A DNA stretch of 64,000 nucleotides from a virus. The translations under genes and the position numbers were made by a program. Where the stretch lies: positions 1 to 64,000 of IMG/VR virus record IMGVR_UViG_3300020183_005994; one strand, given 5' to 3'. The number at the start of each line of letters is the position of its first letter. Position 1 is the first letter of the stretch. Positions 1 through 64,000 of the stretch are shown here, in pieces. The notes under the pieces were generated by a model that worked only from the letters and a program-made list of their open reading frames with translations, was not told the DNA's origin and ran no database searches.

Positions 1-260
1 ATAAGCTATTTTGTAATCCTGTATTATATCTTAAATTAGAAGCAGAAGAAGAATTTGATAATTTTTTGTATAAAACGGTTGGATATGATAAGTTAGCAAT
101 GTTAACTGCTAATCTTTTTTTATCGCCATATGCAGCAACAAGCTTAAGAGAATATTTTTCAAATGGTTTTGAACATTATTTCTCGGACATAAAACCAGAG
201 TATTTTAATAAATTATGTCCTAAGCTATATTTAAAAATATCTTCCTTGACAAAAGAGTAA
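1..260 (+). CDS. C-terminal fragment of a possible zincin-type metallopeptidase (5' end outside window)
   Basis: The reading frame is open from base 3 to the TAA ending at 260, so this is the last ~85 residues of a gene that begins upstream. It contains a helix reading AATSLREYFSNGFEHYF. That resembles the third motif of zincin metallopeptidases related to anthrax lethal factor or MtfA (P-x-E-[FY]-F-A-x-x-F), in which the glutamate of REYF is a zinc ligand. The HExxH motif that would prove this lies outside the window. The rest, ending in a lysine-rich tail, has no feature I recognise. A perfect sigma-70 promoter begins inside its last codons, so it is probably the last gene of the preceding transcription unit. 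Confidence 0.5.
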   Translation, partial: KLFCNPVLYLKLEAEEEFDNFLYKTVGYDKLAMLTANLFLSPYAATSLREYFSNGFEHYFSDIKPEYFNKLCPKLYLKISSLTKE

Positions 261-274
261 TTTGCACATATAAT
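246..274 (+). promoter_or_regulatory. Consensus sigma-70 promoter
   Basis: TTGACA at 246-251 and TATAAT at 269-274 are separated by exactly 17 bases, so both hexamers and the spacing match the sigma-70 consensus. The expected start of transcription is near 281, about 18 bases before the ATG of the nuclease at 299. It is well placed to drive the nuclease and the long sugar gene run that follows without a gap. A phage promoter this close to consensus suggests early expression by unmodified host RNA polymerase. Confidence 0.85.
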
Positions 275-298
275 GTATCTAGAAAGTGTAGGTACATA

Positions 299-1072
299 AT
301 GTCTAACCATATATCTTTTTCTGCTTTAAAGACTTGGAATGATTGTCCGTTTAAATATAAACTAACATATATTGATAGCATACAAAAATATAAACACACT
401 GAATACACCATCTTTGGCACTTCGCTGCATGAAGCTTGCGAAAGAAAGCTGCTAGATAATTCAACAAATGAAGTTGATATTTTTAATAACAAGTTTGCTG
501 AAGAACTTTCCAAAGTTCCAAGCGATGTTAAGTTTGATGACAAATTAATAAATGAAATGAAAGAGCAAGGTAAAACTCTCTCTGTCATGGCGCTTCCGGC
601 GCTACAACAATATTTTGGTAATTTTACTGTGTTGGCAGCAGAAGAAGATATCTATGAAGTTATTAAACAAGTTCCAGATTTAAATTATAATTTTAAAGGA
701 TATATAGATTTAATTATTAAAACTGAAGATGGCAAAGTACATATCATTGATTGGAAAACTTGTGCTTGGGGCTGGGATGCTAAAAAGAAAAGTGATCCAA
801 TGATCACTTACCAGCTAACTTTTTATAAGTATTTCTATGCTCAAAAACATGGTATTGATCCAAAAAACATTGAAACTCACTTTGCTTTATTAAAGCGTAT
901 TGCAAAGAAGGATCAAGTAGAAATATTTCGTGTAACTAGCGGCGATAAAAAAACACAAAATGCATTTAATTTATTGCTAAAAGCATTGTATAGTATAAAT
1001 AAATCTTTTTATCCTAAAAATAGATTAAGTTGTAAATATTGTGAATACAACAATACAAAGGAATGTCCATGA
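299..1072 (+). CDS. PD-(D/E)XK nuclease, Cas4/RecB-like, probable Fe-S cluster
   Basis: This 257-residue protein has the order of motifs of Cas4/RecB-type exonucleases: an N-terminal Tyr/Phe-rich helix with Cys16, FGTSLHE with His44, GYIDLI with Asp137, then IIDWKT with Asp151 and Lys153 (the (D/E)xK motif), and a QLTFYKYF helix. Four cysteines, Cys16 near the start and Cys245, Cys248 and Cys256 at the end, match the split C...CxxC...C layout that binds a 4Fe-4S cluster in Cas4 and AddB. In this fold it should act on DNA ends with Mg2+, for example in recombination or host DNA processing. It is the first gene after a perfect sigma-70 promoter and overlaps the GDP-mannose dehydratase gene by a few bases. 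The exact biological role is not shown by the sequence. Confidence 0.85.
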   Translation: MSNHISFSALKTWNDCPFKYKLTYIDSIQKYKHTEYTIFGTSLHEACERKLLDNSTNEVDIFNNKFAEELSKVPSDVKFDDKLINEMKEQGKTLSVMALPALQQYFGNFTVLAAEEDIYEVIKQVPDLNYNFKGYIDLIIKTEDGKVHIIDWKTCAWGWDAKKKSDPMITYQLTFYKYFYAQKHGIDPKNIETHFALLKRIAKKDQVEIFRVTSGDKKTQNAFNLLLKALYSINKSFYPKNRLSCKYCEYNNTKECP

Positions 1073-2049
1073 AGATCGCAGTAATCACTGGTATTACTGG
1101 ACAAGATGGTAGTTATCTTGCTGAGTTATTATTGTCTAAAAATTATTATGTAATTGGTCTTGTACGCAGAGGTGCTACGGAAGATCAAAAACTGTATAAT
1201 ATACAACATCTGCTAAATAACAGAGATTTGATTATTGAAAATGGTGATTTAACTGATGCATCTTCTATATGGAGATTAGTAAAAAAATATCAACCAGACG
1301 AATTCTATAATTTAGCTGCACAAAGTCACGTTGGTGCATCGTTTACATCACCAGAAAGTACATTAGAAATTAATACTACTGGTGTATTAAATTGTTTAGA
1401 GGCAATTAGAAACTTGTCACCAAAAACAAAATTTTATCAAGCGTCAACAAGTGAAATGTTTGGTGATACAATAGAATGTCCGCAAAATGAATTGACACCG
1501 TTCTCTCCAGTATCGCCATATGCATGTTCTAAAGTTGCTGCACATAACTTGGTAGTTAATTATAGAAAAGCATATAATCTTTTTGCTTGCTCTGGGATTC
1601 TTTTTAATCATGAATCTCCTCGTCGCGGTGAACAATTTGTAACTAGAAAAATAACGAAAGCAGCCGCAAGAATAAAGCTAGGTCTTCAGAAAGAACTTAG
1701 GCTTGGCAATCTAGATACTAAAAGAGATTGGGGATATGCTAAAGAATATGTTGAAGGCATGTGGATGATGCTACAACAAGAAAAGCCAAGCGATTATGTA
1801 TTGGGCACCGGTAAAACAAGAACAATTTTAGATTTTATTAATTGCGTTTCTGAAATTGCTGGTTATAATTTAATGGATAAAGTTATTTTAGATGAAAATC
1901 TGTTAAGACCGAGCGATGTACCATTATTGCTAGCAGATTCTACAAAAGCAAATATAGTTCTTGGGTGGAAGCCAAAGACAGATTTAAAAACATTAGCAAC
2001 AATAATGTATAATTCAGATTATACAAAGGAAAAGAATAATGTCAAATAA
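1069..2049 (+). CDS. gmd: GDP-mannose 4,6-dehydratase
   Basis: Converts GDP-D-mannose to GDP-4-keto-6-deoxy-D-mannose with bound NADP. The protein (326 residues) is a full-length extended short-chain dehydrogenase: TGITGQDGS at the N-terminus is the Gmd nucleotide-binding loop, STSEMFG carries the catalytic Ser/Thr and Glu, SPYACSK is YxxxK, and NHESPRRGEQFVTRKIT is the Gmd family signature. I chose the ATG at 1069 because the AAAGGA at 1057-1062 is correctly spaced from it and abuts the alternative ATG at 1063. It overlaps the nuclease gene upstream and the glycosyltransferase gene downstream (11 bases). Its product could feed the Fcl/RmlD-like reductase at 12574 or be used for another deoxysugar. 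The local base composition is richer in G+C than in most later genes of the island. Confidence 0.92.
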   Translation: MKIAVITGITGQDGSYLAELLLSKNYYVIGLVRRGATEDQKLYNIQHLLNNRDLIIENGDLTDASSIWRLVKKYQPDEFYNLAAQSHVGASFTSPESTLEINTTGVLNCLEAIRNLSPKTKFYQASTSEMFGDTIECPQNELTPFSPVSPYACSKVAAHNLVVNYRKAYNLFACSGILFNHESPRRGEQFVTRKITKAAARIKLGLQKELRLGNLDTKRDWGYAKEYVEGMWMMLQQEKPSDYVLGTGKTRTILDFINCVSEIAGYNLMDKVILDENLLRPSDVPLLLADSTKANIVLGWKPKTDLKTLATIMYNSDYTKEKNNVK

Positions 2050-3283
2050 AAAATTAAAAATATTAGCGATTAGTGACCATCCGAAATCTCCTAGCGGAGT
2101 TGGTACTCAATCAAATTATATTTTAGAAAATATGGTAAAAACTGGTAAGTATCAAGTTTTATCACTTGGCGGTGCGTTAAAGCATCCAGATAAGCGCCCA
2201 ATGAAGTTTCATGAATATGGCGACGATTATATTATATTACCAGTTGATAATGGATATGGTACACCTGAATTAATTAGAAGTATTCTTATGAAAGAAAAAC
2301 CAGATATTCTTTGGTATATGACTGATCCAAGATTTTATTTATGGTTATGGTCTTTTGAGCAGGAAATTAGAGCAAACGTTCCAATGATTTATTATCATGT
2401 TTGGGACAATTATCCATATCCTAAATTTAATAAACCGTATTATTTAAGTAATGAAAAAATTGTTACTATTTCTAAATTAACTAGTGATATTGTTAAAACA
2501 GTAGCTCCAGAAATAGAAGAAGAATACTTGCCACATGCTGTAGATGATAATATTTATAAACCACTGGATATATCTGAATATAAACATATTATGAGTCCTA
2601 ATAAAACTTTATTTTTTTGGACGAATAGAAACGCTAAACGCAAACTTAGTGGTACAGTTATGTGGTGGTACAAAGAATTTTTAGATATTGTAGGTCATGA
2701 TAAAGCATTGCTTATAATGCATACTGATCCAAAAGATCCTCACGGACAAGATCTTATAGCAATTGCAGAAGAGTTAGGATTAACTAGAGATAATTTTGCC
2801 ATATCTCCCGGTAAAATACCTCCAACAGAAATGGCTAAATTTTATAATGCTGCGGATTGTACCCTTAATATAAGCGATGCAGAGGGTTTTGGTTTGTCCG
2901 TTCTTGAGTCACTATCATGCGGTACACCAGTAATAGCTAATAAAACTGGCGGTATGCAAGATCAAGTTACAGATGGAAAAAATCAATTTGGATTTTTATT
3001 AGAGCCATCAAGTAGAGTTATTGTTGGTTCTCAAGATGTTCCTTGGATATATGAAGATAGAGTATCTAATAAAGATGTTGTAGAAGCTATGATAAAAATT
3101 CATAACATGTCCAGAGAAGAACGAAAAAAACTTGGTGAAGCTGGCAGACAGCATGTATTGAAAAACTTTAATTTTAAAAATTTTATAGATTCATGGGATA
3201 GAATTTTTACTACTTTACATGATAAGTATGGCTCATGGGCAACAAGAAAAAATTATAAATCTTGGGAATCAAAGGAAATGTAA
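2039..3283 (+). CDS. GT-B glycosyltransferase, GT4-like
   Basis: This 414-residue protein resembles retaining glycosyltransferases of family GT4. The C-terminal half contains DAEGFGLSVLESLSCGTPVI, the E-x7-E donor-nucleotide motif (here E-GFGLSVL-E), followed by a GGMQDQV segment, all typical of the nucleotide-sugar-binding Rossmann domain. The N-terminal part has the acceptor-domain start KILAISDHP followed by a glycine-rich loop (SPSGVGTQSNYI). An AAAGGA at 2025-2030 lies 8 bases before the ATG. Acceptor and donor cannot be read from sequence; lying next to gmd, GDP-mannose or a derivative is a reasonable guess. A second GT4-like gene follows directly. Confidence 0.85.
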   Translation: MSNKKLKILAISDHPKSPSGVGTQSNYILENMVKTGKYQVLSLGGALKHPDKRPMKFHEYGDDYIILPVDNGYGTPELIRSILMKEKPDILWYMTDPRFYLWLWSFEQEIRANVPMIYYHVWDNYPYPKFNKPYYLSNEKIVTISKLTSDIVKTVAPEIEEEYLPHAVDDNIYKPLDISEYKHIMSPNKTLFFWTNRNAKRKLSGTVMWWYKEFLDIVGHDKALLIMHTDPKDPHGQDLIAIAEELGLTRDNFAISPGKIPPTEMAKFYNAADCTLNISDAEGFGLSVLESLSCGTPVIANKTGGMQDQVTDGKNQFGFLLEPSSRVIVGSQDVPWIYEDRVSNKDVVEAMIKIHNMSREERKKLGEAGRQHVLKNFNFKNFIDSWDRIFTTLHDKYGSWATRKNYKSWESKEM

Positions 3284-3284
3284 A

Positions 3285-4511
3285 ATGAAAAAAATATTAA
3301 TTTCAGGACCAATATTGAGTAGAAGTGGTTATGGAGAAATGGCTAGGTTTGCTTTAAGATCTTTAAAGGATCGGCCTGACGTTGATCTTTATTTATTGCC
3401 AACTTCTTGGGGAAATACTGGGTGGCTTTTTGATGATAATGAAGAAAGAAGGTATATTGATGAATTAGTTTTAAAAACACAATTATTTCTTCAAAAAAAT
3501 AATAATCAATTTTTATTCGATATTTCTTTACAAATTTCTATTCCAAATGAATGGAAAAAGCTAACCCCAGTTAATATTGGCTATACTGCTGGTATCGAAA
3601 CTAATATGATTAGTCCAGCTTGGTTTGAGCCGTCGCAAGGTATGGATAAAATTATTGTTATTAGCGAACATGCAAAAGCTGGTTTTATAAATACAGTTTT
3701 TGGTAATTCTTTAGGACAACAATTTAAAGTTTTTACTTCTGTGGATGTTGTACATTTACCATATCGTGAAATAGAAAAAGAAAATTTAGATTTAAATTTA
3801 AAATATGATTTTAACTTTTTATGTATTTGTCAATGGAGTGCTAGAAAAAATTTAGAACAAACAATTATAGGATTTTTAGAAGAATTTAGTAATGAAGAAG
3901 TTGGTTTAGTATTAAAAATAAATACTGCCAATGATTCTATGATGGATAGAGAACATACTAAAAAAAGATTGCAAAATTTATTAAATAATTATAAAAATAA
4001 AAAATGTTCTGTTCATTTATTACATGGTCATTTATCCGAGCAACAAATGCAAAGTATATATAATAATCCTAAGATTAAAGCAATTGTTTCTACGACTCAT
4101 GGAGAAGGATTTGGTCTTCCGTTATTAGAAGCAGCCGCCAATGAATTACCAGTTATAGCTACTGATTGGAGCGGTCATACAGATTTTTTATATATGCCCG
4201 ATGAGAAAAACAAGAAAAGAATGTTTGGAAAAATTGATTTTGATTTAAAACCAATATCTAAAGAGCACGTTTGGGCAGGTGTCTTAGAAGAAGGAACTCA
4301 ATGGGCATTTCCTAAAATGGCCTCTTATAAAGATCGTTTGCGAGATTGTTATAAAGATTATGGTCGTTATAAATCACAAGCCAAAAAATTATCTTCTTGG
4401 ATTAAAACTGAATTTGAACAAAAAAAGTTAAATGATAAGTTTTTTTCGCTAATCTGCCCTTCAGCACCAGATGAAGATATTTTTAAAAACTTTTATACAT
4501 TAAATACATAA
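3285..4511 (+). CDS. GT-B glycosyltransferase, GT4-like (second copy)
   Basis: This 408-residue protein has the same general plan as its upstream neighbour but is not a close copy. The start KKILISGPILSRSGYGEMAR is the acceptor-domain loop, and THGEGFGLPLLEAAANELPV followed by DWSGHTDF is the donor-binding E-x7-E region. A longer frame begins upstream inside the previous gene, but the ATG at 3285, one base after the previous stop, gives the typical GT-B beginning and is preferred. It ends immediately before the next gene. G+C content falls noticeably from this gene onward compared with gmd and the first transferase. Donor and acceptor are unknown. Confidence 0.82.
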   Translation: MKKILISGPILSRSGYGEMARFALRSLKDRPDVDLYLLPTSWGNTGWLFDDNEERRYIDELVLKTQLFLQKNNNQFLFDISLQISIPNEWKKLTPVNIGYTAGIETNMISPAWFEPSQGMDKIIVISEHAKAGFINTVFGNSLGQQFKVFTSVDVVHLPYREIEKENLDLNLKYDFNFLCICQWSARKNLEQTIIGFLEEFSNEEVGLVLKINTANDSMMDREHTKKRLQNLLNNYKNKKCSVHLLHGHLSEQQMQSIYNNPKIKAIVSTTHGEGFGLPLLEAAANELPVIATDWSGHTDFLYMPDEKNKKRMFGKIDFDLKPISKEHVWAGVLEEGTQWAFPKMASYKDRLRDCYKDYGRYKSQAKKLSSWIKTEFEQKKLNDKFFSLICPSAPDEDIFKNFYTLNT

Positions 4512-5342
4512 ATGAAAAAAGCTATTCTCTTACAGCCCGGTAAATTAGGTGATCTAATAATAAGTACGCCTATAGCACATTATTATTATAATTTAGGATA
4601 TGAAATTGAGTGGCTTATATTTGATAATTTTAAATCTTTTTTTAGTTCTATACCAAATATAAAAATAAAAACTTTTAATAGTTTATTAAACAATAATTAT
4701 TATACTAATAAAAGATTAAACTTTACAGACGCTAGCAGTAACTCGGCATCATTATGCTTTTTTAAAGAAGCTTATGAATATATAAAAAATAATAAAGAGG
4801 CTAAAATATTAGATATTTGCTGGGGTTTTCCGGGTACTAGTACAAGCAATAACAACTTAAGATTTCTGTTTTATAAACAAAAAAGAAACTGGATTGATAT
4901 GAGGTACCATTTAGCAGAGGTACCATTAAAAGAAAGATGGAATTTTAAATGGAATAGAAATTTAGAAAAAGAAAATAAACTTCTTAAATTTATTAAAGAA
5001 TTTTCTAAAAAAAAATATGGTTCTGAAAAGTTTAGTATTATTCACAATTATGTAGATAATCCTCGCTCCATACAAATGAAAAATCCTATTAATTTATCTT
5101 ATATAAAAGATTATGAACTATATGATTGGTATTTAGTATTATTAGAAGCTGAAGAAATTGCTTGTGTGGATTCTTCTTTGTGTAATTTTGTAGAAGTTTT
5201 ACCAGAGTTAAAAGAAAAGAAAAAATATTATCTGGGAACAGAAGAACCGCATTATTCTGAATATATGAGAAATATTTTATTAAATAATTGGTATGATAGC
5301 AATAATAATCTGATATTATCAGACTATCAAGGTATTTTATGA
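4512..5342 (+). CDS. GT9-like (heptosyltransferase family) glycosyltransferase
   Basis: The start AILLQPGKLGDLIISTPIAH is the N-terminal signature of GT9 transferases, the ADP-heptose:LPS heptosyltransferase family, where the G-x-L/I-GD loop binds near the acceptor. A later segment, AEEIACVDSSLCNFVEVL, corresponds to the C-terminal donor-site helix of the same family. At 276 residues it is shorter than the usual ~320-350, so the acceptor domain may be trimmed. The ATG follows the previous stop directly. The two next genes are heptose-1-phosphate adenylyltransferase and heptose kinase, so an ADP-heptose-like donor is an attractive inference, but GT9-like proteins in phages may use other sugars. 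Confidence 0.7.
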   Translation: MKKAILLQPGKLGDLIISTPIAHYYYNLGYEIEWLIFDNFKSFFSSIPNIKIKTFNSLLNNNYYTNKRLNFTDASSNSASLCFFKEAYEYIKNNKEAKILDICWGFPGTSTSNNNLRFLFYKQKRNWIDMRYHLAEVPLKERWNFKWNRNLEKENKLLKFIKEFSKKKYGSEKFSIIHNYVDNPRSIQMKNPINLSYIKDYELYDWYLVLLEAEEIACVDSSLCNFVEVLPELKEKKKYYLGTEEPHYSEYMRNILLNNWYDSNNNLILSDYQGIL

Positions 5343-5731
5343 AATTAATTTTTACTAATGGTTGTTTTGATGTTTTACACGTTGGACATATAGAATTACT
5401 TAAATTTTCTAAAAATCTTGGAGACAAATTAATTGTTGGTATTAACAGCGATAAAAGTGTTAAAAAATTAAAAGGCAACAACAGGCCAATAAATAATGAA
5501 CAAGATAGAAAAAAAATATTAGAATCTATAAAGTTTGTTGATGAAGTACAAATTTTTGATGATACAACTCCGTTGGAATTAATAAAAAAAATAAAACCGC
5601 ATATTATTGTAAAAGGAGGAGATTATATAAAAGAACAAGTTGTTGGCTTTGGACTTGCTAGTGTTATAATCTTTAATTATTTAGATGGATATTCAACGAC
5701 TAAGACAATTAAAAGTATTAATAATGGGTGA
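5339..5731 (+). CDS. D-glycero-beta-D-manno-heptose 1-phosphate adenylyltransferase (HldE C-terminal domain type)
   Basis: This 130-residue nucleotidyltransferase matches the whole adenylyltransferase domain of HldE/RfaE: TNGCFDVLHVGHIELL contains the HxGH catalytic motif, VGINSDKSVKKLKG and RPINNEQDR follow in the usual order, and IIVKGGDY is the heptose-specific segment that separates it from TagD-like cytidylyltransferases. It should join ATP and heptose-1-phosphate to give ADP-heptose. An AAGG at 5329-5332 precedes the ATG, which overlaps the previous stop. In Escherichia coli this domain is the C-terminal half of HldE, behind the kinase; here it is a free protein and is encoded before the kinase. 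Confidence 0.85.
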   Translation: MKLIFTNGCFDVLHVGHIELLKFSKNLGDKLIVGINSDKSVKKLKGNNRPINNEQDRKKILESIKFVDEVQIFDDTTPLELIKKIKPHIIVKGGDYIKEQVVGFGLASVIIFNYLDGYSTTKTIKSINNG

Positions 5732-6461
5732 TTATTGTACTGATATTTTTTTATATGGTTTTTGTAACAGAATAAGTCCTGAAGCACCAGTACCTGTTTT
5801 TTTGTTTGATCATGAAATAAGAACAGATGGAATGGCTGGAAATGTATATAATAATTTAAAATCTCTTAATGTGAATACTGATTTGCTTGTATCCACTAAG
5901 GATATACAAAAAATAAGATATATAGATTTAAAATCTAAACAACATTTAATTCGTGCCGATTTTGAAAAGCCAGCACCTGAATTAATAATTAATTTTGAAA
6001 CTTTAAAACAATATGATGCAATTATTATATCAGATTACAATAAAGGATCTATTACAGAAAAAGTTTATTCTTTGACTAGACAACTATATGATGGTTTAAT
6101 ATTTGTTGATTCTAAAAAAAATAATTTGTCTATTTTTGATCATGAAAATACAATATTAAAAATTAATGATTTAGAATTTACTAAAGCCAATAAATTACCT
6201 TTAAAATCACCATTAATAGTAACCAAAGGCGATAAGGGTGCCATGTATAATGGTAAAATATATTCTACAAAAAAAGTAGAGGTTTTTGATGTAAGCGGAG
6301 CTGGCGATTCTTTTATGTGCGGATTGGTAGTACAATATCTATTAACTAGAAATATGCCAGAAGCAATCAATTTTGCTAATGTTTGTGCTTCTAACGTAGT
6401 TAAAAAAACAGGAACTGCTATTATTGATTTCCAAGAGGTTATGCATGATATACGTTTTTGA
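5685..6461 (+). CDS. D-glycero-beta-D-manno-heptose-7-phosphate kinase (HldE N-terminal domain type, PfkB family)
   Basis: A ribokinase-fold sugar kinase of 258 residues. The start LKVLIMGDYCTDIF, the next motif RISPEAPVPVF (diagnostic of the HldE/RfaE kinase) and TDGMAGNVYNNL (substrate loop) lead to VSGAGDSF, the PfkB anion hole with catalytic Asp208. It would phosphorylate heptose-7-phosphate at C1. It is shorter than the ~310-330 residues of the HldE kinase domain; parts of the central lid appear reduced. The ATG at 5685 lies inside the adenylyltransferase gene (47-base overlap). A second in-frame ATG at 5724 gives a tighter ATGGGTGA overlap but would remove the first beta strand, so I keep 5685. 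Confidence 0.8.
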   Translation: MDIQRLRQLKVLIMGDYCTDIFLYGFCNRISPEAPVPVFLFDHEIRTDGMAGNVYNNLKSLNVNTDLLVSTKDIQKIRYIDLKSKQHLIRADFEKPAPELIINFETLKQYDAIIISDYNKGSITEKVYSLTRQLYDGLIFVDSKKNNLSIFDHENTILKINDLEFTKANKLPLKSPLIVTKGDKGAMYNGKIYSTKKVEVFDVSGAGDSFMCGLVVQYLLTRNMPEAINFANVCASNVVKKTGTAIIDFQEVMHDIRF

Positions 6462-6765
6462 TATTGATGGTACTATATGTAATAATACAAATGGTAAATA
6501 TGATACTGCTATTCCGTTTGTAGAAAGAATAAAAAAAATTAATAAATTATTTGATGAAGGTAATAATATTATTTTTTTTACTGCCAGAGGAATGAAAACA
6601 TTTAATAATAATCTAGAAAAAGTTTATGAAAAATATTATAACTTTACTTCTGAACAATTAAAAAACTGGAATGTAAAATATCATCAACTAATTTTAGGAA
6701 AACCGTCAGCTGATTTTTATATAGACGATAAAGGAATAAAAGATGAAGACTACTTCCGAACATAG
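6445..6765 (+). CDS. Small HAD-superfamily phosphatase (EcbF/BcbF-like)
   Basis: At 106 residues this is a minimal HAD hydrolase. VFDIDGTIC carries the nucleophile Asp6 and acid/base Asp8, IIFFTARG holds motif II, and the end, GKPSADFYIDDKG, contains the motif IV aspartates. The size and the pattern TARGMKTF...GKPSADFYIDD resemble the capsule-locus phosphatases EcbF/BcbF. In a heptose pathway a HAD enzyme (GmhB) removes the 7-phosphate, so this protein might fill that place, but it lacks the cysteine zinc loop of GmhB as far as I can see. I use the ATG at 6445, which overlaps the kinase stop; a TTG at 6424 would also be in frame. Confidence 0.75.
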   Translation: MIYVFDIDGTICNNTNGKYDTAIPFVERIKKINKLFDEGNNIIFFTARGMKTFNNNLEKVYEKYYNFTSEQLKNWNVKYHQLILGKPSADFYIDDKGIKDEDYFRT

Positions 6766-7102
6766 ATTTGTACCAAAAGGTTGGGGATTTGAAAAATGGA
6801 TTGTAAACAGCGATAAATATTGCGGAAAACTTTTGTATTTTGTTAAAGGAAAAAAATGCTCTTGGCATTATCATAAAATTAAAGATGAAGTATTTTATAT
6901 ACAATCAGGAAAAATTTTAGTTAAATATGGACTTGATGAAGACATAACTAAATGCAGCGAATTAATTTTAGAACGAGGAGATAGTTTTCACGTTAATCCT
7001 AACTTAATACATCAAATGCATGCGCTAGAAGATACAGAATTATTTGAGTTTTCAACACAGCATTTTGATGAAGATTCTTATAGGGTAATAAAAGGTGACT
7101 AA
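6743..7102 (+). CDS. Single-domain cupin protein, probably sugar-related
   Basis: A 119-residue cupin: KCSWHYHKIKDEVFYIQSG is cupin motif 1 (two His and a Glu as metal ligands) and ERGDSFHVNPNLIHQMHAL is motif 2 with the further His. The beginning PKGWGFEKWIV resembles the start of the cupin domain of type II mannose-6-phosphate isomerases/GMP synthases and of sugar-binding cupins in capsule loci. It may isomerise or epimerise a sugar phosphate or nucleotide sugar, or only bind one; sequence alone does not decide. An AAGGA lies 7 bases before the ATG, inside the HAD gene, which it overlaps by 23 bases. Confidence 0.72.
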   Translation: MKTTSEHRFVPKGWGFEKWIVNSDKYCGKLLYFVKGKKCSWHYHKIKDEVFYIQSGKILVKYGLDEDITKCSELILERGDSFHVNPNLIHQMHALEDTELFEFSTQHFDEDSYRVIKGD

Positions 7103-7838
7103 TATACAAGATTATAGAGTTTCTTGTACCGATTCATTTAAGATATCGGGAGACATGGGCGACATTATATATTCTCTTTTATATGCTAAAATTTTAAAAA
7201 CAAAAAATATATATTTAGATTCTTCAGGAGGTAAAGACTATATTAGAGATGGTTTTATAAGAAATGTCAAAACTAAATTTAATGAAAAAAGTGCTGAATT
7301 TTTAATGCCTTTGTTAAAAAAACAAAGCTATGTACAAGTAAATATATATGATTCACAACATTACGATTTTGACATGAGTGAATTTGATTATAGAGATATA
7401 GTTATAAGAAATTTAAATATTTTTCATAGTAAAAAGTTTTTAAATTTTAATAAAGAAAGTTTAAATCAAAAATGGATTGAATGTTATAATAATATTATTG
7501 ATCCACTTCCTGAAAGAGATACAATTATTTCTAGAACTCTTAGATATAGAGGAAATGATAATTATTATTATTTAAATTTAGAAAGAATTAATAAAAAAGG
7601 AATTTTTGTTGGTCTTGAAGAAGAATACAAAAATTTTGTTGATTTATATGGTTGTAAAATACCTTTTTTTAAAGCAAAAACTTGTTTAGATATTGCTAAT
7701 TTAATTTCTAAAAAAAACAACTTTATAGGTAATGGTTCTTTAGTGTGCGCTATAGCAATCGGAATTGGTCTAAATATAGAATACGAATATTGTATTAATG
7801 CATCGCATTACATTTTTGATAATATCAAATACTTTTAA
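7095..7838 (+). CDS. GT9-like putative glycosyltransferase
   Basis: A 247-residue protein with a GTG start overlapping the cupin stop. Near its N-terminus FKISGDMGDIIYSLLYAK resembles the GDxGDxIxxxP loop of GT9/GT-B acceptor domains, and near the end NNFIGNGSLVCAIAIGIGL resembles the donor-side helix found in GT9-like proteins. The middle is poorly conserved to anything I know. I infer a divergent GT-B glycosyltransferase. An alternative is a non-catalytic relative that has kept only the fold. The GTG is the only reasonable start, because the next in-frame ATG is inside the conserved loop. Confidence 0.5.
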   Translation: MTNIQDYRVSCTDSFKISGDMGDIIYSLLYAKILKTKNIYLDSSGGKDYIRDGFIRNVKTKFNEKSAEFLMPLLKKQSYVQVNIYDSQHYDFDMSEFDYRDIVIRNLNIFHSKKFLNFNKESLNQKWIECYNNIIDPLPERDTIISRTLRYRGNDNYYYLNLERINKKGIFVGLEEEYKNFVDLYGCKIPFFKAKTCLDIANLISKKNNFIGNGSLVCAIAIGIGLNIEYEYCINASHYIFDNIKYF

Positions 7839-7849
7839 TAGGAAAAAAC

Positions 7850-8623
7850 ATGAATAAAAAAATAGGATTTATAACTTATGTTACCGATGATAAATCAGGA
7901 TATTACGGAATTTATAAAATGATTAATTCATTTTATAAATATCATCCAGATTATCCTTTATATGTTTTATCTTCAAAAGATATTATAAGAGAATGCAATA
8001 AATATGGTGAAAGTAGTTTTTATTATTTTAATCCAATTATGTCTAGAACTATAGCTGATAAATATGATATAGTTGTACACATTGATGCAGATTGTATAAT
8101 AACTGATAGAATGGATGAAATATTAGAGGGCGATTATGATGTGGCTGTTGTTCGCAATAACAGCGATATAGGAACAGCAGGGTGCGGCGCACCATGTACA
8201 GCAAATGGACAAATTGATATTTTTAAATATGCTAATTGTGGTCTTATAGCGTCTTCTAAAAAAGAATTTTGGGATACTTGGATAGCAAATAATCAAAAAT
8301 ATAAAAATGTTTTTTTTCAACACGAACAAGATATCCTTAACTTAATGTTAAAAAATAGTCCAAATTTAAAAGTAAAAATTTTAGATGCTGTTGAAAATAA
8401 TTGTTATTACGGTATTGCAAATGCTTATGGTACAAAAACCCATTGGGATTCTTGGAAAGAAATTGAATTAAGAGGAGATAAACTTTTTTTAAATAATAAA
8501 AAAATTAAAGTACTTCATCATGCAGGTGGTTTTGTACCAGAGAAACTAAAATTAGACACTTCTTTATTTTCCGAAGAGGTATCTAATCATTTAAAAAACA
8601 TTTGTAATGTTATAGAAAGTTAA
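7850..8623 (+). CDS. GT-A glycosyltransferase with DxD motif
   Basis: This 257-residue protein has the layout of a GT-A transferase: an N-terminal IGFITYVTDD strand, then DIVVHIDADCIITDRMDEIL, in which DAD is the metal- and nucleotide-binding DxD motif, then a FKYANCGLIASSK segment and FFQHEQDILNLML, the usual motif near the acceptor site (QDxLN as in GT8-like enzymes). Close to the end VLHHAGGF gives the last metal-binding His. An AGGA 7 bases before the ATG supports the start. The donor sugar is unknown. The neighbours are other transferases and methyltransferase-like genes. Confidence 0.8.
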   Translation: MNKKIGFITYVTDDKSGYYGIYKMINSFYKYHPDYPLYVLSSKDIIRECNKYGESSFYYFNPIMSRTIADKYDIVVHIDADCIITDRMDEILEGDYDVAVVRNNSDIGTAGCGAPCTANGQIDIFKYANCGLIASSKKEFWDTWIANNQKYKNVFFQHEQDILNLMLKNSPNLKVKILDAVENNCYYGIANAYGTKTHWDSWKEIELRGDKLFLNNKKIKVLHHAGGFVPEKLKLDTSLFSEEVSNHLKNICNVIES

Positions 8624-8627
8624 AAAA

Positions 8628-9182
8628 ATGTCATTTAATTATATTAAAGAAAAAGAAAAAATGGATAAATTTTTAATTGGTTTGCAAAAATCAAAAAAAT
8701 TTCTTACTATAGGTTGGAGATATGATAGCGGATATTGGTTATTTGATGATTATGTATCAAAATATTTTACTTTTGATACTGATCAAGTATATGTTTTAGA
8801 TGCTTTTTGTAAAAATTTAGAAGATTTTAATAAATATAATGTTACAAAAATATGCTGCGACATAAGAGATTTTGATTATAAAAAATATTCTTTAAATGAT
8901 GTTGCAATAATTTGGGAACATGGACCAGAACATTTAATCAAAAAAGAAGCTGTAAAAGTAATAAATTCAATGAAAAAATATGCTAGCTTTATTGCAATAG
9001 AAACGCCTAGAGGCGAATATCCGCAAGGAGAACTATATGGTAATCCACATGAAAAACATTTAAGTTCTTGGGATTTTGAAGATTATAAAACTTATTTTCC
9101 TGACTTTACTACGTGGCATAATGATGACCATAATCCACCTCTAGGAGTTTTAGGTGCCTTTTGGAGCAAACATGATATTTGA
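8628..9182 (+). CDS. Putative SAM-dependent methyltransferase-like protein
   Basis: This 184-residue protein has the sequence of elements of a class I methyltransferase, though the glycine-rich loop is weak: FLTIGWRYDSGYW, then VYVLDAFC (strand 2 with an acidic residue), ICCDIRDF, DVAIIWEHGPEHL (strand 4 region) and ASFIAIETPRGEYPQG (strand 5). The last part, NPHEKHLSSWDFEDY, is typical of phage and polysaccharide-locus proteins annotated as methyltransferases. It may methylate a sugar; without a clear GxGxG motif, loss of catalysis is possible. It overlaps the next gene slightly. Confidence 0.5.
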   Translation: MSFNYIKEKEKMDKFLIGLQKSKKFLTIGWRYDSGYWLFDDYVSKYFTFDTDQVYVLDAFCKNLEDFNKYNVTKICCDIRDFDYKKYSLNDVAIIWEHGPEHLIKKEAVKVINSMKKYASFIAIETPRGEYPQGELYGNPHEKHLSSWDFEDYKTYFPDFTTWHNDDHNPPLGVLGAFWSKHDI

Positions 9183-9969
9183 TTGTATGATGTTTTTTAA
9201 TGAAATTGATTTATTAAAAATAAGACTTGAACAACATGATTCTTTTGTAGATAAATTTATTATTATTGAAGCAGATTCTACACATTCTGGAATAAAAAAA
9301 GAATATATTTTAGAAAAACATTTCAAAGAATTTGAAAAGTTTAAAAATAAAATTATTTATGAAAAAATATCTTTTAAAGATATAAATAAGTTTAATATTG
9401 TTTCTTGGAACAATTCTTATAATATAGCGGCTAATAGAGAAATATGGGGTAATGAAAATTTTCAAAGAAATTATTGTTTAATAACATTAAAAAATTTAAA
9501 TGCTTCGGATAATGATATAATTATATCATCAGATTTGGATGAAATAATAGATCATACAACAATGAATAATAGTATAAATTTACTAAATCATTTTGAAATT
9601 ATTAAATGTAGACAAAAACATTATGCATATAAATTAAATTTATATTGTGGTAATGATACGGCTGGTCCAAAAATTTTAAAATATTCTATTTTTAAACAAA
9701 TAGATCCTAGTCTTCTAAGAGAAAAAGATGTTGGTATAGAAATAAATGGTGGCTGGCATTTTAGTTTTCTGTCAGACACCGAGGAAAACGTTTATAAAAA
9801 ATATATTAGTTTCTCACACAGTTTTCAAAATACTGATGTTACAAATGGTAATAAAGGTGTAGAAAAATTACGTAAGGATATGATAAAAGAAAAAGTGAAA
9901 ATTGATAGTTCATATCCAAAATATATTATTGATAATTTACAATATTTTAAAAAATATATTGAGGAGTAA
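9172..9969 (+). CDS. GT17-family glycosyltransferase (beta-1,4-GlcNAc transferase-like)
   Basis: The start FDCMMFFNEIDLLKIRLEQH, followed by VDKFIIIEADSTHSG, is the hallmark of family GT17 (relatives of MGAT3), and IIISSDLDEIIDH supplies the acidic metal-binding cluster. Length is 265 residues from the ATG at 9172; a GTG at 9154 is in frame, but the family begins at the chosen ATG. GT17 members transfer N-acetylglucosamine in eukaryotes, but in bacterial and phage loci the donor is generally unknown. The gene overlaps the methyltransferase-like gene before it and precedes another methyltransferase with a strong GAGGAG site. Confidence 0.8.
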   Translation: MIFDCMMFFNEIDLLKIRLEQHDSFVDKFIIIEADSTHSGIKKEYILEKHFKEFEKFKNKIIYEKISFKDINKFNIVSWNNSYNIAANREIWGNENFQRNYCLITLKNLNASDNDIIISSDLDEIIDHTTMNNSINLLNHFEIIKCRQKHYAYKLNLYCGNDTAGPKILKYSIFKQIDPSLLREKDVGIEINGGWHFSFLSDTEENVYKKYISFSHSFQNTDVTNGNKGVEKLRKDMIKEKVKIDSSYPKYIIDNLQYFKKYIEE

Positions 9970-9972
9970 TTA

Positions 9973-10530
9973 ATGAAAATATTTGGCACAGATGAAAATA
10001 TAAAAATTGATTTAGTGCATGCGGAACTAGTAAAATCATTAGTTATTAGTAGTAAACCTGAAAAAGTTCTTGAATTAGGTATTGGCGGTGGTAGATCAAC
10101 CGATGCTATCATTCAGGCAATAGAATATAATAACAATAAATGTTCATTTACCGTGGTTGATAATTGGTTAGATTTTGGTGGTATAATGCCCCAAGAAGTA
10201 CAACAAAAATATGGTTTAAAAATTAACATTGTGTCGAGTGATGAAAAAAAATATATATTTTCGTGTAACGAAAAATATGATTTTATAATGAGTGATGCAG
10301 ATCATCATCATACAAATGAATGGTTTGAATATGTTTATGATAATATATTAAATAATAATGGAATTTTAATTTATCACGACGTTGATAATGTTACTAACGT
10401 TTATCCTAATTTAGTAGATATATATAAAAAATGTAATGAAAAAAAAATATCACATTATCTTTTTAATAAAAGCTCTTTGGATACTGAAAGATGCCATAGA
10501 GGATTATTAGTGATTTTTAAAACTTTATAG
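9973..10530 (+). CDS. Class I SAM-dependent methyltransferase
   Basis: This 185-residue protein contains VLELGIGGGRST, the glycine-rich SAM-binding loop of class I methyltransferases, then FTVVDNWLDFG (strand 2 acid for the ribose), YDFIMSDADHHHTNEWF (strand 4, with an unusual DADHHH) and ILIYHDVDN (strand 5). The pattern fits the Methyltransf_24 group, common in polysaccharide loci and phages. GAGGAG at 9961-9966 lies 6 bases before the ATG, one of the better ribosome-binding sites here. It probably methylates a sugar or a small molecule; the acceptor is not predictable. Confidence 0.78.
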   Translation: MKIFGTDENIKIDLVHAELVKSLVISSKPEKVLELGIGGGRSTDAIIQAIEYNNNKCSFTVVDNWLDFGGIMPQEVQQKYGLKINIVSSDEKKYIFSCNEKYDFIMSDADHHHTNEWFEYVYDNILNNNGILIYHDVDNVTNVYPNLVDIYKKCNEKKISHYLFNKSSLDTERCHRGLLVIFKTL

Positions 10531-10537
10531 GTTTATT

Positions 10538-11485
10538 ATGAAAAAAATTGTTTATGTTACTGGTTGCTTAGGTTTTATCGGTTCACATGTAACTAAAAAA
10601 TGTCTTGAAAATGGATGGTATGTTATAGGAGTAGATAAAATTACTTATGCTGCTAACGACCACTTACTTAAAAAATTTAATACATATAAAAACTTTAAAT
10701 TTGAAAAAAAAGATATAAATGATATTATTTTTTTACATGATTGTGATTATGTTATAAACACCGCTGCTGAAACACATGTAGACAATTCAATTGTGGATAG
10801 TTCAGAGTTTATAAAATCAAATATTAACGGTGTGCATAATCTTTTAAAATTAATACAAAATTTTAGAGGAACTACAAAACCTATTTTATTACATTTTAGT
10901 ACTGATGAGGTATATGGGGACTCTGGTAATTCAGCGTTTAAAGAAACGGATTTATTATGTCCCAGCAATCCTTATTCTGCTACAAAAGCTGCTGCTGATA
11001 TGCTAATTTTAGCTTGGCACAGAACGCATAACGTACCTTATGTTATAGTCCGTCCAAGTAATAATTATGGTATTTATCAACATGTAGAAAAATTAATACC
11101 AAAATCTTGTAAATATTTACATTTAGGTAAAAAAATTCCTTTACATCAAGCAGGACAACCCAAAAGAACATGGCTGCATGTCGAAGATACAGCTGATGCG
11201 ATTATACAATTAATAAATATTAATGCTATTAATGAAATTTATAACATTGGTGGCAATTTAGAACAAAAAAATATTATAACTGTTAATAAAGTGATAGATG
11301 CTTATTATAATAAATCTGTAAATTATGACGATTATATAGATTTAAATTTTAAACGAGTTGGTCAAGACTTAAAATATCAAATTGATGACACAAAACTTAA
11401 ATCTATTGGCTGGAAAAACAAAAAAATATTTGATGAAGAAATTGTTAAAATAGTTTCTTACTATAAGGATAACTTTGTATGGTAG
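10538..11485 (+). CDS. NDP-glucose 4,6-dehydratase, RmlB-like
   Basis: An extended short-chain dehydrogenase of 315 residues. VTGCLGFIGSH binds NAD; AAETHVDNSI and HFSTDEVYGD are RmlB signatures, the latter carrying the catalytic Thr-Asp-Glu; NPYSATKAAAD contains YxxxK; RPSNNYGIYQHVEKLIP and RTWLHVEDTADAI complete the family pattern. It should turn an NDP-glucose (most likely dTDP-glucose) into the 4-keto-6-deoxy sugar. Compared with bacterial RmlB (~340-360) it is somewhat short. Together with gmd this gives the phage two different routes to 4-keto-6-deoxy nucleotide sugars. It overlaps the transketolase N-half gene by 7 bases. Confidence 0.88.
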   Translation: MKKIVYVTGCLGFIGSHVTKKCLENGWYVIGVDKITYAANDHLLKKFNTYKNFKFEKKDINDIIFLHDCDYVINTAAETHVDNSIVDSSEFIKSNINGVHNLLKLIQNFRGTTKPILLHFSTDEVYGDSGNSAFKETDLLCPSNPYSATKAAADMLILAWHRTHNVPYVIVRPSNNYGIYQHVEKLIPKSCKYLHLGKKIPLHQAGQPKRTWLHVEDTADAIIQLININAINEIYNIGGNLEQKNIITVNKVIDAYYNKSVNYDDYIDLNFKRVGQDLKYQIDDTKLKSIGWKNKKIFDEEIVKIVSYYKDNFVW

Positions 11486-12096
11486 ATGAAAAATTAAAAA
11501 AAAGACTTTTAGAATTATGTTATAAAAACAAGTTACATCACCTTGGTAGTTATTTTTCATCTTTAAACATTATTGATCAAATTTATTCAAAGATGTCCCA
11601 AGAAGATATATTTATTTTATCAAACGGTCATGCAGTTGCTGCTTTATATGTAGTATTAGAAAAATATTTTGGTTTTGACGCTCAATATTTACTTGATAAA
11701 CACGGAGAACATCCAAAATTAGATGAAAAACATAAAATTTATTGTTCTACCGGTAGTTTAGGAATGGGTATTTTAGTAGCTGTTGGTAGAGCGATGGCTA
11801 ATAAAAATAGAAATGTTTATTGTTTAATCTCTGACGGAGAATCGGCGGAAGGATGTGTATGGGAAGCTTTAAGGTTTACAAAAGAAAATAATTTAAATAA
11901 TTTAAAAATATTTGTTAATGCAAATGGATATTGTGCATATGATATAGTTGATATAGAATATTTAGAAAAAAGAATAAAATCATTTAATGAAAATGTTATA
12001 ATTTGTAAAACTCATGTTGAGCATTTTAATTTTTTAAAAGGGATTGATGCACACTATTATTGTATGAGTGAAAAGGATTATGAGGAAAACAAATAA
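11479..12096 (+). CDS. Transketolase-like protein, N-terminal (pyrophosphate-binding) half
   Basis: This 205-residue protein is the TPP pyrophosphate domain of a split transketolase: HHLGSYFSSLNIIDQIY, then LSNGHAVAALYVVLE and STGSLGMGILVAVGRAMA follow the canonical order, and SDGESAEGCVWEAL (Asp119, Glu121) with NANG (Asn147, Asn149) is the Mg/TPP motif. Bacterial split transketolases have N-halves of about 270-280 residues, so this one is distinctly shortened. The catalytic partner half is the next gene, joined by a TAATG overlap. A complete enzyme would move two-carbon units between sugars, possibly supplying sedoheptulose-7-phosphate for the heptose genes, or acting on a keto sugar. Confidence 0.8.
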   Translation: MVDEKLKKRLLELCYKNKLHHLGSYFSSLNIIDQIYSKMSQEDIFILSNGHAVAALYVVLEKYFGFDAQYLLDKHGEHPKLDEKHKIYCSTGSLGMGILVAVGRAMANKNRNVYCLISDGESAEGCVWEALRFTKENNLNNLKIFVNANGYCAYDIVDIEYLEKRIKSFNENVIICKTHVEHFNFLKGIDAHYYCMSEKDYEENK

Positions 12097-12572
12097 TGAG
12101 AAAAACATTTGCTAATCTTCTGTATAGAGAAATGGAAAAAAATAAAGATATTTATTTATTAAGCGGCGATCTCGGTTATAGATTATGGGATAATATAAAA
12201 AAAGATTTTCCTGATAGATTTATTAATCCCGGTTCGGCAGAGCAATTAATGGTAGGCATGGCTGTTGGTTTGGCATTAGAAGGAAAAATACCTGTAGTCT
12301 ATTCTATAACTCCGTTTCTATTATATAGACCATTTGAAATTATAAGAAATTATATAAATTATGAAAAAATATGTGTTAAATTAGTTGGTGGTGGGCGTGG
12401 AAAAGATTACGATAAGCTTGGTTATACTCATTGGGCCGAAGAAGACAAACAAATTATGAGCGTTTTTAATAAAATAACCGTTAAGCATCCTGATACAACT
12501 GTTGAGTTAGAAACAATATTTTTTGATTTTTTATACAATAAAGATCCTTTTTATTTAAATTTAAAGAAATAG
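12096..12572 (+). CDS. Transketolase-like protein, C-terminal (pyrimidine-binding) half
   Basis: This 158-residue protein holds only the pyrimidine domain. PGSAEQLMVGMAVGLALEGK contains the catalytic glutamate (Glu49) that activates TPP, followed by VVYSITPFLLYRPFEIIRN and KLVGGGRGKDYDKLGYTHW, whose His belongs to the substrate site. Normal C-halves are about 310 residues because they include a third domain; this protein ends after the pyrimidine domain, so the third domain is missing. The ATG overlaps the stop of the N-half (TAATG), which suggests coupled translation and a heterotetramer. Confidence 0.8.
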   Translation: MRKTFANLLYREMEKNKDIYLLSGDLGYRLWDNIKKDFPDRFINPGSAEQLMVGMAVGLALEGKIPVVYSITPFLLYRPFEIIRNYINYEKICVKLVGGGRGKDYDKLGYTHWAEEDKQIMSVFNKITVKHPDTTVELETIFFDFLYNKDPFYLNLKK

Positions 12573-12573
12573 T

Positions 12574-13434
12574 ATGAACATTTGGTTAACTACAAAAAAT
12601 GGTTTTCTTGGCAATGAATTAACTAAACTATTTTGTGCAGATAATTCTAATTTATTTTTGTCTTCTAGAAATGAAGTTAACTTATTAAATATTAATGATG
12701 TAAATAATTATATAAAGAAAAATAAAATAGATATTATTTTGCATAATGCCGTAAAAGGCGGAAGAAGAATAAAAAATGATGATTATCAAACATTTTATGA
12801 AAATATTTTAATGTTTGAAAATATTGCTTCGAATTTTAATAAAGTAAAAAAAATTATTAATTTTGATAGTGCCGCTTCCTTTGATAGAAGAAGAGATATA
12901 AATAATTTTAAAGAAAATGAATTAGGTGTTTCAATACCAATTGATTATTATGGCCTTTCTAAAATGAACATAGCCTTAAGAACAAGAAATTATAATAATA
13001 TTTATAATTTAAGAATTTTTAATTGTTTCGGTATTGAAGAAACGCCAGAGCGTATGATTCGTTCTAATATTTTAAAATATATTAACAATAATAATTTAAT
13101 TGTTCACAAGAACAAATTTATGGATTTTTTCTTCGTTGAAGATCTTTATACATTATTAAAATATTATATTAATAATAATGTATTTATTAAAGATATTAAT
13201 ATGGTTTATAATAAAAAATATACTTTAAAAGATATTTGTTTATTAATTAATGATATTAGCACAAAAAAAAGTGATATAATAATCGAAGATGAAATATTAG
13301 ATAATTCTTATACTGGTAATAGTGAATTAATAGATAGTTTAAATTTAAAATTTTATGGTTTAGAATACGGTATAAAAAAAATGTATAATTATTATAATAA
13401 ATTAAGTAATGGAGAAAAAAATGAAACTTTCTGA
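12574..13434 (+). CDS. NAD-dependent sugar reductase/epimerase, Fcl/RmlD-like
   Basis: A 286-residue extended short-chain dehydrogenase. The nucleotide loop is slightly altered (TTKNGFLGNEL). LLNINDVNNYIKKNKIDIIL then HNAVKGGRRIKNDDY parallels the GDP-fucose synthase (Fcl/WcaG) sequence around HLAAKVGG, INFDSAASFD supplies the catalytic Ser, and DYYGLSKMNIAL is YxxxK. It could reduce or epimerise the 4-keto product of Gmd or of the RmlB-like enzyme, closing a pathway to a fucose-, rhamnose- or 6-deoxytalose-like sugar. It is extremely rich in A+T (a hand-counted line gives 10 G+C of 60). The gene ends inside the following small gene. Confidence 0.75.
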   Translation: MNIWLTTKNGFLGNELTKLFCADNSNLFLSSRNEVNLLNINDVNNYIKKNKIDIILHNAVKGGRRIKNDDYQTFYENILMFENIASNFNKVKKIINFDSAASFDRRRDINNFKENELGVSIPIDYYGLSKMNIALRTRNYNNIYNLRIFNCFGIEETPERMIRSNILKYINNNNLIVHKNKFMDFFFVEDLYTLLKYYINNNVFIKDINMVYNKKYTLKDICLLINDISTKKSDIIIEDEILDNSYTGNSELIDSLNLKFYGLEYGIKKMYNYYNKLSNGEKNETF

Positions 13435-13585
13435 TCAGGCATTAACGTGTATTATGGTAGCATTACAAAAAAGTATAATGGAACAAGCAGATATTGTACC
13501 TATATTAAAAGATTATAATTTATATTTAAAAGAAGATAATCTATATGTTGAAAATCCACCACAAACTTTAAAGTTAGATAAATAA
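13421..13585 (+). CDS. Small hypothetical phage protein (54 residues)
   Basis: An ATG at 13421, preceded by GGAGAAAAAA, opens a 54-codon frame ending with TAA at 13583-13585. The product begins MKLSDQALTCIMVALQKSIM and continues with a short hydrophilic part ending in NPPQTLKLDK. The amphipathic N-terminal helix and tight placement between the sugar reductase and the zinc-ribbon gene support a real gene. Similar short proteins starting with KLSDxALxxIMxALQ are, from memory, common in T4-like marine phages; their function is unknown. Confidence 0.65.
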   Translation: MKLSDQALTCIMVALQKSIMEQADIVPILKDYNLYLKEDNLYVENPPQTLKLDK

Positions 13586-13588
13586 TTT

Positions 13589-13843
13589 ATGCCTACATAT
13601 ATTTATAAATGTAATAAATGCGAAAGCACTTTTAAAGCATTCCACGGCATGAGTGACGTTTTAAATGAATGTATGGTATGTCACCATATTGGTGATATAA
13701 AAAAATTGCCAGCGCTTTTAACTTCATTACCGGAACGCGATAAGGAAAAAGAGGCGGCTGGTACTCGCGTTAAAGAAGCGATAGAAGATAATAGGAAGCT
13801 ATTGCTAGATTCACAGCAAGAATATAAAAATAGGAAAATGTAA
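13589..13843 (+). CDS. FmdB-type zinc-ribbon protein
   Basis: The first 40 residues, beginning MPTYIYKCNKC and continuing to CMVCHH, form the small zinc ribbon called FmdB/CxxC_CxxC_SSSS: two CxxC knuckles about 16 residues apart. The rest of the 84 residues is charged helix (ERDKEKEAAGTRVKEAIEDN). FmdB was described as a regulator of formamidase in Methylophilus, but its phage relatives have no proven role; they may bind DNA, RNA polymerase or another protein. The gene overlaps the next start by one base (TAATG). Confidence 0.8.
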   Translation: MPTYIYKCNKCESTFKAFHGMSDVLNECMVCHHIGDIKKLPALLTSLPERDKEKEAAGTRVKEAIEDNRKLLLDSQQEYKNRKM

Positions 13844-14199
13844 TGTTATTAATACTATCTATAATGTTGTTTATATCATTTATAGTTATTGCTATTCTTA
13901 TTTGGTATACTAGAAAACTAGTTCAAAATTTATATTTTGGTGTTAATAATGTTGATGAATTGCAAAAATTATTAAATGAATATTCCTCTTTGCTAGAGCC
14001 ATTAGCAAACATGGAAAATTATTACGGGGATCCTGCCCTATCTTCAGCTATAGCAAATACAAAAATGGTCATAGAAGCTTGTAAGGCATATAAAAAGTCT
14101 ATTATAGAAAGCGAAAATGAAGAAGAAAATCAAAAAGAAGAAGAAAATAGTAAAGAAGATAACAAAAAAGAATCAAAAGCGGTCATACAATCCTTCTAA
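13843..14199 (+). CDS. Small membrane-anchored phage protein
   Basis: A 118-residue protein with a single N-terminal transmembrane helix (residues ~2-22, LLILSIMLFISFIVIAILIW), a middle region with LQKLLNEYSSLLEPLANM that may form a short coiled coil, and a very acidic, glutamate- and lysine-rich tail. No catalytic motif is visible. The topology is probably N-in with the helix in the inner membrane, leaving the bulk on one face. The last 83 bases overlap the sigma-like gene in another frame, so the charged tail may partly be shaped by that overlap. Confidence 0.65.
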   Translation: MLLILSIMLFISFIVIAILIWYTRKLVQNLYFGVNNVDELQKLLNEYSSLLEPLANMENYYGDPALSSAIANTKMVIEACKAYKKSIIESENEEENQKEEENSKEDNKKESKAVIQSF

Positions 14200-15001
14200 A
14201 AAAATTAAAGATTCTAATATTGTAATAAAACAAGATATTGTTATTACTTTACCGACAAAAAATATTAATTTTAAACCAATTTCTAAACAAATTGTAGAAA
14301 AGTCTAATAAAAATCAATATTTTACTAAAGTTCACGAAAACGCCATTTTGCAGTATGCGTCTATTATAGACAATAATCAAAAAACATATTTATATACCAC
14401 TTTCATTCAACCAGCTTTTAATGAAATGGTAGAAAAAATAGTTTATACTTATAAATTCAATAGTTTACCTAATATTGATGATTTAAAAAGCGAATGTAAA
14501 ATATTTTTAACTACTATTCTTGATAAATATGACATAAATAGAGGCTCTAAGGCCTTTTCATATTTTAGTGTTATTACTAAGAATTGGTTTATACATAAAG
14601 TTAAAAAAAATAACAATAAAAAAGAGGTTTATATAGAAGATATAAAAGATACTTCTCAAGAAGCCGAATTAACTTATGAAGAAACTTATGTTGTAAATAG
14701 AGAAAAAGAAGAATTTTGGTATGCATTAGAAAGCGAAATGCATAATTGGTTTGATAAAAGGTTAAAAGAAAATGAAATTAAAGTATATAAAGCAATCATA
14801 TTATTATTTAAAGAAAGCGAAAGCATAGAAATTTTTAATAAAAAAGCTATTTATCTATATATGAGAGAAATAACTGGATTAAATACGAAACAAGTAGTAA
14901 ATAACTTAAAAAAGTTTCGTTATAAATACGAAGACTTCAAAAAAAATTGGCAAAATGGAAATATATCTCATATAAAGCCAAGGATATATGAAAATGAGTA
15001 A
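14117..15001 (+). CDS. Late-transcription RNA polymerase sigma factor, T4 gp55-like
   Basis: This 294-residue protein has a lysine-rich N-terminal stretch (residues 1-25) and then LPNIDDLKSECKIFLTTILD, DINRGSKAFSYFSVITKNWF and IHKVKKNNNKKEV. The pattern YDxNRGSKAFSYFSxxxKNW is the sigma region 2 of gp55-like late sigma factors in T4-like phages (compare FDPxRxxAFSYFxxV). It would direct host polymerase to late promoters. The end, LYMREITGLNTKQVVNNLKK, may be a helix-turn-helix. The start at 14117 lies inside the preceding gene; a later start is possible because the first 25 residues are simple Lys/Ile repeats. Confidence is moderate because sigma region 4 is not obvious. Confidence 0.68.
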   Translation: MKKKIKKKKKIVKKITKKNQKRSYNPSKKIKDSNIVIKQDIVITLPTKNINFKPISKQIVEKSNKNQYFTKVHENAILQYASIIDNNQKTYLYTTFIQPAFNEMVEKIVYTYKFNSLPNIDDLKSECKIFLTTILDKYDINRGSKAFSYFSVITKNWFIHKVKKNNNKKEVYIEDIKDTSQEAELTYEETYVVNREKEEFWYALESEMHNWFDKRLKENEIKVYKAIILLFKESESIEIFNKKAIYLYMREITGLNTKQVVNNLKKFRYKYEDFKKNWQNGNISHIKPRIYENE

Positions 15002-15293
15002 TAAAAAAACTCTTGAAGAATATATAATAGATAGCACAAAAAATATTGAAGATGATAGAGCGGTAACCACTAAGCTTCTTGAAGATTTAATATTAACTAT
15101 GGATAAGCATAAAGAAGAAAAGTATACACATAAAAACTTTGGTGAAATAGCAGCAATGTATTTAGAAACTTTACAAAGATCAAACGAACAGCTAGTTAAA
15201 ATAGCATCTTTAGTACAAAGAAGCGAGGGTGTTAAGGAAGGTTTATCAAAAAACGAAAAAGATAATTTATTTGATTTAATAAAGGAGGGATAA
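14994..15293 (+). CDS. Hypothetical phage protein (99 residues)
   Basis: A small, mostly helical, charged protein with no recognised motif. The segment YTHKNFGEIAAMYLETLQRS is the most characteristic; I recall similar stretches in marine T4-like phages near the late sigma and baseplate genes, but no function. An AAGGA at 14980-14984 is 9 bases before the ATG at 14994 and only 3 before an alternative ATG at 14988, so I prefer 14994. The frame overlaps the sigma gene end by 8 bases and is followed at once by a strong ribosome-binding site for the spike/peptidase gene. Confidence 0.6.
   Translation: MSNKKTLEEYIIDSTKNIEDDRAVTTKLLEDLILTMDKHKEEKYTHKNFGEIAAMYLETLQRSNEQLVKIASLVQRSEGVKEGLSKNEKDNLFDLIKEG
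15282..15288 (+). promoter_or_regulatory. Strong Shine-Dalgarno site for a TTG-start gene
   Basis: AAGGAGG at 15282-15288 lies 9 bases before TTG at 15298-15300. There is no ATG or GTG nearby in frame, and the protein begins with the sensible MSGQTKFFPS. The site decides that TTG is the start. Confidence 0.8.
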
Positions 15294-15297
15294 GCAG

Positions 15298-16647
15298 TTG
15301 TCTGGACAAACAAAATTTTTTCCTTCAGTTAATAATCCTGCTAGATATGATCGCATTGGACAAGTACTAGATATAAAAAACACTACCTTACAAGGTACTT
15401 TAAGAAATTTATTAAATGATTATTATTCTAAAAACGTTTTAAAAGGCGTTAATGGCTTTCATGGTACTGTTTTAAGAAAAGAATTATCATTTAATAACTT
15501 TGATTATTCACCTAAGAATTATACTGATTTAGCATTGGGTTTAGCACCTGTTCGATATAAAGTTTGGATTGATGGCGCTTTATGCCAAATATATGGTACG
15601 AAAAGACCATCTGATGACGAACCTGCTGGTAGGACATTAATTAATTGCTTACCAGATTGTACATTAAGCCCTCAATCATTTACAGATCCTATTGCTGGAG
15701 TTGAAGTTGGAGATCAAGTGTGGGTTACGTTTGACAATACAGAAACTTATAGTAATCCCGTAATAGCATATAAAATAACCCAAACACCTGATGGATTTGG
15801 TGCTTATGGAGGTAATATAGCCATCACTCCTTCAAGCGCTTTTGATGGTGTACAATTTGTTCCCGGCTCTAGCGAAGATGAAGGCGTTAACCCAACATTA
15901 ACCGAACAAGAAAAAGCTCTTAATTATGTAATAGTTGATTATCCGCTAAACTTTATAGGCTTTCCTAATATTCCAGCATCAGCAAACGTACCAGCGCCAG
16001 CTAATTGTCACAATGAAGCGGTTTATTTAGCTTTATCGCCAAACTATAATTGGCGTCAATGTTTTAGTTGGACCAAGAAAAAAATGAGAATTGTGCAAGG
16101 ACAGCATAAATTAACTGCTAGAGCGGCAGAATCTTGTTTAGCGCTACTAAAATATTATGAAGAAACGAATAAAAATTCTTTAAATAAAAAAATTTTATTA
16201 TCAAGCAGTTATAGGTTAATAGAAACACAGATAACTTTATTAAAAGAAAGATTCACTTGGAATACAGAAAAAAAAATTTTAGAACTTAATTCTGCTGGTT
16301 TAAAAAGTGGGTATGCTGGTAATTGTTTTAGTAAAAATGCAATGAGTGGCGGATCTCATGTTAAGGGACAAGCAATTGATATTTGGATGGGTAATACTAT
16401 GAGAAATGGTGCAATAGTTAATTCTAACACTCTTACGCATAAACAAAAATTTGGAACTGAAATTTTTAAATGGATGAATGAGAATGCTAGAAAATTTAAT
16501 TTTTATCCTACAGCAGCATATATAAGCTCCACACCAGAATCATGGCATTGGGAATATGTAGAACCGGGTAGACAAGTTAAAGAAAAATTTAGTGTCGACA
16601 CTATAAGAAATTACGCTTTAAAAACTGCTATAGACGCAGAAAAATAA
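15298..16647 (+). CDS. Baseplate spike/hub protein with C-terminal M15 peptidase domain
   Basis: A two-part protein of 449 residues, starting at TTG behind a strong AAGGAGG. The N-terminal ~200 residues look like the OB-fold region of T4 gp5-like spike proteins: RIGQVLDI, VRYKVWIDGALCQIYG and VEVGDQVWVTFDN are beta-rich with the typical VGDxVWVxF strand. The C-terminal ~200 residues are an M15 (VanY/D-Ala-D-Ala carboxypeptidase-like) zinc peptidase: SHVKGQAID gives His354 and Asp361, and ESWHWE gives Glu414 and His417. It should cut peptidoglycan cross-links during injection, replacing the lysozyme of T4 gp5. It heads the baseplate run. Confidence 0.82.
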   Translation: MSGQTKFFPSVNNPARYDRIGQVLDIKNTTLQGTLRNLLNDYYSKNVLKGVNGFHGTVLRKELSFNNFDYSPKNYTDLALGLAPVRYKVWIDGALCQIYGTKRPSDDEPAGRTLINCLPDCTLSPQSFTDPIAGVEVGDQVWVTFDNTETYSNPVIAYKITQTPDGFGAYGGNIAITPSSAFDGVQFVPGSSEDEGVNPTLTEQEKALNYVIVDYPLNFIGFPNIPASANVPAPANCHNEAVYLALSPNYNWRQCFSWTKKKMRIVQGQHKLTARAAESCLALLKYYEETNKNSLNKKILLSSSYRLIETQITLLKERFTWNTEKKILELNSAGLKSGYAGNCFSKNAMSGGSHVKGQAIDIWMGNTMRNGAIVNSNTLTHKQKFGTEIFKWMNENARKFNFYPTAAYISSTPESWHWEYVEPGRQVKEKFSVDTIRNYALKTAIDAEK

Positions 16648-16649
16648 TC

Positions 16650-17597
16650 ATGACCAATCCATTAGAATATAAAAATAAAAAATATAAAGATAATCCCAAT
16701 GCTGAAAAGGGCTATGGTAATAGTGTTTTACATGATCCAACTAGTGATTGGAAATATAACAGCACACCAGCGGAAAAGGTTATTTTTGGTCAAAATAACA
16801 CTTGGATTATATTAGGTAGAGATCGCCCTTCTGGCTCTTTAAGTGGTTATGGCGGTAAAGGTGATTTAAGGGCGGGCTGTATTGATATAGTCGCAGGAAG
16901 ATTATCAGCGCTAGATGCTGAAGCCTTATCTCCAAAGCTAGAAGAATCGGGTCTTGGAGAAGGTTTAAAAGCTAATTCTAATTTTGGGGCAGATGCTTCA
17001 AGGATATATATATCTCAGAAGGCAGATATAGATGAATATTTTAAACTAGCTAATGGGTATACAGGAAAAAGTGTTGCTAGATCTGCGATTGGCATTAAGT
17101 CCGATGATGTAAGAATTATAGCTAGAAATACTTTAAAACTAATTACTAGAACAGATGATATTCTTTCAAATAAAGAATCAGCTGATATCAAAGTTGGTGT
17201 TCAATTAATAGGCGACAATAATGCAGAATTTAAAGATATGCAAGCTATTCCCAAAGGAGATAATTTAAGAATTGCATTAATGGAAATTGGTGATCGAATG
17301 CAAGAAATATTAGCTGCAATAACCTATTTAATGGACATACAAAAAGAAATGAATGATGCATTAAGCAATCATACGCATTTATCTGGTTATTTTAAAGTTA
17401 TGACTTCGCCAGCTATGGTTAATGGAGATCTTACAAAACCTTTACCATTTATTGGTAAATCTTGTAATTTAAGAATGTATAGAGATGTAGAGCAGCAAAT
17501 AAATATGATTGCTTCAAATATAGAAGGTATGTCATTAAGGTTTTATATTGCCTCTTCTAAAGAATATATTAACAGCAAATATCATAAATTAAATTAA
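16650..17597 (+). CDS. Putative baseplate spike-associated protein
   Basis: This 315-residue protein follows the spike/peptidase gene with only two bases between. The centre has IGIKSDDVRIIARNTLKLIT, which reads like the beta-helix strands of gp5C/VgrG spikes (repeated IxxxSDxxxIxA pattern), and the N-terminal half is glycine-rich (SGSLSGYGGKGDLRAGCIDI). The second half is helical, with LAAITYLMDIQKEMNDALSN, suggesting a trimeric coiled segment. A role as a second spike subunit or gp27-like plug is plausible but not proven. No enzyme motif is present. Confidence 0.55.
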   Translation: MTNPLEYKNKKYKDNPNAEKGYGNSVLHDPTSDWKYNSTPAEKVIFGQNNTWIILGRDRPSGSLSGYGGKGDLRAGCIDIVAGRLSALDAEALSPKLEESGLGEGLKANSNFGADASRIYISQKADIDEYFKLANGYTGKSVARSAIGIKSDDVRIIARNTLKLITRTDDILSNKESADIKVGVQLIGDNNAEFKDMQAIPKGDNLRIALMEIGDRMQEILAAITYLMDIQKEMNDALSNHTHLSGYFKVMTSPAMVNGDLTKPLPFIGKSCNLRMYRDVEQQINMIASNIEGMSLRFYIASSKEYINSKYHKLN

Positions 17598-17601
17598 AAC
17601 T

Positions 17602-20600
17602 ATGGCCGATTTTAGCGATGTAGAATTTCCTCCTGTTTCAAAACTACCAACACATTATGCTGGTATAAAAACTATTTTTTTACCACCAGACAAAGATAAC
17701 AATCCTCCATCTTCTATACCAAATGCAAATTCTATTTTTGATCCTAGATTACAATTTATTGATCAAAATGAACAATTTATTGTATTAGAAGAAGGTGTTG
17801 GATATAGTGGTGAATGGACAAAAATTAATTATCGTGGAGATATTGGATATATAGATAACAAATCTATTTTACCATTATCTACCACAAAGCCATCTATAAA
17901 TATGAATTTGTCATCTGAATATTTGCCAAATCTTATTTCTACAAATATTGATTGGAAAGAGCAGAGTGTAGATGAAATATTTTATGATGAAAAAAATGCT
18001 AAATGGTGTATCTCTTTAGATACTGGAGTAGAGATAGTTGGTGAACAGGGGAATAATCCAGAAAATAAAAAGAGAATTTTAGATACAATAAAAAATTCTC
18101 TTTATGTTGGAACCAAATTAATACTTAGAGATACCGGTAGAAGATTTGATGCTGTGTATGTTAAAGAATTAATAGAAAAATATTATTTATTTTCAAAAGC
18201 AGAAAAATATTATTTTCCTATAAGGCCATGCTCAACTATGAGAGTGCTGGTAACAATACCAGCTAGATATATATTTGGATCGGATGTCGAATTAAATCCA
18301 GTTCCTCTTTTTAGACCAGATTTACTAGATGATTCTATAACAGCTCAAAATTTAGATTTCCAAGGATTTTATGATCCAGATATAACTTTTTTTACTGGTA
18401 GTCGCGCTGCTTTAAATAGAGTAGAATATATAAAAATTGATTATGACTCATATGCTGATTTCTCATTACATATTGATAGAATCATATTTGATTTAAGAGC
18501 TTATCAAGTAATACAAGCAGCAAATAAATGGATTGTTGAACCACCTGATATTTCTTTAAATTTACTTAAAGAATCTGCTGACGTAGAAGCATTTAGGGAT
18601 GCTGTAGAAAAGTTTTTAATGAAGAATAATGCCCTTGAACAAACAACATTTTGGAGCAATCAAGCGGAAGCACAAAATGCAATAGGTTTTGCTAAAAATT
18701 ATTTAGATAAATTTGCTGGTAGTTTATTTGGAGACAAAACTCTTGGTGGTGGTAATGTTACTAATTCTGAACAAATAAAATTAAGATTTTACATTTCCCC
18801 AGAACCTTTATTAAAGTTAGAAGCTGTTAAAATTATAAGAATTATTAATGGTCAAGAACAAGAAATACCATTAAATTTTGAATTATATAAATTTGTTAAT
18901 AGTCAGCCTGTTAAGAATAAAACAACTTTATATTATCTTGACAAGATAGAAAGAAAAAGCGCTTTAGACACATTAGGTGAGCGTGTAGCTGCACCATTTA
19001 TTGAAATCGGTAAAGGTGTTGCATCATTTTCTACCGGTATAGTTTTTCCTCTATTAGCTGCTACATTTGTACCAGTAGGTTATGGAGCTTGGGCAGCATT
19101 TAATAGTATAGGACAAACAGTTGGTAATGCTTTTAGATTTGAGCAGCCCCAACAAACAATTAATTACTTTAATGAAGCTGGAGAAGGTATAAATGATACT
19201 ATTAGCAGTGCGTTAGACGAAAGCTCAAAAATTATAGAAGAATTAAATCCAATAACAAATTATAAAAGATTTATTATAGAAAAACATTTTCCAAAAGTTA
19301 ACTCCGTAGAGGCTTTACCAATTGATTTGGCTGACTGTACAATAAATAATTTAAAATCTATTCAAGATATTAAAAACACAAAGATTAAAGAATGGATTAA
19401 AGATTTTGAAGAAAATAAAAAGTTTGGAGCTAGAGTACAAAAAGCAAGAGAGGGTAGTTTATTACTATCGGCCACAGAAACTGATCCTAATATCATTGAA
19501 AATAAAAGTTTAAGATTATTACTTAATTTAGATAAGACGCCACCTGATCCTAAAAAAACTTGGGTTGATAAACTACAATTAGTTTTGTCGTCTGTAAGTG
19601 CTCTGGATTGGCAAAGATTTTTGGCAGAAGCTTTGAAATGTCAAGCTTTTTCTTTTGATCCTCAATTATATCTTGGAATATTAAATAATTATCAAAAAAT
19701 TCGTAAACAAATAGAAAATGTTGCTGCTGCTACTGTATGCAATCCTTATTTAACAAAACTTTTAAAAGAAATTGAATCTTTTCAAATACCTAAATTAAAA
19801 ATCAGAAATAGAAACAAAGCTTTAATAGAACAATTACGAAATCATTTTGTAAAAGTAATAAATGATATTATAGTAATAGGCATTAGAGCAGCCCTTAATG
19901 CAGCTTTTAATAATTGTTTAAAAGATAAAAATCCAAACTTTAATAATAATGGTGATGTATTTAACAATGCTTTAGATAATGCTTCCGATGATCCGGCAAT
20001 TGATGATATATTGAATGATGTATTTGGAAACTTAAAAGATAATGGAGTTATAAATCCTGCCGCCAAAGATGCTGCAAAAGAAAAATTAAAAGAATTGCTT
20101 TCTGATATAGTTCCTTGTTTAACAAGTCTAGAAATTTGTAGATTATTAAACGGTAAACCCGTTAATAGTGAAGTTTTTGAAGTAATTATATCTTTAATAA
20201 AAAGAAAAAACTATTCAATAACCGTTGATAATTCAGGAATAAGCCCAAAAGATTATTTAAACAACAATGCTTCAATAATAGAATTTTTTACTAAACTTGG
20301 TGCGATATTAAACATCGCAGATTGTGAAGATATTTTAAATACCTCTCCTGTACCACCAGCTAATCCATTATGTGATGATGGCTCACTTAATAAATTAAGG
20401 TGTGAATTACTAAAAGGTAAAGGTTTACCGGCTGATGAAGTAGATAGATTATTGGCAGATATTAAAGATCAAGAAAGAAGAAATTTAGAAGATCTATTAA
20501 ACTTTTTAGACAACTCTGATAAATTTCCTTATGATATAGATAAGATACCTTCTATCCTTTGTAAAAATGGTCAAAAGCCTCTTGTTTCTTTAGCGCCGCC

Positions 20601-23403
20601 AATTGATAGTTTCGCTCAAGTATTAGATACTAATTTTGGTGATATTTATAGAACTTTTGATAATGAAGCATTAAACTGGTATACAACAACTTATTCATTG
20701 TCTGGTTCTTTAACCCCTTCATTTTTAAAAGTAGAAAATGGCAATATTATTGCACAAACCGGCTCATCTTTTCCAGAAACAACCGATTTTAATCTTACTG
20801 GAAGTAAAGAATTGCTTCCATCATTTTTATTTACCAAATCAATAGAAAAAAATAAAACTAATTTTATTAATAATAATAGTTTTGCATCTATATCATATAA
20901 AATTAATGCCGAAGAACAGCAAAAATTAGATATACAGATATTAGAAAGTCGCTTAAATCAGCAGATAGAAAACGTTGAAGAAGAACTTGGTAAATTTTTA
21001 GCTACCTTTTTACAAGCAGTTACACTTTATGGTACAAATCAAGTTTTAAATGCAATAGCCAATACTAAAACTGGCAAAAAAAATATTTCTTCCGGTGATG
21101 CTTATGATGTCTTTGTTAATGGCTTAAGTGGATTTGCTAAAAATGATTTTGGAAGATTTTTAGGTTTATGTGACGCTTTTAGTCGCGGAAGTGGCTTAAC
21201 CGCAGAAACAGCAAAAGTTAATTTTTATGATAGTATACCAAGTGCCGAAGCTAACGCAATATTTTTAGCTAGTGAAGGTATGCCAACGCTTGTTTCAATA
21301 ATGGAATATATAAAAGCTAATAGATCTTCGTTTAGTTCTTTATTAAATAAAATATCATCTGTTGATTTGTCTGGTTTAAGAAACATCATTAATGCTAATT
21401 CAGATATTAAATTTGATTTTACTACTACATCTCAAGCAACAGATGCTTTTAATGATATATACGGACCGAGCAATAAAGTTGTACCATTACAGAACTTATT
21501 GAATAGCTTAATAATAAATTATGATAAGATAAAAAATCAATATATCATTTATAAAAGAACAAAAATATTATATCCAGACTATAATCTTTCATGTACTATT
21601 GGATTAAATGAAATAAATATAGATGAAAAATTTAATATTAAAAATGCAAGCGAAAATGCGTTATATGATTTATATGATTTTAAAATTACTAAAAATGAAA
21701 AAAAATATTTACAGCTTAGAAGTGGGCAAAGAATCAGCGATGAATCATACACATATATAAAAAATAATTTCTCTATTTCGCCAACAAATATAAATAAAAT
21801 TTCAATTTTTTCTAGTTTAACTAAAGGAAATCAAACTCAATTTAATCAAATAAATAACCAAATTTTTGAAAAAGTTAGAGAACAAATATCTGGTAGTTTG
21901 TTTTTAAATAAAAGAGATTCTGCACCAGAATTACCATCTGACGCCGAAAATGATTCAGAAATTAAATTAAATGCCGTTCAAAGATATATACCTTATACTA
22001 AACAATTTAGCGATGCTTTGGTGTTAATACCAAGTGCTTTAGAGAAAAATTGCGGTATTACTCGTCATTATTTAGAAATAGATGAATTAAAAGATGAAAT
22101 GATAAAAGCAAAGGTTAGTAGTTCGTGTGGTTTAGAAGAAATTAGAGATGAAAGATTGGCAGCTAATAGAGCAATAAATTCTGAAGATTTAGAAGATCTT
22201 AACTTAAGCGAAACGCAAAACATAATGCTTGGTGGCACTTATAAATTAGGAGCGCGTGTATTTTTACATGACATTATGTTAAGAGGAGCAAATTCTTTTG
22301 CGGTTTTTGATCCTCAAACTTTAAGAAATGATTCAATGTTTTTAGAGTTTATGTCTGACATAGTTGAATCGGAAATAAGAGGAATGGATAACACTTATTT
22401 TAGATTGATGACAACATATATAAAGAAAAATTATGAATTCACAACTAAAAGCACAATATCTAGAGAATCAGAAAAGTTATTTACAAGACTATTATATAGA
22501 GAATTTATAAAAGGTGAATTACAAACAAGCGTTTTACCTAAAATGACTAAACGTTTGCATGTTGATACAAATGAAAATCTTAAAAAGTTAGACAGTAATC
22601 TAAAAATAAAACTGGAAGACATATATGATTTCTTTGCTAAAGAAGAAAATGGTATTATAAAATATATTAATAATACTGTTGTAATAAATAATCTCATAGT
22701 TTTTACCAGCGGTCGTGGTAATACCGGTCAACCATTAAAAAATGAATTTAGAGGAAGTCCACAATTTAAAATATTATTTGAATATTTATTTCCAGTGACT
22801 AAATATTTAACTTATTTCTTTATACAGAATGTTTTATGCACTAGTACTCGTAAACAAATAGTAAATGCTTTTAGAGATACTAAAAAGTCAGTTATTGGTA
22901 CTGCTAAATTGATACAAACTAATGGCGAAGGCTACATACCAGATGAAAATAATATACAAGATATGATGAATGAAAATTCATCAGACTTTTTCCTTAAATT
23001 TTTATTAGAAGCTGCGATTAAAACACCAATTAGCATTTTTAAGGGATATGTTGAAGTAACAGAACCTAACATCACTCTTTCTAGTACTATTTACCAAGTT
23101 ACTAAAGCTATATTGCCACCAACACCATCTTTCTTAGTTCCGGCTATATCAATCCCGGCATTTTTCTTAGGTATTCCGTTTATAAATCCACTATTTGGAT
23201 GGTTATATTTAGGTACTTTCTTATGGTACGAGGGAGACTCAGAAAACGAAGAAGCTAAAAAATATGAAGCTATGAATCAATTTTTAAACGGACAAACAAC
23301 TGATTGTCAGTTATTAAAAAGCGATGATAGTACTTTTAATAGAGATGCTATTAAATTAGAAGAAAAATTACCCTTAGAAGGCGCTAGATATCAAATAAAT
23401 TAA
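17602..23403 (+). CDS. Very large virion (baseplate/tail) protein with N-terminal SH3-like domain
   Basis: A 1933-residue protein, one of three giant proteins of the tail block. Residues ~50-95, FIVLEEGVGYSGEWTKINY then RGDIGYIDNKSI, match a bacterial SH3 fold. Residues ~475-510 contain a long apolar stretch (GKGVASFSTGIVFPLLAATF, VPVGYGAWAAF), and another lies close to the C-terminus (PAISIPAFFLGIPFINPLFG). The remainder is largely helical, with many charged segments. The position between the spike and gp25 genes points to a baseplate hub or tail-tip component; apolar stretches could contact the membrane during injection. I do not recognise the family and cannot exclude a tape-measure-like role. 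Confidence 0.6.
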   Translation: MADFSDVEFPPVSKLPTHYAGIKTIFLPPDKDNNPPSSIPNANSIFDPRLQFIDQNEQFIVLEEGVGYSGEWTKINYRGDIGYIDNKSILPLSTTKPSINMNLSSEYLPNLISTNIDWKEQSVDEIFYDEKNAKWCISLDTGVEIVGEQGNNPENKKRILDTIKNSLYVGTKLILRDTGRRFDAVYVKELIEKYYLFSKAEKYYFPIRPCSTMRVLVTIPARYIFGSDVELNPVPLFRPDLLDDSITAQNLDFQGFYDPDITFFTGSRAALNRVEYIKIDYDSYADFSLHIDRIIFDLRAYQVIQAANKWIVEPPDISLNLLKESADVEAFRDAVEKFLMKNNALEQTTFWSNQAEAQNAIGFAKNYLDKFAGSLFGDKTLGGGNVTNSEQIKLRFYISPEPLLKLEAVKIIRIINGQEQEIPLNFELYKFVNSQPVKNKTTLYYLDKIERKSALDTLGERVAAPFIEIGKGVASFSTGIVFPLLAATFVPVGYGAWAAFNSIGQTVGNAFRFEQPQQTINYFNEAGEGINDTISSALDESSKIIEELNPITNYKRFIIEKHFPKVNSVEALPIDLADCTINNLKSIQDIKNTKIKEWIKDFEENKKFGARVQKAREGSLLLSATETDPNIIENKSLRLLLNLDKTPPDPKKTWVDKLQLVLSSVSALDWQRFLAEALKCQAFSFDPQLYLGILNNYQKIRKQIENVAAATVCNPYLTKLLKEIESFQIPKLKIRNRNKALIEQLRNHFVKVINDIIVIGIRAALNAAFNNCLKDKNPNFNNNGDVFNNALDNASDDPAIDDILNDVFGNLKDNGVINPAAKDAAKEKLKELLSDIVPCLTSLEICRLLNGKPVNSEVFEVIISLIKRKNYSITVDNSGISPKDYLNNNASIIEFFTKLGAILNIADCEDILNTSPVPPANPLCDDGSLNKLRCELLKGKGLPADEVDRLLADIKDQERRNLEDLLNFLDNSDKFPYDIDKIPSILCKNGQKPLVSLAPPIDSFAQVLDTNFGDIYRTFDNEALNWYTTTYSLSGSLTPSFLKVENGNIIAQTGSSFPETTDFNLTGSKELLPSFLFTKSIEKNKTNFINNNSFASISYKINAEEQQKLDIQILESRLNQQIENVEEELGKFLATFLQAVTLYGTNQVLNAIANTKTGKKNISSGDAYDVFVNGLSGFAKNDFGRFLGLCDAFSRGSGLTAETAKVNFYDSIPSAEANAIFLASEGMPTLVSIMEYIKANRSSFSSLLNKISSVDLSGLRNIINANSDIKFDFTTTSQATDAFNDIYGPSNKVVPLQNLLNSLIINYDKIKNQYIIYKRTKILYPDYNLSCTIGLNEINIDEKFNIKNASENALYDLYDFKITKNEKKYLQLRSGQRISDESYTYIKNNFSISPTNINKISIFSSLTKGNQTQFNQINNQIFEKVREQISGSLFLNKRDSAPELPSDAENDSEIKLNAVQRYIPYTKQFSDALVLIPSALEKNCGITRHYLEIDELKDEMIKAKVSSSCGLEEIRDERLAANRAINSEDLEDLNLSETQNIMLGGTYKLGARVFLHDIMLRGANSFAVFDPQTLRNDSMFLEFMSDIVESEIRGMDNTYFRLMTTYIKKNYEFTTKSTISRESEKLFTRLLYREFIKGELQTSVLPKMTKRLHVDTNENLKKLDSNLKIKLEDIYDFFAKEENGIIKYINNTVVINNLIVFTSGRGNTGQPLKNEFRGSPQFKILFEYLFPVTKYLTYFFIQNVLCTSTRKQIVNAFRDTKKSVIGTAKLIQTNGEGYIPDENNIQDMMNENSSDFFLKFLLEAAIKTPISIFKGYVEVTEPNITLSSTIYQVTKAILPPTPSFLVPAISIPAFFLGIPFINPLFGWLYLGTFLWYEGDSENEEAKKYEAMNQFLNGQTTDCQLLKSDDSTFNRDAIKLEEKLPLEGARYQIN

Positions 23404-23446
23404 AGAATAGTATAAGTTCTAAAAATGCATAATTTATTTTTTTTAC

Positions 23447-23454
23447 CTATTTAT
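23447..23454 (+). promoter_or_regulatory. CTATTTAT octamer in leader of gp25-like gene
   Basis: CTATTTAT lies 18 bases before the ATG at 23473. The same [CG]TATTTAT octamer occurs in three other leaders in this window (42434, 50035, 51274). It may be a late-type promoter element; its reverse complement ATAAATAG is close to the T4 late promoter core TATAAATA. Function is inferred only. Confidence 0.35.
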
Positions 23455-23472
23455 TATGTAGGAAACATATTT

Positions 23473-23847
23473 ATGTCTTATTCTCCAAAGTTACCATTAA
23501 CGCTTGATCCGGTTTTAAAAACATATGGTTCCAATAGAACCGCCGTATCGGCTATTAAACAAAATTTAAAAATGTTACTTTTAACAGAACCGGGAGAAAG
23601 GATTATGGACCCCGAATTTGGTGTTGGACTGAAAAAATTTCTTTTTGGTCAAGATATAGATTCTTTAAGAGGAGCAATAAGAAATAGAATAGTTTCTCAA
23701 GTGAATAAATATCTAGATTTCGTTACTATTGAAGAAATAGCCATATCGCCGCCAGAATCTAATGATTATAATTCCATATATGTTCTACTTAAATATAGAA
23801 TTAGAGGCATAAAAACAAGCGAAACATTAAGTTTGCAAATAAATTAA
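23473..23847 (+). CDS. Baseplate wedge subunit, gp25-like
   Basis: The 124-residue product matches the gp25/lysozyme-like wedge family (GPW_gp25): VSAIKQNLKMLLLTEPGERI, then DPEFGVGLKKFLFG, are the most conserved part, with the PGER loop and the FGxxLxxFLF strand, followed by RNRIVSQVNKYLDFVTIEEI. In T4 gp25 locks sheath initiation to gp6 and gp53. The frame stays open further upstream to an ATG at 23425, but the 16 extra residues are apolar and unlike the family; the ATG at 23473, behind TAGGAAA, is preferred. The gp6-like gene follows after 14 bases. Confidence 0.9.
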   Translation: MSYSPKLPLTLDPVLKTYGSNRTAVSAIKQNLKMLLLTEPGERIMDPEFGVGLKKFLFGQDIDSLRGAIRNRIVSQVNKYLDFVTIEEIAISPPESNDYNSIYVLLKYRIRGIKTSETLSLQIN

Positions 23848-23861
23848 CGGAAAATAATATA

Positions 23862-25661
23862 ATGGCTAAAAAAATAGTGCCTATTAAATATACTAGTAGA
23901 GATTTTGATTCAATTAAAGCAGATTTAGTTGAACATGCGAAAAGATATTATGATAACACTTATAAAGATTTTAATGAAGCTTCTTTTGGTTCTTTGATGT
24001 TAGATACCGTAGCTTATGTTGGAGATGTATTATCTTTTTATTTAGATTATCAAGCAAATGAATGTTTTTTAGATACCGCTTCTGAATTTAATAACATAAT
24101 AAAAATTGGTAGACAAGTTGGATATAAATTTAGTAATTCTGTGTCGTCTACCGGCATAGCCTCTTTTTATATATCTATTCCTGCTAGCAGTGGTAATCCA
24201 AATATGGACTATGCTCCGATATTAAAAAGAAATAGTATTTTTGGAACAAACAATGGTGGTAGATTTATTCTTACCGAGGATGTACGTTTTGATAATCCGG
24301 CAAATGAAATAAGAGTTTTAGAAACCGATCCAGTTACTGGCGAACCTATATTTTTTGGTATTAAGGCTTATGGACCGGTTATCTCTGGAATAATACAAAC
24401 CGAAACAATACCAGTAGGAGAATTTACTAGATTTCCCACATTTACTTTAGCACAAGCTGATATCGTTGAAATAATTTCTATTTTTGATTTAGAAGGCAAT
24501 GAATATTATGAAGTAGATTATTTATCACAAAATGTTATTTACAAAAGCGTTACAAATAGAAATGCCACAGAAGCTCTTTTAGCAAAAGAAATATTAAAAC
24601 CATTTATAGTTCCAAGAAGATTTGTTGTAGATAGAAATTATAGAACTACTACGTTACAATTTGGCGCTAGTTCAAATGTTACCATACCTGATAACTATTC
24701 AATGATTACAGAACCAACTAATGCAATATTAAATCTTCATGGTAAAGAATATATAAGTTCTGATAGTTTTGATCCAACAAGATTAATTAATAGTGATAAA
24801 TTTGGTATTGCTCCTTCACAAACTAGTTTAATAGTTACATATAGATTTAACAATGTTTCTACTGGAGTAAACTTTGGTGTAGACACTCTTACTAATGTTG
24901 TTGATCCAATATTTGAATTTCCGAAAGAGCAAAACTTATTTGGTACGCTACTTCAAACTGTTAAAAGCAGCCTAGAGATTAATAATGAATCGGCATTATT
25001 AGGAGATGTTACGGTATTAAATTCTGAAGAATTAAAAAGAAGAATAGCTAATTGTTTTGCTTCACAAAATAGGGCTGTAACAGAGCGCGATTATCGCTCT
25101 TTGGTTTATTCTATGCCAAGTAAATTTGGAAGCGTTAAAAGAATAAATGTTATAAAAGATCAAAATTCTATTAGAAGAAATTTAAATTTATATGTTTTAT
25201 GTGAAGATAGCAATGGATTTTTAACAGCACCAAATCAAACTGTCAAAGATAATATAAAAACTTGGCTTGAACGTCACAAAATGATAAATGATTCTATTGA
25301 TATACTTGATGGTAAAGTAGTTAATTACTCTGTTCGTTTTACGGCTGTTGGAGATAACAATAGATCTAAATATGACATATTAACTGACGCTATTAATCAA
25401 ATAAGAATAGATTTACAATTAATACCAGATTTTGGAGAGCCGTTTTTAATAACAAACATCTTTAATAGTTTAAAAAAAGTTAATGGCTTATTAGACGTTA
25501 TATCAGTACGAATAGAAGAAAGAGTTGGCTCTACATATTCTAATGCAAGTTTTAATTTTAAAGAAAATACATCCCCAGACGGTAGATACATAAATGTTCC
25601 AGATAATGTAGTTATGGAGCTAAAATTTCCTGATTCCGATATCAAAGGAACCATACTATAA
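23862..25661 (+). CDS. Baseplate wedge protein, gp6/J-like
   Basis: A 599-residue protein whose start, IKYTSRDFDSIKADLVEHAK, then FGSLMLDTVAYVGDVLSFYL and FLDTASEFNNIIKIGRQVGY, is the typical opening of gp6/baseplate J proteins of T4-like phages. The middle contains TERDYRSLVYSMPSKFGSVK, the conserved AVTxxDYxxL element of the same family. In the T4 baseplate, gp6 forms the inner ring dimers that hold the wedges together. It sits directly after gp25, as in other myoviruses, and its stop overlaps the next start (TAATG). Confidence 0.9.
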   Translation: MAKKIVPIKYTSRDFDSIKADLVEHAKRYYDNTYKDFNEASFGSLMLDTVAYVGDVLSFYLDYQANECFLDTASEFNNIIKIGRQVGYKFSNSVSSTGIASFYISIPASSGNPNMDYAPILKRNSIFGTNNGGRFILTEDVRFDNPANEIRVLETDPVTGEPIFFGIKAYGPVISGIIQTETIPVGEFTRFPTFTLAQADIVEIISIFDLEGNEYYEVDYLSQNVIYKSVTNRNATEALLAKEILKPFIVPRRFVVDRNYRTTTLQFGASSNVTIPDNYSMITEPTNAILNLHGKEYISSDSFDPTRLINSDKFGIAPSQTSLIVTYRFNNVSTGVNFGVDTLTNVVDPIFEFPKEQNLFGTLLQTVKSSLEINNESALLGDVTVLNSEELKRRIANCFASQNRAVTERDYRSLVYSMPSKFGSVKRINVIKDQNSIRRNLNLYVLCEDSNGFLTAPNQTVKDNIKTWLERHKMINDSIDILDGKVVNYSVRFTAVGDNNRSKYDILTDAINQIRIDLQLIPDFGEPFLITNIFNSLKKVNGLLDVISVRIEERVGSTYSNASFNFKENTSPDGRYINVPDNVVMELKFPDSDIKGTIL

Positions 25662-27085
25662 TGTCAATAAAAAGATATATAGCCAACAAAGATACTACTA
25701 TAACAAATGCATTTAGAGAAAATCTTTATGATAGAGCGGAAGAAGCTAATCTGGGAGCTGCCGATTCATTAGAAATTTTTTCTGTTTTAGGTCAGGCCAA
25801 TTCCTCATCATTAGAAAAATCAAGAATTTTAGTAGAATTTCCAGTTAATGAAATATTAAATGATAGAAATTTAAACATTGTACCAGCGTCTGGTAGTGTT
25901 AAATTTTTTTTAAGAATGTTTAATGTTGAACATCCATTTACTGTTCCAAGGAATTTTACTGTAAATATTGCAGCCATAAGCGGCTCTTGGGTGGAAGGCT
26001 ATGGATTGGATTTAGATTCTTATTCTGATTATGGTTATTCTTTGCAATTTAATGGCGAGGGAACAAATTGGTTATTTTCTACTAGAGATTTTTATTGGTT
26101 TAATACCGGTGGTGATTACTATACCGGTTCTTATTTAGTAACTCAATCTTTTTCTAGTGGTTTAGAAGATATAGAAATAGATGTTACAAGCATATGCGAA
26201 AAATGGATGGACAATACTTTAGAAAATAATGGTTTTATCATTTTCTTATCAGGTTCAGCTGAAAACGGCACTGCAAATGAAAGTTTTTATACTAAAAGAT
26301 TTTCTGCTAGAAGTTCAGAGTTTTATTTAAATAGACCTTGTATTGAAGCAAGATGGAACCCATCTGTTACCGATGATAGAATAAATTTTTATGCTTCAAG
26401 TAGTTTATTATCTAGTGATGATAATAAGATGAATTTATATTTTTACAATAAAGTAAATGGTAATTTAAAAAATATTGTAGGTAATCCTACTTTAAATATT
26501 AAATTTTATACTAATTCTTCCTTAACGCAAGAAATAACTAGTTCTTTTTTAACAGTAACTAATCCAAGTGCTGGTATATATAAGGCGACTGTCACTTTAG
26601 ATACCACTGCTAGTGTCGTTTATGATAAATGGTTTAATTCGTCTTCATTGTTAACATACTTTTCTAGTTCTTTTGATGTTTACGCTAGACAGAATTATGA
26701 TTTTGAAGAAGATACAAAATATATTATAAATATTACTAATTTAAAAAGCTTTTATGATCAAAATGAAAAAATAAAATTTAATATTTTTGTACGTGATTAT
26801 GATTGGCAACCAACGATATATTCTAAAGCTTATAATAATATAGAAAATACAATAATTCCTAATTTATATTATAAAATATTTAGATTTAATGATAATTATA
26901 CAATAATAGATTATTCTACAGGATCTATAGCCTATAGTAAAACCTCATATGATTCCAAGGGTAATTATTTTGATTTAGACATGAATATTCTTGAAAAAGA
27001 TTATGGTTATGGTATAAAATTAGCAATATATGATGGTATACAATTAAAAGAATTTAAAAATATTTTCAAGTTTAGGGTTGCTTAA
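25661..27085 (+). CDS. Virion protein with DNRLRE-like beta domain
   Basis: The first ~220 of 474 residues form a beta-sandwich pattern resembling DNRLRE/CBM96-like domains: YIANKDTTITNAF at the start, IDVTSICEKWMDNTLENNGF in the middle, then TKRFSARSSEFYLNRPCIEA, which matches the SSE-x5-RP-x-L terminal strand of these domains. The rest is rich in Ser, Asn and Tyr and likely more beta domains. The domain usually occurs in secreted or surface proteins. In this position a baseplate-attached adhesin or a connector between gp6 and a fibre is likely. Confidence 0.65.
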   Translation: MSIKRYIANKDTTITNAFRENLYDRAEEANLGAADSLEIFSVLGQANSSSLEKSRILVEFPVNEILNDRNLNIVPASGSVKFFLRMFNVEHPFTVPRNFTVNIAAISGSWVEGYGLDLDSYSDYGYSLQFNGEGTNWLFSTRDFYWFNTGGDYYTGSYLVTQSFSSGLEDIEIDVTSICEKWMDNTLENNGFIIFLSGSAENGTANESFYTKRFSARSSEFYLNRPCIEARWNPSVTDDRINFYASSSLLSSDDNKMNLYFYNKVNGNLKNIVGNPTLNIKFYTNSSLTQEITSSFLTVTNPSAGIYKATVTLDTTASVVYDKWFNSSSLLTYFSSSFDVYARQNYDFEEDTKYIINITNLKSFYDQNEKIKFNIFVRDYDWQPTIYSKAYNNIENTIIPNLYYKIFRFNDNYTIIDYSTGSIAYSKTSYDSKGNYFDLDMNILEKDYGYGIKLAIYDGIQLKEFKNIFKFRVA

Positions 27086-27087
27086 CT

Positions 27088-30000
27088 ATGTCATTAAAAG
27101 ATCTGTTTGGAAAAACATCACAAAAAATTGTTTCTAATAAACAACTTCAAAGTTTATATGATGAAGCAGAGTCTAAAGGTTATTTAGAAGAGTTATATGA
27201 AGATAAAAACAGATATTTACCACCAGTAGATTTTACTTCTGCTTCTAATTTTGCAAGATATGGCTCGGCAGAAAAATATTATACCGATGCAATAAAAAAT
27301 ATCTATCAAAGATATCCATATGATGGTTCTAAGAAAGAAAAAATGGAATGGAGGAATAAATCTTCCCAATTAGATCTTTATGTATTTGACAAAATTTATC
27401 CAAAAACAACTGGTTACATTAATTTAAGTGGATCAAGTACCTCAACATACACTATTGATGTATCTAATATTTTAAGAAGCTCTTCTGCGCCACAATATGT
27501 GCTTGTTAAAGGTGGCCCAAATTCTGGAGAAGATAATAAGTTTGATTCTGGTAATATTTATGATTTAATAAAAAACAGAGAATCAAACCTAGGCGTCACA
27601 TCAATAGGTAATACTGTAGAATTTTGGTTTAAAGATAATGTAGTTTCTGGAACAGCTATTTCTAACGCAGATTACTGTTTATTTGATCTATGGAATACAA
27701 TTACAAGCGGTAGTAATAATTATACAAGATTAACTATCAAGAAAAATTATAGCAATACAGAAAATAAATTTGCCGTTTCATATATTTCAGGTACTTCTGG
27801 TATAGAAATGCAAACTTTAGATTATAATTTTGATCCTTACACTTGGCATCATTACGCATTTGTTTTCAAAAATTCAGAGAGTAATTCTTCTGATTTAAAT
27901 ATTCAATTATTTGTAGATGGAAATTTAATATCAAACAATACATTTATTGGCAAAGGTAATATAGGATTAGCCAATAATTATAAATCAAGAGCATATATCG
28001 GTGCTTATCAAGCAAACTCTGCAAGCGTCACTACTTTATACGATAAATTAGGTTCATGCAACGGTTCATTTGATGAATTTAGATTTTGGAAAGAAGCCAG
28101 AACATCACAAGAAATTTCTAGATATTGGTTTACTGAAGTTGGCGGTGGCTCTAATACTGATGATTCTAATAGTTCTTTGGGAGTGTATTATAAATTCAAT
28201 GAAGGTATAATAAATTCTACTTCTATTACTAATATAGATACTTCCTGCCTCGATTATTCAGGAAGAATTAGTAATGGTATAATAAATAATTATACATTAA
28301 ATACTAGAAGCACTGGTTCTGCAATAGATAGTTATTTTGGTGAAGAGATAGAAAATAAGGATCCAATTATTTATTCTACTAATCCACTAGTTGAAACGGC
28401 GTTAAATGAATATTCTATTTCTGGTAGTGAATATGATAGTAATAATAATTCTAATATTTATAAATCTATACCTGATTGGATAACAAATGATGCAGAAATA
28501 AATAATTCAAATGATTTATCTAATTTAGTTCAAATAATTTCTAGCTATTTTGATACATTACATATACAAATAGAAAATTTGCCTAAATTTAAAGAAGTTA
28601 AATATTTAAGCGAAGATAAAAAACCAAACAATTTTTTAAATAATATTTTATCTTCTTATGATTTTGAATCCACTGAATTATTTAATAGTTTAACATTTTT
28701 AGAAGAAATATTTTCTAGAAATGAAGATACGCTTTATGAAGAAAAATTACATAATATTAAAAATATAATTTATCAAAATATTTATAATAATCTTTCATAT
28801 ATTTATAAAAGCAAAGGAACAGAAAAATCTTTTAGAAATCTCATTCGTTGTTTTGGTATAGATGAAGAATTAATAAAAATTAATTTATATCCAAATAATG
28901 CAGAATATGACTTAACAAACAATAAATATAAATTTACTGTTGTTAATAAAAAATTTGTTGATTTTAATAATTCTTCTAGTTATGAAGCAACAGTTTATCA
29001 AAAAGCTAAAGATTCTGATGATAACACAAGAGGATATTTACAAACAACAACAACCGTAGATCAAAATTTAAATGCTTATAGATATAATATACCTATAACT
29101 GTACAAGCAGAAATATTATTTCCAAAAAAAGTAACATACGAATATAGTAATTTTTCTATTGCCGAGTTTACAGAAGTTTCTTTATTTGGTATGCACGTAA
29201 CAAATGATGAAAATAATTTGTCTTGGGGCTCTGATGAATTTAATTTTCAAGTTTATGCTATAAAACCTAATTATTTAAGTAAAAATGCATACTTTAAATT
29301 TACAGGATCTTTGGGCGGCACTGGTTTTAACTTAACCTCAAGTTATTATTTTGATGTTTATGACAATCAAAAATGGAACTTTGCTGTTAGAGTATACCCA
29401 AATAAATTATATAATTTACTAACTACAAGCGGTAGCAATATTTCTAACTACACTATTGAACTAATAGGTCATAATTATATTTTAGATACTAAAGTTAATG
29501 ACTCTTTTATATTATCCGCGTCTATACCTGAAAATGATGCAAAAACTGCGCTATCTACTTCTAGAAGAAGAATATATGTAGGAGCACATAGACAAGATTT
29601 TAATGGAGCCGTTATAGCTAAATCTGATATAAAAGCTTCATCAATTAAAGTTTGGTATGATTATTTAAATGACGAAGAAATATTAAATTCTGTTTTTGAC
29701 ACCACCAGCAGAGGCAGAATAAATCCAACGCAAAAAGTTCATTATATAAAAGATTCTGCTGTTAATTTTGCAGAAGATGCCGATGCGGCTATATTTGAAG
29801 TTACTAAAGCAGATACATTGGCTTTGCATTGGGATTTTTCTAATATATCTTCTTCTGATATTAATGGACAATTTATTGTAGAAGATATTTCTTCTGGTTC
29901 TAAAAGCCCGCCTGTTGGATATGGATATAATTGGTTTGCACGATTGGCTCTTTTACAGCACACCGGTCTTGGTTATGGTTTTGATTCTAACAACGATCAA

Positions 30001-33000
30001 GTAATAAATAAAGAATTTATACATTCCGCAAAATTACAAAATCCAGAGGTTATCAATGCAAATGATTTGATACAAAGTCCTATTACTGATGATTTAAATC
30101 GTTCTGTAAATAATAAACCAATTAATTATTATTTATCTCTTGAAAAGAGCATGTCACAAATTATAAATGACGAAATAATTAATTGGTTTGCTACTTTACA
30201 AGAATATAATAATTCTATTGGTAGCAATATTAATAGATATAAAAATGATTATTCCGATTTAACGCACTTAAGAACATTATTTTTTCAAAAAGTACAAAAT
30301 ACACCTGATTTTGAGAGATTTATTAATTTTTATAAATGGATTGATTCTTCAATATCCGATATGTTAATTCAATTAGTACCAGCAAGTGCTAATGTTGACA
30401 ATAAGGTTAAGAATGTATTAGAGAATACTCTTCTCGTAAGAAATAAATATCAAAGTAAATTACCTTTATTTACACAAAAACGAGACATTATAGAAACATA
30501 CGTTAGTAATTTTACTGATCCGTTTATTGAATCTACTGCTCCATACAATCCTTCTGGAAGCTTATGGCTTAAAAAAAGAGCAATTAGAAATTCTGAAGGT
30601 GTTAACACGCCCGGTGAACCACAAAATGATGTAGATAGAGAAATTATTAGACAAGTGTTATTTTCTAATTCTGATAGACAAGGACCAGTTGTTTATAGTT
30701 TAGATACACAAGAGTTTTATAATAGTAAAAAAGATTTAATTAATTTCTTTTCTAAAGCAAATAGAATTTTGGCTGAACAAATGCCGTACTATACCGGTGT
30801 TGCAATTGCTAATGTAATTTCTAATTTAAGTGGCAATTCTATTTTTACTTTTGCATCTGAGAATATTGGTAATGATACAATAATTAATTCTAGTAATAGA
30901 AAATTTAATATAGTTAGCCAGCCAATATTATATAGCACAGATATATCAGCTTCTTATACTGGTAGTGTAAAAGTGGCTAAAGCACCATATAATTTTACAA
31001 AAACTTATGAAACAGTAAATACTTCCGGAAGATTAAATAATAATAAATCGTTTGTTGTTTTAGAAGGAAATATTTCTACTTCTAGTAGTGGTCATCTTGG
31101 AACTAATGAATTCTCCAATAGAACGTTACCAATTAGACAGACTAGTAAAAAAACAATCGTAGAAAGATTTTCAGCACCGGGAGGACCAGAAGTAAATTCC
31201 AGAGGTGCTTTAGATTTAGAGGCTGAAGAATATTCTGTTTATAATAGTTTAAATAATAGAAATTTTAGAGTTAGAAAAAATTTAAATTCTTGGTTAGCTG
31301 AAACTTCTAGTTTTGATAATGATAATCCATCATATCATAAAGTAACAAAAAATATTTATAGGTCGCCAGCAGACAACAACGGTGTTACAATAAATACAAA
31401 AAATGATAATGAATTTGTTACACACATTATTCCAAGAAGCGATAAACAATACACTTGGACAACTGCTTCATTAACTGGCTCTTATCCATTTAGTTTTTAT
31501 TTAAATGAATTATCTTATGCAGATAGCAATTATGTATTTATTAGTGCATCTTTATCTGGTACTAATATTATAGATTTTGCGGGATTAAATACATATGTAT
31601 TAAAAAATATAGATACATCTTCTAACCTTATTAGCACTGGTAGCAATTTTAATAACGATATAAATGCTTATATATTAAACATTATTGGTCCTTATGGATA
31701 TTTTCCTTATAAACAAATAAGAAATTCATATAATAAATTATCTATAGAATCTAGAAAAAATAATAAAATTCTTGTTCAAGATCTTAATGCGGGAACAAGA
31801 CAAACTATTGTTGCAGATCAAGAATTATTAGATGTTACTAGCGAATTAGCCGATAGTTTTACAGCATATAAAGAACCAGTAGTTACTTACAATGTGCCAA
31901 TGAAACATAAAGTTAATGTTACGGGTTCTGCTGATACAATAGTATTTGTTGGCCCATACGACAACAACAAAGAACGAATTATTAATGAAGATTTGTCAGA
32001 AAGATTAAAAATTAATAGTAAAACCATCTCCGAAGCTCCACAGTTACACGACATACTATTAGATGCCGATTTAAACAACGTATATGATCCAAAACCAGAA
32101 TATATTGGTGCTGAATATGGTGCTATTATTTATCCTAGAAAAATTAATGTTGGCACTAAAGAAATAAGATATAAAGAAGTATATGAAGAAATTAACGGAA
32201 CAGGCAGTAATGGTAGAGATAAAAATATTGCTAGAATAAGAACTATATGGAAAGATAGTATTGCCGATAGAGCAAGAACTAATGCATATTCATCTAGTAA
32301 TGGCACTGGTTCTATTGGTTCTTTAGATATACCAACTTTTTCTTCTAGTTTAGCTACAACAGCTAGAACTGGTTCATTTTTAAATTATGTATTTGGTGCC
32401 CTAAGACCTTTTCCTAGAACAAATCATGCCTATTTGTCTGCATCATTTAATAATATTAATAGCTATGATTCTATTTGGATTGCAGATTTTTCAGAAAGTG
32501 TTGGTTTTTCTAATGCTTATGCTAGCAGCATTTCCTCGTACAATTATAACGTTTCTTCTTCAATTTATGGCGAGTTATATGGTTATAATGAATTAGAATT
32601 ATTCAATATTTTAACTGCTCCTAATGAAGATGAATACACAAATAATATTGGACAAACAGTAGATGGATTTTTAATAAAAAATCCACAATTTTCTCAAGGT
32701 AAATTTAAATCTTATCATACTCCCAATAAGAATAGATATTACTTTGTTCCAAAACCATCTTTAGATTATAAAAATGCTTTTCCGTCAGTTATTAAGGGTA
32801 ATTATTCATTATTTATTAAAAATAATGGAATGATTTATAAAACAGATATCATTTCTGGTAAAAAACCTTGGTATAATAGTTATAAAGAATATTTTGATAA
32901 TATAAAACATTTATCTGCTGATAAAACATTAATTGCAGAATATAAAATTTCTCCTTTTATGGATTATTATATTGTTTCTGAGGCAGGTAATTTTTTATCT

Positions 33001-35853
33001 AATATAACTGGTGGATATTTATCATTAGATGGAGCAACAGTAGATTTTTATAATACAGGTTCAAATTATAATGTTACTGATAAATTATCAAATTTTTTGC
33101 TTACAGACTTAGAAAAAAATAACACTCCTTCTAATTTAACCAAAAAAATTTATATTAAACTAAATGGTGTTAAAAAATTATTACCATATAAGGGATTTTA
33201 TCCACAAGAAAGAGCGATCCAAATAGTAGATTTATTTCAAAAATCTTTTTTTAATTTATCTTTAGAACAATTAACTGGAACAATATATTCAAATAAAGAT
33301 TTTTATCATGATACAGTTATTACCGGATATGCTACCGGAACCCAAGGACCACCTCTTAACTATCAAATTGCTACACTATTGCAACCATTTTTTTCTCCCG
33401 GTATATTATTTAATAGTATAAAATCTGGTTTAGCGGTAGATTGGCCTGTATATTATGGTAAACCTGAAAGTAATGATAATTTAGTTGGTAATAATTTTCA
33501 AACTAATTTATTTAACCCTCAATACATTAATTCTTATATTCCCCAATATGACACTCCTAGATTGGCGCAGAATTATAAAATAGTTGATGTTATAAGTAAC
33601 AATTTTACTGGATCATATCCATATTTTTATAGCACTGGTTCATGGGGTTCTGGTGGCTCAGAAAAGAATGGTTACTGTGAAGAAATGCCATTTTATTGTT
33701 CTGGAAAATATGACAATAGAGCACCTTTTGAATCATTACTAGATATTAATCTAGCTTTTACTAATCCATTATTTGTTTACCAATTTGATAATTTAGTTCT
33801 ATATTATATAGATCCAAGTAGACAAGGATATAATTATTTTAGTGGTAGTAGTGCTAATGGTATTATATTGCCAACATCATCATTAAGATATCCATATTAT
33901 CCATTAAAAGATGCAAATCATACTATTAAAAAAGATACAATTTTTAATGATAATAGATATTATCTAGCTATCAATAATTATTTAGCAGAAATACCAAACT
34001 TTTTTTTAAAAAACAATTCTTTAACAACTATTAAATCAAACAAACAGAATGAATTTTCCGAATTTATCAAAGATAAAAAATATGAAATGTATTTGAGCTT
34101 AGAAAAGAGTAGTGATTTAAAAACAGTACTGGATATAGGTGCTAGTGCATACGCAAATAATATTACATACAGCGGTTTTCCATATAAATCAGATTATCCA
34201 ACAATGCCCGCCGCTTCAACATTTGGTCCTCCTACGCAATTTACAAAAAATTTAAGCAATTTAGTTGGATATATATCTCCAACTGATTTATATTCTCAAG
34301 AATCATTTTCTTCATATGTTCCAAGTTATTGGTATGGTAAAACTATATTAAAAATGTCTTTTACGCCTACAGATACAAGAAAATATGAATTAGATGAAAT
34401 TTTTAATTCATTAGTTTTAGAGGAAATACCAGATGGTCTTAATAACATTTTTTCTTCTAGTGTATTTTTAAATGCCGATGTTTCTAATCTTAACGTAAAT
34501 ACAATTTCTTCTAGACCCGCTTATATTAAAAGAATGCCATTAACAAGTTCTTTTAATATAAAACAAAAATCTGTTGATAAAATAGTAAAATATAACCCAG
34601 ATGGAAAACCATTAGAAGTTACTGATAATACCGATTCTTCTTTATCAAGATGGGTAATACAAACAAAATTTGAAAGTCCAATATTAAATTTTAATAATGA
34701 TAGCAATATAAATTATGCGGAATGTAAAACACTTGTCACAAGTTCAACAATTGATTTTACTCACAGTGCTTATGAAATAAATTCTATTGGTATGTGGTCA
34801 GGTTATGGCTCCATACCTGATACTAATTCTGGTGTTTCTATAGAAGTTTTAGATCCTTATAAAGATTCTCCTTTTACGGCTCCAACACAAAGTTTGGCAA
34901 AAGCAGTTGGTTTTAGTCCTCAAAAAGAATATTTAGGAAAAATAGCAGAAACAAAAGAAATTTCTGAAGCTGTATTACTAATACCATATTTAGAAAGAAA
35001 AGACGGTACAGATCCTCAAATGTTGTTAAACCCAGAAAATGTATCTGGTCCTTATTATTTTAAAATCAATATTGATACTATAAATAAACTTTTAAAATTA
35101 AATTTTGATGACTCTAATTTACCCGTTTCACTAATACAAAATAGAATTGAAAAATTATTTAATAATGAAGGGCAAGATGTGCTTGATGGTTTTTCTACCG
35201 TTATTACGGAAAAATCAGAACCCATCTTAACAGGCAAAGGTAGACCTATTGCGGGTATCGCTGCAAGTGAAGGAAAAACAACTGCTGTTACTACAAGTAG
35301 AACTGAAAGAAAAATTTCTATTCCTACAAATCAAAGCTCTATAGTAAAAACTATAAAAAATTTATTAGATTACAATGTACCACCATTATTAGATTGGGTA
35401 GTAAATAGAAACGCTGTAAAACCTTTTATTATGTATTTTGCTGAATTTAAAACCCAGCTTAATAAACAAGATTTATCAGATATTTGGCAAGGCTTGGCAC
35501 CGCGTATAGCATTAACACCAGAAATAGACGACGAACCAGTTATTATTGAACATCCATTGAACGAAAATGAATTGTTTGAAGGAAAAATATTGCCAAATAA
35601 TATTAAATGGCAAGTTTTTAAAGTAAAGAAAAAAGCTAATAAAAATTATTATTCGCTAACAGCAGACTCAAAAGATGACCTTAGATATAAATTTGAATTT
35701 GCTGGGGTAAGTAAAACACCAGAATATTCTTATAATTGGCCTTATGATTTCTTTTCTTTAGTTGAACTAGTTAATATTGAAGCTGGTTATAAAGTTGAGG
35801 CAGTAGAAAAAATAGATACAGCTGAACGCCGAGATTTAACAACAGAAGAATAA
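27088..35853 (+). CDS. Giant tail/adhesin protein with LamG-like domain (2921 residues)
   Basis: The largest gene of the window. Residues ~170-350 form a laminin-G/concanavalin-like domain: GNTVEFWFKDNVVSGTAIS, then DPYTWHHYAFVFKNS, LFVDGNLISNNT, and GSFDEFRFWKEARTSQEISR, which is the classic order of such domains and often binds glycans. A second similar stretch may lie at ~720-860 (WNFAVRVYPNKLYN, SASIPENDA, IYVGAHRQDFNGAV). The remainder is a long series of Ser/Thr/Asn/Gly/Tyr-rich regions. Its place, after gp6, suggests a baseplate-linked receptor-recognition or periphery protein, like a much enlarged gp7/gp10-type wedge component. No enzyme motif was recognised. Confidence 0.7.
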   Translation: MSLKDLFGKTSQKIVSNKQLQSLYDEAESKGYLEELYEDKNRYLPPVDFTSASNFARYGSAEKYYTDAIKNIYQRYPYDGSKKEKMEWRNKSSQLDLYVFDKIYPKTTGYINLSGSSTSTYTIDVSNILRSSSAPQYVLVKGGPNSGEDNKFDSGNIYDLIKNRESNLGVTSIGNTVEFWFKDNVVSGTAISNADYCLFDLWNTITSGSNNYTRLTIKKNYSNTENKFAVSYISGTSGIEMQTLDYNFDPYTWHHYAFVFKNSESNSSDLNIQLFVDGNLISNNTFIGKGNIGLANNYKSRAYIGAYQANSASVTTLYDKLGSCNGSFDEFRFWKEARTSQEISRYWFTEVGGGSNTDDSNSSLGVYYKFNEGIINSTSITNIDTSCLDYSGRISNGIINNYTLNTRSTGSAIDSYFGEEIENKDPIIYSTNPLVETALNEYSISGSEYDSNNNSNIYKSIPDWITNDAEINNSNDLSNLVQIISSYFDTLHIQIENLPKFKEVKYLSEDKKPNNFLNNILSSYDFESTELFNSLTFLEEIFSRNEDTLYEEKLHNIKNIIYQNIYNNLSYIYKSKGTEKSFRNLIRCFGIDEELIKINLYPNNAEYDLTNNKYKFTVVNKKFVDFNNSSSYEATVYQKAKDSDDNTRGYLQTTTTVDQNLNAYRYNIPITVQAEILFPKKVTYEYSNFSIAEFTEVSLFGMHVTNDENNLSWGSDEFNFQVYAIKPNYLSKNAYFKFTGSLGGTGFNLTSSYYFDVYDNQKWNFAVRVYPNKLYNLLTTSGSNISNYTIELIGHNYILDTKVNDSFILSASIPENDAKTALSTSRRRIYVGAHRQDFNGAVIAKSDIKASSIKVWYDYLNDEEILNSVFDTTSRGRINPTQKVHYIKDSAVNFAEDADAAIFEVTKADTLALHWDFSNISSSDINGQFIVEDISSGSKSPPVGYGYNWFARLALLQHTGLGYGFDSNNDQVINKEFIHSAKLQNPEVINANDLIQSPITDDLNRSVNNKPINYYLSLEKSMSQIINDEIINWFATLQEYNNSIGSNINRYKNDYSDLTHLRTLFFQKVQNTPDFERFINFYKWIDSSISDMLIQLVPASANVDNKVKNVLENTLLVRNKYQSKLPLFTQKRDIIETYVSNFTDPFIESTAPYNPSGSLWLKKRAIRNSEGVNTPGEPQNDVDREIIRQVLFSNSDRQGPVVYSLDTQEFYNSKKDLINFFSKANRILAEQMPYYTGVAIANVISNLSGNSIFTFASENIGNDTIINSSNRKFNIVSQPILYSTDISASYTGSVKVAKAPYNFTKTYETVNTSGRLNNNKSFVVLEGNISTSSSGHLGTNEFSNRTLPIRQTSKKTIVERFSAPGGPEVNSRGALDLEAEEYSVYNSLNNRNFRVRKNLNSWLAETSSFDNDNPSYHKVTKNIYRSPADNNGVTINTKNDNEFVTHIIPRSDKQYTWTTASLTGSYPFSFYLNELSYADSNYVFISASLSGTNIIDFAGLNTYVLKNIDTSSNLISTGSNFNNDINAYILNIIGPYGYFPYKQIRNSYNKLSIESRKNNKILVQDLNAGTRQTIVADQELLDVTSELADSFTAYKEPVVTYNVPMKHKVNVTGSADTIVFVGPYDNNKERIINEDLSERLKINSKTISEAPQLHDILLDADLNNVYDPKPEYIGAEYGAIIYPRKINVGTKEIRYKEVYEEINGTGSNGRDKNIARIRTIWKDSIADRARTNAYSSSNGTGSIGSLDIPTFSSSLATTARTGSFLNYVFGALRPFPRTNHAYLSASFNNINSYDSIWIADFSESVGFSNAYASSISSYNYNVSSSIYGELYGYNELELFNILTAPNEDEYTNNIGQTVDGFLIKNPQFSQGKFKSYHTPNKNRYYFVPKPSLDYKNAFPSVIKGNYSLFIKNNGMIYKTDIISGKKPWYNSYKEYFDNIKHLSADKTLIAEYKISPFMDYYIVSEAGNFLSNITGGYLSLDGATVDFYNTGSNYNVTDKLSNFLLTDLEKNNTPSNLTKKIYIKLNGVKKLLPYKGFYPQERAIQIVDLFQKSFFNLSLEQLTGTIYSNKDFYHDTVITGYATGTQGPPLNYQIATLLQPFFSPGILFNSIKSGLAVDWPVYYGKPESNDNLVGNNFQTNLFNPQYINSYIPQYDTPRLAQNYKIVDVISNNFTGSYPYFYSTGSWGSGGSEKNGYCEEMPFYCSGKYDNRAPFESLLDINLAFTNPLFVYQFDNLVLYYIDPSRQGYNYFSGSSANGIILPTSSLRYPYYPLKDANHTIKKDTIFNDNRYYLAINNYLAEIPNFFLKNNSLTTIKSNKQNEFSEFIKDKKYEMYLSLEKSSDLKTVLDIGASAYANNITYSGFPYKSDYPTMPAASTFGPPTQFTKNLSNLVGYISPTDLYSQESFSSYVPSYWYGKTILKMSFTPTDTRKYELDEIFNSLVLEEIPDGLNNIFSSSVFLNADVSNLNVNTISSRPAYIKRMPLTSSFNIKQKSVDKIVKYNPDGKPLEVTDNTDSSLSRWVIQTKFESPILNFNNDSNINYAECKTLVTSSTIDFTHSAYEINSIGMWSGYGSIPDTNSGVSIEVLDPYKDSPFTAPTQSLAKAVGFSPQKEYLGKIAETKEISEAVLLIPYLERKDGTDPQMLLNPENVSGPYYFKINIDTINKLLKLNFDDSNLPVSLIQNRIEKLFNNEGQDVLDGFSTVITEKSEPILTGKGRPIAGIAASEGKTTAVTTSRTERKISIPTNQSSIVKTIKNLLDYNVPPLLDWVVNRNAVKPFIMYFAEFKTQLNKQDLSDIWQGLAPRIALTPEIDDEPVIIEHPLNENELFEGKILPNNIKWQVFKVKKKANKNYYSLTADSKDDLRYKFEFAGVSKTPEYSYNWPYDFFSLVELVNIEAGYKVEAVEKIDTAERRDLTTEE

Positions 35854-35857
35854 AAAA

Positions 35858-36829
35858 ATGTCTTTTTTTGATAGTAAAGAAGAAATAATTGATGTGCAAC
35901 TAACCTCTTATGGAAAATATTTACTTTCTATAGGTAAGTTGAAACCTTATTATTACGCATTTTATGATGATGAAATATTATATGACTCTAAATACGCTAA
36001 CTTCAGCGAATCACAAAATTCTATTGAAGAAAGAATATTTAATGAGACACCCACATTAAAAACACAGTATAATTTTTCTTCTATTGATACAACAAAGCAA
36101 TTAGAACAAAGAATAGTTGTTGATCTAGATGAAATTAAACTTACTAAAATACAAGAAAATATAGACAAAAACTATGCTTTAACGCTTCCTATAGGCAGAT
36201 CTTCAGGCAATTCAGAATCATATCCGGCGTGGTCTATTAGATTTATAGAAGGATCCATTTCCTCTTCTCAACAATATATTGATAATAGCGATGGAGAATC
36301 AAAAACGTTACAACCATTTTTAAGAATACCACAAATTAATGCCACCGATAGTTTATATACTATAAGAATACAAAAAGATTTTAATGAATTAGAGCCAAAA
36401 TATTTTCCTTTAGCAACCGTAAGTGACAATCGAGGAATTGGTTATACAATTGGACTTTCAACAGAAACTTTATTATTAGATGTTAATGAATTAAATGTTG
36501 ATAATTTAAAAGAAAATTTTGATATTGAATTTTTTATTGAAGATACATCTGGAAACAATACAAAATATTGGAGAGCATTAAAAATGTTAAAAAAAGATGT
36601 ATTTATAAAAAATAATATTTTGTTAGATATGCCAGAAAAATATCCTAATATTTTCCAAATTGGTATAGAAAATGATAATTCAATTGTTGACCATTATTTA
36701 GAAGTTTTAGTAGATGATGAAATAGAATTACCAGCCAAAACAACTGCCAATATTAAAGCATATGATACCGACGTTACCGATGCAGTAGGTCCATTTAATA
36801 AAGATTGTCCTCCGGGGGTTGATTGTTAA
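35858..36829 (+). CDS. Virion structural protein with LTxxGxxxLxxG N-terminal module
   Basis: This 323-residue protein starts MSFFDSKEEIIDVQLTSYGK and then has an AFYDDEILYDSKY segment. The same pattern (F-D-x3-x-II-x-LT-x2-G, then F-x2-DDEI-x-Y) begins the gene at 42466, so the two share an N-terminal module of about 45 residues. The remainder is beta-rich. It ends with CPPGVDC, a short cysteine tail. Probably a baseplate or tail-tube-associated protein; the module is frequent in T4-like marine phages. The next gene starts one base after its stop. Confidence 0.6.
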   Translation: MSFFDSKEEIIDVQLTSYGKYLLSIGKLKPYYYAFYDDEILYDSKYANFSESQNSIEERIFNETPTLKTQYNFSSIDTTKQLEQRIVVDLDEIKLTKIQENIDKNYALTLPIGRSSGNSESYPAWSIRFIEGSISSSQQYIDNSDGESKTLQPFLRIPQINATDSLYTIRIQKDFNELEPKYFPLATVSDNRGIGYTIGLSTETLLLDVNELNVDNLKENFDIEFFIEDTSGNNTKYWRALKMLKKDVFIKNNILLDMPEKYPNIFQIGIENDNSIVDHYLEVLVDDEIELPAKTTANIKAYDTDVTDAVGPFNKDCPPGVDC

Positions 36830-36830
36830 A

Positions 36831-39800
36831 ATGTTTATTAACTTTACACAAAATCAAATAACTAATATAAGAAATGAAGTATTTCCTGCCCCAGAAGCTT
36901 CTACTAATAGCACTTTCTATATTTCTCAAATAACAATTAATTCTTTAGGTTCTTCTTATGACGAAGGATCGACATTGACTTGTGATTTTTTTGTTACAAT
37001 AAGAGATGAACTATCAAAACCAAAAATTTTTCGTGAAGAAAAAGCAAAAAAATTTATGAAGTTGAGAGTTTTCCAAATTCTTTCTTCTGAAATGCAAAAT
37101 AAGTTAGCGGGAATACCAAATATATTTGCATTGGATGATTTATTAAATAAATATGGTTCAAAATATGTAGATATGAACGCAGGAGTTGCTTTTTTTGGTA
37201 GCAAAAACGATGTAAACGAGCATTATGTAGAATATACATCAGAACAAGATACAACTGGGATTGTACATTTAAGATATAAAAATAGTTTATTTTTTAATAA
37301 AAATAATTTTGGGGATACTCCAAATTTAAATAATATTTCATATTTTGGTTTAGGAGCTGTTTTATTTTATGATATTAGAGAATATATTAAAGAAAATGAA
37401 ATATTAGAACAATTTTCTTTTAAAGATACTTTTATAAGTAATATAGCAATTTATGATTTAATAGTTAATGGTGACAATGTTAGACCGCAAATTTTAAGAG
37501 ATTTAAGAGTTGTAAATACTACGTTTTTACAAAATAGTAGTTTAAATAGATTGATAAATGAACAAAATAAACTAGGAATTTTGACTAAAAAACCAACAGA
37601 TAAAAATTCTGAAAAAGTTAATAGTTTTTTTTCTAACTTATATTTATCAAAAGTTTTTGGTGTTGTAAATGGCGAAAAAAAAATATATGCCTCTGGTTTT
37701 TTTGATATTGATTTTAACAGTATGATATATGAAAATTCGCCGTATAAAAGATATTTTAAAAATTTATCTTTTGACACTTTTTTATCACTCCAAAGATATT
37801 CAGAAATAAAATCAATAAATATTCTTAGAAAAAAAATAAAAAAATATAAAAATACTAATTCTGTTAAAATAATAAATGATCTTTATGGTTTTAAAACAAT
37901 TATTTCTTCTGGTGAATCAAATGAACAATATAGTATATCAACAATTGATGCTTATGAAGGATATATAGAAGAAATACAAAAAAATAACGGCGAGCTTGCT
38001 AATCGCCTTGCTTATAGAACTATACATTTCTTGGACAAAAATATTGGCAATGAAAACAATGGAACATATCAATATGGATTGCAAATACAATATGTTGACC
38101 GTTTAAAACAATATGTCATAAATAATATAATTCCTAACTTAAGAAGTTCATTAATAAATTTAAAACTGTATTTAAATGAAACAAATAATTTTATTAAAAC
38201 TTCTAATTATACTAGAGCGCTAAATAGTAATTTATTATATAATATATCATTAAAAAATGGTTATTATGATACTTTGACTGATAGATTTACATATGCTTTT
38301 TCTAATGACGCTAATGGACCCTATAGACAAAAATATTCTATTTCTAATAGAGTAGCAATATTAAACTATTTATCTGCTGCGAGTTTTTTTGGTTTATTAA
38401 AAGAGGAAATAATTGTTGATCAAAAAACTGGTCAAACAAAAATAATAAGTTATGAAAATGATGTTTTAGAATCGTTAAATAATTTGTTAAATCCAGATTT
38501 TGCTAATATTCAAAGCATCAGTTATTGCGTTCAGGTATTTGAAAAATTAATAAATATGTTACAAAATATAATTAATTCTACCGGTTCAAGCAATTGTACA
38601 ATAGATTATTGGTTTAATAATGAATATTATGAAATAGATACTCAATTATATCGTTCAAAAAGTGATAAATTGATGCCAAGCAGGGGTTATAAATTTTTAC
38701 CAGATATAAATGATAATAAGTTGCAAGCAGACGATTTAAAAGCTGTGTTTGAAAGAAATGTTGATTCTTATATTGTAGATTCTAGTAAAGATATTGTTTT
38801 AAAAAATGATACTGTGAAAATTTGTCTAGGGCCGTCTAGCATATATAATAAAGAAAATTCTTTAGACATATCATTAGAATCAAGAGAAAATATTCTTACT
38901 TATCCATCACCTATATTTTCTAATTTAGAAGAAAGTATAAAAAAAGAAAAAATGTTTAATTATAGTACAAATGAATATTACAAAGATAATGGAGATGATA
39001 TAGAAAAAAACAGACAAAAATTTTCTGATTTATTAAGCAATTACTCTATTACGATTTCTAAGCCTCTGTATACTCAGGATGAAAAAACCGATCTTGAAAA
39101 TAATCTATATTTTATAGAAAATAAAGATAAACTTCAGCCATACTTAATAAATAATATTTTATTAAAATCTATAAATACAAATAATAAAAAATTTAATTTA
39201 TCTTCAAAAACACAAAAAAATCCATTTTCAACTATTACTAGAAACTTGCCTAATAATAATCAAGACTTTAGACAATTTCTAATTACTAATCGTTCTGAAC
39301 TGCAAAAATATGTGCTTCAATCTTCTTTTCAAGTTTTTTCTATTATTAGTTTAAAAAATATATTATTTAATAGAGATAATAGCAATACTACAAATAATGA
39401 TCCAAGAAATTTTGTAAAAAATATTATACAAAATTCTAAATATAATTTATTATTTGGTACAATACATAAAGTGCAATATCTTGAATATAATTCTGTACAA
39501 ACTAAAAATATGATAAAAGCAGATAATTGGAAAGATTTAGATGTTGCAACACTTAACCAAATTCTTTCTTTTCCAGACTCTGTTCCAGTACTTTGTAGAT
39601 TAATATCTGCCGATTTAGATGGTATTTATACGGATGTTTCTATGCCAATTTTTAATAAATATTTTTTATTAATTGCAGGAGATCTTAAAACGAATGTTGC
39701 TAGAGATGTTCCGGAATTAACTATAGAAAATATAGAATTTGAAAATAAAATTTTAGATTTTACTGCTGATGGAAATTTTATTTCTGAAGAAACTTTTAAT

Positions 39801-40343
39801 TATATTCCGCAATTATTTACTGGCGACACAACTTCCAGCGTAGCGATAAAGTCTACTCCAAGAGTAACTATTCCAGAAAGATTTGATTTAGAAGGCGCTT
39901 TGCAATTTGGAGAAAGATTTGGTCTTGACCTTGATGCCGGTACACGATTTGGATTTTTAGATACATCAAAAATTGATATTTTAAAAACTCCTCAAGGTAG
40001 CTTCACTACCCCAAGGTATGTTGATGGTGCAACAGAATTGCTAGGAACTCCAAAAATCCCGAATGAAAGCTTAGGGTCTGGCGTAGAGGCCCAACCCTCT
40101 TCTACGCCAGAAAATCCAATAAGTGTTCCAACTGGATTAGGTAGAACAAGTGCTGGTGGCGGTAAGGTTGGCGCTTCTATTAAAGAGGGCGTCAAGGGAC
40201 AAGTAAAAGGCGGCGGTAAAAATTTTTCTAATATTGGTAATTCTAATTTACCACCCGGAATTTTTGGCGGTAATTCTGGTCCTTTTAACGGAGGAGATGG
40301 TGGTTTTGGTGGTAATAATCCTCCCCCCGGTGGATTTCCGTAA
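36831..40343 (+). CDS. Large virion protein with Gly/Pro-rich C-terminal tail (1170 residues)
   Basis: The ATG at 36831 follows the previous stop by one base; a TTG at 36819 is in frame but would overlap it. The N-terminal ~130 residues are beta-like (TFYISQITINSLGSSYDEG), and the rest is mainly helical, with many Asn. The last ~65 residues change completely to a Gly/Pro/Asn-rich sequence with runs such as GGDGGFGGNNPPPGGFP, which is unlike anything else in the window. Such tails are flexible and may be spacers or sites for assembly. No function can be assigned beyond virion component in the tail block. Confidence 0.6.
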   Translation: MFINFTQNQITNIRNEVFPAPEASTNSTFYISQITINSLGSSYDEGSTLTCDFFVTIRDELSKPKIFREEKAKKFMKLRVFQILSSEMQNKLAGIPNIFALDDLLNKYGSKYVDMNAGVAFFGSKNDVNEHYVEYTSEQDTTGIVHLRYKNSLFFNKNNFGDTPNLNNISYFGLGAVLFYDIREYIKENEILEQFSFKDTFISNIAIYDLIVNGDNVRPQILRDLRVVNTTFLQNSSLNRLINEQNKLGILTKKPTDKNSEKVNSFFSNLYLSKVFGVVNGEKKIYASGFFDIDFNSMIYENSPYKRYFKNLSFDTFLSLQRYSEIKSINILRKKIKKYKNTNSVKIINDLYGFKTIISSGESNEQYSISTIDAYEGYIEEIQKNNGELANRLAYRTIHFLDKNIGNENNGTYQYGLQIQYVDRLKQYVINNIIPNLRSSLINLKLYLNETNNFIKTSNYTRALNSNLLYNISLKNGYYDTLTDRFTYAFSNDANGPYRQKYSISNRVAILNYLSAASFFGLLKEEIIVDQKTGQTKIISYENDVLESLNNLLNPDFANIQSISYCVQVFEKLINMLQNIINSTGSSNCTIDYWFNNEYYEIDTQLYRSKSDKLMPSRGYKFLPDINDNKLQADDLKAVFERNVDSYIVDSSKDIVLKNDTVKICLGPSSIYNKENSLDISLESRENILTYPSPIFSNLEESIKKEKMFNYSTNEYYKDNGDDIEKNRQKFSDLLSNYSITISKPLYTQDEKTDLENNLYFIENKDKLQPYLINNILLKSINTNNKKFNLSSKTQKNPFSTITRNLPNNNQDFRQFLITNRSELQKYVLQSSFQVFSIISLKNILFNRDNSNTTNNDPRNFVKNIIQNSKYNLLFGTIHKVQYLEYNSVQTKNMIKADNWKDLDVATLNQILSFPDSVPVLCRLISADLDGIYTDVSMPIFNKYFLLIAGDLKTNVARDVPELTIENIEFENKILDFTADGNFISEETFNYIPQLFTGDTTSSVAIKSTPRVTIPERFDLEGALQFGERFGLDLDAGTRFGFLDTSKIDILKTPQGSFTTPRYVDGATELLGTPKIPNESLGSGVEAQPSSTPENPISVPTGLGRTSAGGGKVGASIKEGVKGQVKGGGKNFSNIGNSNLPPGIFGGNSGPFNGGDGGFGGNNPPPGGFP

Positions 40344-40354
40344 CGGTAAATTTT

Positions 40355-42418
40355 ATGAATAAAATAGGCAAAAAAAATATTTATGTTTCTGACGATATTG
40401 ATGGTTTTAAAAATGATGAATTAAGAATCACTATCAATAATCAAACACAAGAATATGATTGTGTTTTAAATAATGAATTATTATATACTTTTGATGAATT
40501 TTTTGACTCTGTTAATCAAAAATATAGGGGAACTATAACAATAAAATCTAAAAATAATTCTAGAGATATATTAAATGTTATAAACAATTCAAAATCGCTT
40601 TTTCTTAATAAAGATATTACTGATATTAATTTTTTTACTTTCAAACACTATGAAAAACTAAAAGAATTATCTATAGGAGATGAAAATTTTAATAAAAATG
40701 AATATTTTAATTTTGAATGTTTATTTGAATATAATAAACTAATTGAAAAATATGAAAACTTTTTAACCTCAAATGATAAAAGAATTAAAGAACCAAATTT
40801 ACCATATTTTTATGATTATGTTGATAATAATTTTATAGAAAAAACTGGTGGGAGAAACATAGCTGGGATTTCTAAATACGAAGATATTACATTTTTAAAT
40901 TCTTTATTAGGATCTAGCGTTTCTACTTTTATAAGAGTTTTAAGTCCAGAATATAGTGATCCTTATTCCATTCCCAATCCAATAGTTAATACTACTAATA
41001 TAGATTTAAAAAACTATTTAACAATATTTAATAGTTTTAAAGATAATTTTCCTTTTTATACAGAAATAAATTTTAATACTCATCCAAAAGAAGAATATAA
41101 TTTTTATAATTTATTTAAAAATAATTCTATTTTAAATGAAATAATGAATTCATTTCTTATTAATAAACAAAATTATACATTTAATAATATTAACAATAGC
41201 AACATAAATAGAAAAATATTTTTAAAAGGTAAAACTATAGATTCTAATTTATTTAATGTAATAGTTAGTGCAACTGGTGGTGTTAATTCTCCTCTTATTG
41301 TGACGCTAGCTTCATTATATAACAATTTATTAAATGATAAAATGCGTTCAATGCAACAAATAATGAATGGAGAAAATAATTATACTGAGGTTATAGGATA
41401 TTTATTACAAAAATATGATGTTATAAAATTCGACAACGATCCAAATGTTGGAGTTATAAACGCTATAGAAAGCGCACAGCCATTGCAAGAATGGTACATA
41501 CCAAACTGCTCGGAAGAGCAAATAAAAATAATTGACACACAAGTTAAATATAATAAAAATTATTTATATAAATTAAATACTATTATTATGTCTGTCGGTA
41601 ACAAATATAAATATACAAAAGCTGGATTTAATCAAAACTCATCAGAATATACAATAGATTATGAAAATAACCCAGATGTTAAATTATTTTTAATAGAAGA
41701 TAGTTCTAAATTTATTAATAAGATTCTTTCTTATCCACCATTAAAACCAAACTTAGAATTATTGCCAGCAATCGGTTCAGAAAAAGATTTAAAAATTAAT
41801 CTTTCTACGAATTTAGGTAGTTATGTTGCAAAAGCTACTCCTATAAGCGATAAAGATAGCATATATTTTAATGAAATAAAAAACACACAGTTAAGGAATA
41901 GTAATTCTTTAATTTTTAGATCTGATGATTTAATAACAAAATTTCAAATATTTAGAAAGACATCTATCCCTGAATCTTTAGAAGATTTTTCTATGGCAGA
42001 TCTTTTAAATGAAATAGATATAAAATTATCTAAAATAGATTTTGTTACTTATAATGATACTATAGATCCAAGAAAAATTTATTATTATACAGCTAGAACT
42101 ATTGATTATCACGGCGGCATTTCTATATTATCTGATGTATATAAAGTAGAAAATGTAGATGGTCTTTTAAAGGTTACGCTTTTTAAACCAGAAGAAAAAT
42201 ATTATAATTTGTTAAAAAGTGTTAAAAGATATATAAAAATTTCTCCTTCTTTTGGACAAAGTATAGCATCTAAAATAGAACCAACGGATGTTAAATTAGG
42301 AATTAATAGCGATACAATGTGGAATAGAAATTTTAAAATGAGGCTTACTTCTAAACATAGTGGAAGAAAAATAGATTTTAATTTTAATTTTAAGACTAAT
42401 TTAGATAAAGAAGAATAA
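40355..42418 (+). CDS. Virion structural protein (687 residues), unknown role
   Basis: No family is recognised. The N-terminal ~300 residues are Asn/Phe-rich. In the second half, YNKNYLYKLNTIIMSVGNKY resembles a repeated strand pattern seen in large phage tail proteins, and DPRKIYYYTARTIDYHGG followed by LSDVYKVE reads like a fibronectin type III strand set (YYYxxRxxDxxGxxSxxSxxY). This suggests at least one Ig-like domain, common in tail and baseplate decoration. It is followed by a gap of 47 bases with promoter-like signals. Confidence 0.55.
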   Translation: MNKIGKKNIYVSDDIDGFKNDELRITINNQTQEYDCVLNNELLYTFDEFFDSVNQKYRGTITIKSKNNSRDILNVINNSKSLFLNKDITDINFFTFKHYEKLKELSIGDENFNKNEYFNFECLFEYNKLIEKYENFLTSNDKRIKEPNLPYFYDYVDNNFIEKTGGRNIAGISKYEDITFLNSLLGSSVSTFIRVLSPEYSDPYSIPNPIVNTTNIDLKNYLTIFNSFKDNFPFYTEINFNTHPKEEYNFYNLFKNNSILNEIMNSFLINKQNYTFNNINNSNINRKIFLKGKTIDSNLFNVIVSATGGVNSPLIVTLASLYNNLLNDKMRSMQQIMNGENNYTEVIGYLLQKYDVIKFDNDPNVGVINAIESAQPLQEWYIPNCSEEQIKIIDTQVKYNKNYLYKLNTIIMSVGNKYKYTKAGFNQNSSEYTIDYENNPDVKLFLIEDSSKFINKILSYPPLKPNLELLPAIGSEKDLKINLSTNLGSYVAKATPISDKDSIYFNEIKNTQLRNSNSLIFRSDDLITKFQIFRKTSIPESLEDFSMADLLNEIDIKLSKIDFVTYNDTIDPRKIYYYTARTIDYHGGISILSDVYKVENVDGLLKVTLFKPEEKYYNLLKSVKRYIKISPSFGQSIASKIEPTDVKLGINSDTMWNRNFKMRLTSKHSGRKIDFNFNFKTNLDKEE

Positions 42419-42424
42419 TTCTAA

Positions 42425-42430
42425 TATAAT
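42425..42430 (+). promoter_or_regulatory. Possible -10 element TATAAT before the 330-residue virion gene
   Basis: TATAAT lies in the 47-base gap before the ATG at 42466; the -35 region 17 bases upstream (TAGATA) is weak and no TG extension is present. In such AT-rich DNA a chance match is quite possible. It sits four bases before the CTATTTAT octamer. Confidence 0.3.
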
Positions 42431-42433
42431 ATA

Positions 42434-42441
42434 CTATTTAT
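42434..42441 (+). promoter_or_regulatory. CTATTTAT octamer in leader of the 330-residue virion gene
   Basis: CTATTTAT, 24 bases before the ATG at 42466, is followed by an A, so TATTTATA is the exact reverse complement of the T4 late core TATAAATA. It is one of four such octamers in leaders in this window. AAAGGA is at 42453-42458. Confidence 0.38.
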
Positions 42442-42465
42442 AGAAAGTAACTAAAGGACAAAAAT

Positions 42466-43458
42466 ATGGCTTTTATAGATAATAGCGGTGACATAATACT
42501 AGACGCCGTTTTAACTGATACAGGAAGAATGAGATTAGCAAAAGGTGATGGCACTTTTCGTGTTGTAAAATTTGCTCTTGGCGATGATGAAATAGATTAT
42601 AAGTTATATAATAAAGATCACCCTAGCGGTTCTGCATATTATGATTTAGAAATTATGCAAACGCCAATTTTAGAAGCTTTTACAAACAATGCTTCATTTT
42701 TAAAAAGCAAACTTCTAACTCTACCAAGAAATGATTTTACATTTTTACCATCAATATTAGTCAATAACTTGTCTAATGGCGCCGGTACGCAATATGCAAT
42801 ACCAGAATTGGTACAAAATGGTTATGTGCTAGCGGTAGACGAAACTACAGAAAATTTCTTTGCTAATAATAACTCGCTGACATATAAATCAGCAGTAGTA
42901 AACAACAGGGGTATTTTACAAGGCTTTGATACTGATACAAGTAATAAAATTAGTTTAGAACAAGGTTTAAATACAACTGAAATACCTCAAAGGGAAATTT
43001 TAGATCCATCTTTAAAAGAGCAACAATATATTATTGAATTTGATAGTAAATTTGGTTCTATAGCAGCAGATAGAGTTGGACCTTTGTTTTTACAAACCCC
43101 ATCTTATATTGATGATGATGGCATTGCAACATATTTCTTTTCTTCGGGTGTAGACACAGACTTTGTATCCGATATTCCATTACCAAATCAAAATAATACT
43201 AATAGTGCCAATAGAGTAATAAGAGGACCAGTAGGAACAATGTTAAAATTTAGAATAAAATCCTCTTTAGGCGTACAAACAAGCGATTATTTATTTGAAA
43301 ATTTGGGTTCTTCAATGGACATAAGCAGTGCTAATGGTTTTCAAAATTATAGTAGTACTGTAACAAGCGCAAGACAAATTTTAACAATTTTAAGAATTTC
43401 TGGCGTAACAACCGGCGCTAGTGTTGATGTACCAATTTTATTAGTTAAAGTAAAATAA
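42466..43458 (+). CDS. Virion structural protein with FALGDDEIDY module
   Basis: A 330-residue protein starting MAFIDNSGDIILDAVLTDTG and then VKFALGDDEIDYKLYN. The motif LTDxGRxxLAKG...FALGDDEIDY occurs in many T4-like marine phages, always without firm function. The same module opens the gene at 35858. The rest is beta-rich, ending in a compact domain (ARQILTILRISGVTTGAS). AAAGGA and its own leader with two promoter-like elements mark it as the start of a transcription unit, perhaps for an abundant virion protein. Confidence 0.62.
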   Translation: MAFIDNSGDIILDAVLTDTGRMRLAKGDGTFRVVKFALGDDEIDYKLYNKDHPSGSAYYDLEIMQTPILEAFTNNASFLKSKLLTLPRNDFTFLPSILVNNLSNGAGTQYAIPELVQNGYVLAVDETTENFFANNNSLTYKSAVVNNRGILQGFDTDTSNKISLEQGLNTTEIPQREILDPSLKEQQYIIEFDSKFGSIAADRVGPLFLQTPSYIDDDGIATYFFSSGVDTDFVSDIPLPNQNNTNSANRVIRGPVGTMLKFRIKSSLGVQTSDYLFENLGSSMDISSANGFQNYSSTVTSARQILTILRISGVTTGASVDVPILLVKVK

Positions 43459-43476
43459 AATAGCAAGGATATATAA

Positions 43477-44598
43477 ATGGCTACGACATATAAAACCTTA
43501 TCTGATGACGATGTAGTATCAACTAAAACTTTATTATATGAAAATATTCCAATTACTGGAACTATAGTTTCTAGTAGTACATATGGTACTTCAAGTATTA
43601 AAAACTTTTCTCATGGAATGTTTCAAAGTATATATGATTATCCATATTTAAGTTCATCTGCTAATTTATTATTTGATATGACTGCTGGACAAGCAGCAAA
43701 TTCTCCCGGTAGCAGCAGTTTAACGATAGATACATTTGCAAAAAAGAAAATAAATATTTATAATCAAATGGCACAAGTATTAGCAGGTTTTGATACTACC
43801 GGTTCAATATTGAAGTTTGATAAAGATGGAAATCCTGCTACTGGTGGCGATAAATTTACATCTATGTATTTTTTGAATTTTTCAAGATTATTAACAAAAG
43901 ATGAAATTAAAAAAGGTAGTTATGAAATGATAATAGGTGTTACTTCTGCAAGTAATACTCCTTTTACTACTGCCGTCAAAGTATTTGATGCCAGTGGAAG
44001 TACAAATTATTTTGTTAATTCACCGGCTGGTGAATATGGTATTTTGTATGTTGCTGATTCCGTTGGTACTCCTTTAGCTAGCGCACAAAATGATAAAAAA
44101 GTAGGTTTTGTATTTTATCAAGCTGGTATAGTGGCATTAAATACGTCTTTGTTTACAAATTCTGGTATTAATTCTATAACATCTAGAATGTCTGGAACAC
44201 AGGATGGACAATTAAGCGTTGGCGTAAATATGTCAGCTAATGCAAGTTTGACTTATGATGTAGAAAGAATGTTCCAAAGCGGTACAATAGATCAAATAAA
44301 TGCTGGCTTAAGAAGCCGTATAAATAATATAAAATTTAATAATACAACAGAACTTAATTCTACAATACATTATTGTAGAGTACATAATAATGAATTTAAT
44401 TTTAGTTCTAATCCTACTTATTTATCTGGTTCTAAGATGGTGGTTAAAGATGTACCAGAGGATTTACCAGTTTCTTATATAACCACGGTTGGTCTTTATT
44501 CTCCTGACAATGAATTATTAGCAGTTGCTAAATTGTCAGAACCTTTAAAGAAAAATCCAACACAAGAAATGACTTTAAGAGTTAGATTAGATTACTAA
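43477..44598 (+). CDS. Virion structural protein, C-terminal module shared with gene at 47826
   Basis: This 373-residue Ser/Thr-rich protein carries, at its end, NFSSNPTYLSGSKMVV, then TTVGLYSPDNELLAVAKLSE and a terminal MTLRVRLDY. The same arrangement closes the gene at 47826 (HSNNPTSI..SGSKIYY, KIGIFDENRNLIAIAKLAKP, ITFKVKLDI). Both also contain a VGFVFYQAG / AGVILYQEG strand in the middle. The two are therefore paralogues by at least their C-terminal third. In T4-like marine phages such proteins are virion components; a tail or neck fibre role is possible. The sequence AAGGA precedes the ATG. Confidence 0.6.
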   Translation: MATTYKTLSDDDVVSTKTLLYENIPITGTIVSSSTYGTSSIKNFSHGMFQSIYDYPYLSSSANLLFDMTAGQAANSPGSSSLTIDTFAKKKINIYNQMAQVLAGFDTTGSILKFDKDGNPATGGDKFTSMYFLNFSRLLTKDEIKKGSYEMIIGVTSASNTPFTTAVKVFDASGSTNYFVNSPAGEYGILYVADSVGTPLASAQNDKKVGFVFYQAGIVALNTSLFTNSGINSITSRMSGTQDGQLSVGVNMSANASLTYDVERMFQSGTIDQINAGLRSRINNIKFNNTTELNSTIHYCRVHNNEFNFSSNPTYLSGSKMVVKDVPEDLPVSYITTVGLYSPDNELLAVAKLSEPLKKNPTQEMTLRVRLDY

Positions 44599-44599
44599 T

Positions 44600-44827
44600 A
44601 TGAGCTATAAGATATTCAAAAAAAGTGATTTAATTTTTAATACAGTAAAAGTAAAACCACATTTTGAATTTTCAATAAGAAATGGCAATTTATCAATTAA
44701 CAATGGCAATGGATATGTAATGTTAAATTCTATATTTTTAACACCACCTAATTTAGTAACTGGCAGTTGCCCAATATCATTAGATTTTAGTTGTATAGAT
44801 AATTCATTCTATCTTGGAGTAGTTTAG
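44600..44827 (+). CDS. Small virion-associated protein (75 residues)
   Basis: The ATG follows the preceding stop after one base. The protein is beta-like, with FEFSIRNGNLSINNGNGYVM and a short hydrophobic end. No motif is known. Its place among fibre-like genes suggests a small structural or chaperone protein, but this rests on position only. Confidence 0.5.
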   Translation: MSYKIFKKSDLIFNTVKVKPHFEFSIRNGNLSINNGNGYVMLNSIFLTPPNLVTGSCPISLDFSCIDNSFYLGVV

Positions 44828-44838
44828 GAAATAATTAA

Positions 44839-46026
44839 ATGGCTAATAATATAGAAATTAAAGAAGGTACTGGCGGTGGTATATATCTTAAAACTACCGA
44901 ATTAACATCTAATGTTCATTCTCCACATCACATAATTCAAGAAATAAGTGGTTCTAATATATCGTCCGTTGTTAGTGCTTTAAATGAAATTTCTGCATCC
45001 GTAAAAACAGGCGGTTCTGTTCAAATAGTTACATCTAGCCAAACAAGTCCTGTGTGGGTAACGGCATCGCTTGCTAATCCAATACCAGTGACGGGATCTA
45101 TAAATGTTGATGTGCAAATAAGTGATTTAATTACTGTAACATCTAGTCTAACAAATCCAGTTGGTATTACCGGTTCTACGACTATTAATAATCTTGCTTA
45201 CACAACATACAATGCCTCTACTTATACTTCAAATGTCAATGCTTTTACATTAGTTGGGTCAAGTAGTAATAGAGCGGATGTTGATTCTTTAGGTTCTCAA
45301 AAAGTAGGTATTTTTGGTGCTACTAACAATAGAGTAGAAGTAGATATATCTGGTTCACAAAAAGTCGGTCTTTTTGGTTCTAATAATAATAGAGCAGTTA
45401 TAGATACTCTTGGATCTTTACAGGTTGGCGTCTTTAGTAGCGCTGGCAATAGACAAACTATTGATTCTTCTGGTGCTGCACAGATAACTGGTTCTGCTAC
45501 AATAAACAATGTTTCATTTACGTCTTATGCTGGCACTACACACTCATCAAATGTAAACAATATATCTTTAGTTGGACCAAATAGCTACAGAGCAGTAATA
45601 AGTACGTCTGGTGCATTAAGTGTTACTTCTTCCAATGCTAATCCTATATTTACAACTCCATCTTTACCAACTGGTACAATTAGAAAAGTTTTTAGTACAT
45701 CTGATTCTACAATTGATTTTAACGATATAACAAATCTAGGCTCATTTCAAATATCTGCAAATGATACTAGTAGAAAAGGCTTATTAATCACTAATCCAAC
45801 TTCTAATCGGTTATTCATTTCAATAGCCACACAAGCGTCAAGCAGCACAGAGGGAAGAAATGGATTTAATTTACCAAATAATAATAATGATCCTGTTAGT
45901 TATTCATTTATAATTTATCCTTCTGGAAGTTATTTTGCAGATGTAACTAATGTTACGCAATTTTATGGTGGATTTTTTGTAAGCTCTTCTAATCAATTAA
46001 AGGTTCTTGTAACGGAAACATATTAA
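44839..46026 (+). CDS. Repeat-containing fibre-like virion protein
   Basis: This 395-residue protein is almost pure beta, Ser/Thr/Asn-rich, with internal duplication. Four successive 20-residue units of type xNRxxxDxxGSQKVGxFG occupy residues 141-220. They are flanked by two copies of a longer module, STTINNLAYTTYNASTYTSN and SATINNVSFTSYAGTTHSSN, each ending in xLVGxxSxRA. Such regular short units usually form a stacked beta fibre. The final ~120 residues form a separate domain (SNRLFISIATQASSSTEGRN, IIYPSGSYFADV), possibly receptor-binding. No enzyme motif was seen. GGAA precedes the ATG. Confidence 0.65.
   Translation: MANNIEIKEGTGGGIYLKTTELTSNVHSPHHIIQEISGSNISSVVSALNEISASVKTGGSVQIVTSSQTSPVWVTASLANPIPVTGSINVDVQISDLITVTSSLTNPVGITGSTTINNLAYTTYNASTYTSNVNAFTLVGSSSNRADVDSLGSQKVGIFGATNNRVEVDISGSQKVGLFGSNNNRAVIDTLGSLQVGVFSSAGNRQTIDSSGAAQITGSATINNVSFTSYAGTTHSSNVNNISLVGPNSYRAVISTSGALSVTSSNANPIFTTPSLPTGTIRKVFSTSDSTIDFNDITNLGSFQISANDTSRKGLLITNPTSNRLFISIATQASSSTEGRNGFNLPNNNNDPVSYSFIIYPSGSYFADVTNVTQFYGGFFVSSSNQLKVLVTETY
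45259..45498 (+). repeat. Four tandem 60-base in-frame repeats
   Basis: Units 45259-45318, 45319-45378, 45379-45438 and 45439-45498 each encode 20 residues with the core NR-x3-D-x2-G-[SA]-x-x-[VI]; the first three share VGxF at the end and the fourth is degenerate. Nucleotide identity between units is reduced by third-position changes, so this is an old, selected duplication, not a recent slippage. Confidence 0.75.
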
Positions 46027-46027
46027 T

Positions 46028-46450
46028 ATGGCAAATATTATTTATCCAAGAACGGTTGGAACTGCAATAAAGCTTGTTAGACCTCTTGGGTTTAACAAAT
46101 ATACAACTAGTTCCGCATTCACTGTTTGTGGTGGTGCTTTATTCGATCCAAATAATAATTTTATTAATTTAACTGATATGACTACCGTTACCAATACAAT
46201 AAAAATGGAAGTTTTAGGATTTGTTGAAGGCGGCGGTGATACTTTAGAAGTTCAATTATATAATTTTTCAGATGCCAGCGTAATACATACAACAACTATT
46301 AATAGTACAACAACTAATTTTAATTTAAGTGGTAATCTTACATTTCCTTCTTCACAAAAAATGTATGAATTGAGAATTAGAAATTCCACTGGCACAGGTG
46401 CTGTAACTTTAATAAGCGCAAATTTATTAATTGATTATTCGATATTTTAG
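46028..46450 (+). CDS. Small beta-sandwich virion protein (140 residues)
   Basis: A beta-rich, Thr/Asn-rich protein starting MANIIYPRTVGTAIKLVRPL. The second part, NTIKMEVLGFVEGGGDTLEV to YELRIRNSTGTGAVTLISA, alternates hydrophobic and polar residues, as expected for a jelly-roll or Ig-like fold. No family is recognised; the position among fibre genes suggests an attachment or capping subunit. It starts one base after the preceding stop. Confidence 0.52.
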   Translation: MANIIYPRTVGTAIKLVRPLGFNKYTTSSAFTVCGGALFDPNNNFINLTDMTTVTNTIKMEVLGFVEGGGDTLEVQLYNFSDASVIHTTTINSTTTNFNLSGNLTFPSSQKMYELRIRNSTGTGAVTLISANLLIDYSIF

Positions 46451-46462
46451 AGGATTTAAAAA

Positions 46463-47524
46463 ATGGCTAACACACTAACATGGTATACAGACATGAATAT
46501 TCCGGTAGCGGATACTGGTTCTTTGATTGGCGTAAATCGTAGTTTACTATGGGGTATAAAAGCTGTTTTAACTGGTCAAGTAACTGGTTCTAATGGTATT
46601 AATGGTTCGGCTCCAGCTAGCTCATATTGGACATGTGTTAGCAGCAGCGATAGTAGCACTGTTGCTGCTTCAGATATCTGGGGTTCTACGTATGATAGTA
46701 GTAAGTTTACTTATGGTCTTAATTTATCAAACTATACTGGGTCTTTTTCTTGGACAGTATTAAGATCTCCATCAAGCATAGCAAGCAGTGGCTATCTATA
46801 TCTATTATTAATGTATGCTGGTGGAAATGAGGAAACGCAAATAGGCGGTTTTATATCGAATACGCCATTTAATAGCGGTTCTGTAACCAGAAGACCAATA
46901 TCGGCAAATGAAGTTTCTTTAGCAGCCTATAACGCTACTAATAATATGAGTTTATATCTTGCTCCTTATACTTCTGTTACGGATTATAAATATCATATTT
47001 GTAGAACGGCAACAGGACAATTTTGGCTAGCAATGTCAAAAAATCAAACAGGTAGATTTGGAAGATTAATAGGAGTTGGCTCAACTACGGAAACTAAAGC
47101 ATCAGAAGGACAACCTTGGTATTCTTTTTGGTGGAATGAAAATTCTACTTTTAATGATAGTATATTTTTATCACTTACTTATTTTAGTAGTTATTTAACT
47201 ATGGCTTCTAGAACTCATAATAATGCTCAGGTTACGGAATTAAGAATACTAAGACCATATACAGGTAGTGAAAATAGAGATGGTGATTCTTTTGATAGAG
47301 CATCAACTAATCTACAAGGAGAATTAGATGTATTTCCTGCTTATGCTTTTTATGAAGGTACCACTCAAGTAACCGCCAATACAAGTGTTGGTTTTAAAGG
47401 TAAACTAACTGATGTTGTTGTTAGTTCTTACTTACCCGGATCTGTTTACCCAGCTTCTGGAGATATAGAAAAGGTTTGTGTTGGTGCATTATGGCTTCCA
47501 TTTGATGTGGCACCATCTCTATAA
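46463..47524 (+). CDS. Putative fibre or receptor-binding virion protein (353 residues)
   Basis: Rich in Ser, Tyr, Trp and Gly, typical of phage surface proteins that contact glycans, for example PWYSFWWNENSTFNDSIF and SSYWTCVSSSDSSTVAASD. No known domain or catalytic residues are evident. AGGA lies a suitable distance before the ATG. Genes before and after are small beta proteins starting with similar MA[NA] sequences, so this looks like one set of tail adhesion proteins. Confidence 0.52.
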   Translation: MANTLTWYTDMNIPVADTGSLIGVNRSLLWGIKAVLTGQVTGSNGINGSAPASSYWTCVSSSDSSTVAASDIWGSTYDSSKFTYGLNLSNYTGSFSWTVLRSPSSIASSGYLYLLLMYAGGNEETQIGGFISNTPFNSGSVTRRPISANEVSLAAYNATNNMSLYLAPYTSVTDYKYHICRTATGQFWLAMSKNQTGRFGRLIGVGSTTETKASEGQPWYSFWWNENSTFNDSIFLSLTYFSSYLTMASRTHNNAQVTELRILRPYTGSENRDGDSFDRASTNLQGELDVFPAYAFYEGTTQVTANTSVGFKGKLTDVVVSSYLPGSVYPASGDIEKVCVGALWLPFDVAPSL

Positions 47525-47536
47525 TAGGTAAATATA

Positions 47537-47803
47537 ATGGCTGCTTATGATTTTTATACTGGTTCTTTAGGATCTTTTTCTACTATTGATTATATAATCA
47601 GTAGAAACTACGTTGCTAGCGTAATTGAAACCGCCAGATACACACTATTAGCGCAACAATACTATAAAATGAGAGCTTATGTTTCTGTATCCGGTTCTTA
47701 CATTACATGGGTTTCTACAGGTTCAGTTGATACAACTGGTATAAATAGCGGTTATCCAACATCTTCTTTAAGCGATATTACAGTTTTACCGCAATATTCT
47801 TAA
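47537..47803 (+). CDS. Small hypothetical virion-associated protein (88 residues)
   Basis: A short protein starting MAAYDFYTGSLGSFSTIDYI, with a central helix and a polar Ser/Gly/Tyr-rich end (GSVDTTGINSGYPTSSLSD). Nothing recognisable. It is followed by a 22-base gap holding an extended -10 element. Confidence 0.48.
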   Translation: MAAYDFYTGSLGSFSTIDYIISRNYVASVIETARYTLLAQQYYKMRAYVSVSGSYITWVSTGSVDTTGINSGYPTSSLSDITVLPQYS

Positions 47804-47807
47804 ATTG

Positions 47808-47816
47808 TGATATAAT
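47808..47816 (+). promoter_or_regulatory. Extended -10 promoter element (TGATATAAT)
   Basis: TGATATAAT is a full extended -10 (TGnTATAAT) in a 22-base gap, only 9 bases before the ATG at 47826. A start of transcription 6-8 bases downstream would give an almost leaderless message. No good -35 is visible, as expected for extended -10 promoters. Confidence 0.5.
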
Positions 47817-47825
47817 TACTGTATC

Positions 47826-48842
47826 ATGGCAGATCCTACAAAATATTATCCGTTTTTTTATAAAGATAGTTCTGTATATTACAAAGATATAGAATCTGGC
47901 TCTTATCTAAAAGCTTTAGAAGGCGATTTACTTACAGGATCTGAATATCCGCGAACTTCTTCAATAGATATTAAATATTTTAATAGTGCTTCTGCTGATC
48001 AAGCAGCATTGAATGATAAATTAATACCTTTCTTAACTTATACAAGAAGTAGAAAATATATATATGCACTAAAAAACACATTAAATTCCTATGCTTATTC
48101 CAGCAATCATTATTTATATAGTTCTTCTTTGGGTGACAAAAACGATCAGACAATAAAACTAATAAGCATACCATCAATAATAAAAGGCTCGGCAGTAGAA
48201 AAAGGTACGGTAGAAATAGATTTTTATGTATCTGGTAGTTTATTAGCAAAATTAAGCGATTACAAAAAAAATGGTGAATTAATAGAAATAACTGGTAGTA
48301 ATACCGGTAGTGTTGCCGGGGTTATTTTATATCAAGAAGGCTTTATTTTATTAACTGGCTCTTGGAATATAACAACAAATTTTAGTGAAAGTTATTATAA
48401 ACCCACTGCACAAATAGATTATCCAAAATGGATTTATTGGGGTTCTGGGTTAAATGAAAGCAATAATTTGACTATCAGTTCCAGTTTTGATTTAAGATTT
48501 GATACAACAAATTACATCAATACATTAACGATGTTTATGCACGCAGAAAAGGGCGAGCTAAACCACTCAAATAATCCAACTTCTATTGATTATAATTATA
48601 ACACAAGTTCATATGTTGTTACCGGTTCTAAAATATATTATGAACAAAAAGATAGAACTATAAAAAATACTGTTAAATATCCTTATGAAAATTTTACAGG
48701 AAGTCTAGAAAAACAAACATTTATAAATAAAATTGGTATTTTTGATGAAAATAGAAATTTAATCGCTATTGCAAAATTAGCTAAACCAGTTAAAAAAACA
48801 GAAGATAGAGATATTACTTTTAAAGTAAAATTGGACATTTAA
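47826..48842 (+). CDS. Virion structural protein, paralogue of gene at 43477
   Basis: This 338-residue protein shares its C-terminal third with the gene at 43477: SNNPTSI, SGSKIYYE, KIGIFDENRNLIAIAKLAKP and FKVKLDI line up in order with the same elements there. The beginning, KYYPFFYKDSSVYYKDIESG, is different. The central part is Ser/Tyr-rich. Both are probably subunits attached to the same kind of site in the virion, with exchanged N-terminal domains. It has its own extended -10 element upstream. Confidence 0.6.
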   Translation: MADPTKYYPFFYKDSSVYYKDIESGSYLKALEGDLLTGSEYPRTSSIDIKYFNSASADQAALNDKLIPFLTYTRSRKYIYALKNTLNSYAYSSNHYLYSSSLGDKNDQTIKLISIPSIIKGSAVEKGTVEIDFYVSGSLLAKLSDYKKNGELIEITGSNTGSVAGVILYQEGFILLTGSWNITTNFSESYYKPTAQIDYPKWIYWGSGLNESNNLTISSSFDLRFDTTNYINTLTMFMHAEKGELNHSNNPTSIDYNYNTSSYVVTGSKIYYEQKDRTIKNTVKYPYENFTGSLEKQTFINKIGIFDENRNLIAIAKLAKPVKKTEDRDITFKVKLDI

Positions 48843-49649
48843 ATGAGCGATTATAAACAAACAGATAAAACAAAAAAAATACCACTTTCTCCTTGTACTA
48901 TTGAAACAATTGATACTGCATTTTATGATTATGTTGAAAAATTAAACATTTTTTGTAATACTAGTTCTGGAAGAAAAAAAATACCTACAATTTGGTCATC
49001 TGCTGAAAGATCTTTTCAAATAAAAGATAATAATGATTTAAGAGACAAAAATGGCTCTTTGATACCGCCTATTATTTCTATAGAAAGAACAAATATAACA
49101 AAAGATCCTAATAAAAAAGGTAGCTTTCAAGCCAATTTATCACCAAAAGACGATAGATATGTCATAACAAGAGTATTAAACCAGAAAAAGACCTCTGAGT
49201 TTTCTAATGCGGATTCTTTAAAAAATAAAGGTACTATTAACTTTGTTACTTCTAAAAAAAATAATAAAAAAGTCTATCAAAGCTTGATAGTACCAATCCC
49301 TATCTATATTACGGTTGAATATAAAATAAATATATTAACAAATTATCAAGCACAAATGAATGATGCTATGCAGCCATTTATGGCTAGAACAGCACAAAAC
49401 TATTTTATTATTACAAAAGATGATTATAGATTTGAATGTTTTATGGATCCCTCTTTTAATCAAGATAGCATCTTATCTTTAGCAGAAGAGGAAAGAAAAT
49501 ATAAATCTGTGGTTTCTGTAAAAGTTCTTGGCTATTTAATAGGAGAGGGAGAAAATCAAGAAAAGCCACAAATACAAATTAAAGAAAATACTGTTGAAAT
49601 AAAGGTTCCTAGAGAAACAATAATAACTAATATAGATAAAGAAAAATAA
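48843..49649 (+). CDS. Probable tail sheath terminator/neck protein, gp15-like
   Basis: A 268-residue protein with KKIPTIWSSAERSFQIKDNN near the start, then PPIISIERTNITKDPNKKGS and, centrally, VPIPIYITVEYKINILTNYQ followed by AQMNDAMQPFMAR. The arrangement of a strand IPIxxxxxYxIxxxTxYxxQMNxxxxPF after a basic, loop-rich region corresponds to T4 gp15 (MIYELSIFTRYEDDMFQIVEQ...PYFQP), the cap that ends the contracted sheath. The C-terminal segment KVLGYLIGEGENQEKP is well known in T4-like marine phages. I infer a gp15-like role with moderate certainty; it starts directly after the previous stop. Confidence 0.6.
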   Translation: MSDYKQTDKTKKIPLSPCTIETIDTAFYDYVEKLNIFCNTSSGRKKIPTIWSSAERSFQIKDNNDLRDKNGSLIPPIISIERTNITKDPNKKGSFQANLSPKDDRYVITRVLNQKKTSEFSNADSLKNKGTINFVTSKKNNKKVYQSLIVPIPIYITVEYKINILTNYQAQMNDAMQPFMARTAQNYFIITKDDYRFECFMDPSFNQDSILSLAEEERKYKSVVSVKVLGYLIGEGENQEKPQIQIKENTVEIKVPRETIITNIDKEK

Positions 49650-49675
49650 TTTAATAATTATTGTTGGAGAAACTT

Positions 49676-49987
49676 ATGGCACCAAAAAAAATAATTTTAC
49701 TTAGTCCTAGCAAGGAAAGGCAAAAAAAAATAAGACGCATAATTCCTGCTGGACCGGAGACTACTATGGCTTTAAAAAAGACATTTTTAATTGGTAATGG
49801 TGCTGATGATAACTACACGGTTTCTCATAATCTTAATACAAGAGATATTGTTGTACAAGTAAGAGAAAATTTTGGTGATTATTCACAAATACAAGTTGGA
49901 ATTACATATGACTCTACTAATGTAATATCAATAGATATGGGTGATATTATTACAACAGACAGTTATTTAGTTATTGTAGTAGGATAA
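49676..49987 (+). CDS. Small fibre-type virion protein (103 residues)
   Basis: A basic N-terminal part (PKKIILLSPSKERQKKIRR) is followed by a compact beta domain: NYTVSHNLNTRDIVVQV, then VGITYDSTNVISIDM and SYLVIVVG. The pattern (x-T-V-x-H-N-L-N-T-x-D-V-V-V-Q-V) is the phage tail-fibre tip domain found at the C-terminus of many fibres. Here it stands alone, with a basic arm. The ATG at 49676 behind GGAGA is preferred to a TTG at 49661. Confidence 0.58.
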   Translation: MAPKKIILLSPSKERQKKIRRIIPAGPETTMALKKTFLIGNGADDNYTVSHNLNTRDIVVQVRENFGDYSQIQVGITYDSTNVISIDMGDIITTDSYLVIVVG

Positions 49988-50010
49988 AAAAGTATTTTTT
50001 TATTTTACCA

Positions 50011-50025
50011 TACTAATTATTAGTA
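50011..50025 (+). promoter_or_regulatory. Palindrome TACTAAT-T-ATTAGTA in leader
   Basis: A perfect 7-base inverted repeat around one central T lies 46 bases before the ATG at 50072, between two virion genes. It has no T-run after it, so it is more like an operator or a transcript-end stabiliser than a terminator. It is AT-rich, so chance is not excluded. Confidence 0.35.
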
Positions 50026-50034
50026 ATTTAAGAA

Positions 50035-50042
50035 GTATTTAT
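50035..50042 (+). promoter_or_regulatory. GTATTTAT octamer in leader of abundant virion gene
   Basis: The octamer [CG]TATTTAT occurs here 29 bases before the ATG at 50072, as in three other leaders in the window. It is a candidate late promoter element; evidence is only its repeated placement. Confidence 0.36.
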
Positions 50043-50044
50043 GA

Positions 50045-50057
50045 TGCCCACAGGGCA
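50045..50057 (+). promoter_or_regulatory. Small GC hairpin directly upstream of the ribosome-binding site
   Basis: TGCCC-ACA-GGGCA forms a 5-base-pair stem with a 3-base loop, and AAGG of the ribosome-binding site overlaps and follows its last base. In this AT-rich DNA a GC stem is rare. It could stabilise the 5' end of an abundant message. Confidence 0.42.
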
Positions 50058-50071
50058 AGGAAAAAAATAAA

Positions 50072-51214
50072 ATGGCAAATCCATTGAAGGTTTTGACAGC
50101 ACTATCCGCTTCGTATGGTGCTGCCGTATCAGGTAGTTCAGGTTTAAAAATAGAACAAGGTGGTGTTACAGTTGAATCTGGCGGTGCAACAGTTAGTGCT
50201 GGTGGATTAACAGTTAGCGCCGGTACAACCGCTGTTCAAGCATTGACTGCTACAACAATTAGTGGCTCATCTACCTTAGAAGTTGGCGGTGCGGCAACGT
50301 TTGGAGGTGCCGTTACTGTTAATGGCAATTTAACTGTTGCTGGTACAACCACCACTGTTAATTCAACTAATTTATTAATTACTGATAAAAAAGTTGTCTT
50401 TGCTTCTGGTTCTTCTAATGCATCCGAAGCAAATACAGCAGGTATTTATTTAGGCAATGAGGCTTCTGCTGTTGCGAGCTTGCAATATGTATCTAGTGCT
50501 CTTGGCGCTACTGGTCACGCTTGGACCTCTAGCGAAAACATGAATCTTGCTGCTTCTAAAACATATAAATTAGACGGTATTGATGTATTATCAAGAACAG
50601 CGGGCACAAATATCTTTAGTAACTCAACTACTGGTCAAATACAATTATCAGTTGGTGGTACAACATCTGTTTCTGGTTCTGTTCTTACTCGTTTACAAGG
50701 TCCACTTGTACAACTTTCTGGTGTGCTTGGTACACAAGTTTCTAATGATTTTTCTGTTTTAGGTCAAACTACTTTAGTTGGTGCTAGCGCAACATTTCTT
50801 ACAGCTAGTTCTGGTGTAAGCGCAAGTGTATTCGTACTTGCCGATGGTACACAATTAACTTCTTCTACCCAATTAGGCGGCGCTGCTGGCGATGCAACTA
50901 AAGCAGGCGTAGAAAGCGCTTATAACGCAGTTAGATTTGTAACTTCTTCTGTACTCGATGGCAATGGTTTTGTAGAAGTAGATTTAACTACTGCCGGTGA
51001 CGCAACAAAGTTTGCAACTGCTAACTTAAATAAAATCTCTGTAGATGTTTTGACTAGACCTTCTGGTGATTCTAATTATTGGAATAACGATCTTGTTTCA
51101 GTAAAATTAGAAAATTCTGCAAGCTCTCTATGGGTAAAGATAGATGCACCGGCTTCTCCCGGCGCATCTTATCGTTTAGTAGCAATTAACGAAAGCGATT
51201 TTGACGTTGTATAA
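50072..51214 (+). CDS. Probable abundant fibre-like virion protein
   Basis: This 380-residue Ser/Thr/Gly/Ala-rich protein has repeated GGxTVxxGG units near its start (GGVTVESGGATVSAGGLTVS) and then VTVNGNLTVAGTTTTVNSTN and LLITDKKVVFASG, the classic phage fibre shaft motif. Its last ~75 residues match the end of the gene at 54644. G+C is clearly above that of neighbours (26 of 60 in the line starting at 50101, against 10-13 of 60 in several others), codons look selected, the leader is structured and a strong terminator follows. These signs suggest one of the most highly expressed virion proteins. Confidence 0.65.
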   Translation: MANPLKVLTALSASYGAAVSGSSGLKIEQGGVTVESGGATVSAGGLTVSAGTTAVQALTATTISGSSTLEVGGAATFGGAVTVNGNLTVAGTTTTVNSTNLLITDKKVVFASGSSNASEANTAGIYLGNEASAVASLQYVSSALGATGHAWTSSENMNLAASKTYKLDGIDVLSRTAGTNIFSNSTTGQIQLSVGGTTSVSGSVLTRLQGPLVQLSGVLGTQVSNDFSVLGQTTLVGASATFLTASSGVSASVFVLADGTQLTSSTQLGGAAGDATKAGVESAYNAVRFVTSSVLDGNGFVEVDLTTAGDATKFATANLNKISVDVLTRPSGDSNYWNNDLVSVKLENSASSLWVKIDAPASPGASYRLVAINESDFDVV

Positions 51215-51237
51215 TAAATATTAACAGCGTTTTTCAG

Positions 51238-51268
51238 AAGGGAGGCTTGCGCCTCCCTTTTGTTTTTT
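51238..51268 (+). terminator. Strong intrinsic terminator
   Basis: AAGGGAGGC and GCCTCCCTT pair as a 9-base-pair stem around a TTGC loop (51238-51246 with 51251-51259), followed by TTTTGTTTTTT. It ends the transcript of the abundant virion gene 24 bases after its stop and is the clearest rho-independent terminator in the window. Confidence 0.92.
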
Positions 51269-51273
51269 GTTTG

Positions 51274-51281
51274 CTATTTAT
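51274..51281 (+). promoter_or_regulatory. CTATTTAT octamer after terminator, before small genes
   Basis: CTATTTAT sits 15 bases before the ATG at 51297, immediately after the terminator. Because a strong terminator precedes it, some promoter is needed here for the downstream genes; this octamer, shared with three other leaders, is the best candidate. Confidence 0.42.
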
Positions 51282-51296
51282 CTAAAGTGAGAAAAA

Positions 51297-51509
51297 ATGA
51301 AAAAAAAAGTTACTTATCTTTTAAAAGATTTTGATGCAATGATGAAAGAAATTTTATCACATACAAAAGATATAAAAAGTCAAGCAGAGTTATTAAAAGA
51401 CAAAGATATAATCTTAAAAGAAGTAGATAAAATGTCAAAAAAATATGATAAAATTATAAAAGATATTTCTGAAAGGGATGAAGAATCCGAAAATGAAATA
51501 CAAATTTAA
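51297..51509 (+). CDS. Small coiled-coil protein (70 residues)
   Basis: A short, Lys/Glu/Asp-rich and entirely helical protein (for example IKSQAELLKDKDIILKEVDK) with a heptad-like pattern, probably a small coiled coil. Its last 32 bases overlap the next gene in another frame. It stands between the terminator and the long fibre gene; a fibre assembly or chaperone role is conceivable from the position but not shown. Confidence 0.5.
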   Translation: MKKKVTYLLKDFDAMMKEILSHTKDIKSQAELLKDKDIILKEVDKMSKKYDKIIKDISERDEESENEIQI

Positions 51510-51747
51510 TTTTATACAAATTGCTAATTGGCTATATGTCTGTAGACAGAATTTATTTGATGTTAGAAAACAAGTAATTCAAGAAAAATTAAGTAAAAAT
51601 GAAGCAATAGAAAAATTACAAGCACAAAAGCGTCATTTATTACTAATTAAAGATATAATAAATAGAAAAACATTTCTTCATGGAATACAACCACAATTTT
51701 TAAAAAACTTTAAACAAATAAAAGAAATGTATGATGTAAAAGATTAA
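51478..51747 (+). CDS. Small helical hypothetical protein (89 residues)
   Basis: A mainly helical, basic protein with KFNFIQIANWLYVCRQNLFD at the N-terminus and LQAQKRHLLLIKDIINRK in the middle. The start is uncertain: the ATG at 51478 is directly against AAAGGG, which is too close, whereas the ATG at 51493 is 15 bases from it. It overlaps the previous gene. No function is recognised; it may be a fibre-assembly helper because the long fibre gene follows. Confidence 0.48.
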   Translation: MKNPKMKYKFNFIQIANWLYVCRQNLFDVRKQVIQEKLSKNEAIEKLQAQKRHLLLIKDIINRKTFLHGIQPQFLKNFKQIKEMYDVKD

Positions 51748-51760
51748 CTGAGAAATATAT

Positions 51761-54634
51761 ATGGCGCGTAAACCAGTTAAAATAGCTACAGATCTACAAG
51801 TTAAAAAACGCATAAAAAAAGTAGATAGCAGCGACAATGTAGTATTCGATGTTTCAGGATCTGTACCTAATGGTCACGTTAGTTCTTCGTTGCCATTAAC
51901 TGCTTCTAGCATATATACTCCGGGTAATTTAACAGTTGGCGGCACCTTAACTGCTAAAAGAATGGCAATAACAGAAGTAACTACTTCTGTTGTATATGAA
52001 GATGCGCTATCAGCCTCTATTAATGCTTTATACGATGTTTCTGCGTCTAATGCAACAGCTGGTCAGGTATTGCAATGGGATGGTAGTAACTGGATAGCTG
52101 CAACAGTTTCTGGTGGCGGTAGTGAAGGCGATATTACAGCTGTAATTGCTGGTACTAATTTAACTGGTGGTGGTACCAGCGGTTCTGTTACGCTAAATGT
52201 TGCTAATAGTATTAATGTTACTGCTGTTACGGCGTCATATTTTAGTGGTACATTTATTGGCAATGGCGCACAATTAAATAATTTACCTTTATCTAATTAT
52301 GCAACACTTGCAGGCGTTTCAGCTAGTTTTACAACTCCAGCACAGATTACCTCATCATTAAATAATTACGCAACCAATAGCGGTGTTACTGGTGCCTTAA
52401 CAAGTTACGCCACTTTATCTGGTGTATCGGGAACGTTTGTAACACCAACACAAGTTACTGGTGCGTTAAGTGGCTATTTAACAATTTCCAGTGCCTCTTC
52501 GTCTTTTGCAGAATTAACAGATTTAACAGCTTCAAATATAATTAATTTTACTAGTGATGTTAGAAATCAATTTACAGCCGGTACAGATATTGATATTAGC
52601 TCTGGAGTTATTTCTTATACTGGAACCGGTGGTGGCTTAACTAGTGTTCAAACAAGCGGTAGTGTTACTGGCAGTGGCATAATATCAAATCCAATAACTT
52701 TAAAAGATCCTTTAATCATTGGAACAGTTACTGCTTCTTTAGGATTTAGTGGCAATTTATATGGTAGCGCTTCTTATGCGTCTAATTCAGCTACGGCAAG
52801 TTATATAGAAAATGCACAAAGCGCTTCGTATGTATTGAATGCTGTCAGTTCAAGCTTTTCTACTAATAGCTTAACTGCTTCCACCTCTTTAATCGGTGCA
52901 GCAGAAGATGGCGATTATACAGATGGTTTATTTACTGATATAACTACTACAACACCTGTAGGTACTATTGTGGACAGATTTAATGAGATATTAAAAGCTC
53001 TTTCTCCATCGCCAGCACCAAGTTTATCTAATTTAGAAAAAACTTCAGGTGCCACTGGTACTGATATGCGTTTAGGATTTGGTACAGGTGGAAATGAAAT
53101 TTCTGGCTATACAGCCGTTACTGCTTCATTAACTGGATTACCAAATATAGCATTTGCTAACTCTTTTACTTCTAGCAATGGTGCGGGCGGAAGTCCAATA
53201 AGAATGGGCGTCTACGCTTCTCCTGTGACATTAACAATGTCACTAAACAACTCCACTACAGCAAACGCCGGTACATATACTAACTATCCCGCAAAAGCAT
53301 TTAATGTGTCTACAGACGGTGTAGGAACATATAAATTGGAAATAAACGGTACAGAGGTATCTCCTAGTGGTTCTACAAGCACCACCGGCTCTGTAACAAC
53401 ACAAACATTTGTTTTGGCAACAGCAAACACTGCTTCCTTTACAACTTCTGGTCAGGGTTTAGATATATTTAGACATCGTACTGGTACAGTAGGCGTACCA
53501 ACAAGCTTATGGAGAAATGGTCATAACTACGCTAAAGTAACTCATGTTTCTTCTTTGGGTACTCATGTAACGAACTTTGTTGATTGGGTATACGATCCAA
53601 CTGGTTCTTCTGGAGTTGAGGCTTATACATTCTCTACTCCCACCTCTTCATCTTTCAGCGCTACTGGAACTAAATATCTTTCTGGTGTTAAATATTATAC
53701 CAGCATTAGTTATAATTTCTCAAGCAGTGTTGATAATTTTTATAAAAACACTTATCCAACTGCTGGTGGTTTAACATTTGGAAGTTTAACAACTGGTTTA
53801 TCTTCAACAGCTATAACTGTTGCAACTCCATCATTAAATACTGATTCAATCCAAGTAAATTCTGCACATACATTTACTGGTGCTTATAGATTACTTAATG
53901 CAAGTTTAGCTTCTACCTTAACAGCAGCTAATGGTTTAGGAAAAACTGGTAGTACTACACTAACAACTAATACTATACTATATGATAATGTTAATACTAC
54001 TAATACTACTTTAATAGAATATTTTGGCTTAGAAACTTATCGTGCTTCATCTGGCAGTTACGATACACAGACCAGTGCTTCTAATGCAATAGGAGCTTTT
54101 GCAAGCGGGTCTTCTTTATCAACTGGTGAATTAGCAGTATATAACGGTGCAGTAAGATATCCAACCCAAATTTTAAACAGTGGCGACGTTGAAGGATCAA
54201 GTGTTGTTCACAAGATATCTTCACAACCAAATTATTCTAGTACTACAGGGAATTGTGGTTATTTCCGCGTATTCCAGAACGGCGCTAGCGCTATTGCTTC
54301 ATTTACCATAGCAATAACTGGATCAAGCGGAATTAGCGTTATTCCTTACAATAGCGCTTTAGGTGCCAACTCTGTTAGAATTTGGATTAAAGTTCCCGGT
54401 AAAACTGGTTGGAGAGATATTAGCACAAGCGCCCCCGGTTCTACTTCTGGAATAGCTTTAAATGATAACGTTGGCTGTTTACAAGGCAGCATTACATCTA
54501 CTAGCACTACTTCTGAACATACGGTCAACTTATTGACAGAAGCTATGGCACCAAGTGAATATTTCTTGATGAAAATTGAAGCTTCAAGTGCATTTACAAA
54601 TAGTATTAGCAGAATTACTATTACAGGTTTATAG
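51761..54634 (+). CDS. Long tail fibre-like protein (957 residues)
   Basis: A long Ser/Thr/Ala/Gly-rich beta protein. An N-terminal basic stretch (RKPVKIATDLQVKKRIKK) is followed by GNLTVGGTLTAKRMAI, DWxA-type repeats such as GQVLQWDGSNWIAATVSG, and GTNLTGGGTSGSVTLNVANS, all features of phage fibre shafts. A central segment repeats SASYxxNA (YASNSATASYIENAQSASYV), also present in the gene at 54644. The last ~500 residues, with GYFRVFQNGASAIASFTIAI near the end, are probably tip domains. It is the main candidate for the receptor-binding fibre and for a glycan acceptor. Confidence 0.75.
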   Translation: MARKPVKIATDLQVKKRIKKVDSSDNVVFDVSGSVPNGHVSSSLPLTASSIYTPGNLTVGGTLTAKRMAITEVTTSVVYEDALSASINALYDVSASNATAGQVLQWDGSNWIAATVSGGGSEGDITAVIAGTNLTGGGTSGSVTLNVANSINVTAVTASYFSGTFIGNGAQLNNLPLSNYATLAGVSASFTTPAQITSSLNNYATNSGVTGALTSYATLSGVSGTFVTPTQVTGALSGYLTISSASSSFAELTDLTASNIINFTSDVRNQFTAGTDIDISSGVISYTGTGGGLTSVQTSGSVTGSGIISNPITLKDPLIIGTVTASLGFSGNLYGSASYASNSATASYIENAQSASYVLNAVSSSFSTNSLTASTSLIGAAEDGDYTDGLFTDITTTTPVGTIVDRFNEILKALSPSPAPSLSNLEKTSGATGTDMRLGFGTGGNEISGYTAVTASLTGLPNIAFANSFTSSNGAGGSPIRMGVYASPVTLTMSLNNSTTANAGTYTNYPAKAFNVSTDGVGTYKLEINGTEVSPSGSTSTTGSVTTQTFVLATANTASFTTSGQGLDIFRHRTGTVGVPTSLWRNGHNYAKVTHVSSLGTHVTNFVDWVYDPTGSSGVEAYTFSTPTSSSFSATGTKYLSGVKYYTSISYNFSSSVDNFYKNTYPTAGGLTFGSLTTGLSSTAITVATPSLNTDSIQVNSAHTFTGAYRLLNASLASTLTAANGLGKTGSTTLTTNTILYDNVNTTNTTLIEYFGLETYRASSGSYDTQTSASNAIGAFASGSSLSTGELAVYNGAVRYPTQILNSGDVEGSSVVHKISSQPNYSSTTGNCGYFRVFQNGASAIASFTIAITGSSGISVIPYNSALGANSVRIWIKVPGKTGWRDISTSAPGSTSGIALNDNVGCLQGSITSTSTTSEHTVNLLTEAMAPSEYFLMKIEASSAFTNSISRITITGL

Positions 54635-54643
54635 GCAAATAAT

Positions 54644-55603
54644 ATGGCTTTAACAGAAAAAAACCAGTTACTTATAGCATTTAAGAAATTATATGGTAAA
54701 AGCCATACAAATGCTAAGTTTGGTATTTTTAACGAAAGTATTGCTTCATCTGTACAATTAGGTATAGACAAAGTATTTGGTAAAAGCATACCAGCTTCAC
54801 CAAGTAGTTCATTATACAGCATAACAAATGGTGCAGTAGAAAAAATTAAATTTAATCTTGTTAGTATTTCATTATCAACTTATGCTAGCACTCTTGGTTC
54901 TTTAGCTGGTACGACTATAGATGATGAAGGTGATACAAATACTAACGGTATACACGCATATAAATTAGTATTACCAAGCAATTATGAAAGTAATAGCTTT
55001 AATCCTAAAATTGGCGTAGCGCCATTTATTAATTCAACTACAGCATCTGATACAAATGGTACTTTGCAACTTATACCACCATCTTTTGGTGATTCATATA
55101 GCGCAGAAGTAAGCAGCTCAACCGGTATTATTGGCGGTTTAGACGCAGAAGATTATTATATTGATTATTATTCTGGTATTTTATTTGTACAAGATATTAA
55201 TAGAACACCAACAGCCGTTACAGCATATGCTTATATCGGTGATTATGGAGCCGTCAGCGCAAGTTTTGCCACTAGTGCTTCATTTGCTACAACTGCTAGC
55301 TATGCAGCAAATGCTGTTGGTATAACTAATACCGTTTATAATGGTTTAAGAGAAATAGCAACTGGTAGTTTTGATGTAGATGGTACAAAAACAATAGAAT
55401 TCCAAAAATTTGCTGATACAGATTTAGAAACTGTATCTTTAAATGTTTTAACTAAACCAAATGGCGCTACATATTATACAAATGATTTAATTTCTGTACA
55501 AATATCTGGTAATCTTAGCAATAAATTAAGTGTTTATTTAAGTTCGCCAGCTTATTCATCATCTGATAGATACAAAGTAATACTTGTTAAAGAAAGTGTA
55601 TAA
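54644..55603 (+). CDS. Fibre-associated virion protein; C-terminal domain shared with gene at 50072
   Basis: This 319-residue protein starts with a helical part (LLIAFKKLYGKSHTNAKFGI), then a beta domain with DAEDYYIDYYSGILFVQDIN, a short SASFAT/TASYAANA repeat, and a C-terminal ~75-residue domain: LETVSLNVLTKPNGATYYT, NDLISVQISG and DRYKVILVKES. The last domain aligns in order with the end of the gene at 50072 (ISVDVLTRPSGDSNYWNNDL, VSVKLENS, SYRLVAINES). A role in joining or capping fibres is plausible. It is the last structural-type gene before the replication block. Confidence 0.6.
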   Translation: MALTEKNQLLIAFKKLYGKSHTNAKFGIFNESIASSVQLGIDKVFGKSIPASPSSSLYSITNGAVEKIKFNLVSISLSTYASTLGSLAGTTIDDEGDTNTNGIHAYKLVLPSNYESNSFNPKIGVAPFINSTTASDTNGTLQLIPPSFGDSYSAEVSSSTGIIGGLDAEDYYIDYYSGILFVQDINRTPTAVTAYAYIGDYGAVSASFATSASFATTASYAANAVGITNTVYNGLREIATGSFDVDGTKTIEFQKFADTDLETVSLNVLTKPNGATYYTNDLISVQISGNLSNKLSVYLSSPAYSSSDRYKVILVKESV

Positions 55604-56134
55604 ATGTTTCTTGGTTTAGATATCAGTACATCAATTACAGGTATAACAATACTTGATACAAGTGGCAATATTGTTATAAACGAAATAGTTGATATGCGTT
55701 CAAAGAAATTTAAGACTTTTTTTGATAAAGCAAGAGCTGTACAACGGCGGCTGGCACAAATAAAAAACGCATATAATATCCAAAAAATTTATATAGAACA
55801 ATCTTTACAGGCGTTTAGACCCGGATTAAGCAGCGCTCAAGTAATTTTGACTCTTGGAAAGTTTAATGGTATTGTTTCTTGGATATGTTATGAAACTTTT
55901 GGCTATGAACCAGAGTATATAGGAGCTTCAACAGCTAGAAAAGCTCTTAGTATTAAAGTGGAACGTGGACAAAACGCAAAAGAAGTTGTTTTAAAACACG
56001 TATTAGAGCTTGAAAGTAGCTTCAAGGTAGAATATACTCCTAAAGGTAATCCAATCGCAGGATCTTTTGATCGTGCTGATAGTTACGTTATAGCAAAAGC
56101 GGGTTATTTATCTTGTCAGACTATAAAAAAGTAA
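55604..56134 (+). CDS. RuvC-like Holliday junction resolvase
   Basis: A 176-residue RNase H-fold nuclease. GLDISTSITGITIL brings the first catalytic Asp (Asp6), KIYIEQSLQAF the Glu (Glu65), and SFDRADSYVIA the last acids (Asp156, Asp159), in the order and spacing of RuvC. The middle has VILTLGKFNGIVSWICYE, a helix also found in poxvirus and phage RuvC relatives. It should cut four-way DNA junctions during recombination-dependent replication and before packaging, in place of T4 endonuclease VII. It starts directly at the preceding stop and overlaps the primase gene. Confidence 0.82.
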   Translation: MFLGLDISTSITGITILDTSGNIVINEIVDMRSKKFKTFFDKARAVQRRLAQIKNAYNIQKIYIEQSLQAFRPGLSSAQVILTLGKFNGIVSWICYETFGYEPEYIGASTARKALSIKVERGQNAKEVVLKHVLELESSFKVEYTPKGNPIAGSFDRADSYVIAKAGYLSCQTIKK

Positions 56135-57057
56135 ACATTTTAAAAGATATTCTTGGTGAATATAATAGCGTTGGTAACGAAATGCTATTTTATTGCCCAA
56201 AATGCAAGCATCATAAGCGTAAATTAAGCGTTAATATTACCAAAGATGCATTTAAGTGTTGGATTTGTGATTGGCATGGGAAATCTATTCGTAGAATTAT
56301 ATTGCGCTTTGGTAACTACCAGCAGCAAAAAGCTTGGAATGAGCTTGTTGGTGTTGTTGAAATAACAGATTATGAAAAAATATTTGCTTTAAACGATGTA
56401 AAAGAAGAAATAGAAGAAATAATTAAACTACCAAGCGAGTTTATTTCTCTTTGTAATAAAGATGTATCGTTAAATTCGCTTGAGGCTAGGCGCTATTTAA
56501 AAGATCGTGGTGTTACCAAAGCAGATATCTTGCATTGGAAGATTGGATTTGCAGTTTCTGGTGAATATGAAAACAGAATAATCATACCTTCATTTAATAA
56601 TCTTGGAAAATTGAATTATTTTATTGCTCGTAGATATGATAATAAAAATTGGATGCGTTATAAAAATCCAAAAGTAAATAAAGATATAATTTTTAATGAG
56701 TTAGTGATTGATTGGAATGAAGATATTACAATTGTTGAAGGAGTATTTGATGCAATAAAGGCAAAAAATGCTATTCCGCTACTTGGTTCTACTCTTAGAG
56801 AAGATTCTAAGCTGTTTAAGCAATTACTAAAACATGATTCTGCAATCTATATTGCTTTAGATCCAGATGCAGAAAAAAAAGCAGAAAGTTTAATTAAATC
56901 ACTTATGTCATATGATGCAGAAATATATAAAATTGATATTTCTGGTAAAAAAGATGTTGGCGATATGACGCATGAAGAGTTTTTAGAGCGTAAAAAAGCT
57001 TCAACGGCAATAAAAAATACAGATTATTTATTAATCAGAAAGATTATGAGTTTATAA
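56113..57057 (+). CDS. DNA primase with zinc ribbon and TOPRIM domain
   Basis: A 314-residue DnaG-type primase. The zinc ribbon is CPKC (Cys28, Cys31) and CWIC (Cys49, Cys52). The TOPRIM core has VEGVFDAIKA (Glu209, Asp213) and ALDPDAEKKA (Asp250, Asp252). It makes RNA primers for the lagging strand, like T4 gp61. A TTG start at 56113, inside the resolvase gene, gives the natural N-terminus of the zinc domain (SDYKKVNILKDILGEYNSVG); the next ATG lies after the first conserved strand. A helicase-binding domain is not obvious. Confidence 0.87.
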   Translation: MSDYKKVNILKDILGEYNSVGNEMLFYCPKCKHHKRKLSVNITKDAFKCWICDWHGKSIRRIILRFGNYQQQKAWNELVGVVEITDYEKIFALNDVKEEIEEIIKLPSEFISLCNKDVSLNSLEARRYLKDRGVTKADILHWKIGFAVSGEYENRIIIPSFNNLGKLNYFIARRYDNKNWMRYKNPKVNKDIIFNELVIDWNEDITIVEGVFDAIKAKNAIPLLGSTLREDSKLFKQLLKHDSAIYIALDPDAEKKAESLIKSLMSYDAEIYKIDISGKKDVGDMTHEEFLERKKASTAIKNTDYLLIRKIMSL

Positions 57058-57058
57058 T

Positions 57059-57352
57059 ATGAAAAAGTTTTTATTTTGTTTAGTAATTTTGTTTTCGTTA
57101 TGCTCACATGCAATCCCTGAACATTATGATAATGATATAAAACAATTTATCTATAACAATCTCAAAGATAATAATTATAGACAAGAAATATTAGAAAAAA
57201 TGCGGGCTTTAGCAGTCTATTTTAGCGAAAAAGGTAATAATTATGCCGCTAACAAGATAAATCTAACTATTTATTATATTGAAGTATTTGATATAGAAAA
57301 TTTACCAGAAGAACAACAAAAAGTAACATTATTTTTTTTAAAAAATGTCTAA
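57059..57352 (+). CDS. Small secreted or periplasmic protein
   Basis: The first 18 residues, KKFLFCLVILFSLCSHA, form a Sec signal peptide with an AxA-like cleavage site (SHA, then IPEH). The mature ~79 residues are mainly helical (ILEKMRALAVYFSEKGNNYA). A secreted 97-residue protein between primase and recombination genes is unexpected; immunity, envelope modification or superinfection exclusion would be possible functions, none shown. The Cys in the hydrophobic core is not in a clear lipobox. Start is directly after the preceding stop. Confidence 0.6.
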   Translation: MKKFLFCLVILFSLCSHAIPEHYDNDIKQFIYNNLKDNNYRQEILEKMRALAVYFSEKGNNYAANKINLTIYYIEVFDIENLPEEQQKVTLFFLKNV

Positions 57353-57542
57353 TGACAAAAAATATAATCCTAAAACAGTAATGGCTTTATTAAAACTATT
57401 ACTTTCTGTTAGAAATGATTTAAGCAAAGAAGAAAAACAAAGTGTTATTAGATTAGCTGAACAAATGATGTTTAAAGATACTAAACAAGACTATGAAGAT
57501 AAACAAACTTTTCCTATCGAAGATTATAAAAGAAGAAATTAA
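57345..57542 (+). CDS. Small hypothetical protein (65 residues)
   Basis: A short helical, charged protein (VMALLKLLLSVRNDLSKEEK, QSVIRLAEQMMF) that overlaps the secreted gene by 8 bases and the following large gene by 50 bases. No motif is recognised. The arrangement of tight overlaps suggests translational coupling. Confidence 0.5.
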   Translation: MSNDKKYNPKTVMALLKLLLSVRNDLSKEEKQSVIRLAEQMMFKDTKQDYEDKQTFPIEDYKRRN

Positions 57543-59028
57543 AAATATTCTTTATGAAGATAACATAGAACAAGAATTAATTTCCGCTTTTATACAATAT
57601 AGAAACTGGATAGTAAAAAATCCCACTAAATCTAAAGACACTTTACCAGATTTAGAAAAAAAATTAAAAAATATTGCCCCTTCATTGTCTAATACAGAAA
57701 TATTAAACATGCTAGAAGGAAAAATTGATCGTCAATTATTTTCTTTTGTAAAAAATATTCTTACTAGAGATCAGAACGTCAGTAATTTTTCAGATAAATT
57801 AGACAATTATGAAATGTCTATTAGTCCCGATGAACAAAACGTTTATCAAGTATATAATAAACAAGATCCTGATCCCGGCTTTATGCGCGTTCCAAAAGAT
57901 GACGAAGCCTATGACCAAGAGGATGTAAGAAAAGATCAAAAAACACTAGTTCGTGAAGAATTAAAAAAAATATTTTATGAAGTTATAATTGAAAGTAAAT
58001 TACAAGACGCTATAAAGATAAACCCAGAGAATAAAGAAGCTTTAAATAAAATAGCATCTGAATTAAAAATAAAAGCATCAAAATATCTTTTATGGTCTGC
58101 AAAAATATTAAAAAATAATAATATAGATGTGGATGAATTGATAGAATATATAAAAAAGTTTGAAAAAAATTCACCAAGAATTACTGGTAAAGAAAAAGAT
58201 ATAAATTCTTACTCTTCTTATGAAAATTTTAAAAATGTTATTGATAATTTAGAGCCTTCTGGTAAAGAAACTAGAAAAACAGAAAAAAGTAATTCTGTAA
58301 AACTTTTTGATGATGAAAATTTTCTAGTTATTAGGCCATTAAGCACCGAAGCTTCATGTTATTATGGTTCTAATACAAAATGGTGTATTAGCGGCGAAGA
58401 AGCTAATAAGTTTAATGATTATACAAGAAATAATGCCAGATTTTACTTTATAATAAATAAAAAATTGCCAATTTCATCTGAAATGAAAAAAATTGCATAT
58501 ACATTTACTCCTTATATTAATGATGATATGGAGTTAGAAATTTTTGATAGTGAAGATGAAGAAACATCTAGAAATGACGTTAAAGAAATAATAGGTTCTC
58601 ATATTGAACAGCAATTTTATGAATTAATGACAAAAGACTTTAAAGAAGGCAAAGGATCCGATATAGATTTTAAAGGCAAATTAACAAACTATTGGAATCA
58701 TTTAGCCAAAATTTTAAATTTATTTTTAATAGGTGATCCGTACACAGCTGAAGATATGGGAGAAACGCTATTAAAAATTGCTAAAGATTCTGATTTGCAA
58801 ACCTATATTGGTGAAACAAAAGCAATAATGCAAAAATTAGAAATTATTGCTGATTTTTATAGTGCCGATGAAAAAGATCCCGGCTCTTATGAAGAAGAAA
58901 TCGATGATAGCGTAAATGAATTTAAAGATTATATTTTAGAATTATCTGATGATTTGCTTAAAAAATATGGCTATGAAGCAGAAATATATGATGAATTTAG
59001 AAACAAGATTTCATCTTTAACTTCTTAA
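57493..59028 (+). CDS. Phage protein with GxxTKWCI motif and repeated EEIKxIL helix motif
   Basis: A 511-residue protein of unknown function. SCYYGSNTKWCISGEEANKF, followed by FNDYTRNNARFYFIIN, is a motif (YGxxTKWC...F..Y....YFIIxK) I recall in many uncharacterised T4-like phage proteins. Residues 11-22, IIKEEIKNILYE, are repeated at 152-163 as LVREELKKIFYE. Such short helices at the N-terminus of unrelated marine phage proteins are, in my memory, frequent; a sorting or docking signal, for example to the prohead, is one idea. The C-terminal third is acidic. Confidence 0.55.
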   Translation: MKINKLFLSKIIKEEIKNILYEDNIEQELISAFIQYRNWIVKNPTKSKDTLPDLEKKLKNIAPSLSNTEILNMLEGKIDRQLFSFVKNILTRDQNVSNFSDKLDNYEMSISPDEQNVYQVYNKQDPDPGFMRVPKDDEAYDQEDVRKDQKTLVREELKKIFYEVIIESKLQDAIKINPENKEALNKIASELKIKASKYLLWSAKILKNNNIDVDELIEYIKKFEKNSPRITGKEKDINSYSSYENFKNVIDNLEPSGKETRKTEKSNSVKLFDDENFLVIRPLSTEASCYYGSNTKWCISGEEANKFNDYTRNNARFYFIINKKLPISSEMKKIAYTFTPYINDDMELEIFDSEDEETSRNDVKEIIGSHIEQQFYELMTKDFKEGKGSDIDFKGKLTNYWNHLAKILNLFLIGDPYTAEDMGETLLKIAKDSDLQTYIGETKAIMQKLEIIADFYSADEKDPGSYEEEIDDSVNEFKDYILELSDDLLKKYGYEAEIYDEFRNKISSLTS

Positions 59029-59036
59029 ACATTCTC

Positions 59037-59064
59037 TTGACATACAATTATATTTTGCTAATAT
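59037..59064 (+). promoter_or_regulatory. Sigma-70-like promoter before the SbcCD fusion
   Basis: TTGACA (59037-59042) and TAATAT (59059-59064) are 16 bases apart, and TGC precedes the latter, making an extended -10. The transcription start would be near 59071, leaving a leader of about 57 bases before the ATG at 59128. It lies in the longest gap of the window (99 bases). Confidence 0.72.
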
Positions 59065-59091
59065 ACCCGTGAGATTTGTCTTAACGGGTAT
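59063..59091 (+). promoter_or_regulatory. Inverted repeat overlapping the start of transcription
   Basis: ATACCCGT (59063-59070) pairs perfectly with ACGGGTAT (59084-59091) around a 13-base loop. The left arm starts in the -10 element. This may be an operator for a repressor that blocks the promoter, or a hairpin at the 5' end of the message; the T-rich TTTTA after it also allows weak termination of read-through from upstream. Confidence 0.55.
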
Positions 59092-59127
59092 TTTACTATC
59101 TTGTATAGTATCTTAATTGGAGAGTAA

Positions 59128-62100
59128 ATGAAAATTGCACACATTGCTGATACACATATCAAAAATTTAAAATATCACGATGAATACCGCGAAGTATTTT
59201 TAAAAATTTATGATATTCTCAAGCAAGAAAAAGTAGAATTAATTATTCATTGTGGTGATATCGCTCACACCAAAACACAAATCAGCCCAGAGTTTGTTGA
59301 AATGGCTGGTGATTTTTTTAGTAATCTTGCTGCTATCGCGCCAACACATATTATTCTTGGTAATCATGATGTAAATTTAAAGAATGAATCTCGACAAGAT
59401 TCTATTTCTCCCATTATCAAGGCGCTTAATTTATCAAATCTTTTTCTTCATAAATATTCCGGCGAAATCTCAATTAACGATTACGTATCCTTGAACGTAA
59501 TGAGTATAATTGACGAGGACAAATGGATAAGACCAAGTAACGCCGAAAAAATTAATATTGGTTTGTATCACGGTGCTATTAGTGGTATCACAACAGATAC
59601 CGGCTATCGTTTAGAAGAAGGCGTGCATCTTGTTGATGTTTATGAAGGACATGATTATGTATTCCTTGGCGATATTCACAAGACTAACCAGTTTATAGAT
59701 AAAGAAGGAAAAGTTCGTTATCCCGGCTCCACTGTTCAGCAAGGATTTGCTGAAACAGATGATAAAGGATTCTTAATATGGGATATAAAGGATAAAAATG
59801 ATTTCACATGCAAACACTACGCTATACCAAATCCTAGACCATATATCAATATTTATTTGGACAGCATGGGTAATGTTCCAGATGGTGATATCGTTACTGG
59901 TGCTAGAATTCGTGTTATCGCTGACAAAAGTGTATCATTGGATAAAGTCAAAAAAGCTTTGGAAATAGTAAAAAGTAAATATCAGCCAGAAAGTGTTACA
60001 TTTGTTAATAAGGCAGTAGTGTCTAAAGATAATACAACTGCTAACACCATTCAGCATGCAGAAAACTTACGTGATCTTGGTGTGCAAGAAAAGCTTATTC
60101 GTGAATATTTGAAAGATTTTAAAGCAGAAGAAGAAGTAATTACTAAAGTATTAGAATTAAATAAAAAGTTTTCTTCTGCACTAGAAGAAAGCGAAGATAT
60201 TTTACGTAATATCAAATGGAAGATTAGAAGCTTAGAATGGGACAATCTTTTTAACTATGGCGAAGGAAATAAAATTGACTTTGCAACGCTATCTGGCGTT
60301 GTTGGTATTTTTGGTAAAAACTATAGTGGCAAATCTTCTGTTGTTGATGGTTTGCTCTATACTATTTTTAATACCACTTCTAAAAATAACAGGAAAAACC
60401 TTAACATTATTAATCAGAATGCAGAATTGGGTCGTGGTAAAATCGAAATTGATATTGACGGCGAAAATTATACCATTGAAAGAAAATCAGAAAAGTATTC
60501 AAAAAAAAGCAAAGGAGTAGAAACTGTAGAAGCTAAAACTGATGTGCAATTTATAAGCGATGCTGCTTCTCTAAACGGCCTTGCCCGTAACGATACTGAT
60601 AAAAATATCCGTAGATTCTTTGGTACTGTTGATGATTTCTTTTTAACATCAATGGCTAGTCAATTTGGTTATCTTTCTTTTATTACAGAAGGCTCTACTA
60701 AGAGAAAAGAGATACTTGCAAAATTTCTTGATTTAGAAAACTTTGAAAAGAAATTCAAAATGGCTAAAGAAGAAGGTGCCGAATTAAAAGTTCTTCTTAA
60801 AAAGTTAGAAGGAGTTGATTATAAGCGCGATATCGCCAATGCAGAACTACAATTACAATTGCTACAAGAACAAATAGATAGTAAAATAATTAATATAAAT
60901 TCTGAAAAGCAAAAAGTTGTTGACTTAACAGCCAATTTACAAGATTTACAACGCGAGATAGATAATATTCCACAAGAATTTATTGACTATGATGATATTA
61001 ATCATCAATTATCTATTCGTCATGTACAAAAAAAGTCTTTGATTGAAGACAATAATAGTTTATTAACAGAAACTACTAAATATTCTGAGTTGATTGCTAA
61101 AATCGATGAGTTTATCTCATCAATCGATGAGAGTGAATTGCGTGCAAAAGAACAACAGTTAGAAGTTTTAAATCAAGAAATTATTAAACTTGAAAAAGTT
61201 TTTTCTTCTCTTGAGTTAGAACTAAAAAATACAACACATAAAATGAAGTTACTTGATGGTATACCGTGCGGTGATACTTTTCCTAGTTGCAAATTTATCA
61301 AAGATGCTTTTGAAAGCAAGAAAAAGCATATTGTTTTATCATCAAATTATGATGATATCGGTGCTAACTTAAAAAATAAAAATGCTTCTCACAACGCTTT
61401 AGATCAAGAAACCGCTGACAAGCGCAATAAAATATCTGAGATAAACAGGAAACGTGCTGTTACTCAAGAAAGACTATCTTCTTGTGAGCTAAAGATACAA
61501 AAAAATAATAATTCTTTATTGCAACTTGATATAGAACTAAAAGAATATCAAGAAAAAATGAATATTTATCTTGCTAACGCCAAAGCAGTAGCAAATTATG
61601 AAGATTTAATTCAAACAAGATCAAATATTCGTCAAAATATTGACCAACATAACAAATTAGTAGGATCTTTAGAATCAGAATGTCTTAATTTACATAAAGA
61701 ACATGCTTCTGTAGCAGCAAAATGTGAAATATTCCGTCAACAAATGCAAGAATTAGAGCGTATTCGTAAAGACTATGCTGCATATGATCTTTTATTAAAG
61801 TGCATGCATCCAAATGGTATTTCTTATGAGATTATTAAGAACAAATTACCTGAAATTAATCAAGAAATAGCCAAAATATTGACAAATATCGTTGATTTCT
61901 CTATTTATTTAGAGAATGATGATGATAAATTGGATATTATGATTAAACATCCGCGTTTTGATGCTAGGCCACTAGAAATGGGCAGCGGAGCAGAGAAAAC
62001 TCTTGCCTCTACTGCTATTAGATTGGCTCTTATAAGCGTTACGACCTTGCCAATCCCAGATATCTTCATAATGGACGAACCGGGAACTGCATTAGATGGC

Positions 62101-62253
62101 GAAAACCTTGAAGGATTCACAAAGATATTAGAACTAATTAAAGGATATTTCAAGACTGTGATATTAATATCGCATTTAGATAGTTTAAAAGACGCAGTGG
62201 ATAAACAAATCATAATTGAACGTAAAGATGGTTATGCACATATAAACATTTAG
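59128..62253 (+). CDS. Fused recombination nuclease, Mre11/SbcD-Rad50/SbcC (gp47-gp46) in one protein
   Basis: A 1041-residue fusion. Residues 1-~350 are the Mre11/SbcD phosphoesterase: ADTH (Asp8, His10), HCGD (Asp44), GNHD (78-81), YHGAI and GDIHK. Residues ~365-1041 are the Rad50/SbcC ATPase: Walker A GKNYSGKS (396-403), Q-loop QFGYLSF, two long coiled coils around a hook with Cys714 and Cys721, signature MGSGAEKT (951-958) and Walker B IMDEP (Asp983, Glu984). It resects DNA ends for recombination-dependent replication. T4 and most bacteria keep these as two genes. The hook spacing is C-x6-C, not CxxC. GGAGAG precedes the ATG. Confidence 0.92.
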   Translation: MKIAHIADTHIKNLKYHDEYREVFLKIYDILKQEKVELIIHCGDIAHTKTQISPEFVEMAGDFFSNLAAIAPTHIILGNHDVNLKNESRQDSISPIIKALNLSNLFLHKYSGEISINDYVSLNVMSIIDEDKWIRPSNAEKINIGLYHGAISGITTDTGYRLEEGVHLVDVYEGHDYVFLGDIHKTNQFIDKEGKVRYPGSTVQQGFAETDDKGFLIWDIKDKNDFTCKHYAIPNPRPYINIYLDSMGNVPDGDIVTGARIRVIADKSVSLDKVKKALEIVKSKYQPESVTFVNKAVVSKDNTTANTIQHAENLRDLGVQEKLIREYLKDFKAEEEVITKVLELNKKFSSALEESEDILRNIKWKIRSLEWDNLFNYGEGNKIDFATLSGVVGIFGKNYSGKSSVVDGLLYTIFNTTSKNNRKNLNIINQNAELGRGKIEIDIDGENYTIERKSEKYSKKSKGVETVEAKTDVQFISDAASLNGLARNDTDKNIRRFFGTVDDFFLTSMASQFGYLSFITEGSTKRKEILAKFLDLENFEKKFKMAKEEGAELKVLLKKLEGVDYKRDIANAELQLQLLQEQIDSKIININSEKQKVVDLTANLQDLQREIDNIPQEFIDYDDINHQLSIRHVQKKSLIEDNNSLLTETTKYSELIAKIDEFISSIDESELRAKEQQLEVLNQEIIKLEKVFSSLELELKNTTHKMKLLDGIPCGDTFPSCKFIKDAFESKKKHIVLSSNYDDIGANLKNKNASHNALDQETADKRNKISEINRKRAVTQERLSSCELKIQKNNNSLLQLDIELKEYQEKMNIYLANAKAVANYEDLIQTRSNIRQNIDQHNKLVGSLESECLNLHKEHASVAAKCEIFRQQMQELERIRKDYAAYDLLLKCMHPNGISYEIIKNKLPEINQEIAKILTNIVDFSIYLENDDDKLDIMIKHPRFDARPLEMGSGAEKTLASTAIRLALISVTTLPIPDIFIMDEPGTALDGENLEGFTKILELIKGYFKTVILISHLDSLKDAVDKQIIIERKDGYAHINI

Positions 62254-62257
62254 GAGG
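62251..62257 (+). promoter_or_regulatory. Shine-Dalgarno site overlapping the previous stop codon
   Basis: TAGGAGG at 62251-62257 includes the stop TAG of the SbcCD fusion. It is 8 bases from the ATG at 62266. A nearer ATG at 62262 would give only a 7-residue peptide in another frame and is likely not used. Confidence 0.7.
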
Positions 62258-62265
62258 ATATATGA

Positions 62266-62526
62266 ATGAGTGTAATAGAAAATGAATTAAAAGAAGTAGA
62301 AAAAGACTTAAAAGAAGAAGATAAAAAACCAATTGAAGCAAGAAATGGTATAATAGATGTTGTAGCGGGTAAATTTATCTCTAGAAAGCTTTTAGTTTGG
62401 GTTGTTAGCACAGCTTTATTAGCATTAGGAAAAATAACTCCAGATGAATGGACAGCTATATCTCTTGGATATGTAAGTGTTGAAGGTTTTGCTGACATGG
62501 CTTTTAAATGGAAAAAGGGTTCATAA
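62266..62526 (+). CDS. Putative holin or small membrane protein
   Basis: An 86-residue protein with a charged N-terminus (EVEKDLKEEDKKP), one clear transmembrane helix (KLLVWVVSTALLALGKIT) and a second, weaker one (DEWTAISLGYVSVEGFADMA), ending in KWKKGS. The arrangement LLxWxxxTxLxxxGxIxxxxWxxIxxxYxxxxGxxD resembles small phage holins. The next two genes encode membrane proteins of spanin-like plan, supporting a lysis group. No endolysin gene is close by. A function outside lysis cannot be excluded. Confidence 0.6.
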   Translation: MSVIENELKEVEKDLKEEDKKPIEARNGIIDVVAGKFISRKLLVWVVSTALLALGKITPDEWTAISLGYVSVEGFADMAFKWKKGS

Positions 62527-62529
62527 AAA

Positions 62530-62928
62530 ATGCAAAAAATAAAAAATTATTGGAATAAATTTAAAATTTGGATTGGATTATTTGTTGGTGGAATAATTGT
62601 TAGTTATTTAGTGTTAAGAAAACACATAGGTTCTGGGCTAGAAGAGCAAAAAATGCAATATGCAAAAGAAGAGGAAGCAAAAAAAGCATCAGTAATAAAA
62701 TTAGATCAAGAAACTAAAAAGTTAGAAGAAAAGAAACAAGAAGAAGTAAAAGCAGTAGATGAAGACAAGAAACAAAAGCTCAAAGAAGCTGTAGCAAGAG
62801 CAAAAGAAGAAAAAAAGAAGCTTGTAGATGAAGCAAAGCGCGACCCACAAGGTTTTAAGGTAGATTTGCGTAAAGAGTTAGGAGTTAAAGAAAAGAAAAA
62901 GAAAGGTCGTCCCAAGAAAGATGAATAA
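62530..62928 (+). CDS. Membrane-anchored coiled-coil protein, possible inner-membrane spanin-like
   Basis: A 132-residue protein with an N-terminal transmembrane helix (WIGLFVGGIIVSYLVL) followed by a ~75-residue Lys/Glu-rich coiled coil (ETKKLEEKKQEEVKAVDEDK) and a basic end (EKKKKGRPKKDE). This is the plan of an i-spanin: short cytoplasmic N-terminus, one helix, periplasmic coiled coil. The GRPKK end resembles an AT-hook and would instead suggest DNA or charge interactions, so the topology is not certain. It overlaps the next gene by 8 bases. Confidence 0.5.
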   Translation: MQKIKNYWNKFKIWIGLFVGGIIVSYLVLRKHIGSGLEEQKMQYAKEEEAKKASVIKLDQETKKLEEKKQEEVKAVDEDKKQKLKEAVARAKEEKKKLVDEAKRDPQGFKVDLRKELGVKEKKKKGRPKKDE

Positions 62929-63424
62929 TATGAAACCTTTTATATCACTTATTACACTGCTAGCATTCCTAGCGGTGCGGATTCCTATTGCCTATGCTTT
63001 GCCCACTACTGCTGATGCTGGAGTAGAAAGTGTTGCAGAAGATGAATACGAAGAGGGCGAATATGTTGTTGTAAAGCAAGGCGAAGAAGCACCTTATGAC
63101 GGTTTTCTTTTTGATTCTGAGGGGTTGGCTAAAGTAATTGCAAATAAAAACTTTCAATTAGATAAATTAAAAATAGAAAAAGATAGTGAAATAGGAAAAC
63201 TTAATATAGAAATAAAGTATCTTAAAGAACAACAAGTATTAGAACTTAAAATAAATAAAGAATTAAGTGATAATATAATAGCTATAAAAGATAATAGAAT
63301 AAAACATTTAGAAGATAGTAAAAAATGGGATGATGTTAAATTATTTGCTTCAATGATTTTAGGAATGGCTTTATCAGTAACAATATTTTATGCAGCAGTA
63401 AAAATTACAAATGTCAATCAATAA
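62921..63424 (+). CDS. Exported protein with C-terminal membrane anchor, possible lysis/spanin-like
   Basis: A 167-residue protein. Residues ~5-25 form a signal-like helix (ISLITLLAFLAVRIPIAYAL), with AYA as the likely cleavage site. Then an acidic segment (ESVAEDEYEEGEYVVVKQGE), APYDGFLFDSEGLAKVIANK, a coiled coil (IEIKYLKEQQVLELKINKEL) and a C-terminal transmembrane helix (LFASMILGMALSVTIFYAAV). The APYDGFLFxxEGxAK segment is found, from memory, in small phage proteins near lysis genes. A spanin-like or anti-superinfection role is possible. It begins inside the previous gene. Confidence 0.55.
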   Translation: MNNMKPFISLITLLAFLAVRIPIAYALPTTADAGVESVAEDEYEEGEYVVVKQGEEAPYDGFLFDSEGLAKVIANKNFQLDKLKIEKDSEIGKLNIEIKYLKEQQVLELKINKELSDNIIAIKDNRIKHLEDSKKWDDVKLFASMILGMALSVTIFYAAVKITNVNQ

Positions 63425-63803
63425 AAAAGATCCAAACTATATCGCTGCTTTAGAAAAAGCTATAAAAGAAAAATATGGTGAATTAGCTACAATGAATCCA
63501 AAAATGTTCTGGGATCCGGAAAAAGAAAAATCTTATATTTCAGAAACTAAACAAGTTTTTAAAAAAGCTGCAAGTAATGAAGAATCCAGAGAAAAGATTG
63601 ATCTAGACGGTGTTTTAATACCTAAGAAACTAATTAGTAAAAATGGTAATAAAACCTGTATTATTTGTAAAGAATACAGTTTTGATAAAAAAGATGATGT
63701 ATATCTTAATAAATTTATTAGTTGTTATAAATGTTATATTAAATATATAGAAGATCGTGAAGAAAGATGGTTGAGTGGATGGCGACCAATAGAGGATAAA
63801 TAA
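63411..63803 (+). CDS. Small protein with C-terminal zinc ribbon
   Basis: This 130-residue protein has an N-terminal helix (DPNYIAALEKAIKEKYGELA), a middle with NPKMFWDPEKEKSYI, and two CxxC pairs, CIIC and CYKC, about 27 residues apart, that can hold one zinc ion. The end RWLSGWRPIEDK is basic and aromatic. I recall similar proteins in T4-like marine phages just before virion genes, without known function. It overlaps the previous gene by 14 bases. Confidence 0.58.
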   Translation: MSINKKDPNYIAALEKAIKEKYGELATMNPKMFWDPEKEKSYISETKQVFKKAASNEESREKIDLDGVLIPKKLISKNGNKTCIICKEYSFDKKDDVYLNKFISCYKCYIKYIEDREERWLSGWRPIEDK

Positions 63804-64000
63804 ATGGCTAGTATTCTTGAAGTAGTAAATGGTATTTCTCAGGCATTGCATAATAAGCATCATGGCGGTGCTCAAATTGGTCTAAAACGCGAAACTGAAG
63901 ATTTAGTTCAGGGTGTTTCCATATACGATCCAAGAGTAATGGATGGTTTTGGTGTTCAATATCAAGGAAATATGTTGATATTGAAATATCATAGCGAAAT
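63804..64000 (+). CDS. N-terminal part of a phage protein, probably virion-related (3' end outside window)
   Basis: An ATG at 63804, one base-step after the previous TAA and behind GAGG, opens a frame that stays open to the end of the window (65 residues seen). The start MASILEVVNGISQALHNKHH, then DPRVMDGFGVQYQGNMLI, resembles a protein family I remember from T4-like marine phages close to structural genes. No function is assigned. Confidence 0.55.
   Translation, partial: MASILEVVNGISQALHNKHHGGAQIGLKRETEDLVQGVSIYDPRVMDGFGVQYQGNMLILKYHSE

Follow-up and report, generated by a model that had tools for sequence, protein, structure and literature searches.

The window analysed here is a stretch of 64,000 nucleotides that forms part of a virus record of 71,361 bases. 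At positions 4512-6765, four open reading frames with overlapping ends follow one another on the + strand and code for a GT9-like protein, a nucleotidyltransferase (NT), a kinase (KIN) and a HAD protein. A first-pass annotation had placed a transferase, an adenylyltransferase, a kinase and a HAD hydrolase here, adjacent and overlapping, and all four reading frames were recovered at these coordinates. For the HAD gene, the ATG start at 6445 was preferred over a TTG at 6424. The gene module runs past 6765, and the end of the HAD gene is overlapped by a cupin gene (CUP). The genes considered are the following:

1063-2049, + strand: GDP-mannose 4,6-dehydratase (GMD)-like enzyme, glycan-cluster context (TIGR01472, 404 bits, cut-off 415)
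4512-5342, + strand: GT9-like GT-B transferase, candidate heptosyltransferase, 276 aa (fold match)
5339-5731, + strand: HldE domain II/HldC-type nucleotidyltransferase (NT), 130 aa (TIGR02199, phrog_7878, 5x9q)
5685-6461, + strand: predicted short HldE domain I-type heptose-7-phosphate kinase (KIN), 258 aa (TIGR02198, phrog_8133, 4e84)
6445-6765, + strand: minimal HAD phosphatase, proposed stand-in for GmhB, 106 aa (TIGR01689 EcbF/BcbF)
6743-7102, + strand: cupin (CUP), proposed sedoheptulose-7-phosphate isomerase in the place of GmhA, 119 aa (phrog_7851)
11479-12096, + strand: transketolase N-terminal (ThDP) domain protein (TKTn), linked to the cassette in relatives (PF00456)
12096-12572, + strand: transketolase pyrimidine-binding domain protein (TKTp), linked to the cassette in relatives (PF02779)
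12574-13434, + strand: SDR (NAD-dependent epimerase/reductase), accompanying the transketolase pair (PF01370)

A PHROG scan of ten structural reading frames of the phage returned a baseplate wedge match and little else, and no isolate relative of the phage was found with the reading frame at 44839-46026 as query.

The nucleotidyltransferase scored 161 bits against TIGR02199 (HldE domain II), over positions 12-143 of the 144 of the model and below its cut-off of 181.5, and only 57 bits against the glycerol-3-phosphate cytidylyltransferase model. Among solved structures it is closest to 5x9q (95 bits), a deposition named as a putative cytidylyltransferase that we take to be HldC; the glycerol-3-phosphate cytidylyltransferase 1coz reached 50 bits. 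The protein is thus nearer to the heptose-1-phosphate type, in agreement with the adenylyltransferase proposed in the first-pass annotation, and it does not group with the glycerol-3-phosphate cytidylyltransferases, an identity ruled out by the model scores and the solved relatives. It has no Arg before STT and is therefore not of the STTR5 form tied to NTP promiscuity. The kinase scored 149 bits against TIGR02198 (HldE domain I) over three stretches, the curated cut-off of 345 not being reached, and matched phrog_8133 with an E-value of 1e-75. Its closest relative in the PDB is the heptose-7-phosphate kinase 4e84. It is about 60 residues short compared to the HldE domain I kinase and retains the catalytic GAGD, the NxxE and the RxSPEAPVPV motif, which are largely kept across 18 phage homologues (R29, P32, P35, P37, N161, E164 and G205-D208 being conserved). 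These matches and motifs bear out its earlier reading as an HldE-type kinase.

TIGR01689 (EcbF/BcbF, 52 bits) was the sole HAD model matched by the HAD protein. No GmhB model matched it in the NCBIfam/Pfam profile search, and the GmhB zinc motif CxH..CxCRKP was sought in it and is absent; the HAD motif residues D6, D8, T46, K86 and D95 are invariant. Judged by its sequence, it is EcbF/BcbF-like and not a GmhB by family, yet it occupies the GmhB slot, and an assignment to GmhB is not upheld. The GT9-like protein matched no Pfam, NCBIfam or PHROG family, and its sequence profile found no useful relative in the PDB. Its AlphaFold model (pLDDT 78) had the GT9 protein 3tov as best Foldseek match (E 1.4e-4, with a modest TM of 0.47), and WaaC (6dfe/2h1h) and WaaF (1psw) were among the next ones. 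The product of 4512-5342 is accordingly described, from its modelled fold, as a candidate GT-B/GT9-like protein rather than a proven member of GT9: the transferase of the first reading is retained as a candidate at the level of the fold, family profiles being unmatched.

Fold and active site of the cupin

The predicted structure of the cupin has a pLDDT of 96.3. Its profile aligns along its length best with the D-lyxose isomerase 2y0o, and its nearest full-length solved homologues are the D-lyxose/D-mannose isomerases 2y0o and 7nzo. CapF cupin domains gave the top match in Foldseek, where D-lyxose isomerases and KdgF also ranked high; 7nzq (with D-mannose) and 2y0o were in the top five and 7nzp (with fructose) near the top. 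CapF and KdgF score about as well as the isomerases, so the fold alone is not decisive. The cupin is also weakly related to the phosphomannose isomerase 7zvm.

The cupin presents a three-His/one-Glu metal site together with K47, D48 and E49, so that the catalytic K-x-E is present. The isomerase TsLI binds its metal through H75, H77, E88 and H143, and its K86 stabilises the enediol (PMC8378251). The corresponding cupin residues H42, H44, E49, H90 and K47 are nearly invariant in 115 cupins, K47, H44 and H90 being fully so. Like the D-lyxose/D-mannose isomerases YdaE (2y0o) and TsLI (7nzo-7nzq), the protein would be a metal-dependent cupin, and it shares with them along its length N-x3-YC-x-K, H-x-H, K-x-E, H and E-x-S. 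It differs from them by its length (119 residues compared to about 175-200, at 21-23% identity) and by its proposed substrate, a phosphorylated seven-carbon sugar. The conversion of sedoheptulose 7-phosphate (S7P) into D-glycero-D-manno-heptose 7-phosphate has the same C2 stereochemistry as that of fructose into mannose, and the aldoses formed by the lyxose/mannose isomerases and by GmhA agree in their C2 stereochemistry. Heptose synthesis is regarded as committed at the GmhA step, and GmhA is a drug target.

The cassette in cyanophages

In cyanomyoviruses, NT-KIN-HAD-CUP forms a conserved cassette (T4-GC 304-307). It is contiguous in P-SSM2 and S-CAM3, and the same genes are clustered, with insertions or reordered, in S-T4, P-TIM68, S-SSM7 and S-SM2. 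Compared to these T4-GC 304-308 phages, with which it shares these genes, the window phage is a distant myovirus-like relative, its kinase being at the 40% level. The HAD protein goes by 'phosphoheptose isomerase' in public cyanophage records, where the cupin is entered as 'cysteine dioxygenase'; neither label fits the sequence. The former disagrees with the invariant HAD catalytic motifs and the EcbF/BcbF match. As to the latter, no cysteine dioxygenase model was found among the NCBIfam/Pfam matches of the cupin, and the conserved Glu ligand stands against a three-His site without Glu.

The kinase and the cupin were searched in 50,697 phage records. The kinase matched 33 of them: 31 phage records from isolates or single cells, a contig from Salmonella and a remote contig of faecal origin. 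The cupin was found in 35 records: all 31 phage records with the kinase (a count that takes in many near-identical isolates and shared ancestry, and so overstates independence) and four more, namely Bellamy (two records), SynMITS9220M01 and AG-345-E15. In these four, an HddA-type kinase directly precedes the cupin and an HddC-like nucleotidyltransferase follows it. The HddA-type kinase was scored directly in two of the four (NF049969, 279-287 bits) and was assigned with a home-made model in AG-345-E15. With the cupin as query, 80 viral contigs were retrieved, and the retrieved stretch held a PfkB kinase in 58 and an HddA-like kinase in four others; a GMD-like gene occurred in 20 of the 80.

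The first-pass annotation considered that only GmhA was missing from the module. Indeed, neither the 71,361-base record, a possible fragment, nor any of six complete cyanophages with the kinase gave a match to SIS_2/GmhA (PF13580); these six each encode a single cupin of the family found in the window. GmhA was found in the phage contigs L002 and L003 only (TIGR00441, 72 bits), both of which are without the cupin. The gene order in L003 is HddA-like kinase, GmhA and a HAD::nucleotidyltransferase fusion, and an HddA-like kinase is likewise followed by GmhA in the cellular contigs L191, L192 and L194. In L147, L151, L170 and Bellamy, the HddA-like kinase is followed by the cupin, in the slot held by GmhA in L002/L003; the order in L164 is kinase, HAD and cupin. 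The absence of a SIS-fold GmhA therefore stands, and the missing step is probably performed by the overlapping cupin, a likely stand-in isomerase.

The earlier proposal that the split transketolase is related to the heptose module is borne out by relatives of the window. A TKTn-TKTp-SDR trio lies directly upstream of NT-KIN-HAD-CUP in seven fetched contigs, some of them near-duplicates (L030-L032, L115/L116, L154 and L159). In the window, the transketolase pair and the SDR are located 4.4 kb downstream of the cassette. No C-terminal transketolase domain was found with the pair, which makes the supply of S7P by the pair a guess.

Cupin and GmhA in DPANN and CPR genomes

The cupin profile, run once over genome contigs, led to cellular operons. 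An operon of cupin, HldD, HldE kinase, GmhB and HldC, without GmhA, occurs in Woesearchaeota, in Nanoarchaeota and in a Nomurabacteria MAG. In the woesearchaeal contig L054, HldD (278 bits, cut-off 274.6) and the kinase (394 bits, cut-off 345) both score above the NCBIfam cut-offs, GmhB is joined to HldC in a fusion, and GmhA is the only step without a homologue. Fusions were also observed. The cupin is fused at the N-terminus of the kinase in L052, L077, G231 and G038, such cupin::kinase fusions occurring in Peregrinibacteria and Peribacteria, at the C-terminus of the kinase in the DPANN genomes G081 and G097, and to HldD in L088.

The relation to GmhA was assessed in one class each from DPANN and CPR, with 18 HldE-kinase carriers among 141 genomes and 9 among 145, respectively. 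A cupin linked or fused to the kinase was present in 8 of these 27 genomes, none of which had a kinase-adjacent GmhA; kinase-adjacent GmhA was present in 10 of the other 19, none of which had a kinase-linked cupin (Fisher p 0.012 over the 27 genomes, kinship ignored). Many of the genomes are incomplete MAGs: 5 of the 18 DPANN carriers had neither cupin nor GmhA, and in G167 and G147 there was only a cupin unlinked to the kinase. A fused cupin coexists with an unlinked SIS protein in G031, and some SIS protein was found elsewhere in 5 of 27 cupin-kinase genomes. G310 and G258 have a kinase-adjacent GmhA; their cupin lies apart from it, beside a ManC-like guanylyltransferase gene, and belongs to a distant subgroup. 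These ManC-linked cupins form a separate long-branched pair on the cupin tree.

On the well-supported branches of that tree, the link to a heptose kinase switches no fewer than 10 times, many other forks being left open by the short sequences, and the association is therefore recurrent. In Dependentiae, Planctomycetota and some archaea, cupins of the family keep the same residues and have no heptose genes nearby, which indicates that the family is not heptose-only. No clear alternative pathway was found in the neighbourhoods of the non-heptose cupins of Dependentiae, Planctomycetota and Terriglobia.

Proposed pathway and its meaning

The observed gene content and order, the fusions, the co-occurrence, the exclusivity with GmhA, the active-site residues and the fold class form the basis of the following pathway, for which the activities of all enzymes, the identity of the heptose and of the nucleotide, and the acceptor are inferred. 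Positions 5339-7102 quite probably constitute a four-gene cassette making nucleotide-activated D-glycero-D-manno-heptose from S7P. The cupin would convert S7P into heptose 7-phosphate in the place of GmhA, the short HldE-type kinase would form the 1,7-bisphosphate, the EcbF-like HAD protein would remove the 7-phosphate in the place of GmhB and the HldC-type protein would attach the nucleotide, most likely AMP. The GT9-like neighbour is then the likely candidate for transferring the heptose to a surface or virion glycan directed by the phage. The nearly complete ADP-heptose module of the first-pass annotation thus keeps the NDP-heptose pathway as its best reading, with a HAD protein that is not a GmhB by family and a cupin that had been overlooked. 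Beyond the window, it is reasonably likely that NDP-heptose synthesis in phages, DPANN and CPR commonly starts with a cupin-type S7P isomerase that has no kinship to GmhA, that this enzyme works in the ADP-beta (HldE) branch as well as in the GDP-alpha (HddA/HddC) one, and that phages like that of the window encode a complete, self-sufficient pathway in about 1.8 kb.

An NDP-heptose could also be made with the GmhA of the host as isomerase, the cupin performing a later or side step such as epimerisation, sugar binding or regulation. The generic cupin fold, the top fold match to CapF (an enzyme of capsule sugars that carries a cupin domain) and the family members found without heptose genes would agree with such a role. 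It is nonetheless unlikely: with either of two unrelated types of kinase, HldE or HddA, the cupin stands where GmhA would, and fusions join it to the kinase; the DPANN operons are complete except for GmhA, and a host making no heptose need not possess GmhA.

A role of the cupin in general sugar supply, as a phosphomannose isomerase from which the GMD-like enzyme would receive its GDP-mannose, appears very improbable. The cupin is linked to heptose kinases in 35 of 35 phage records, and no ManC lies between the genes of the DPANN cupin-HldD-HldE-GmhB-HldC operons; this outweighs the GMD-like gene of the window and of 20 of the 80 cupin contigs, as well as the weak relationship to 7zvm, and the G310 and G258 cupins adjoining the ManC-like gene are the outlying, long-branched pair. 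Least probable of all is an HldE-like pair acting on a different sugar phosphate, with a product other than heptose. The scores of the phage kinase and NT below the curated HldE cut-offs, the about 60 residues lacking in the kinase and the EcbF-like rather than GmhB nature of the HAD protein could be understood in this way. Against it, a heptose-7-phosphate kinase and 5x9q are well ahead as the nearest solved relatives of the pair, the same cupin accompanies full-length HldE, GmhB and HldD as well as HddA, and viral heptose enzymes are reported as active (PMC11573728, PMC11461863).

The proposed cupin route resembles the bacterial ADP-L-glycero-D-manno-heptose pathway (GmhA, HldE, GmhB, HldD) in its HldE-type kinase and nucleotidyltransferase, and the gene set of the cassette spans the same chemical steps. 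It differs by a cupin where the SIS-fold GmhA, here absent, is expected, by a minimal EcbF-like HAD phosphatase without the GmhB zinc motif, by a shortened kinase and by the lack of HldD in the core cassette, an SDR being nearby in P-SSM2-like phages. In the HddA/HddC-type system, Bellamy and contig L147 carry an HddA-type kinase, an HddC-like transferase and a GMD-like dehydratase, and these cyanophage sets have the cupin where GmhA is expected, while GmhA is in place in L191, L192, L194 and L003. Viral and archaeal NDP-heptose enzymes were recognised and assayed by Tang et al. (Science 2024, via PMC11573728 and PMC11461863); as summarised in these two sources, the phosphatase is absent in viruses and a cupin isomerase goes unmentioned. 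Phage-encoded ADP-heptose enzymes as such are already known, and the cyanomyovirus cassette is long known but mislabelled. In the library of literature searched, no relevant report of a cupin acting as GmhA was found. What appears to be new here is that two steps of a known pathway would be filled by unrelated enzymes.

The first-pass annotation suggested that the phage boosts or alters the addition of heptose to LPS. The LPS of marine Synechococcus WH8102 and CC9311 is reportedly without heptose (PMC4515613), and the cassette is carried by phages isolated on WH8102, which argues against boosting of the host LPS core and for a new glycan. The building of a new glycan fits better than the boosting of host LPS heptose, for which support was not obtained.

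If the cupin performs the GmhA step, searches for GmhA and GmhB homologues miss NDP-heptose makers in phages, archaea and CPR bacteria. Two wrong labels copied across cyanophage records would be corrected. It would also account for the way in which a phage whose host has no heptose could use an intermediate of the pentose-phosphate pathway to make a heptose glycan, and the question of viral and archaeal heptose use becomes testable with four small proteins.

Transketolase pair and cassette-bearing contigs

In the window, the cassette of nucleotidyltransferase, HldE-type kinase, HAD and cupin genes is accompanied by the following feature.

11479-13434: split transketolase pair and NAD-dependent epimerase/reductase (SDR)

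The C-terminal transketolase domain is absent from the split pair. The pair and the SDR lie immediately upstream of the cassette in seven fetched contigs (L030, L031, L032, L115, L116, L154 and L159). A cyanophage-type cassette was found in L030, L031, L032, L033 and L035, which are binned to Planctomycetaceae, Euryarchaeota, Thaumarchaeota or Rhodobacteraceae MAGs and are probably phage contigs.

Variants of the cupin, HAD and GmhA genes

Contig L010 carries two cupins in tandem (8840-9256 and 9269-9640), the first of which has lost one metal-site His as well as the Glu of that site and may be a degenerate partner. The C-terminal part of a NeuB-like sialic acid synthase (L042, 15277-16803) is a cupin domain of the wider family. 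In genomes G310 and G258 (L219, L220), the single-domain cupins adjoin a ManC-like mannose-1-P guanylyltransferase and are probably phosphomannose isomerases; both genomes retain a kinase-adjacent GmhA.

In the phage contig L003, 2167-2883 encodes a HAD of this phage family fused to a cytidylyltransferase-like domain, immediately after GmhA and an HddA-like kinase. In G242, G268 and G318, many in-frame TGA codons are read through in the GmhA and HldE kinase genes, fitting the TGA recoding of Gracilibacteria-type genomes.

Phage type

Immediately past the glycan cluster, the window ORF 15298-16647 ends in a VanY/M15-peptidase-like stretch (SGGSHVKGQAIDIWMG...WHWEYV) and has no PHROG match. No isolate match was found for the structural ORF 44839-46026, neighbour of the baseplate wedge ORF. 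Since 23862-25661 matches baseplate wedge phrog_219, the phage is a divergent myovirus.

Follow-up and report, generated by a model that had tools for sequence, protein, structure and literature searches.

A split transketolase without third domain in a nucleotide-sugar gene row of uncultivated viruses and its possible role in sugar branching

The window analysed here (64,000 nucleotides) is part of a 71,361-base IMG/VR virus record (IMGVR_UViG_3300020183_005994) and encodes a split transketolase that lacks the third domain, placed in a tight gene row between a nucleotide-sugar dehydratase and a reductase. Judging from the residues and the genetic context of the pair in its viral relatives, we consider it likely that the two proteins form a minimal ThDP carboligase, which would act on a nucleotide-linked keto sugar and not on pentose phosphates, and would attach a hydroxyacetyl branch. 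Papers given below by PMC number are cited from excerpts of their text.

Genetic organization of the window

Because a protein of 599 aa falls into baseplate wedge families, and further proteins of the record into phage primase, resolvase and SbcC/SbcD-like ones, the record most likely belongs to a tailed phage. It should be noted that the virus records used throughout this work are mostly fragments from uncultivated viruses, and that greedy ORF calling may miss or merge genes. The features considered are the following:

1063 to 2049, + strand: GDP-mannose 4,6-dehydratase-like gene (PF16363, 394 bits), in the same sugar region
2039 to 3283 and 3219 to 4511, + strand: two group-1 glycosyltransferases (PF00534)
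5339 to 6461: HldE-like adenylyltransferase and kinase, about 5 kb upstream of the pair
9154 to 9969, + strand: GT17-family glycosyltransferase (PF04724, 86.2 bits), upstream of the cassette
9973 to 10530, + strand: SAM methyltransferase (PF13578, 36.5 bits), directly upstream of the cassette
10538 to 11485, + strand: RmlB-like nucleotide-sugar 4,6-dehydratase (315 aa, TIGR01181), overlapping the PP start
11479 to 12096, + strand: PP half of the split transketolase-like enzyme (205 aa), the ThDP-diphosphate/Mg-binding domain (PF00456)
12096 to 12572, + strand: PYR half (158 aa), the pyrimidine domain with catalytic Glu49 (PF02779), without third domain
12574 to 13434, + strand: SDR reductase of the 'RED' family (286 aa; PF01370 51.9 bits, PF04321 27.6 bits)

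The genes from the RmlB-like one (10538) through PP and PYR to the reductase (ending at 13434) form a tight row, since the first overlaps the start of PP, PP and PYR overlap each other, and the reductase starts after a gap of a single base behind the PYR stop. The first-pass annotation of this DNA had proposed two ORFs of 205 and 158 aa joined by TAATG; our coordinates and lengths agree with it in full, the overlap being of one base. PP matches Transketolase_N with 42.7 bits (cut-off 22) and PYR matches Transket_pyr with 56 bits (cut-off 27); both domains of the transketolase superfamily are thus present, one per gene in adjacent genes, which is the arrangement of split transketolases. The C-terminal domain of canonical transketolase (EC 2.2.1.1), PF02780, which the same annotation held to be absent, is indeed missing from the entire 71,361-base record, in a search that was positive in 14 of 14 control genomes. 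Nor does it occur in any of 50 viral records that carry the pair, which were hand-picked from the 79 PYR-found loci described below, are mostly longer records, and also serve for the GmhA and HldE counts. The claimed size reduction was borne out as well: relatives bearing the third domain have PYR proteins of about 302-347 aa and PP proteins of about 255-344 aa. The pair is therefore confirmed as a split transketolase without third domain. A 1-deoxy-xylulose-5-P synthase (DXS) assignment was rejected, PF13292 staying below its cut-off (20.8 against 21.2 bits) and covering only part of PP.

Regarding the neighbors, the RmlB-like protein scores 286.9 bits against TIGR01181, below the cut-off of 365.1, and is a relative and not an equivalog. 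Its TDE and YxxxK positions are invariant in 21 aligned sequences, and its nearest solved structures are dTDP-glucose 4,6-dehydratases. As in a yersiniose-like gene arrangement, this 4,6-dehydratase adjoins the ThDP enzyme. The reductase keeps Y126, K130 and S99, also invariant in 21 aligned sequences, and the window copy is divergent (43% to the nearest sequence in the reductase alignment). The SAM methyltransferase is possibly a member of the cassette, and in locus L028 its counterpart of 58% identity follows on the 3' side of the reductase. Homologues of the group-1 glycosyltransferases are found upstream of the pair in many relatives, and these enzymes are possible users of the sugar. The GDP-mannose 4,6-dehydratase-like gene is no specific partner of the pair. 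No match to the 3-dehydrase RfbH was found in the window's record, possibly a fragment; in the window's nearest relatives RfbH stands right after the reductase (L003).

Catalytic residues and structural models

Residues were compared between 100 viral PP and 99 viral PYR proteins and Salmonella TktA; position labels and roles follow E. coli transketolase numbering, which we take to apply here, the TktA residues agreeing at the positions checked. The positions of H26, H66, H100, D155, G156, E160, N185 and H261 are kept in 100/100 viral PP proteins, and those of D381, E411, F437 and H473 in 99/99 viral PYR proteins. E411 corresponds to Glu49 of the window PYR, the catalytic glutamate that had been described as retained; it is found in 27/27 aligned sequences and in all 99 viral PYR proteins. 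The 'working but reduced' enzyme of the first-pass annotation would fit with this full conservation. The loss of the third domain and of some 54 internal PP residues relative to 6yak might suggest, on the contrary, that catalysis has been lost and that the pair serves as a scaffold or decoy subunit. Since the tested ThDP/Mg and catalytic positions do not vary in any of these proteins, we regard such a non-catalytic role as very improbable.

The donor-phosphate positions behave differently: H461 is replaced by Gly in 99/99 viral PYR proteins and S385 falls in an alignment gap. Other split transketolases likewise lack both positions, so this loss does not point to a new acceptor, and the change at H461 is suggestive only. 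At D469, which contacts the acceptor, Leu is present in 75/99 viral PYR proteins, the window included, and Asp in 19/99. This position, together with the different dehydratase partner at some loci and the fact that C3 branching is known among ThDP-branched sugars (PMC12247030), would suit a carboligase that belongs to the cassette but uses a different acceptor or position, such as a sugar with a C3 ketone, a sugar that is free or bound to lipid, or an aldehyde precursor to be extended into a higher-carbon sugar. However, RmlB-like enzymes and RfbH yield 4-keto products, which is the setting of C4 branching in yersiniose (PMC4753412, PMC12247030), and we consider this variant unlikely.

In the model of the window PP (pLDDT 93.8, pTM 0.91) every one of the 205 residues could be aligned to 6yak_AAA, a split transketolase PP chain (Z 23.4, 2.1 A, 30% identity), so the PP core is complete. 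The alignment spans chain residues 9-267, with about 54 internal residues fewer in the viral protein. A fused PP-PYR model of L003 gave pLDDT 86.2 and pTM 0.62; its PYR half superposes on 6yaj over 155 residues at 1.9 A, corresponding to residues 3-164 of the 303 resolved, and the rest of that chain has no counterpart in the viral PYR. The whole-chain rmsd of the fused model was 15-24 A, and the packing of the halves is not fixed by it. These structures come from the split-gene transketolase of Carboxydothermus hydrogenoformans (6yak, 6yaj), to which both halves are closest among solved structures, in sequence as well as in fold, and which likewise has separate PP and PYR chains. Its chains resolve to 282 and 303 residues, with about 140 PYR residues beyond the matched part, whereas the viral pair has 205 and 158 aa, no third domain, and a nucleotide-sugar gene context.

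Gene neighborhood in related viruses

A scan with the PYR alignment showed that 344 viral stretches encode relatives, the best 80 of which constitute our viral set; the cellular set comprises 80 loci from bacterial and archaeal assemblies. These sets, like the other 80-locus sets used below, are limited to the best 80 of longer match lists and lean toward kin of the query. PP lies directly upstream of PYR in 77 of 80 distinct viral PYR proteins. The 79 PYR-found viral loci include the reductase in 71 cases, the RmlB-like gene in 68 and RfbH in 46. Instead of the RmlB-like and reductase genes, 10 of the 80 distinct viral pairs are accompanied by an SDR from a different cluster, and some loci with RmlB and the pair have no reductase over threshold (for example L387, L408 and L420). 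It should be considered that the reductase threshold of 150 bits was picked after seeing the score gap, that thresholds were set by eye on score histograms, and that the sequences behind the reductase profile came from loci carrying the transketolase pair. The RfbH assignment is supported by the L142 copy, with 463 bits against the NF011936 cut-off of 423, and by an AHH motif invariant in 13 aligned copies, whose His replaces the usual PLP lysine, as in E1 3-dehydrase.

This company bears on the reading of the pair as an ordinary small transketolase aiding the infected cell, either by pentose-phosphate flux for nucleotides or by supplying sedoheptulose-7-P for HldE-like heptose synthesis. Such a role is consistent with the family membership, with the intact catalytic residues and with the HldE-like genes at 5339-6461, and it is close to the published readings of viral transketolase genes (PMC3877843, PMC5454428). 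Nevertheless, in nearly all relatives the neighbors are nucleotide-sugar enzymes. A SIS_2/GmhA-type isomerase (PF13580), which heptose synthesis would require from the virus or the host, was not found in the record, although the host could supply one; among the 50 viral records with the pair, PF13580 exceeded the cut-off in none and was weak in 4. Relatives of the HldE-like adenylyltransferase occurred in 8/50 records with the pair against 5/40 comparison records, hand-picked from the RmlB-found set, mostly without the pair, with loci lacking a ThDP match left in; they are therefore no more frequent where the pair is present.

Replacement of the pair by other ThDP enzymes

In RmlB-found loci without the pair, other ThDP enzymes are present. 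One alternative is an acetolactate-synthase/YerE-like protein of 560-600 aa (TPP_enzyme_N, M and C), or a split version of about 335 and 248 aa; the other is a mini E1 pair of about 209 and 178 aa (PF00676 E1_dh and PF02779). Neither the transketolase nor the E1 class has the third domain. The profiles for the acetolactate-synthase-like and E1 classes came from RmlB-found loci. When viral loci were fetched by the reductase alone, with fixed thresholds, 78 of 80 carried a ThDP enzyme: acetolactate-synthase-like in 41, transketolase in 24, E1 in 8 and two classes in 5. The corresponding values were 74/80 for RmlB-found and 15/80 for RfbH-found loci, and 4/80 for the control, which was fetched by the family (GMD) of the GDP-mannose 4,6-dehydratase-like gene at 1063-2049 (reductase against control, 78 vs 4, Fisher p = 1e-37). 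Near-identical contigs occur within these 80-locus sets; with one locus per query-protein cluster the counts become 63/65 for the reductase, 60/66 for RmlB, 9/49 for RfbH and 4/72 for GMD. Of the two reductase-found misses, one is cut at the upstream end and the other lies about 1.2 kb from it. Altogether, five distinct reductases had no detected ThDP gene, three of them from loci fetched by another family; in L284 about 3.1 kb upstream of the reductase contain no ThDP gene. Where detected, the ThDP gene was on the strand of the reductase in 163/163 cases, and the transketolase class was within 50 bp of it in 63/72.

In a reductase tree of 169 sequences the ThDP class changes 43 times, compared with a shuffled mean of 64; for the transketolase label, no fewer than 18 changes are required by the starred branches. 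The class thus follows descent in part but is frequently swapped. The clearest case is the comparison of L226 and L496, whose flanks are collinear on both sides from the L226 gene at 2277 onward, at 53-98% identity (RfbH 81%, reductase 86%, a 380-aa gene 98%). Between RfbH and the reductase, L226 carries a 561-aa acetolactate-synthase-like and a 288-aa PanB-like gene (9284-11837), and L496 carries PP and PYR (6899-7989); in the stretch examined, no RmlB-like gene over threshold was found in either locus. A common order of slot, reductase, RfbH and RmlB is also seen in L434 and L436 with the pair, in L452 and L466 with E1, and in L438, L440, L451 and L456 with an acetolactate-synthase-like gene plus a gene of 310-325 aa. 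Loci L447, L448 and L449 contain two ThDP classes each.

As different ThDP superfamilies replace each other beside the same reductase, they most likely share a chemical role; what the three classes have in common is that they pass an activated aldehyde to a ketone. Were the pair there for pentose-phosphate chemistry, other ThDP classes could not replace it. Non-transketolase enzymes do take its place with the same partners, and for this reason we rank the pentose-phosphate reading below branching and consider it unlikely. Of the two functions offered in the first-pass annotation, gene context and these slot replacements strongly support two-carbon transfer onto a keto nucleotide sugar, and support for the production of sedoheptulose-7-P is weak.

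Proposed pathway and comparison with known systems

RmlB-like and RfbH enzymes both yield 4-keto products. In the branching pathway that we favor, the RmlB-like enzyme would produce an NDP-4-keto-6-deoxyhexose, as its family and catalytic residues suggest, and in most relatives RfbH would then take off the 3-hydroxyl. PP and PYR would draw the two-carbon hydroxyacetyl unit from hydroxypyruvate or a ketose phosphate and join it to the ketone, giving a tertiary alcohol with the branch probably at C4; given the 4-keto sugars supplied by the preceding steps, hydroxyacetyl is what the transketolase version should add. The adjacent SDR reductase would convert the branch ketone into a 1,2-dihydroxyethyl branch, and the neighboring glycosyltransferases would attach the sugar to a glycan of the phage or its host. 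The C4 position, the donor and the nucleotide are guesses. More generally, we lean slightly toward an exchangeable 'branch cartridge' in uncultivated viruses, in which one chassis of dehydratase, 3-dehydrase and reductase would be combined with any of three ThDP superfamilies (YerE/decarboxylase, mini E1 and mini transketolase), each with a different expected carbon branch.

In yersiniose A formation the 4,6-dehydratase precedes the 3-dehydrase. The same logic of 4,6-dehydratase, 3-dehydrase, ThDP carboligase and ketoreduction is described for the YerE/yersiniose A pathway, where YerE performs a ThDP decarboxylase-type branching of CDP-3,6-dideoxy-4-keto-glucose (PMC12247030, PMC4753412). YerE is a single chain that uses pyruvate as donor, whereas the viral pair is of the two-chain transketolase type; as mentioned before, YerE-like genes occupy the slot of the pair in other viruses. 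Reduction of the branch has been proposed for yersiniose and shown for paulomycose, with an AKR-family ketoreductase (PMC4753412). The alpha-KADH2 enzymes of aldgamycin and avilamycin (AviB1/AviB2) are two-chain ThDP enzymes of E1 type that set acetyl branches on keto sugars (PMC12247030, PMC4753412); they belong to the E1 superfamily and not to the transketolases, and a mini E1 pair also fills the viral slot. According to the excerpts of the 2025 review, only decarboxylase-type, transketolase-type and alpha-KADH2 superfamilies accept ketones, with branched sugars among their natural products (PMC12247030).

The split transketolases of miharamycin and amipurimycin, likened here by description only, are also proposed to move hydroxyacetyl onto a keto sugar; they come from Streptomyces antibiotic clusters, and the excerpted text of PMC12247030 states that this was never shown in vitro. 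Another case likened by description only is the Micromonas virus MpV-SP1, with split genes annotated as 'transketolase N-terminal' and 'B subunit' plus a dTDP-glucose 4,6-dehydratase; it is an algal DNA virus, and these genes were read as Calvin-cycle/pentose-phosphate functions (PMC5454428).

Distribution of the family

The cellular loci fall into two length classes: 42 have a PYR below 200 aa, and a second group has a PYR of about 302-347 aa and the third domain. The short cases are mostly from candidate phyla of Patescibacteria and from Omnitrophota. On the PYR tree the short/long label changes twice and, among the short ones, the virus/cell label changes 10 times. The absence of the third domain is a property of the whole family in viruses, Patescibacteria and Omnitrophota, and not of this virus alone. 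Six of the 42 short cellular loci resemble virus contigs binned with cells. The other 36 include an SDR gene (cluster 5) in 28 cases, a methyltransferase in 21 and a polyprenyl-phosphate-type glycosyltransferase in 29; the gene content suggests that the short cellular pairs have a sugar context too.

Among 50,697 named records, PP matches reached at most 34% identity and PYR matches at most 39%, and the two records examined, a Salmonella contig and an Acinetobacter record, encode pairs of the usual length. In named phages the reductase had no match at 1e-4, and the best RmlB-like and acetolactate-synthase-like matches were of 43.8% and 31.8% identity. At the sensitivities used, the 50,697 named records thus yielded no cultured phage that carries the cassette. 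A literature search over openly accessible text, with subscription papers and preprints outside its scope, found no description of the viral cassette in the titles, abstract openings and passages covered. With respect to a giant-virus origin of some cassettes, PF04451 was found in 0/50 records; the controls were equally negative (0), so this absence carries no information.

Biological significance

The excerpts of the 2025 review describe transketolases that branch keto sugars as proposed from gene clusters, none of them characterised in vitro, and viruses as unexplored in this respect (PMC12247030). The viral family makes the question of a ketone-accepting transketolase directly testable, since it is large, consists of two small subunits with intact catalytic residues, and includes natural swap pairs such as L226/L496, which also predict the donor and the class of product. 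If the cartridge reading is true, no natural ketone-accepting transketolase would have been pinned down before the viral version, which would also rank among the smallest. A minimal ThDP carboligase yielding tertiary alcohols would also be useful for biocatalysis.

Furthermore, published work presents viral 'transketolase' genes as boosters of the pentose-phosphate pathway or the Calvin cycle (PMC3877843, PMC5454428); some of them may instead serve sugar branching, and the viral 'acetolactate synthase' genes filed under amino-acid synthesis in the excerpted text of PMC5454428 deserve the same re-examination. For the viruses themselves, swaps of the ThDP enzyme would, if the cartridge reading holds, let a virus alter surface chemistry, either its own or that of its host.

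The ThDP enzyme slot of the cassette presents variant forms in related viral loci. The acetolactate-synthase-like enzyme is found as two genes (of about 335 and 248 residues) in L429 and L416, with the break falling after the middle ThDP domain and before the C-terminal one, and in L226 and L388 it adjoins a PanB-like gene (PF02548, more than 320 bits), whose product perhaps provides an unusual 2-oxo acid as donor for the sugar branch.

L429, 5479-7223: acetolactate-synthase-like enzyme, two genes
L416, 8945-10694: acetolactate-synthase-like enzyme, two genes
L226, 10971-11837: PanB-like ketopantoate hydroxymethyltransferase
L388, 10723-11661: PanB-like ketopantoate hydroxymethyltransferase

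Furthermore, single cassettes in L447, L448 and L449 carry two ThDP classes together, either the transketolase pair with the acetolactate-synthase-like enzyme or the E1 pair with the transketolase pair. These could be swap intermediates or could carry out double branching.

Among cellular assemblies, the gene order SDR, methyltransferase, short PP, PYR (the two transketolase halves) and glycosyltransferase recurs in candidate-phylum bacteria (L036-L073), a cellular relative of the cassette seen in viruses. Contigs L037, L038, L039, L056, L057 and L061, assigned to assemblies of Maricaulis, Thaumarchaeota, Planctomycetes and Euryarchaeota, have a gene order like that of the viral cassette and are probably virus contigs binned with cells. 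Longer relatives bearing the third domain (L085, L086, L092, L096, L099, L107 and L108) are accompanied by a fused HldE-like protein, a Gfo/Idh oxidoreductase and a nucleotide-sugar dehydrogenase, and their loci possibly represent another sugar pathway.

The window contains HldE-like genes too, one for each of two proteins, and no SIS_2/GmhA-type gene was found in its virus record. A large ORF located upstream of the baseplate-like gene had no match in a PHROGs search at 1e-5.

5339-6461: HldE-like adenylyltransferase (130 aa) and pfkB-type kinase (258 aa)
17602-23403: ORF of 1933 aa

In a Micromonas virus study (PMC5454428), two transketolase genes of MpV-SP1 were interpreted as Calvin-cycle/pentose-phosphate functions, and the gene table placed acetolactate synthase under amino-acid synthesis. 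Both the MpV-SP1 transketolase genes and the Micromonas virus acetolactate synthase may instead be part of sugar branching.
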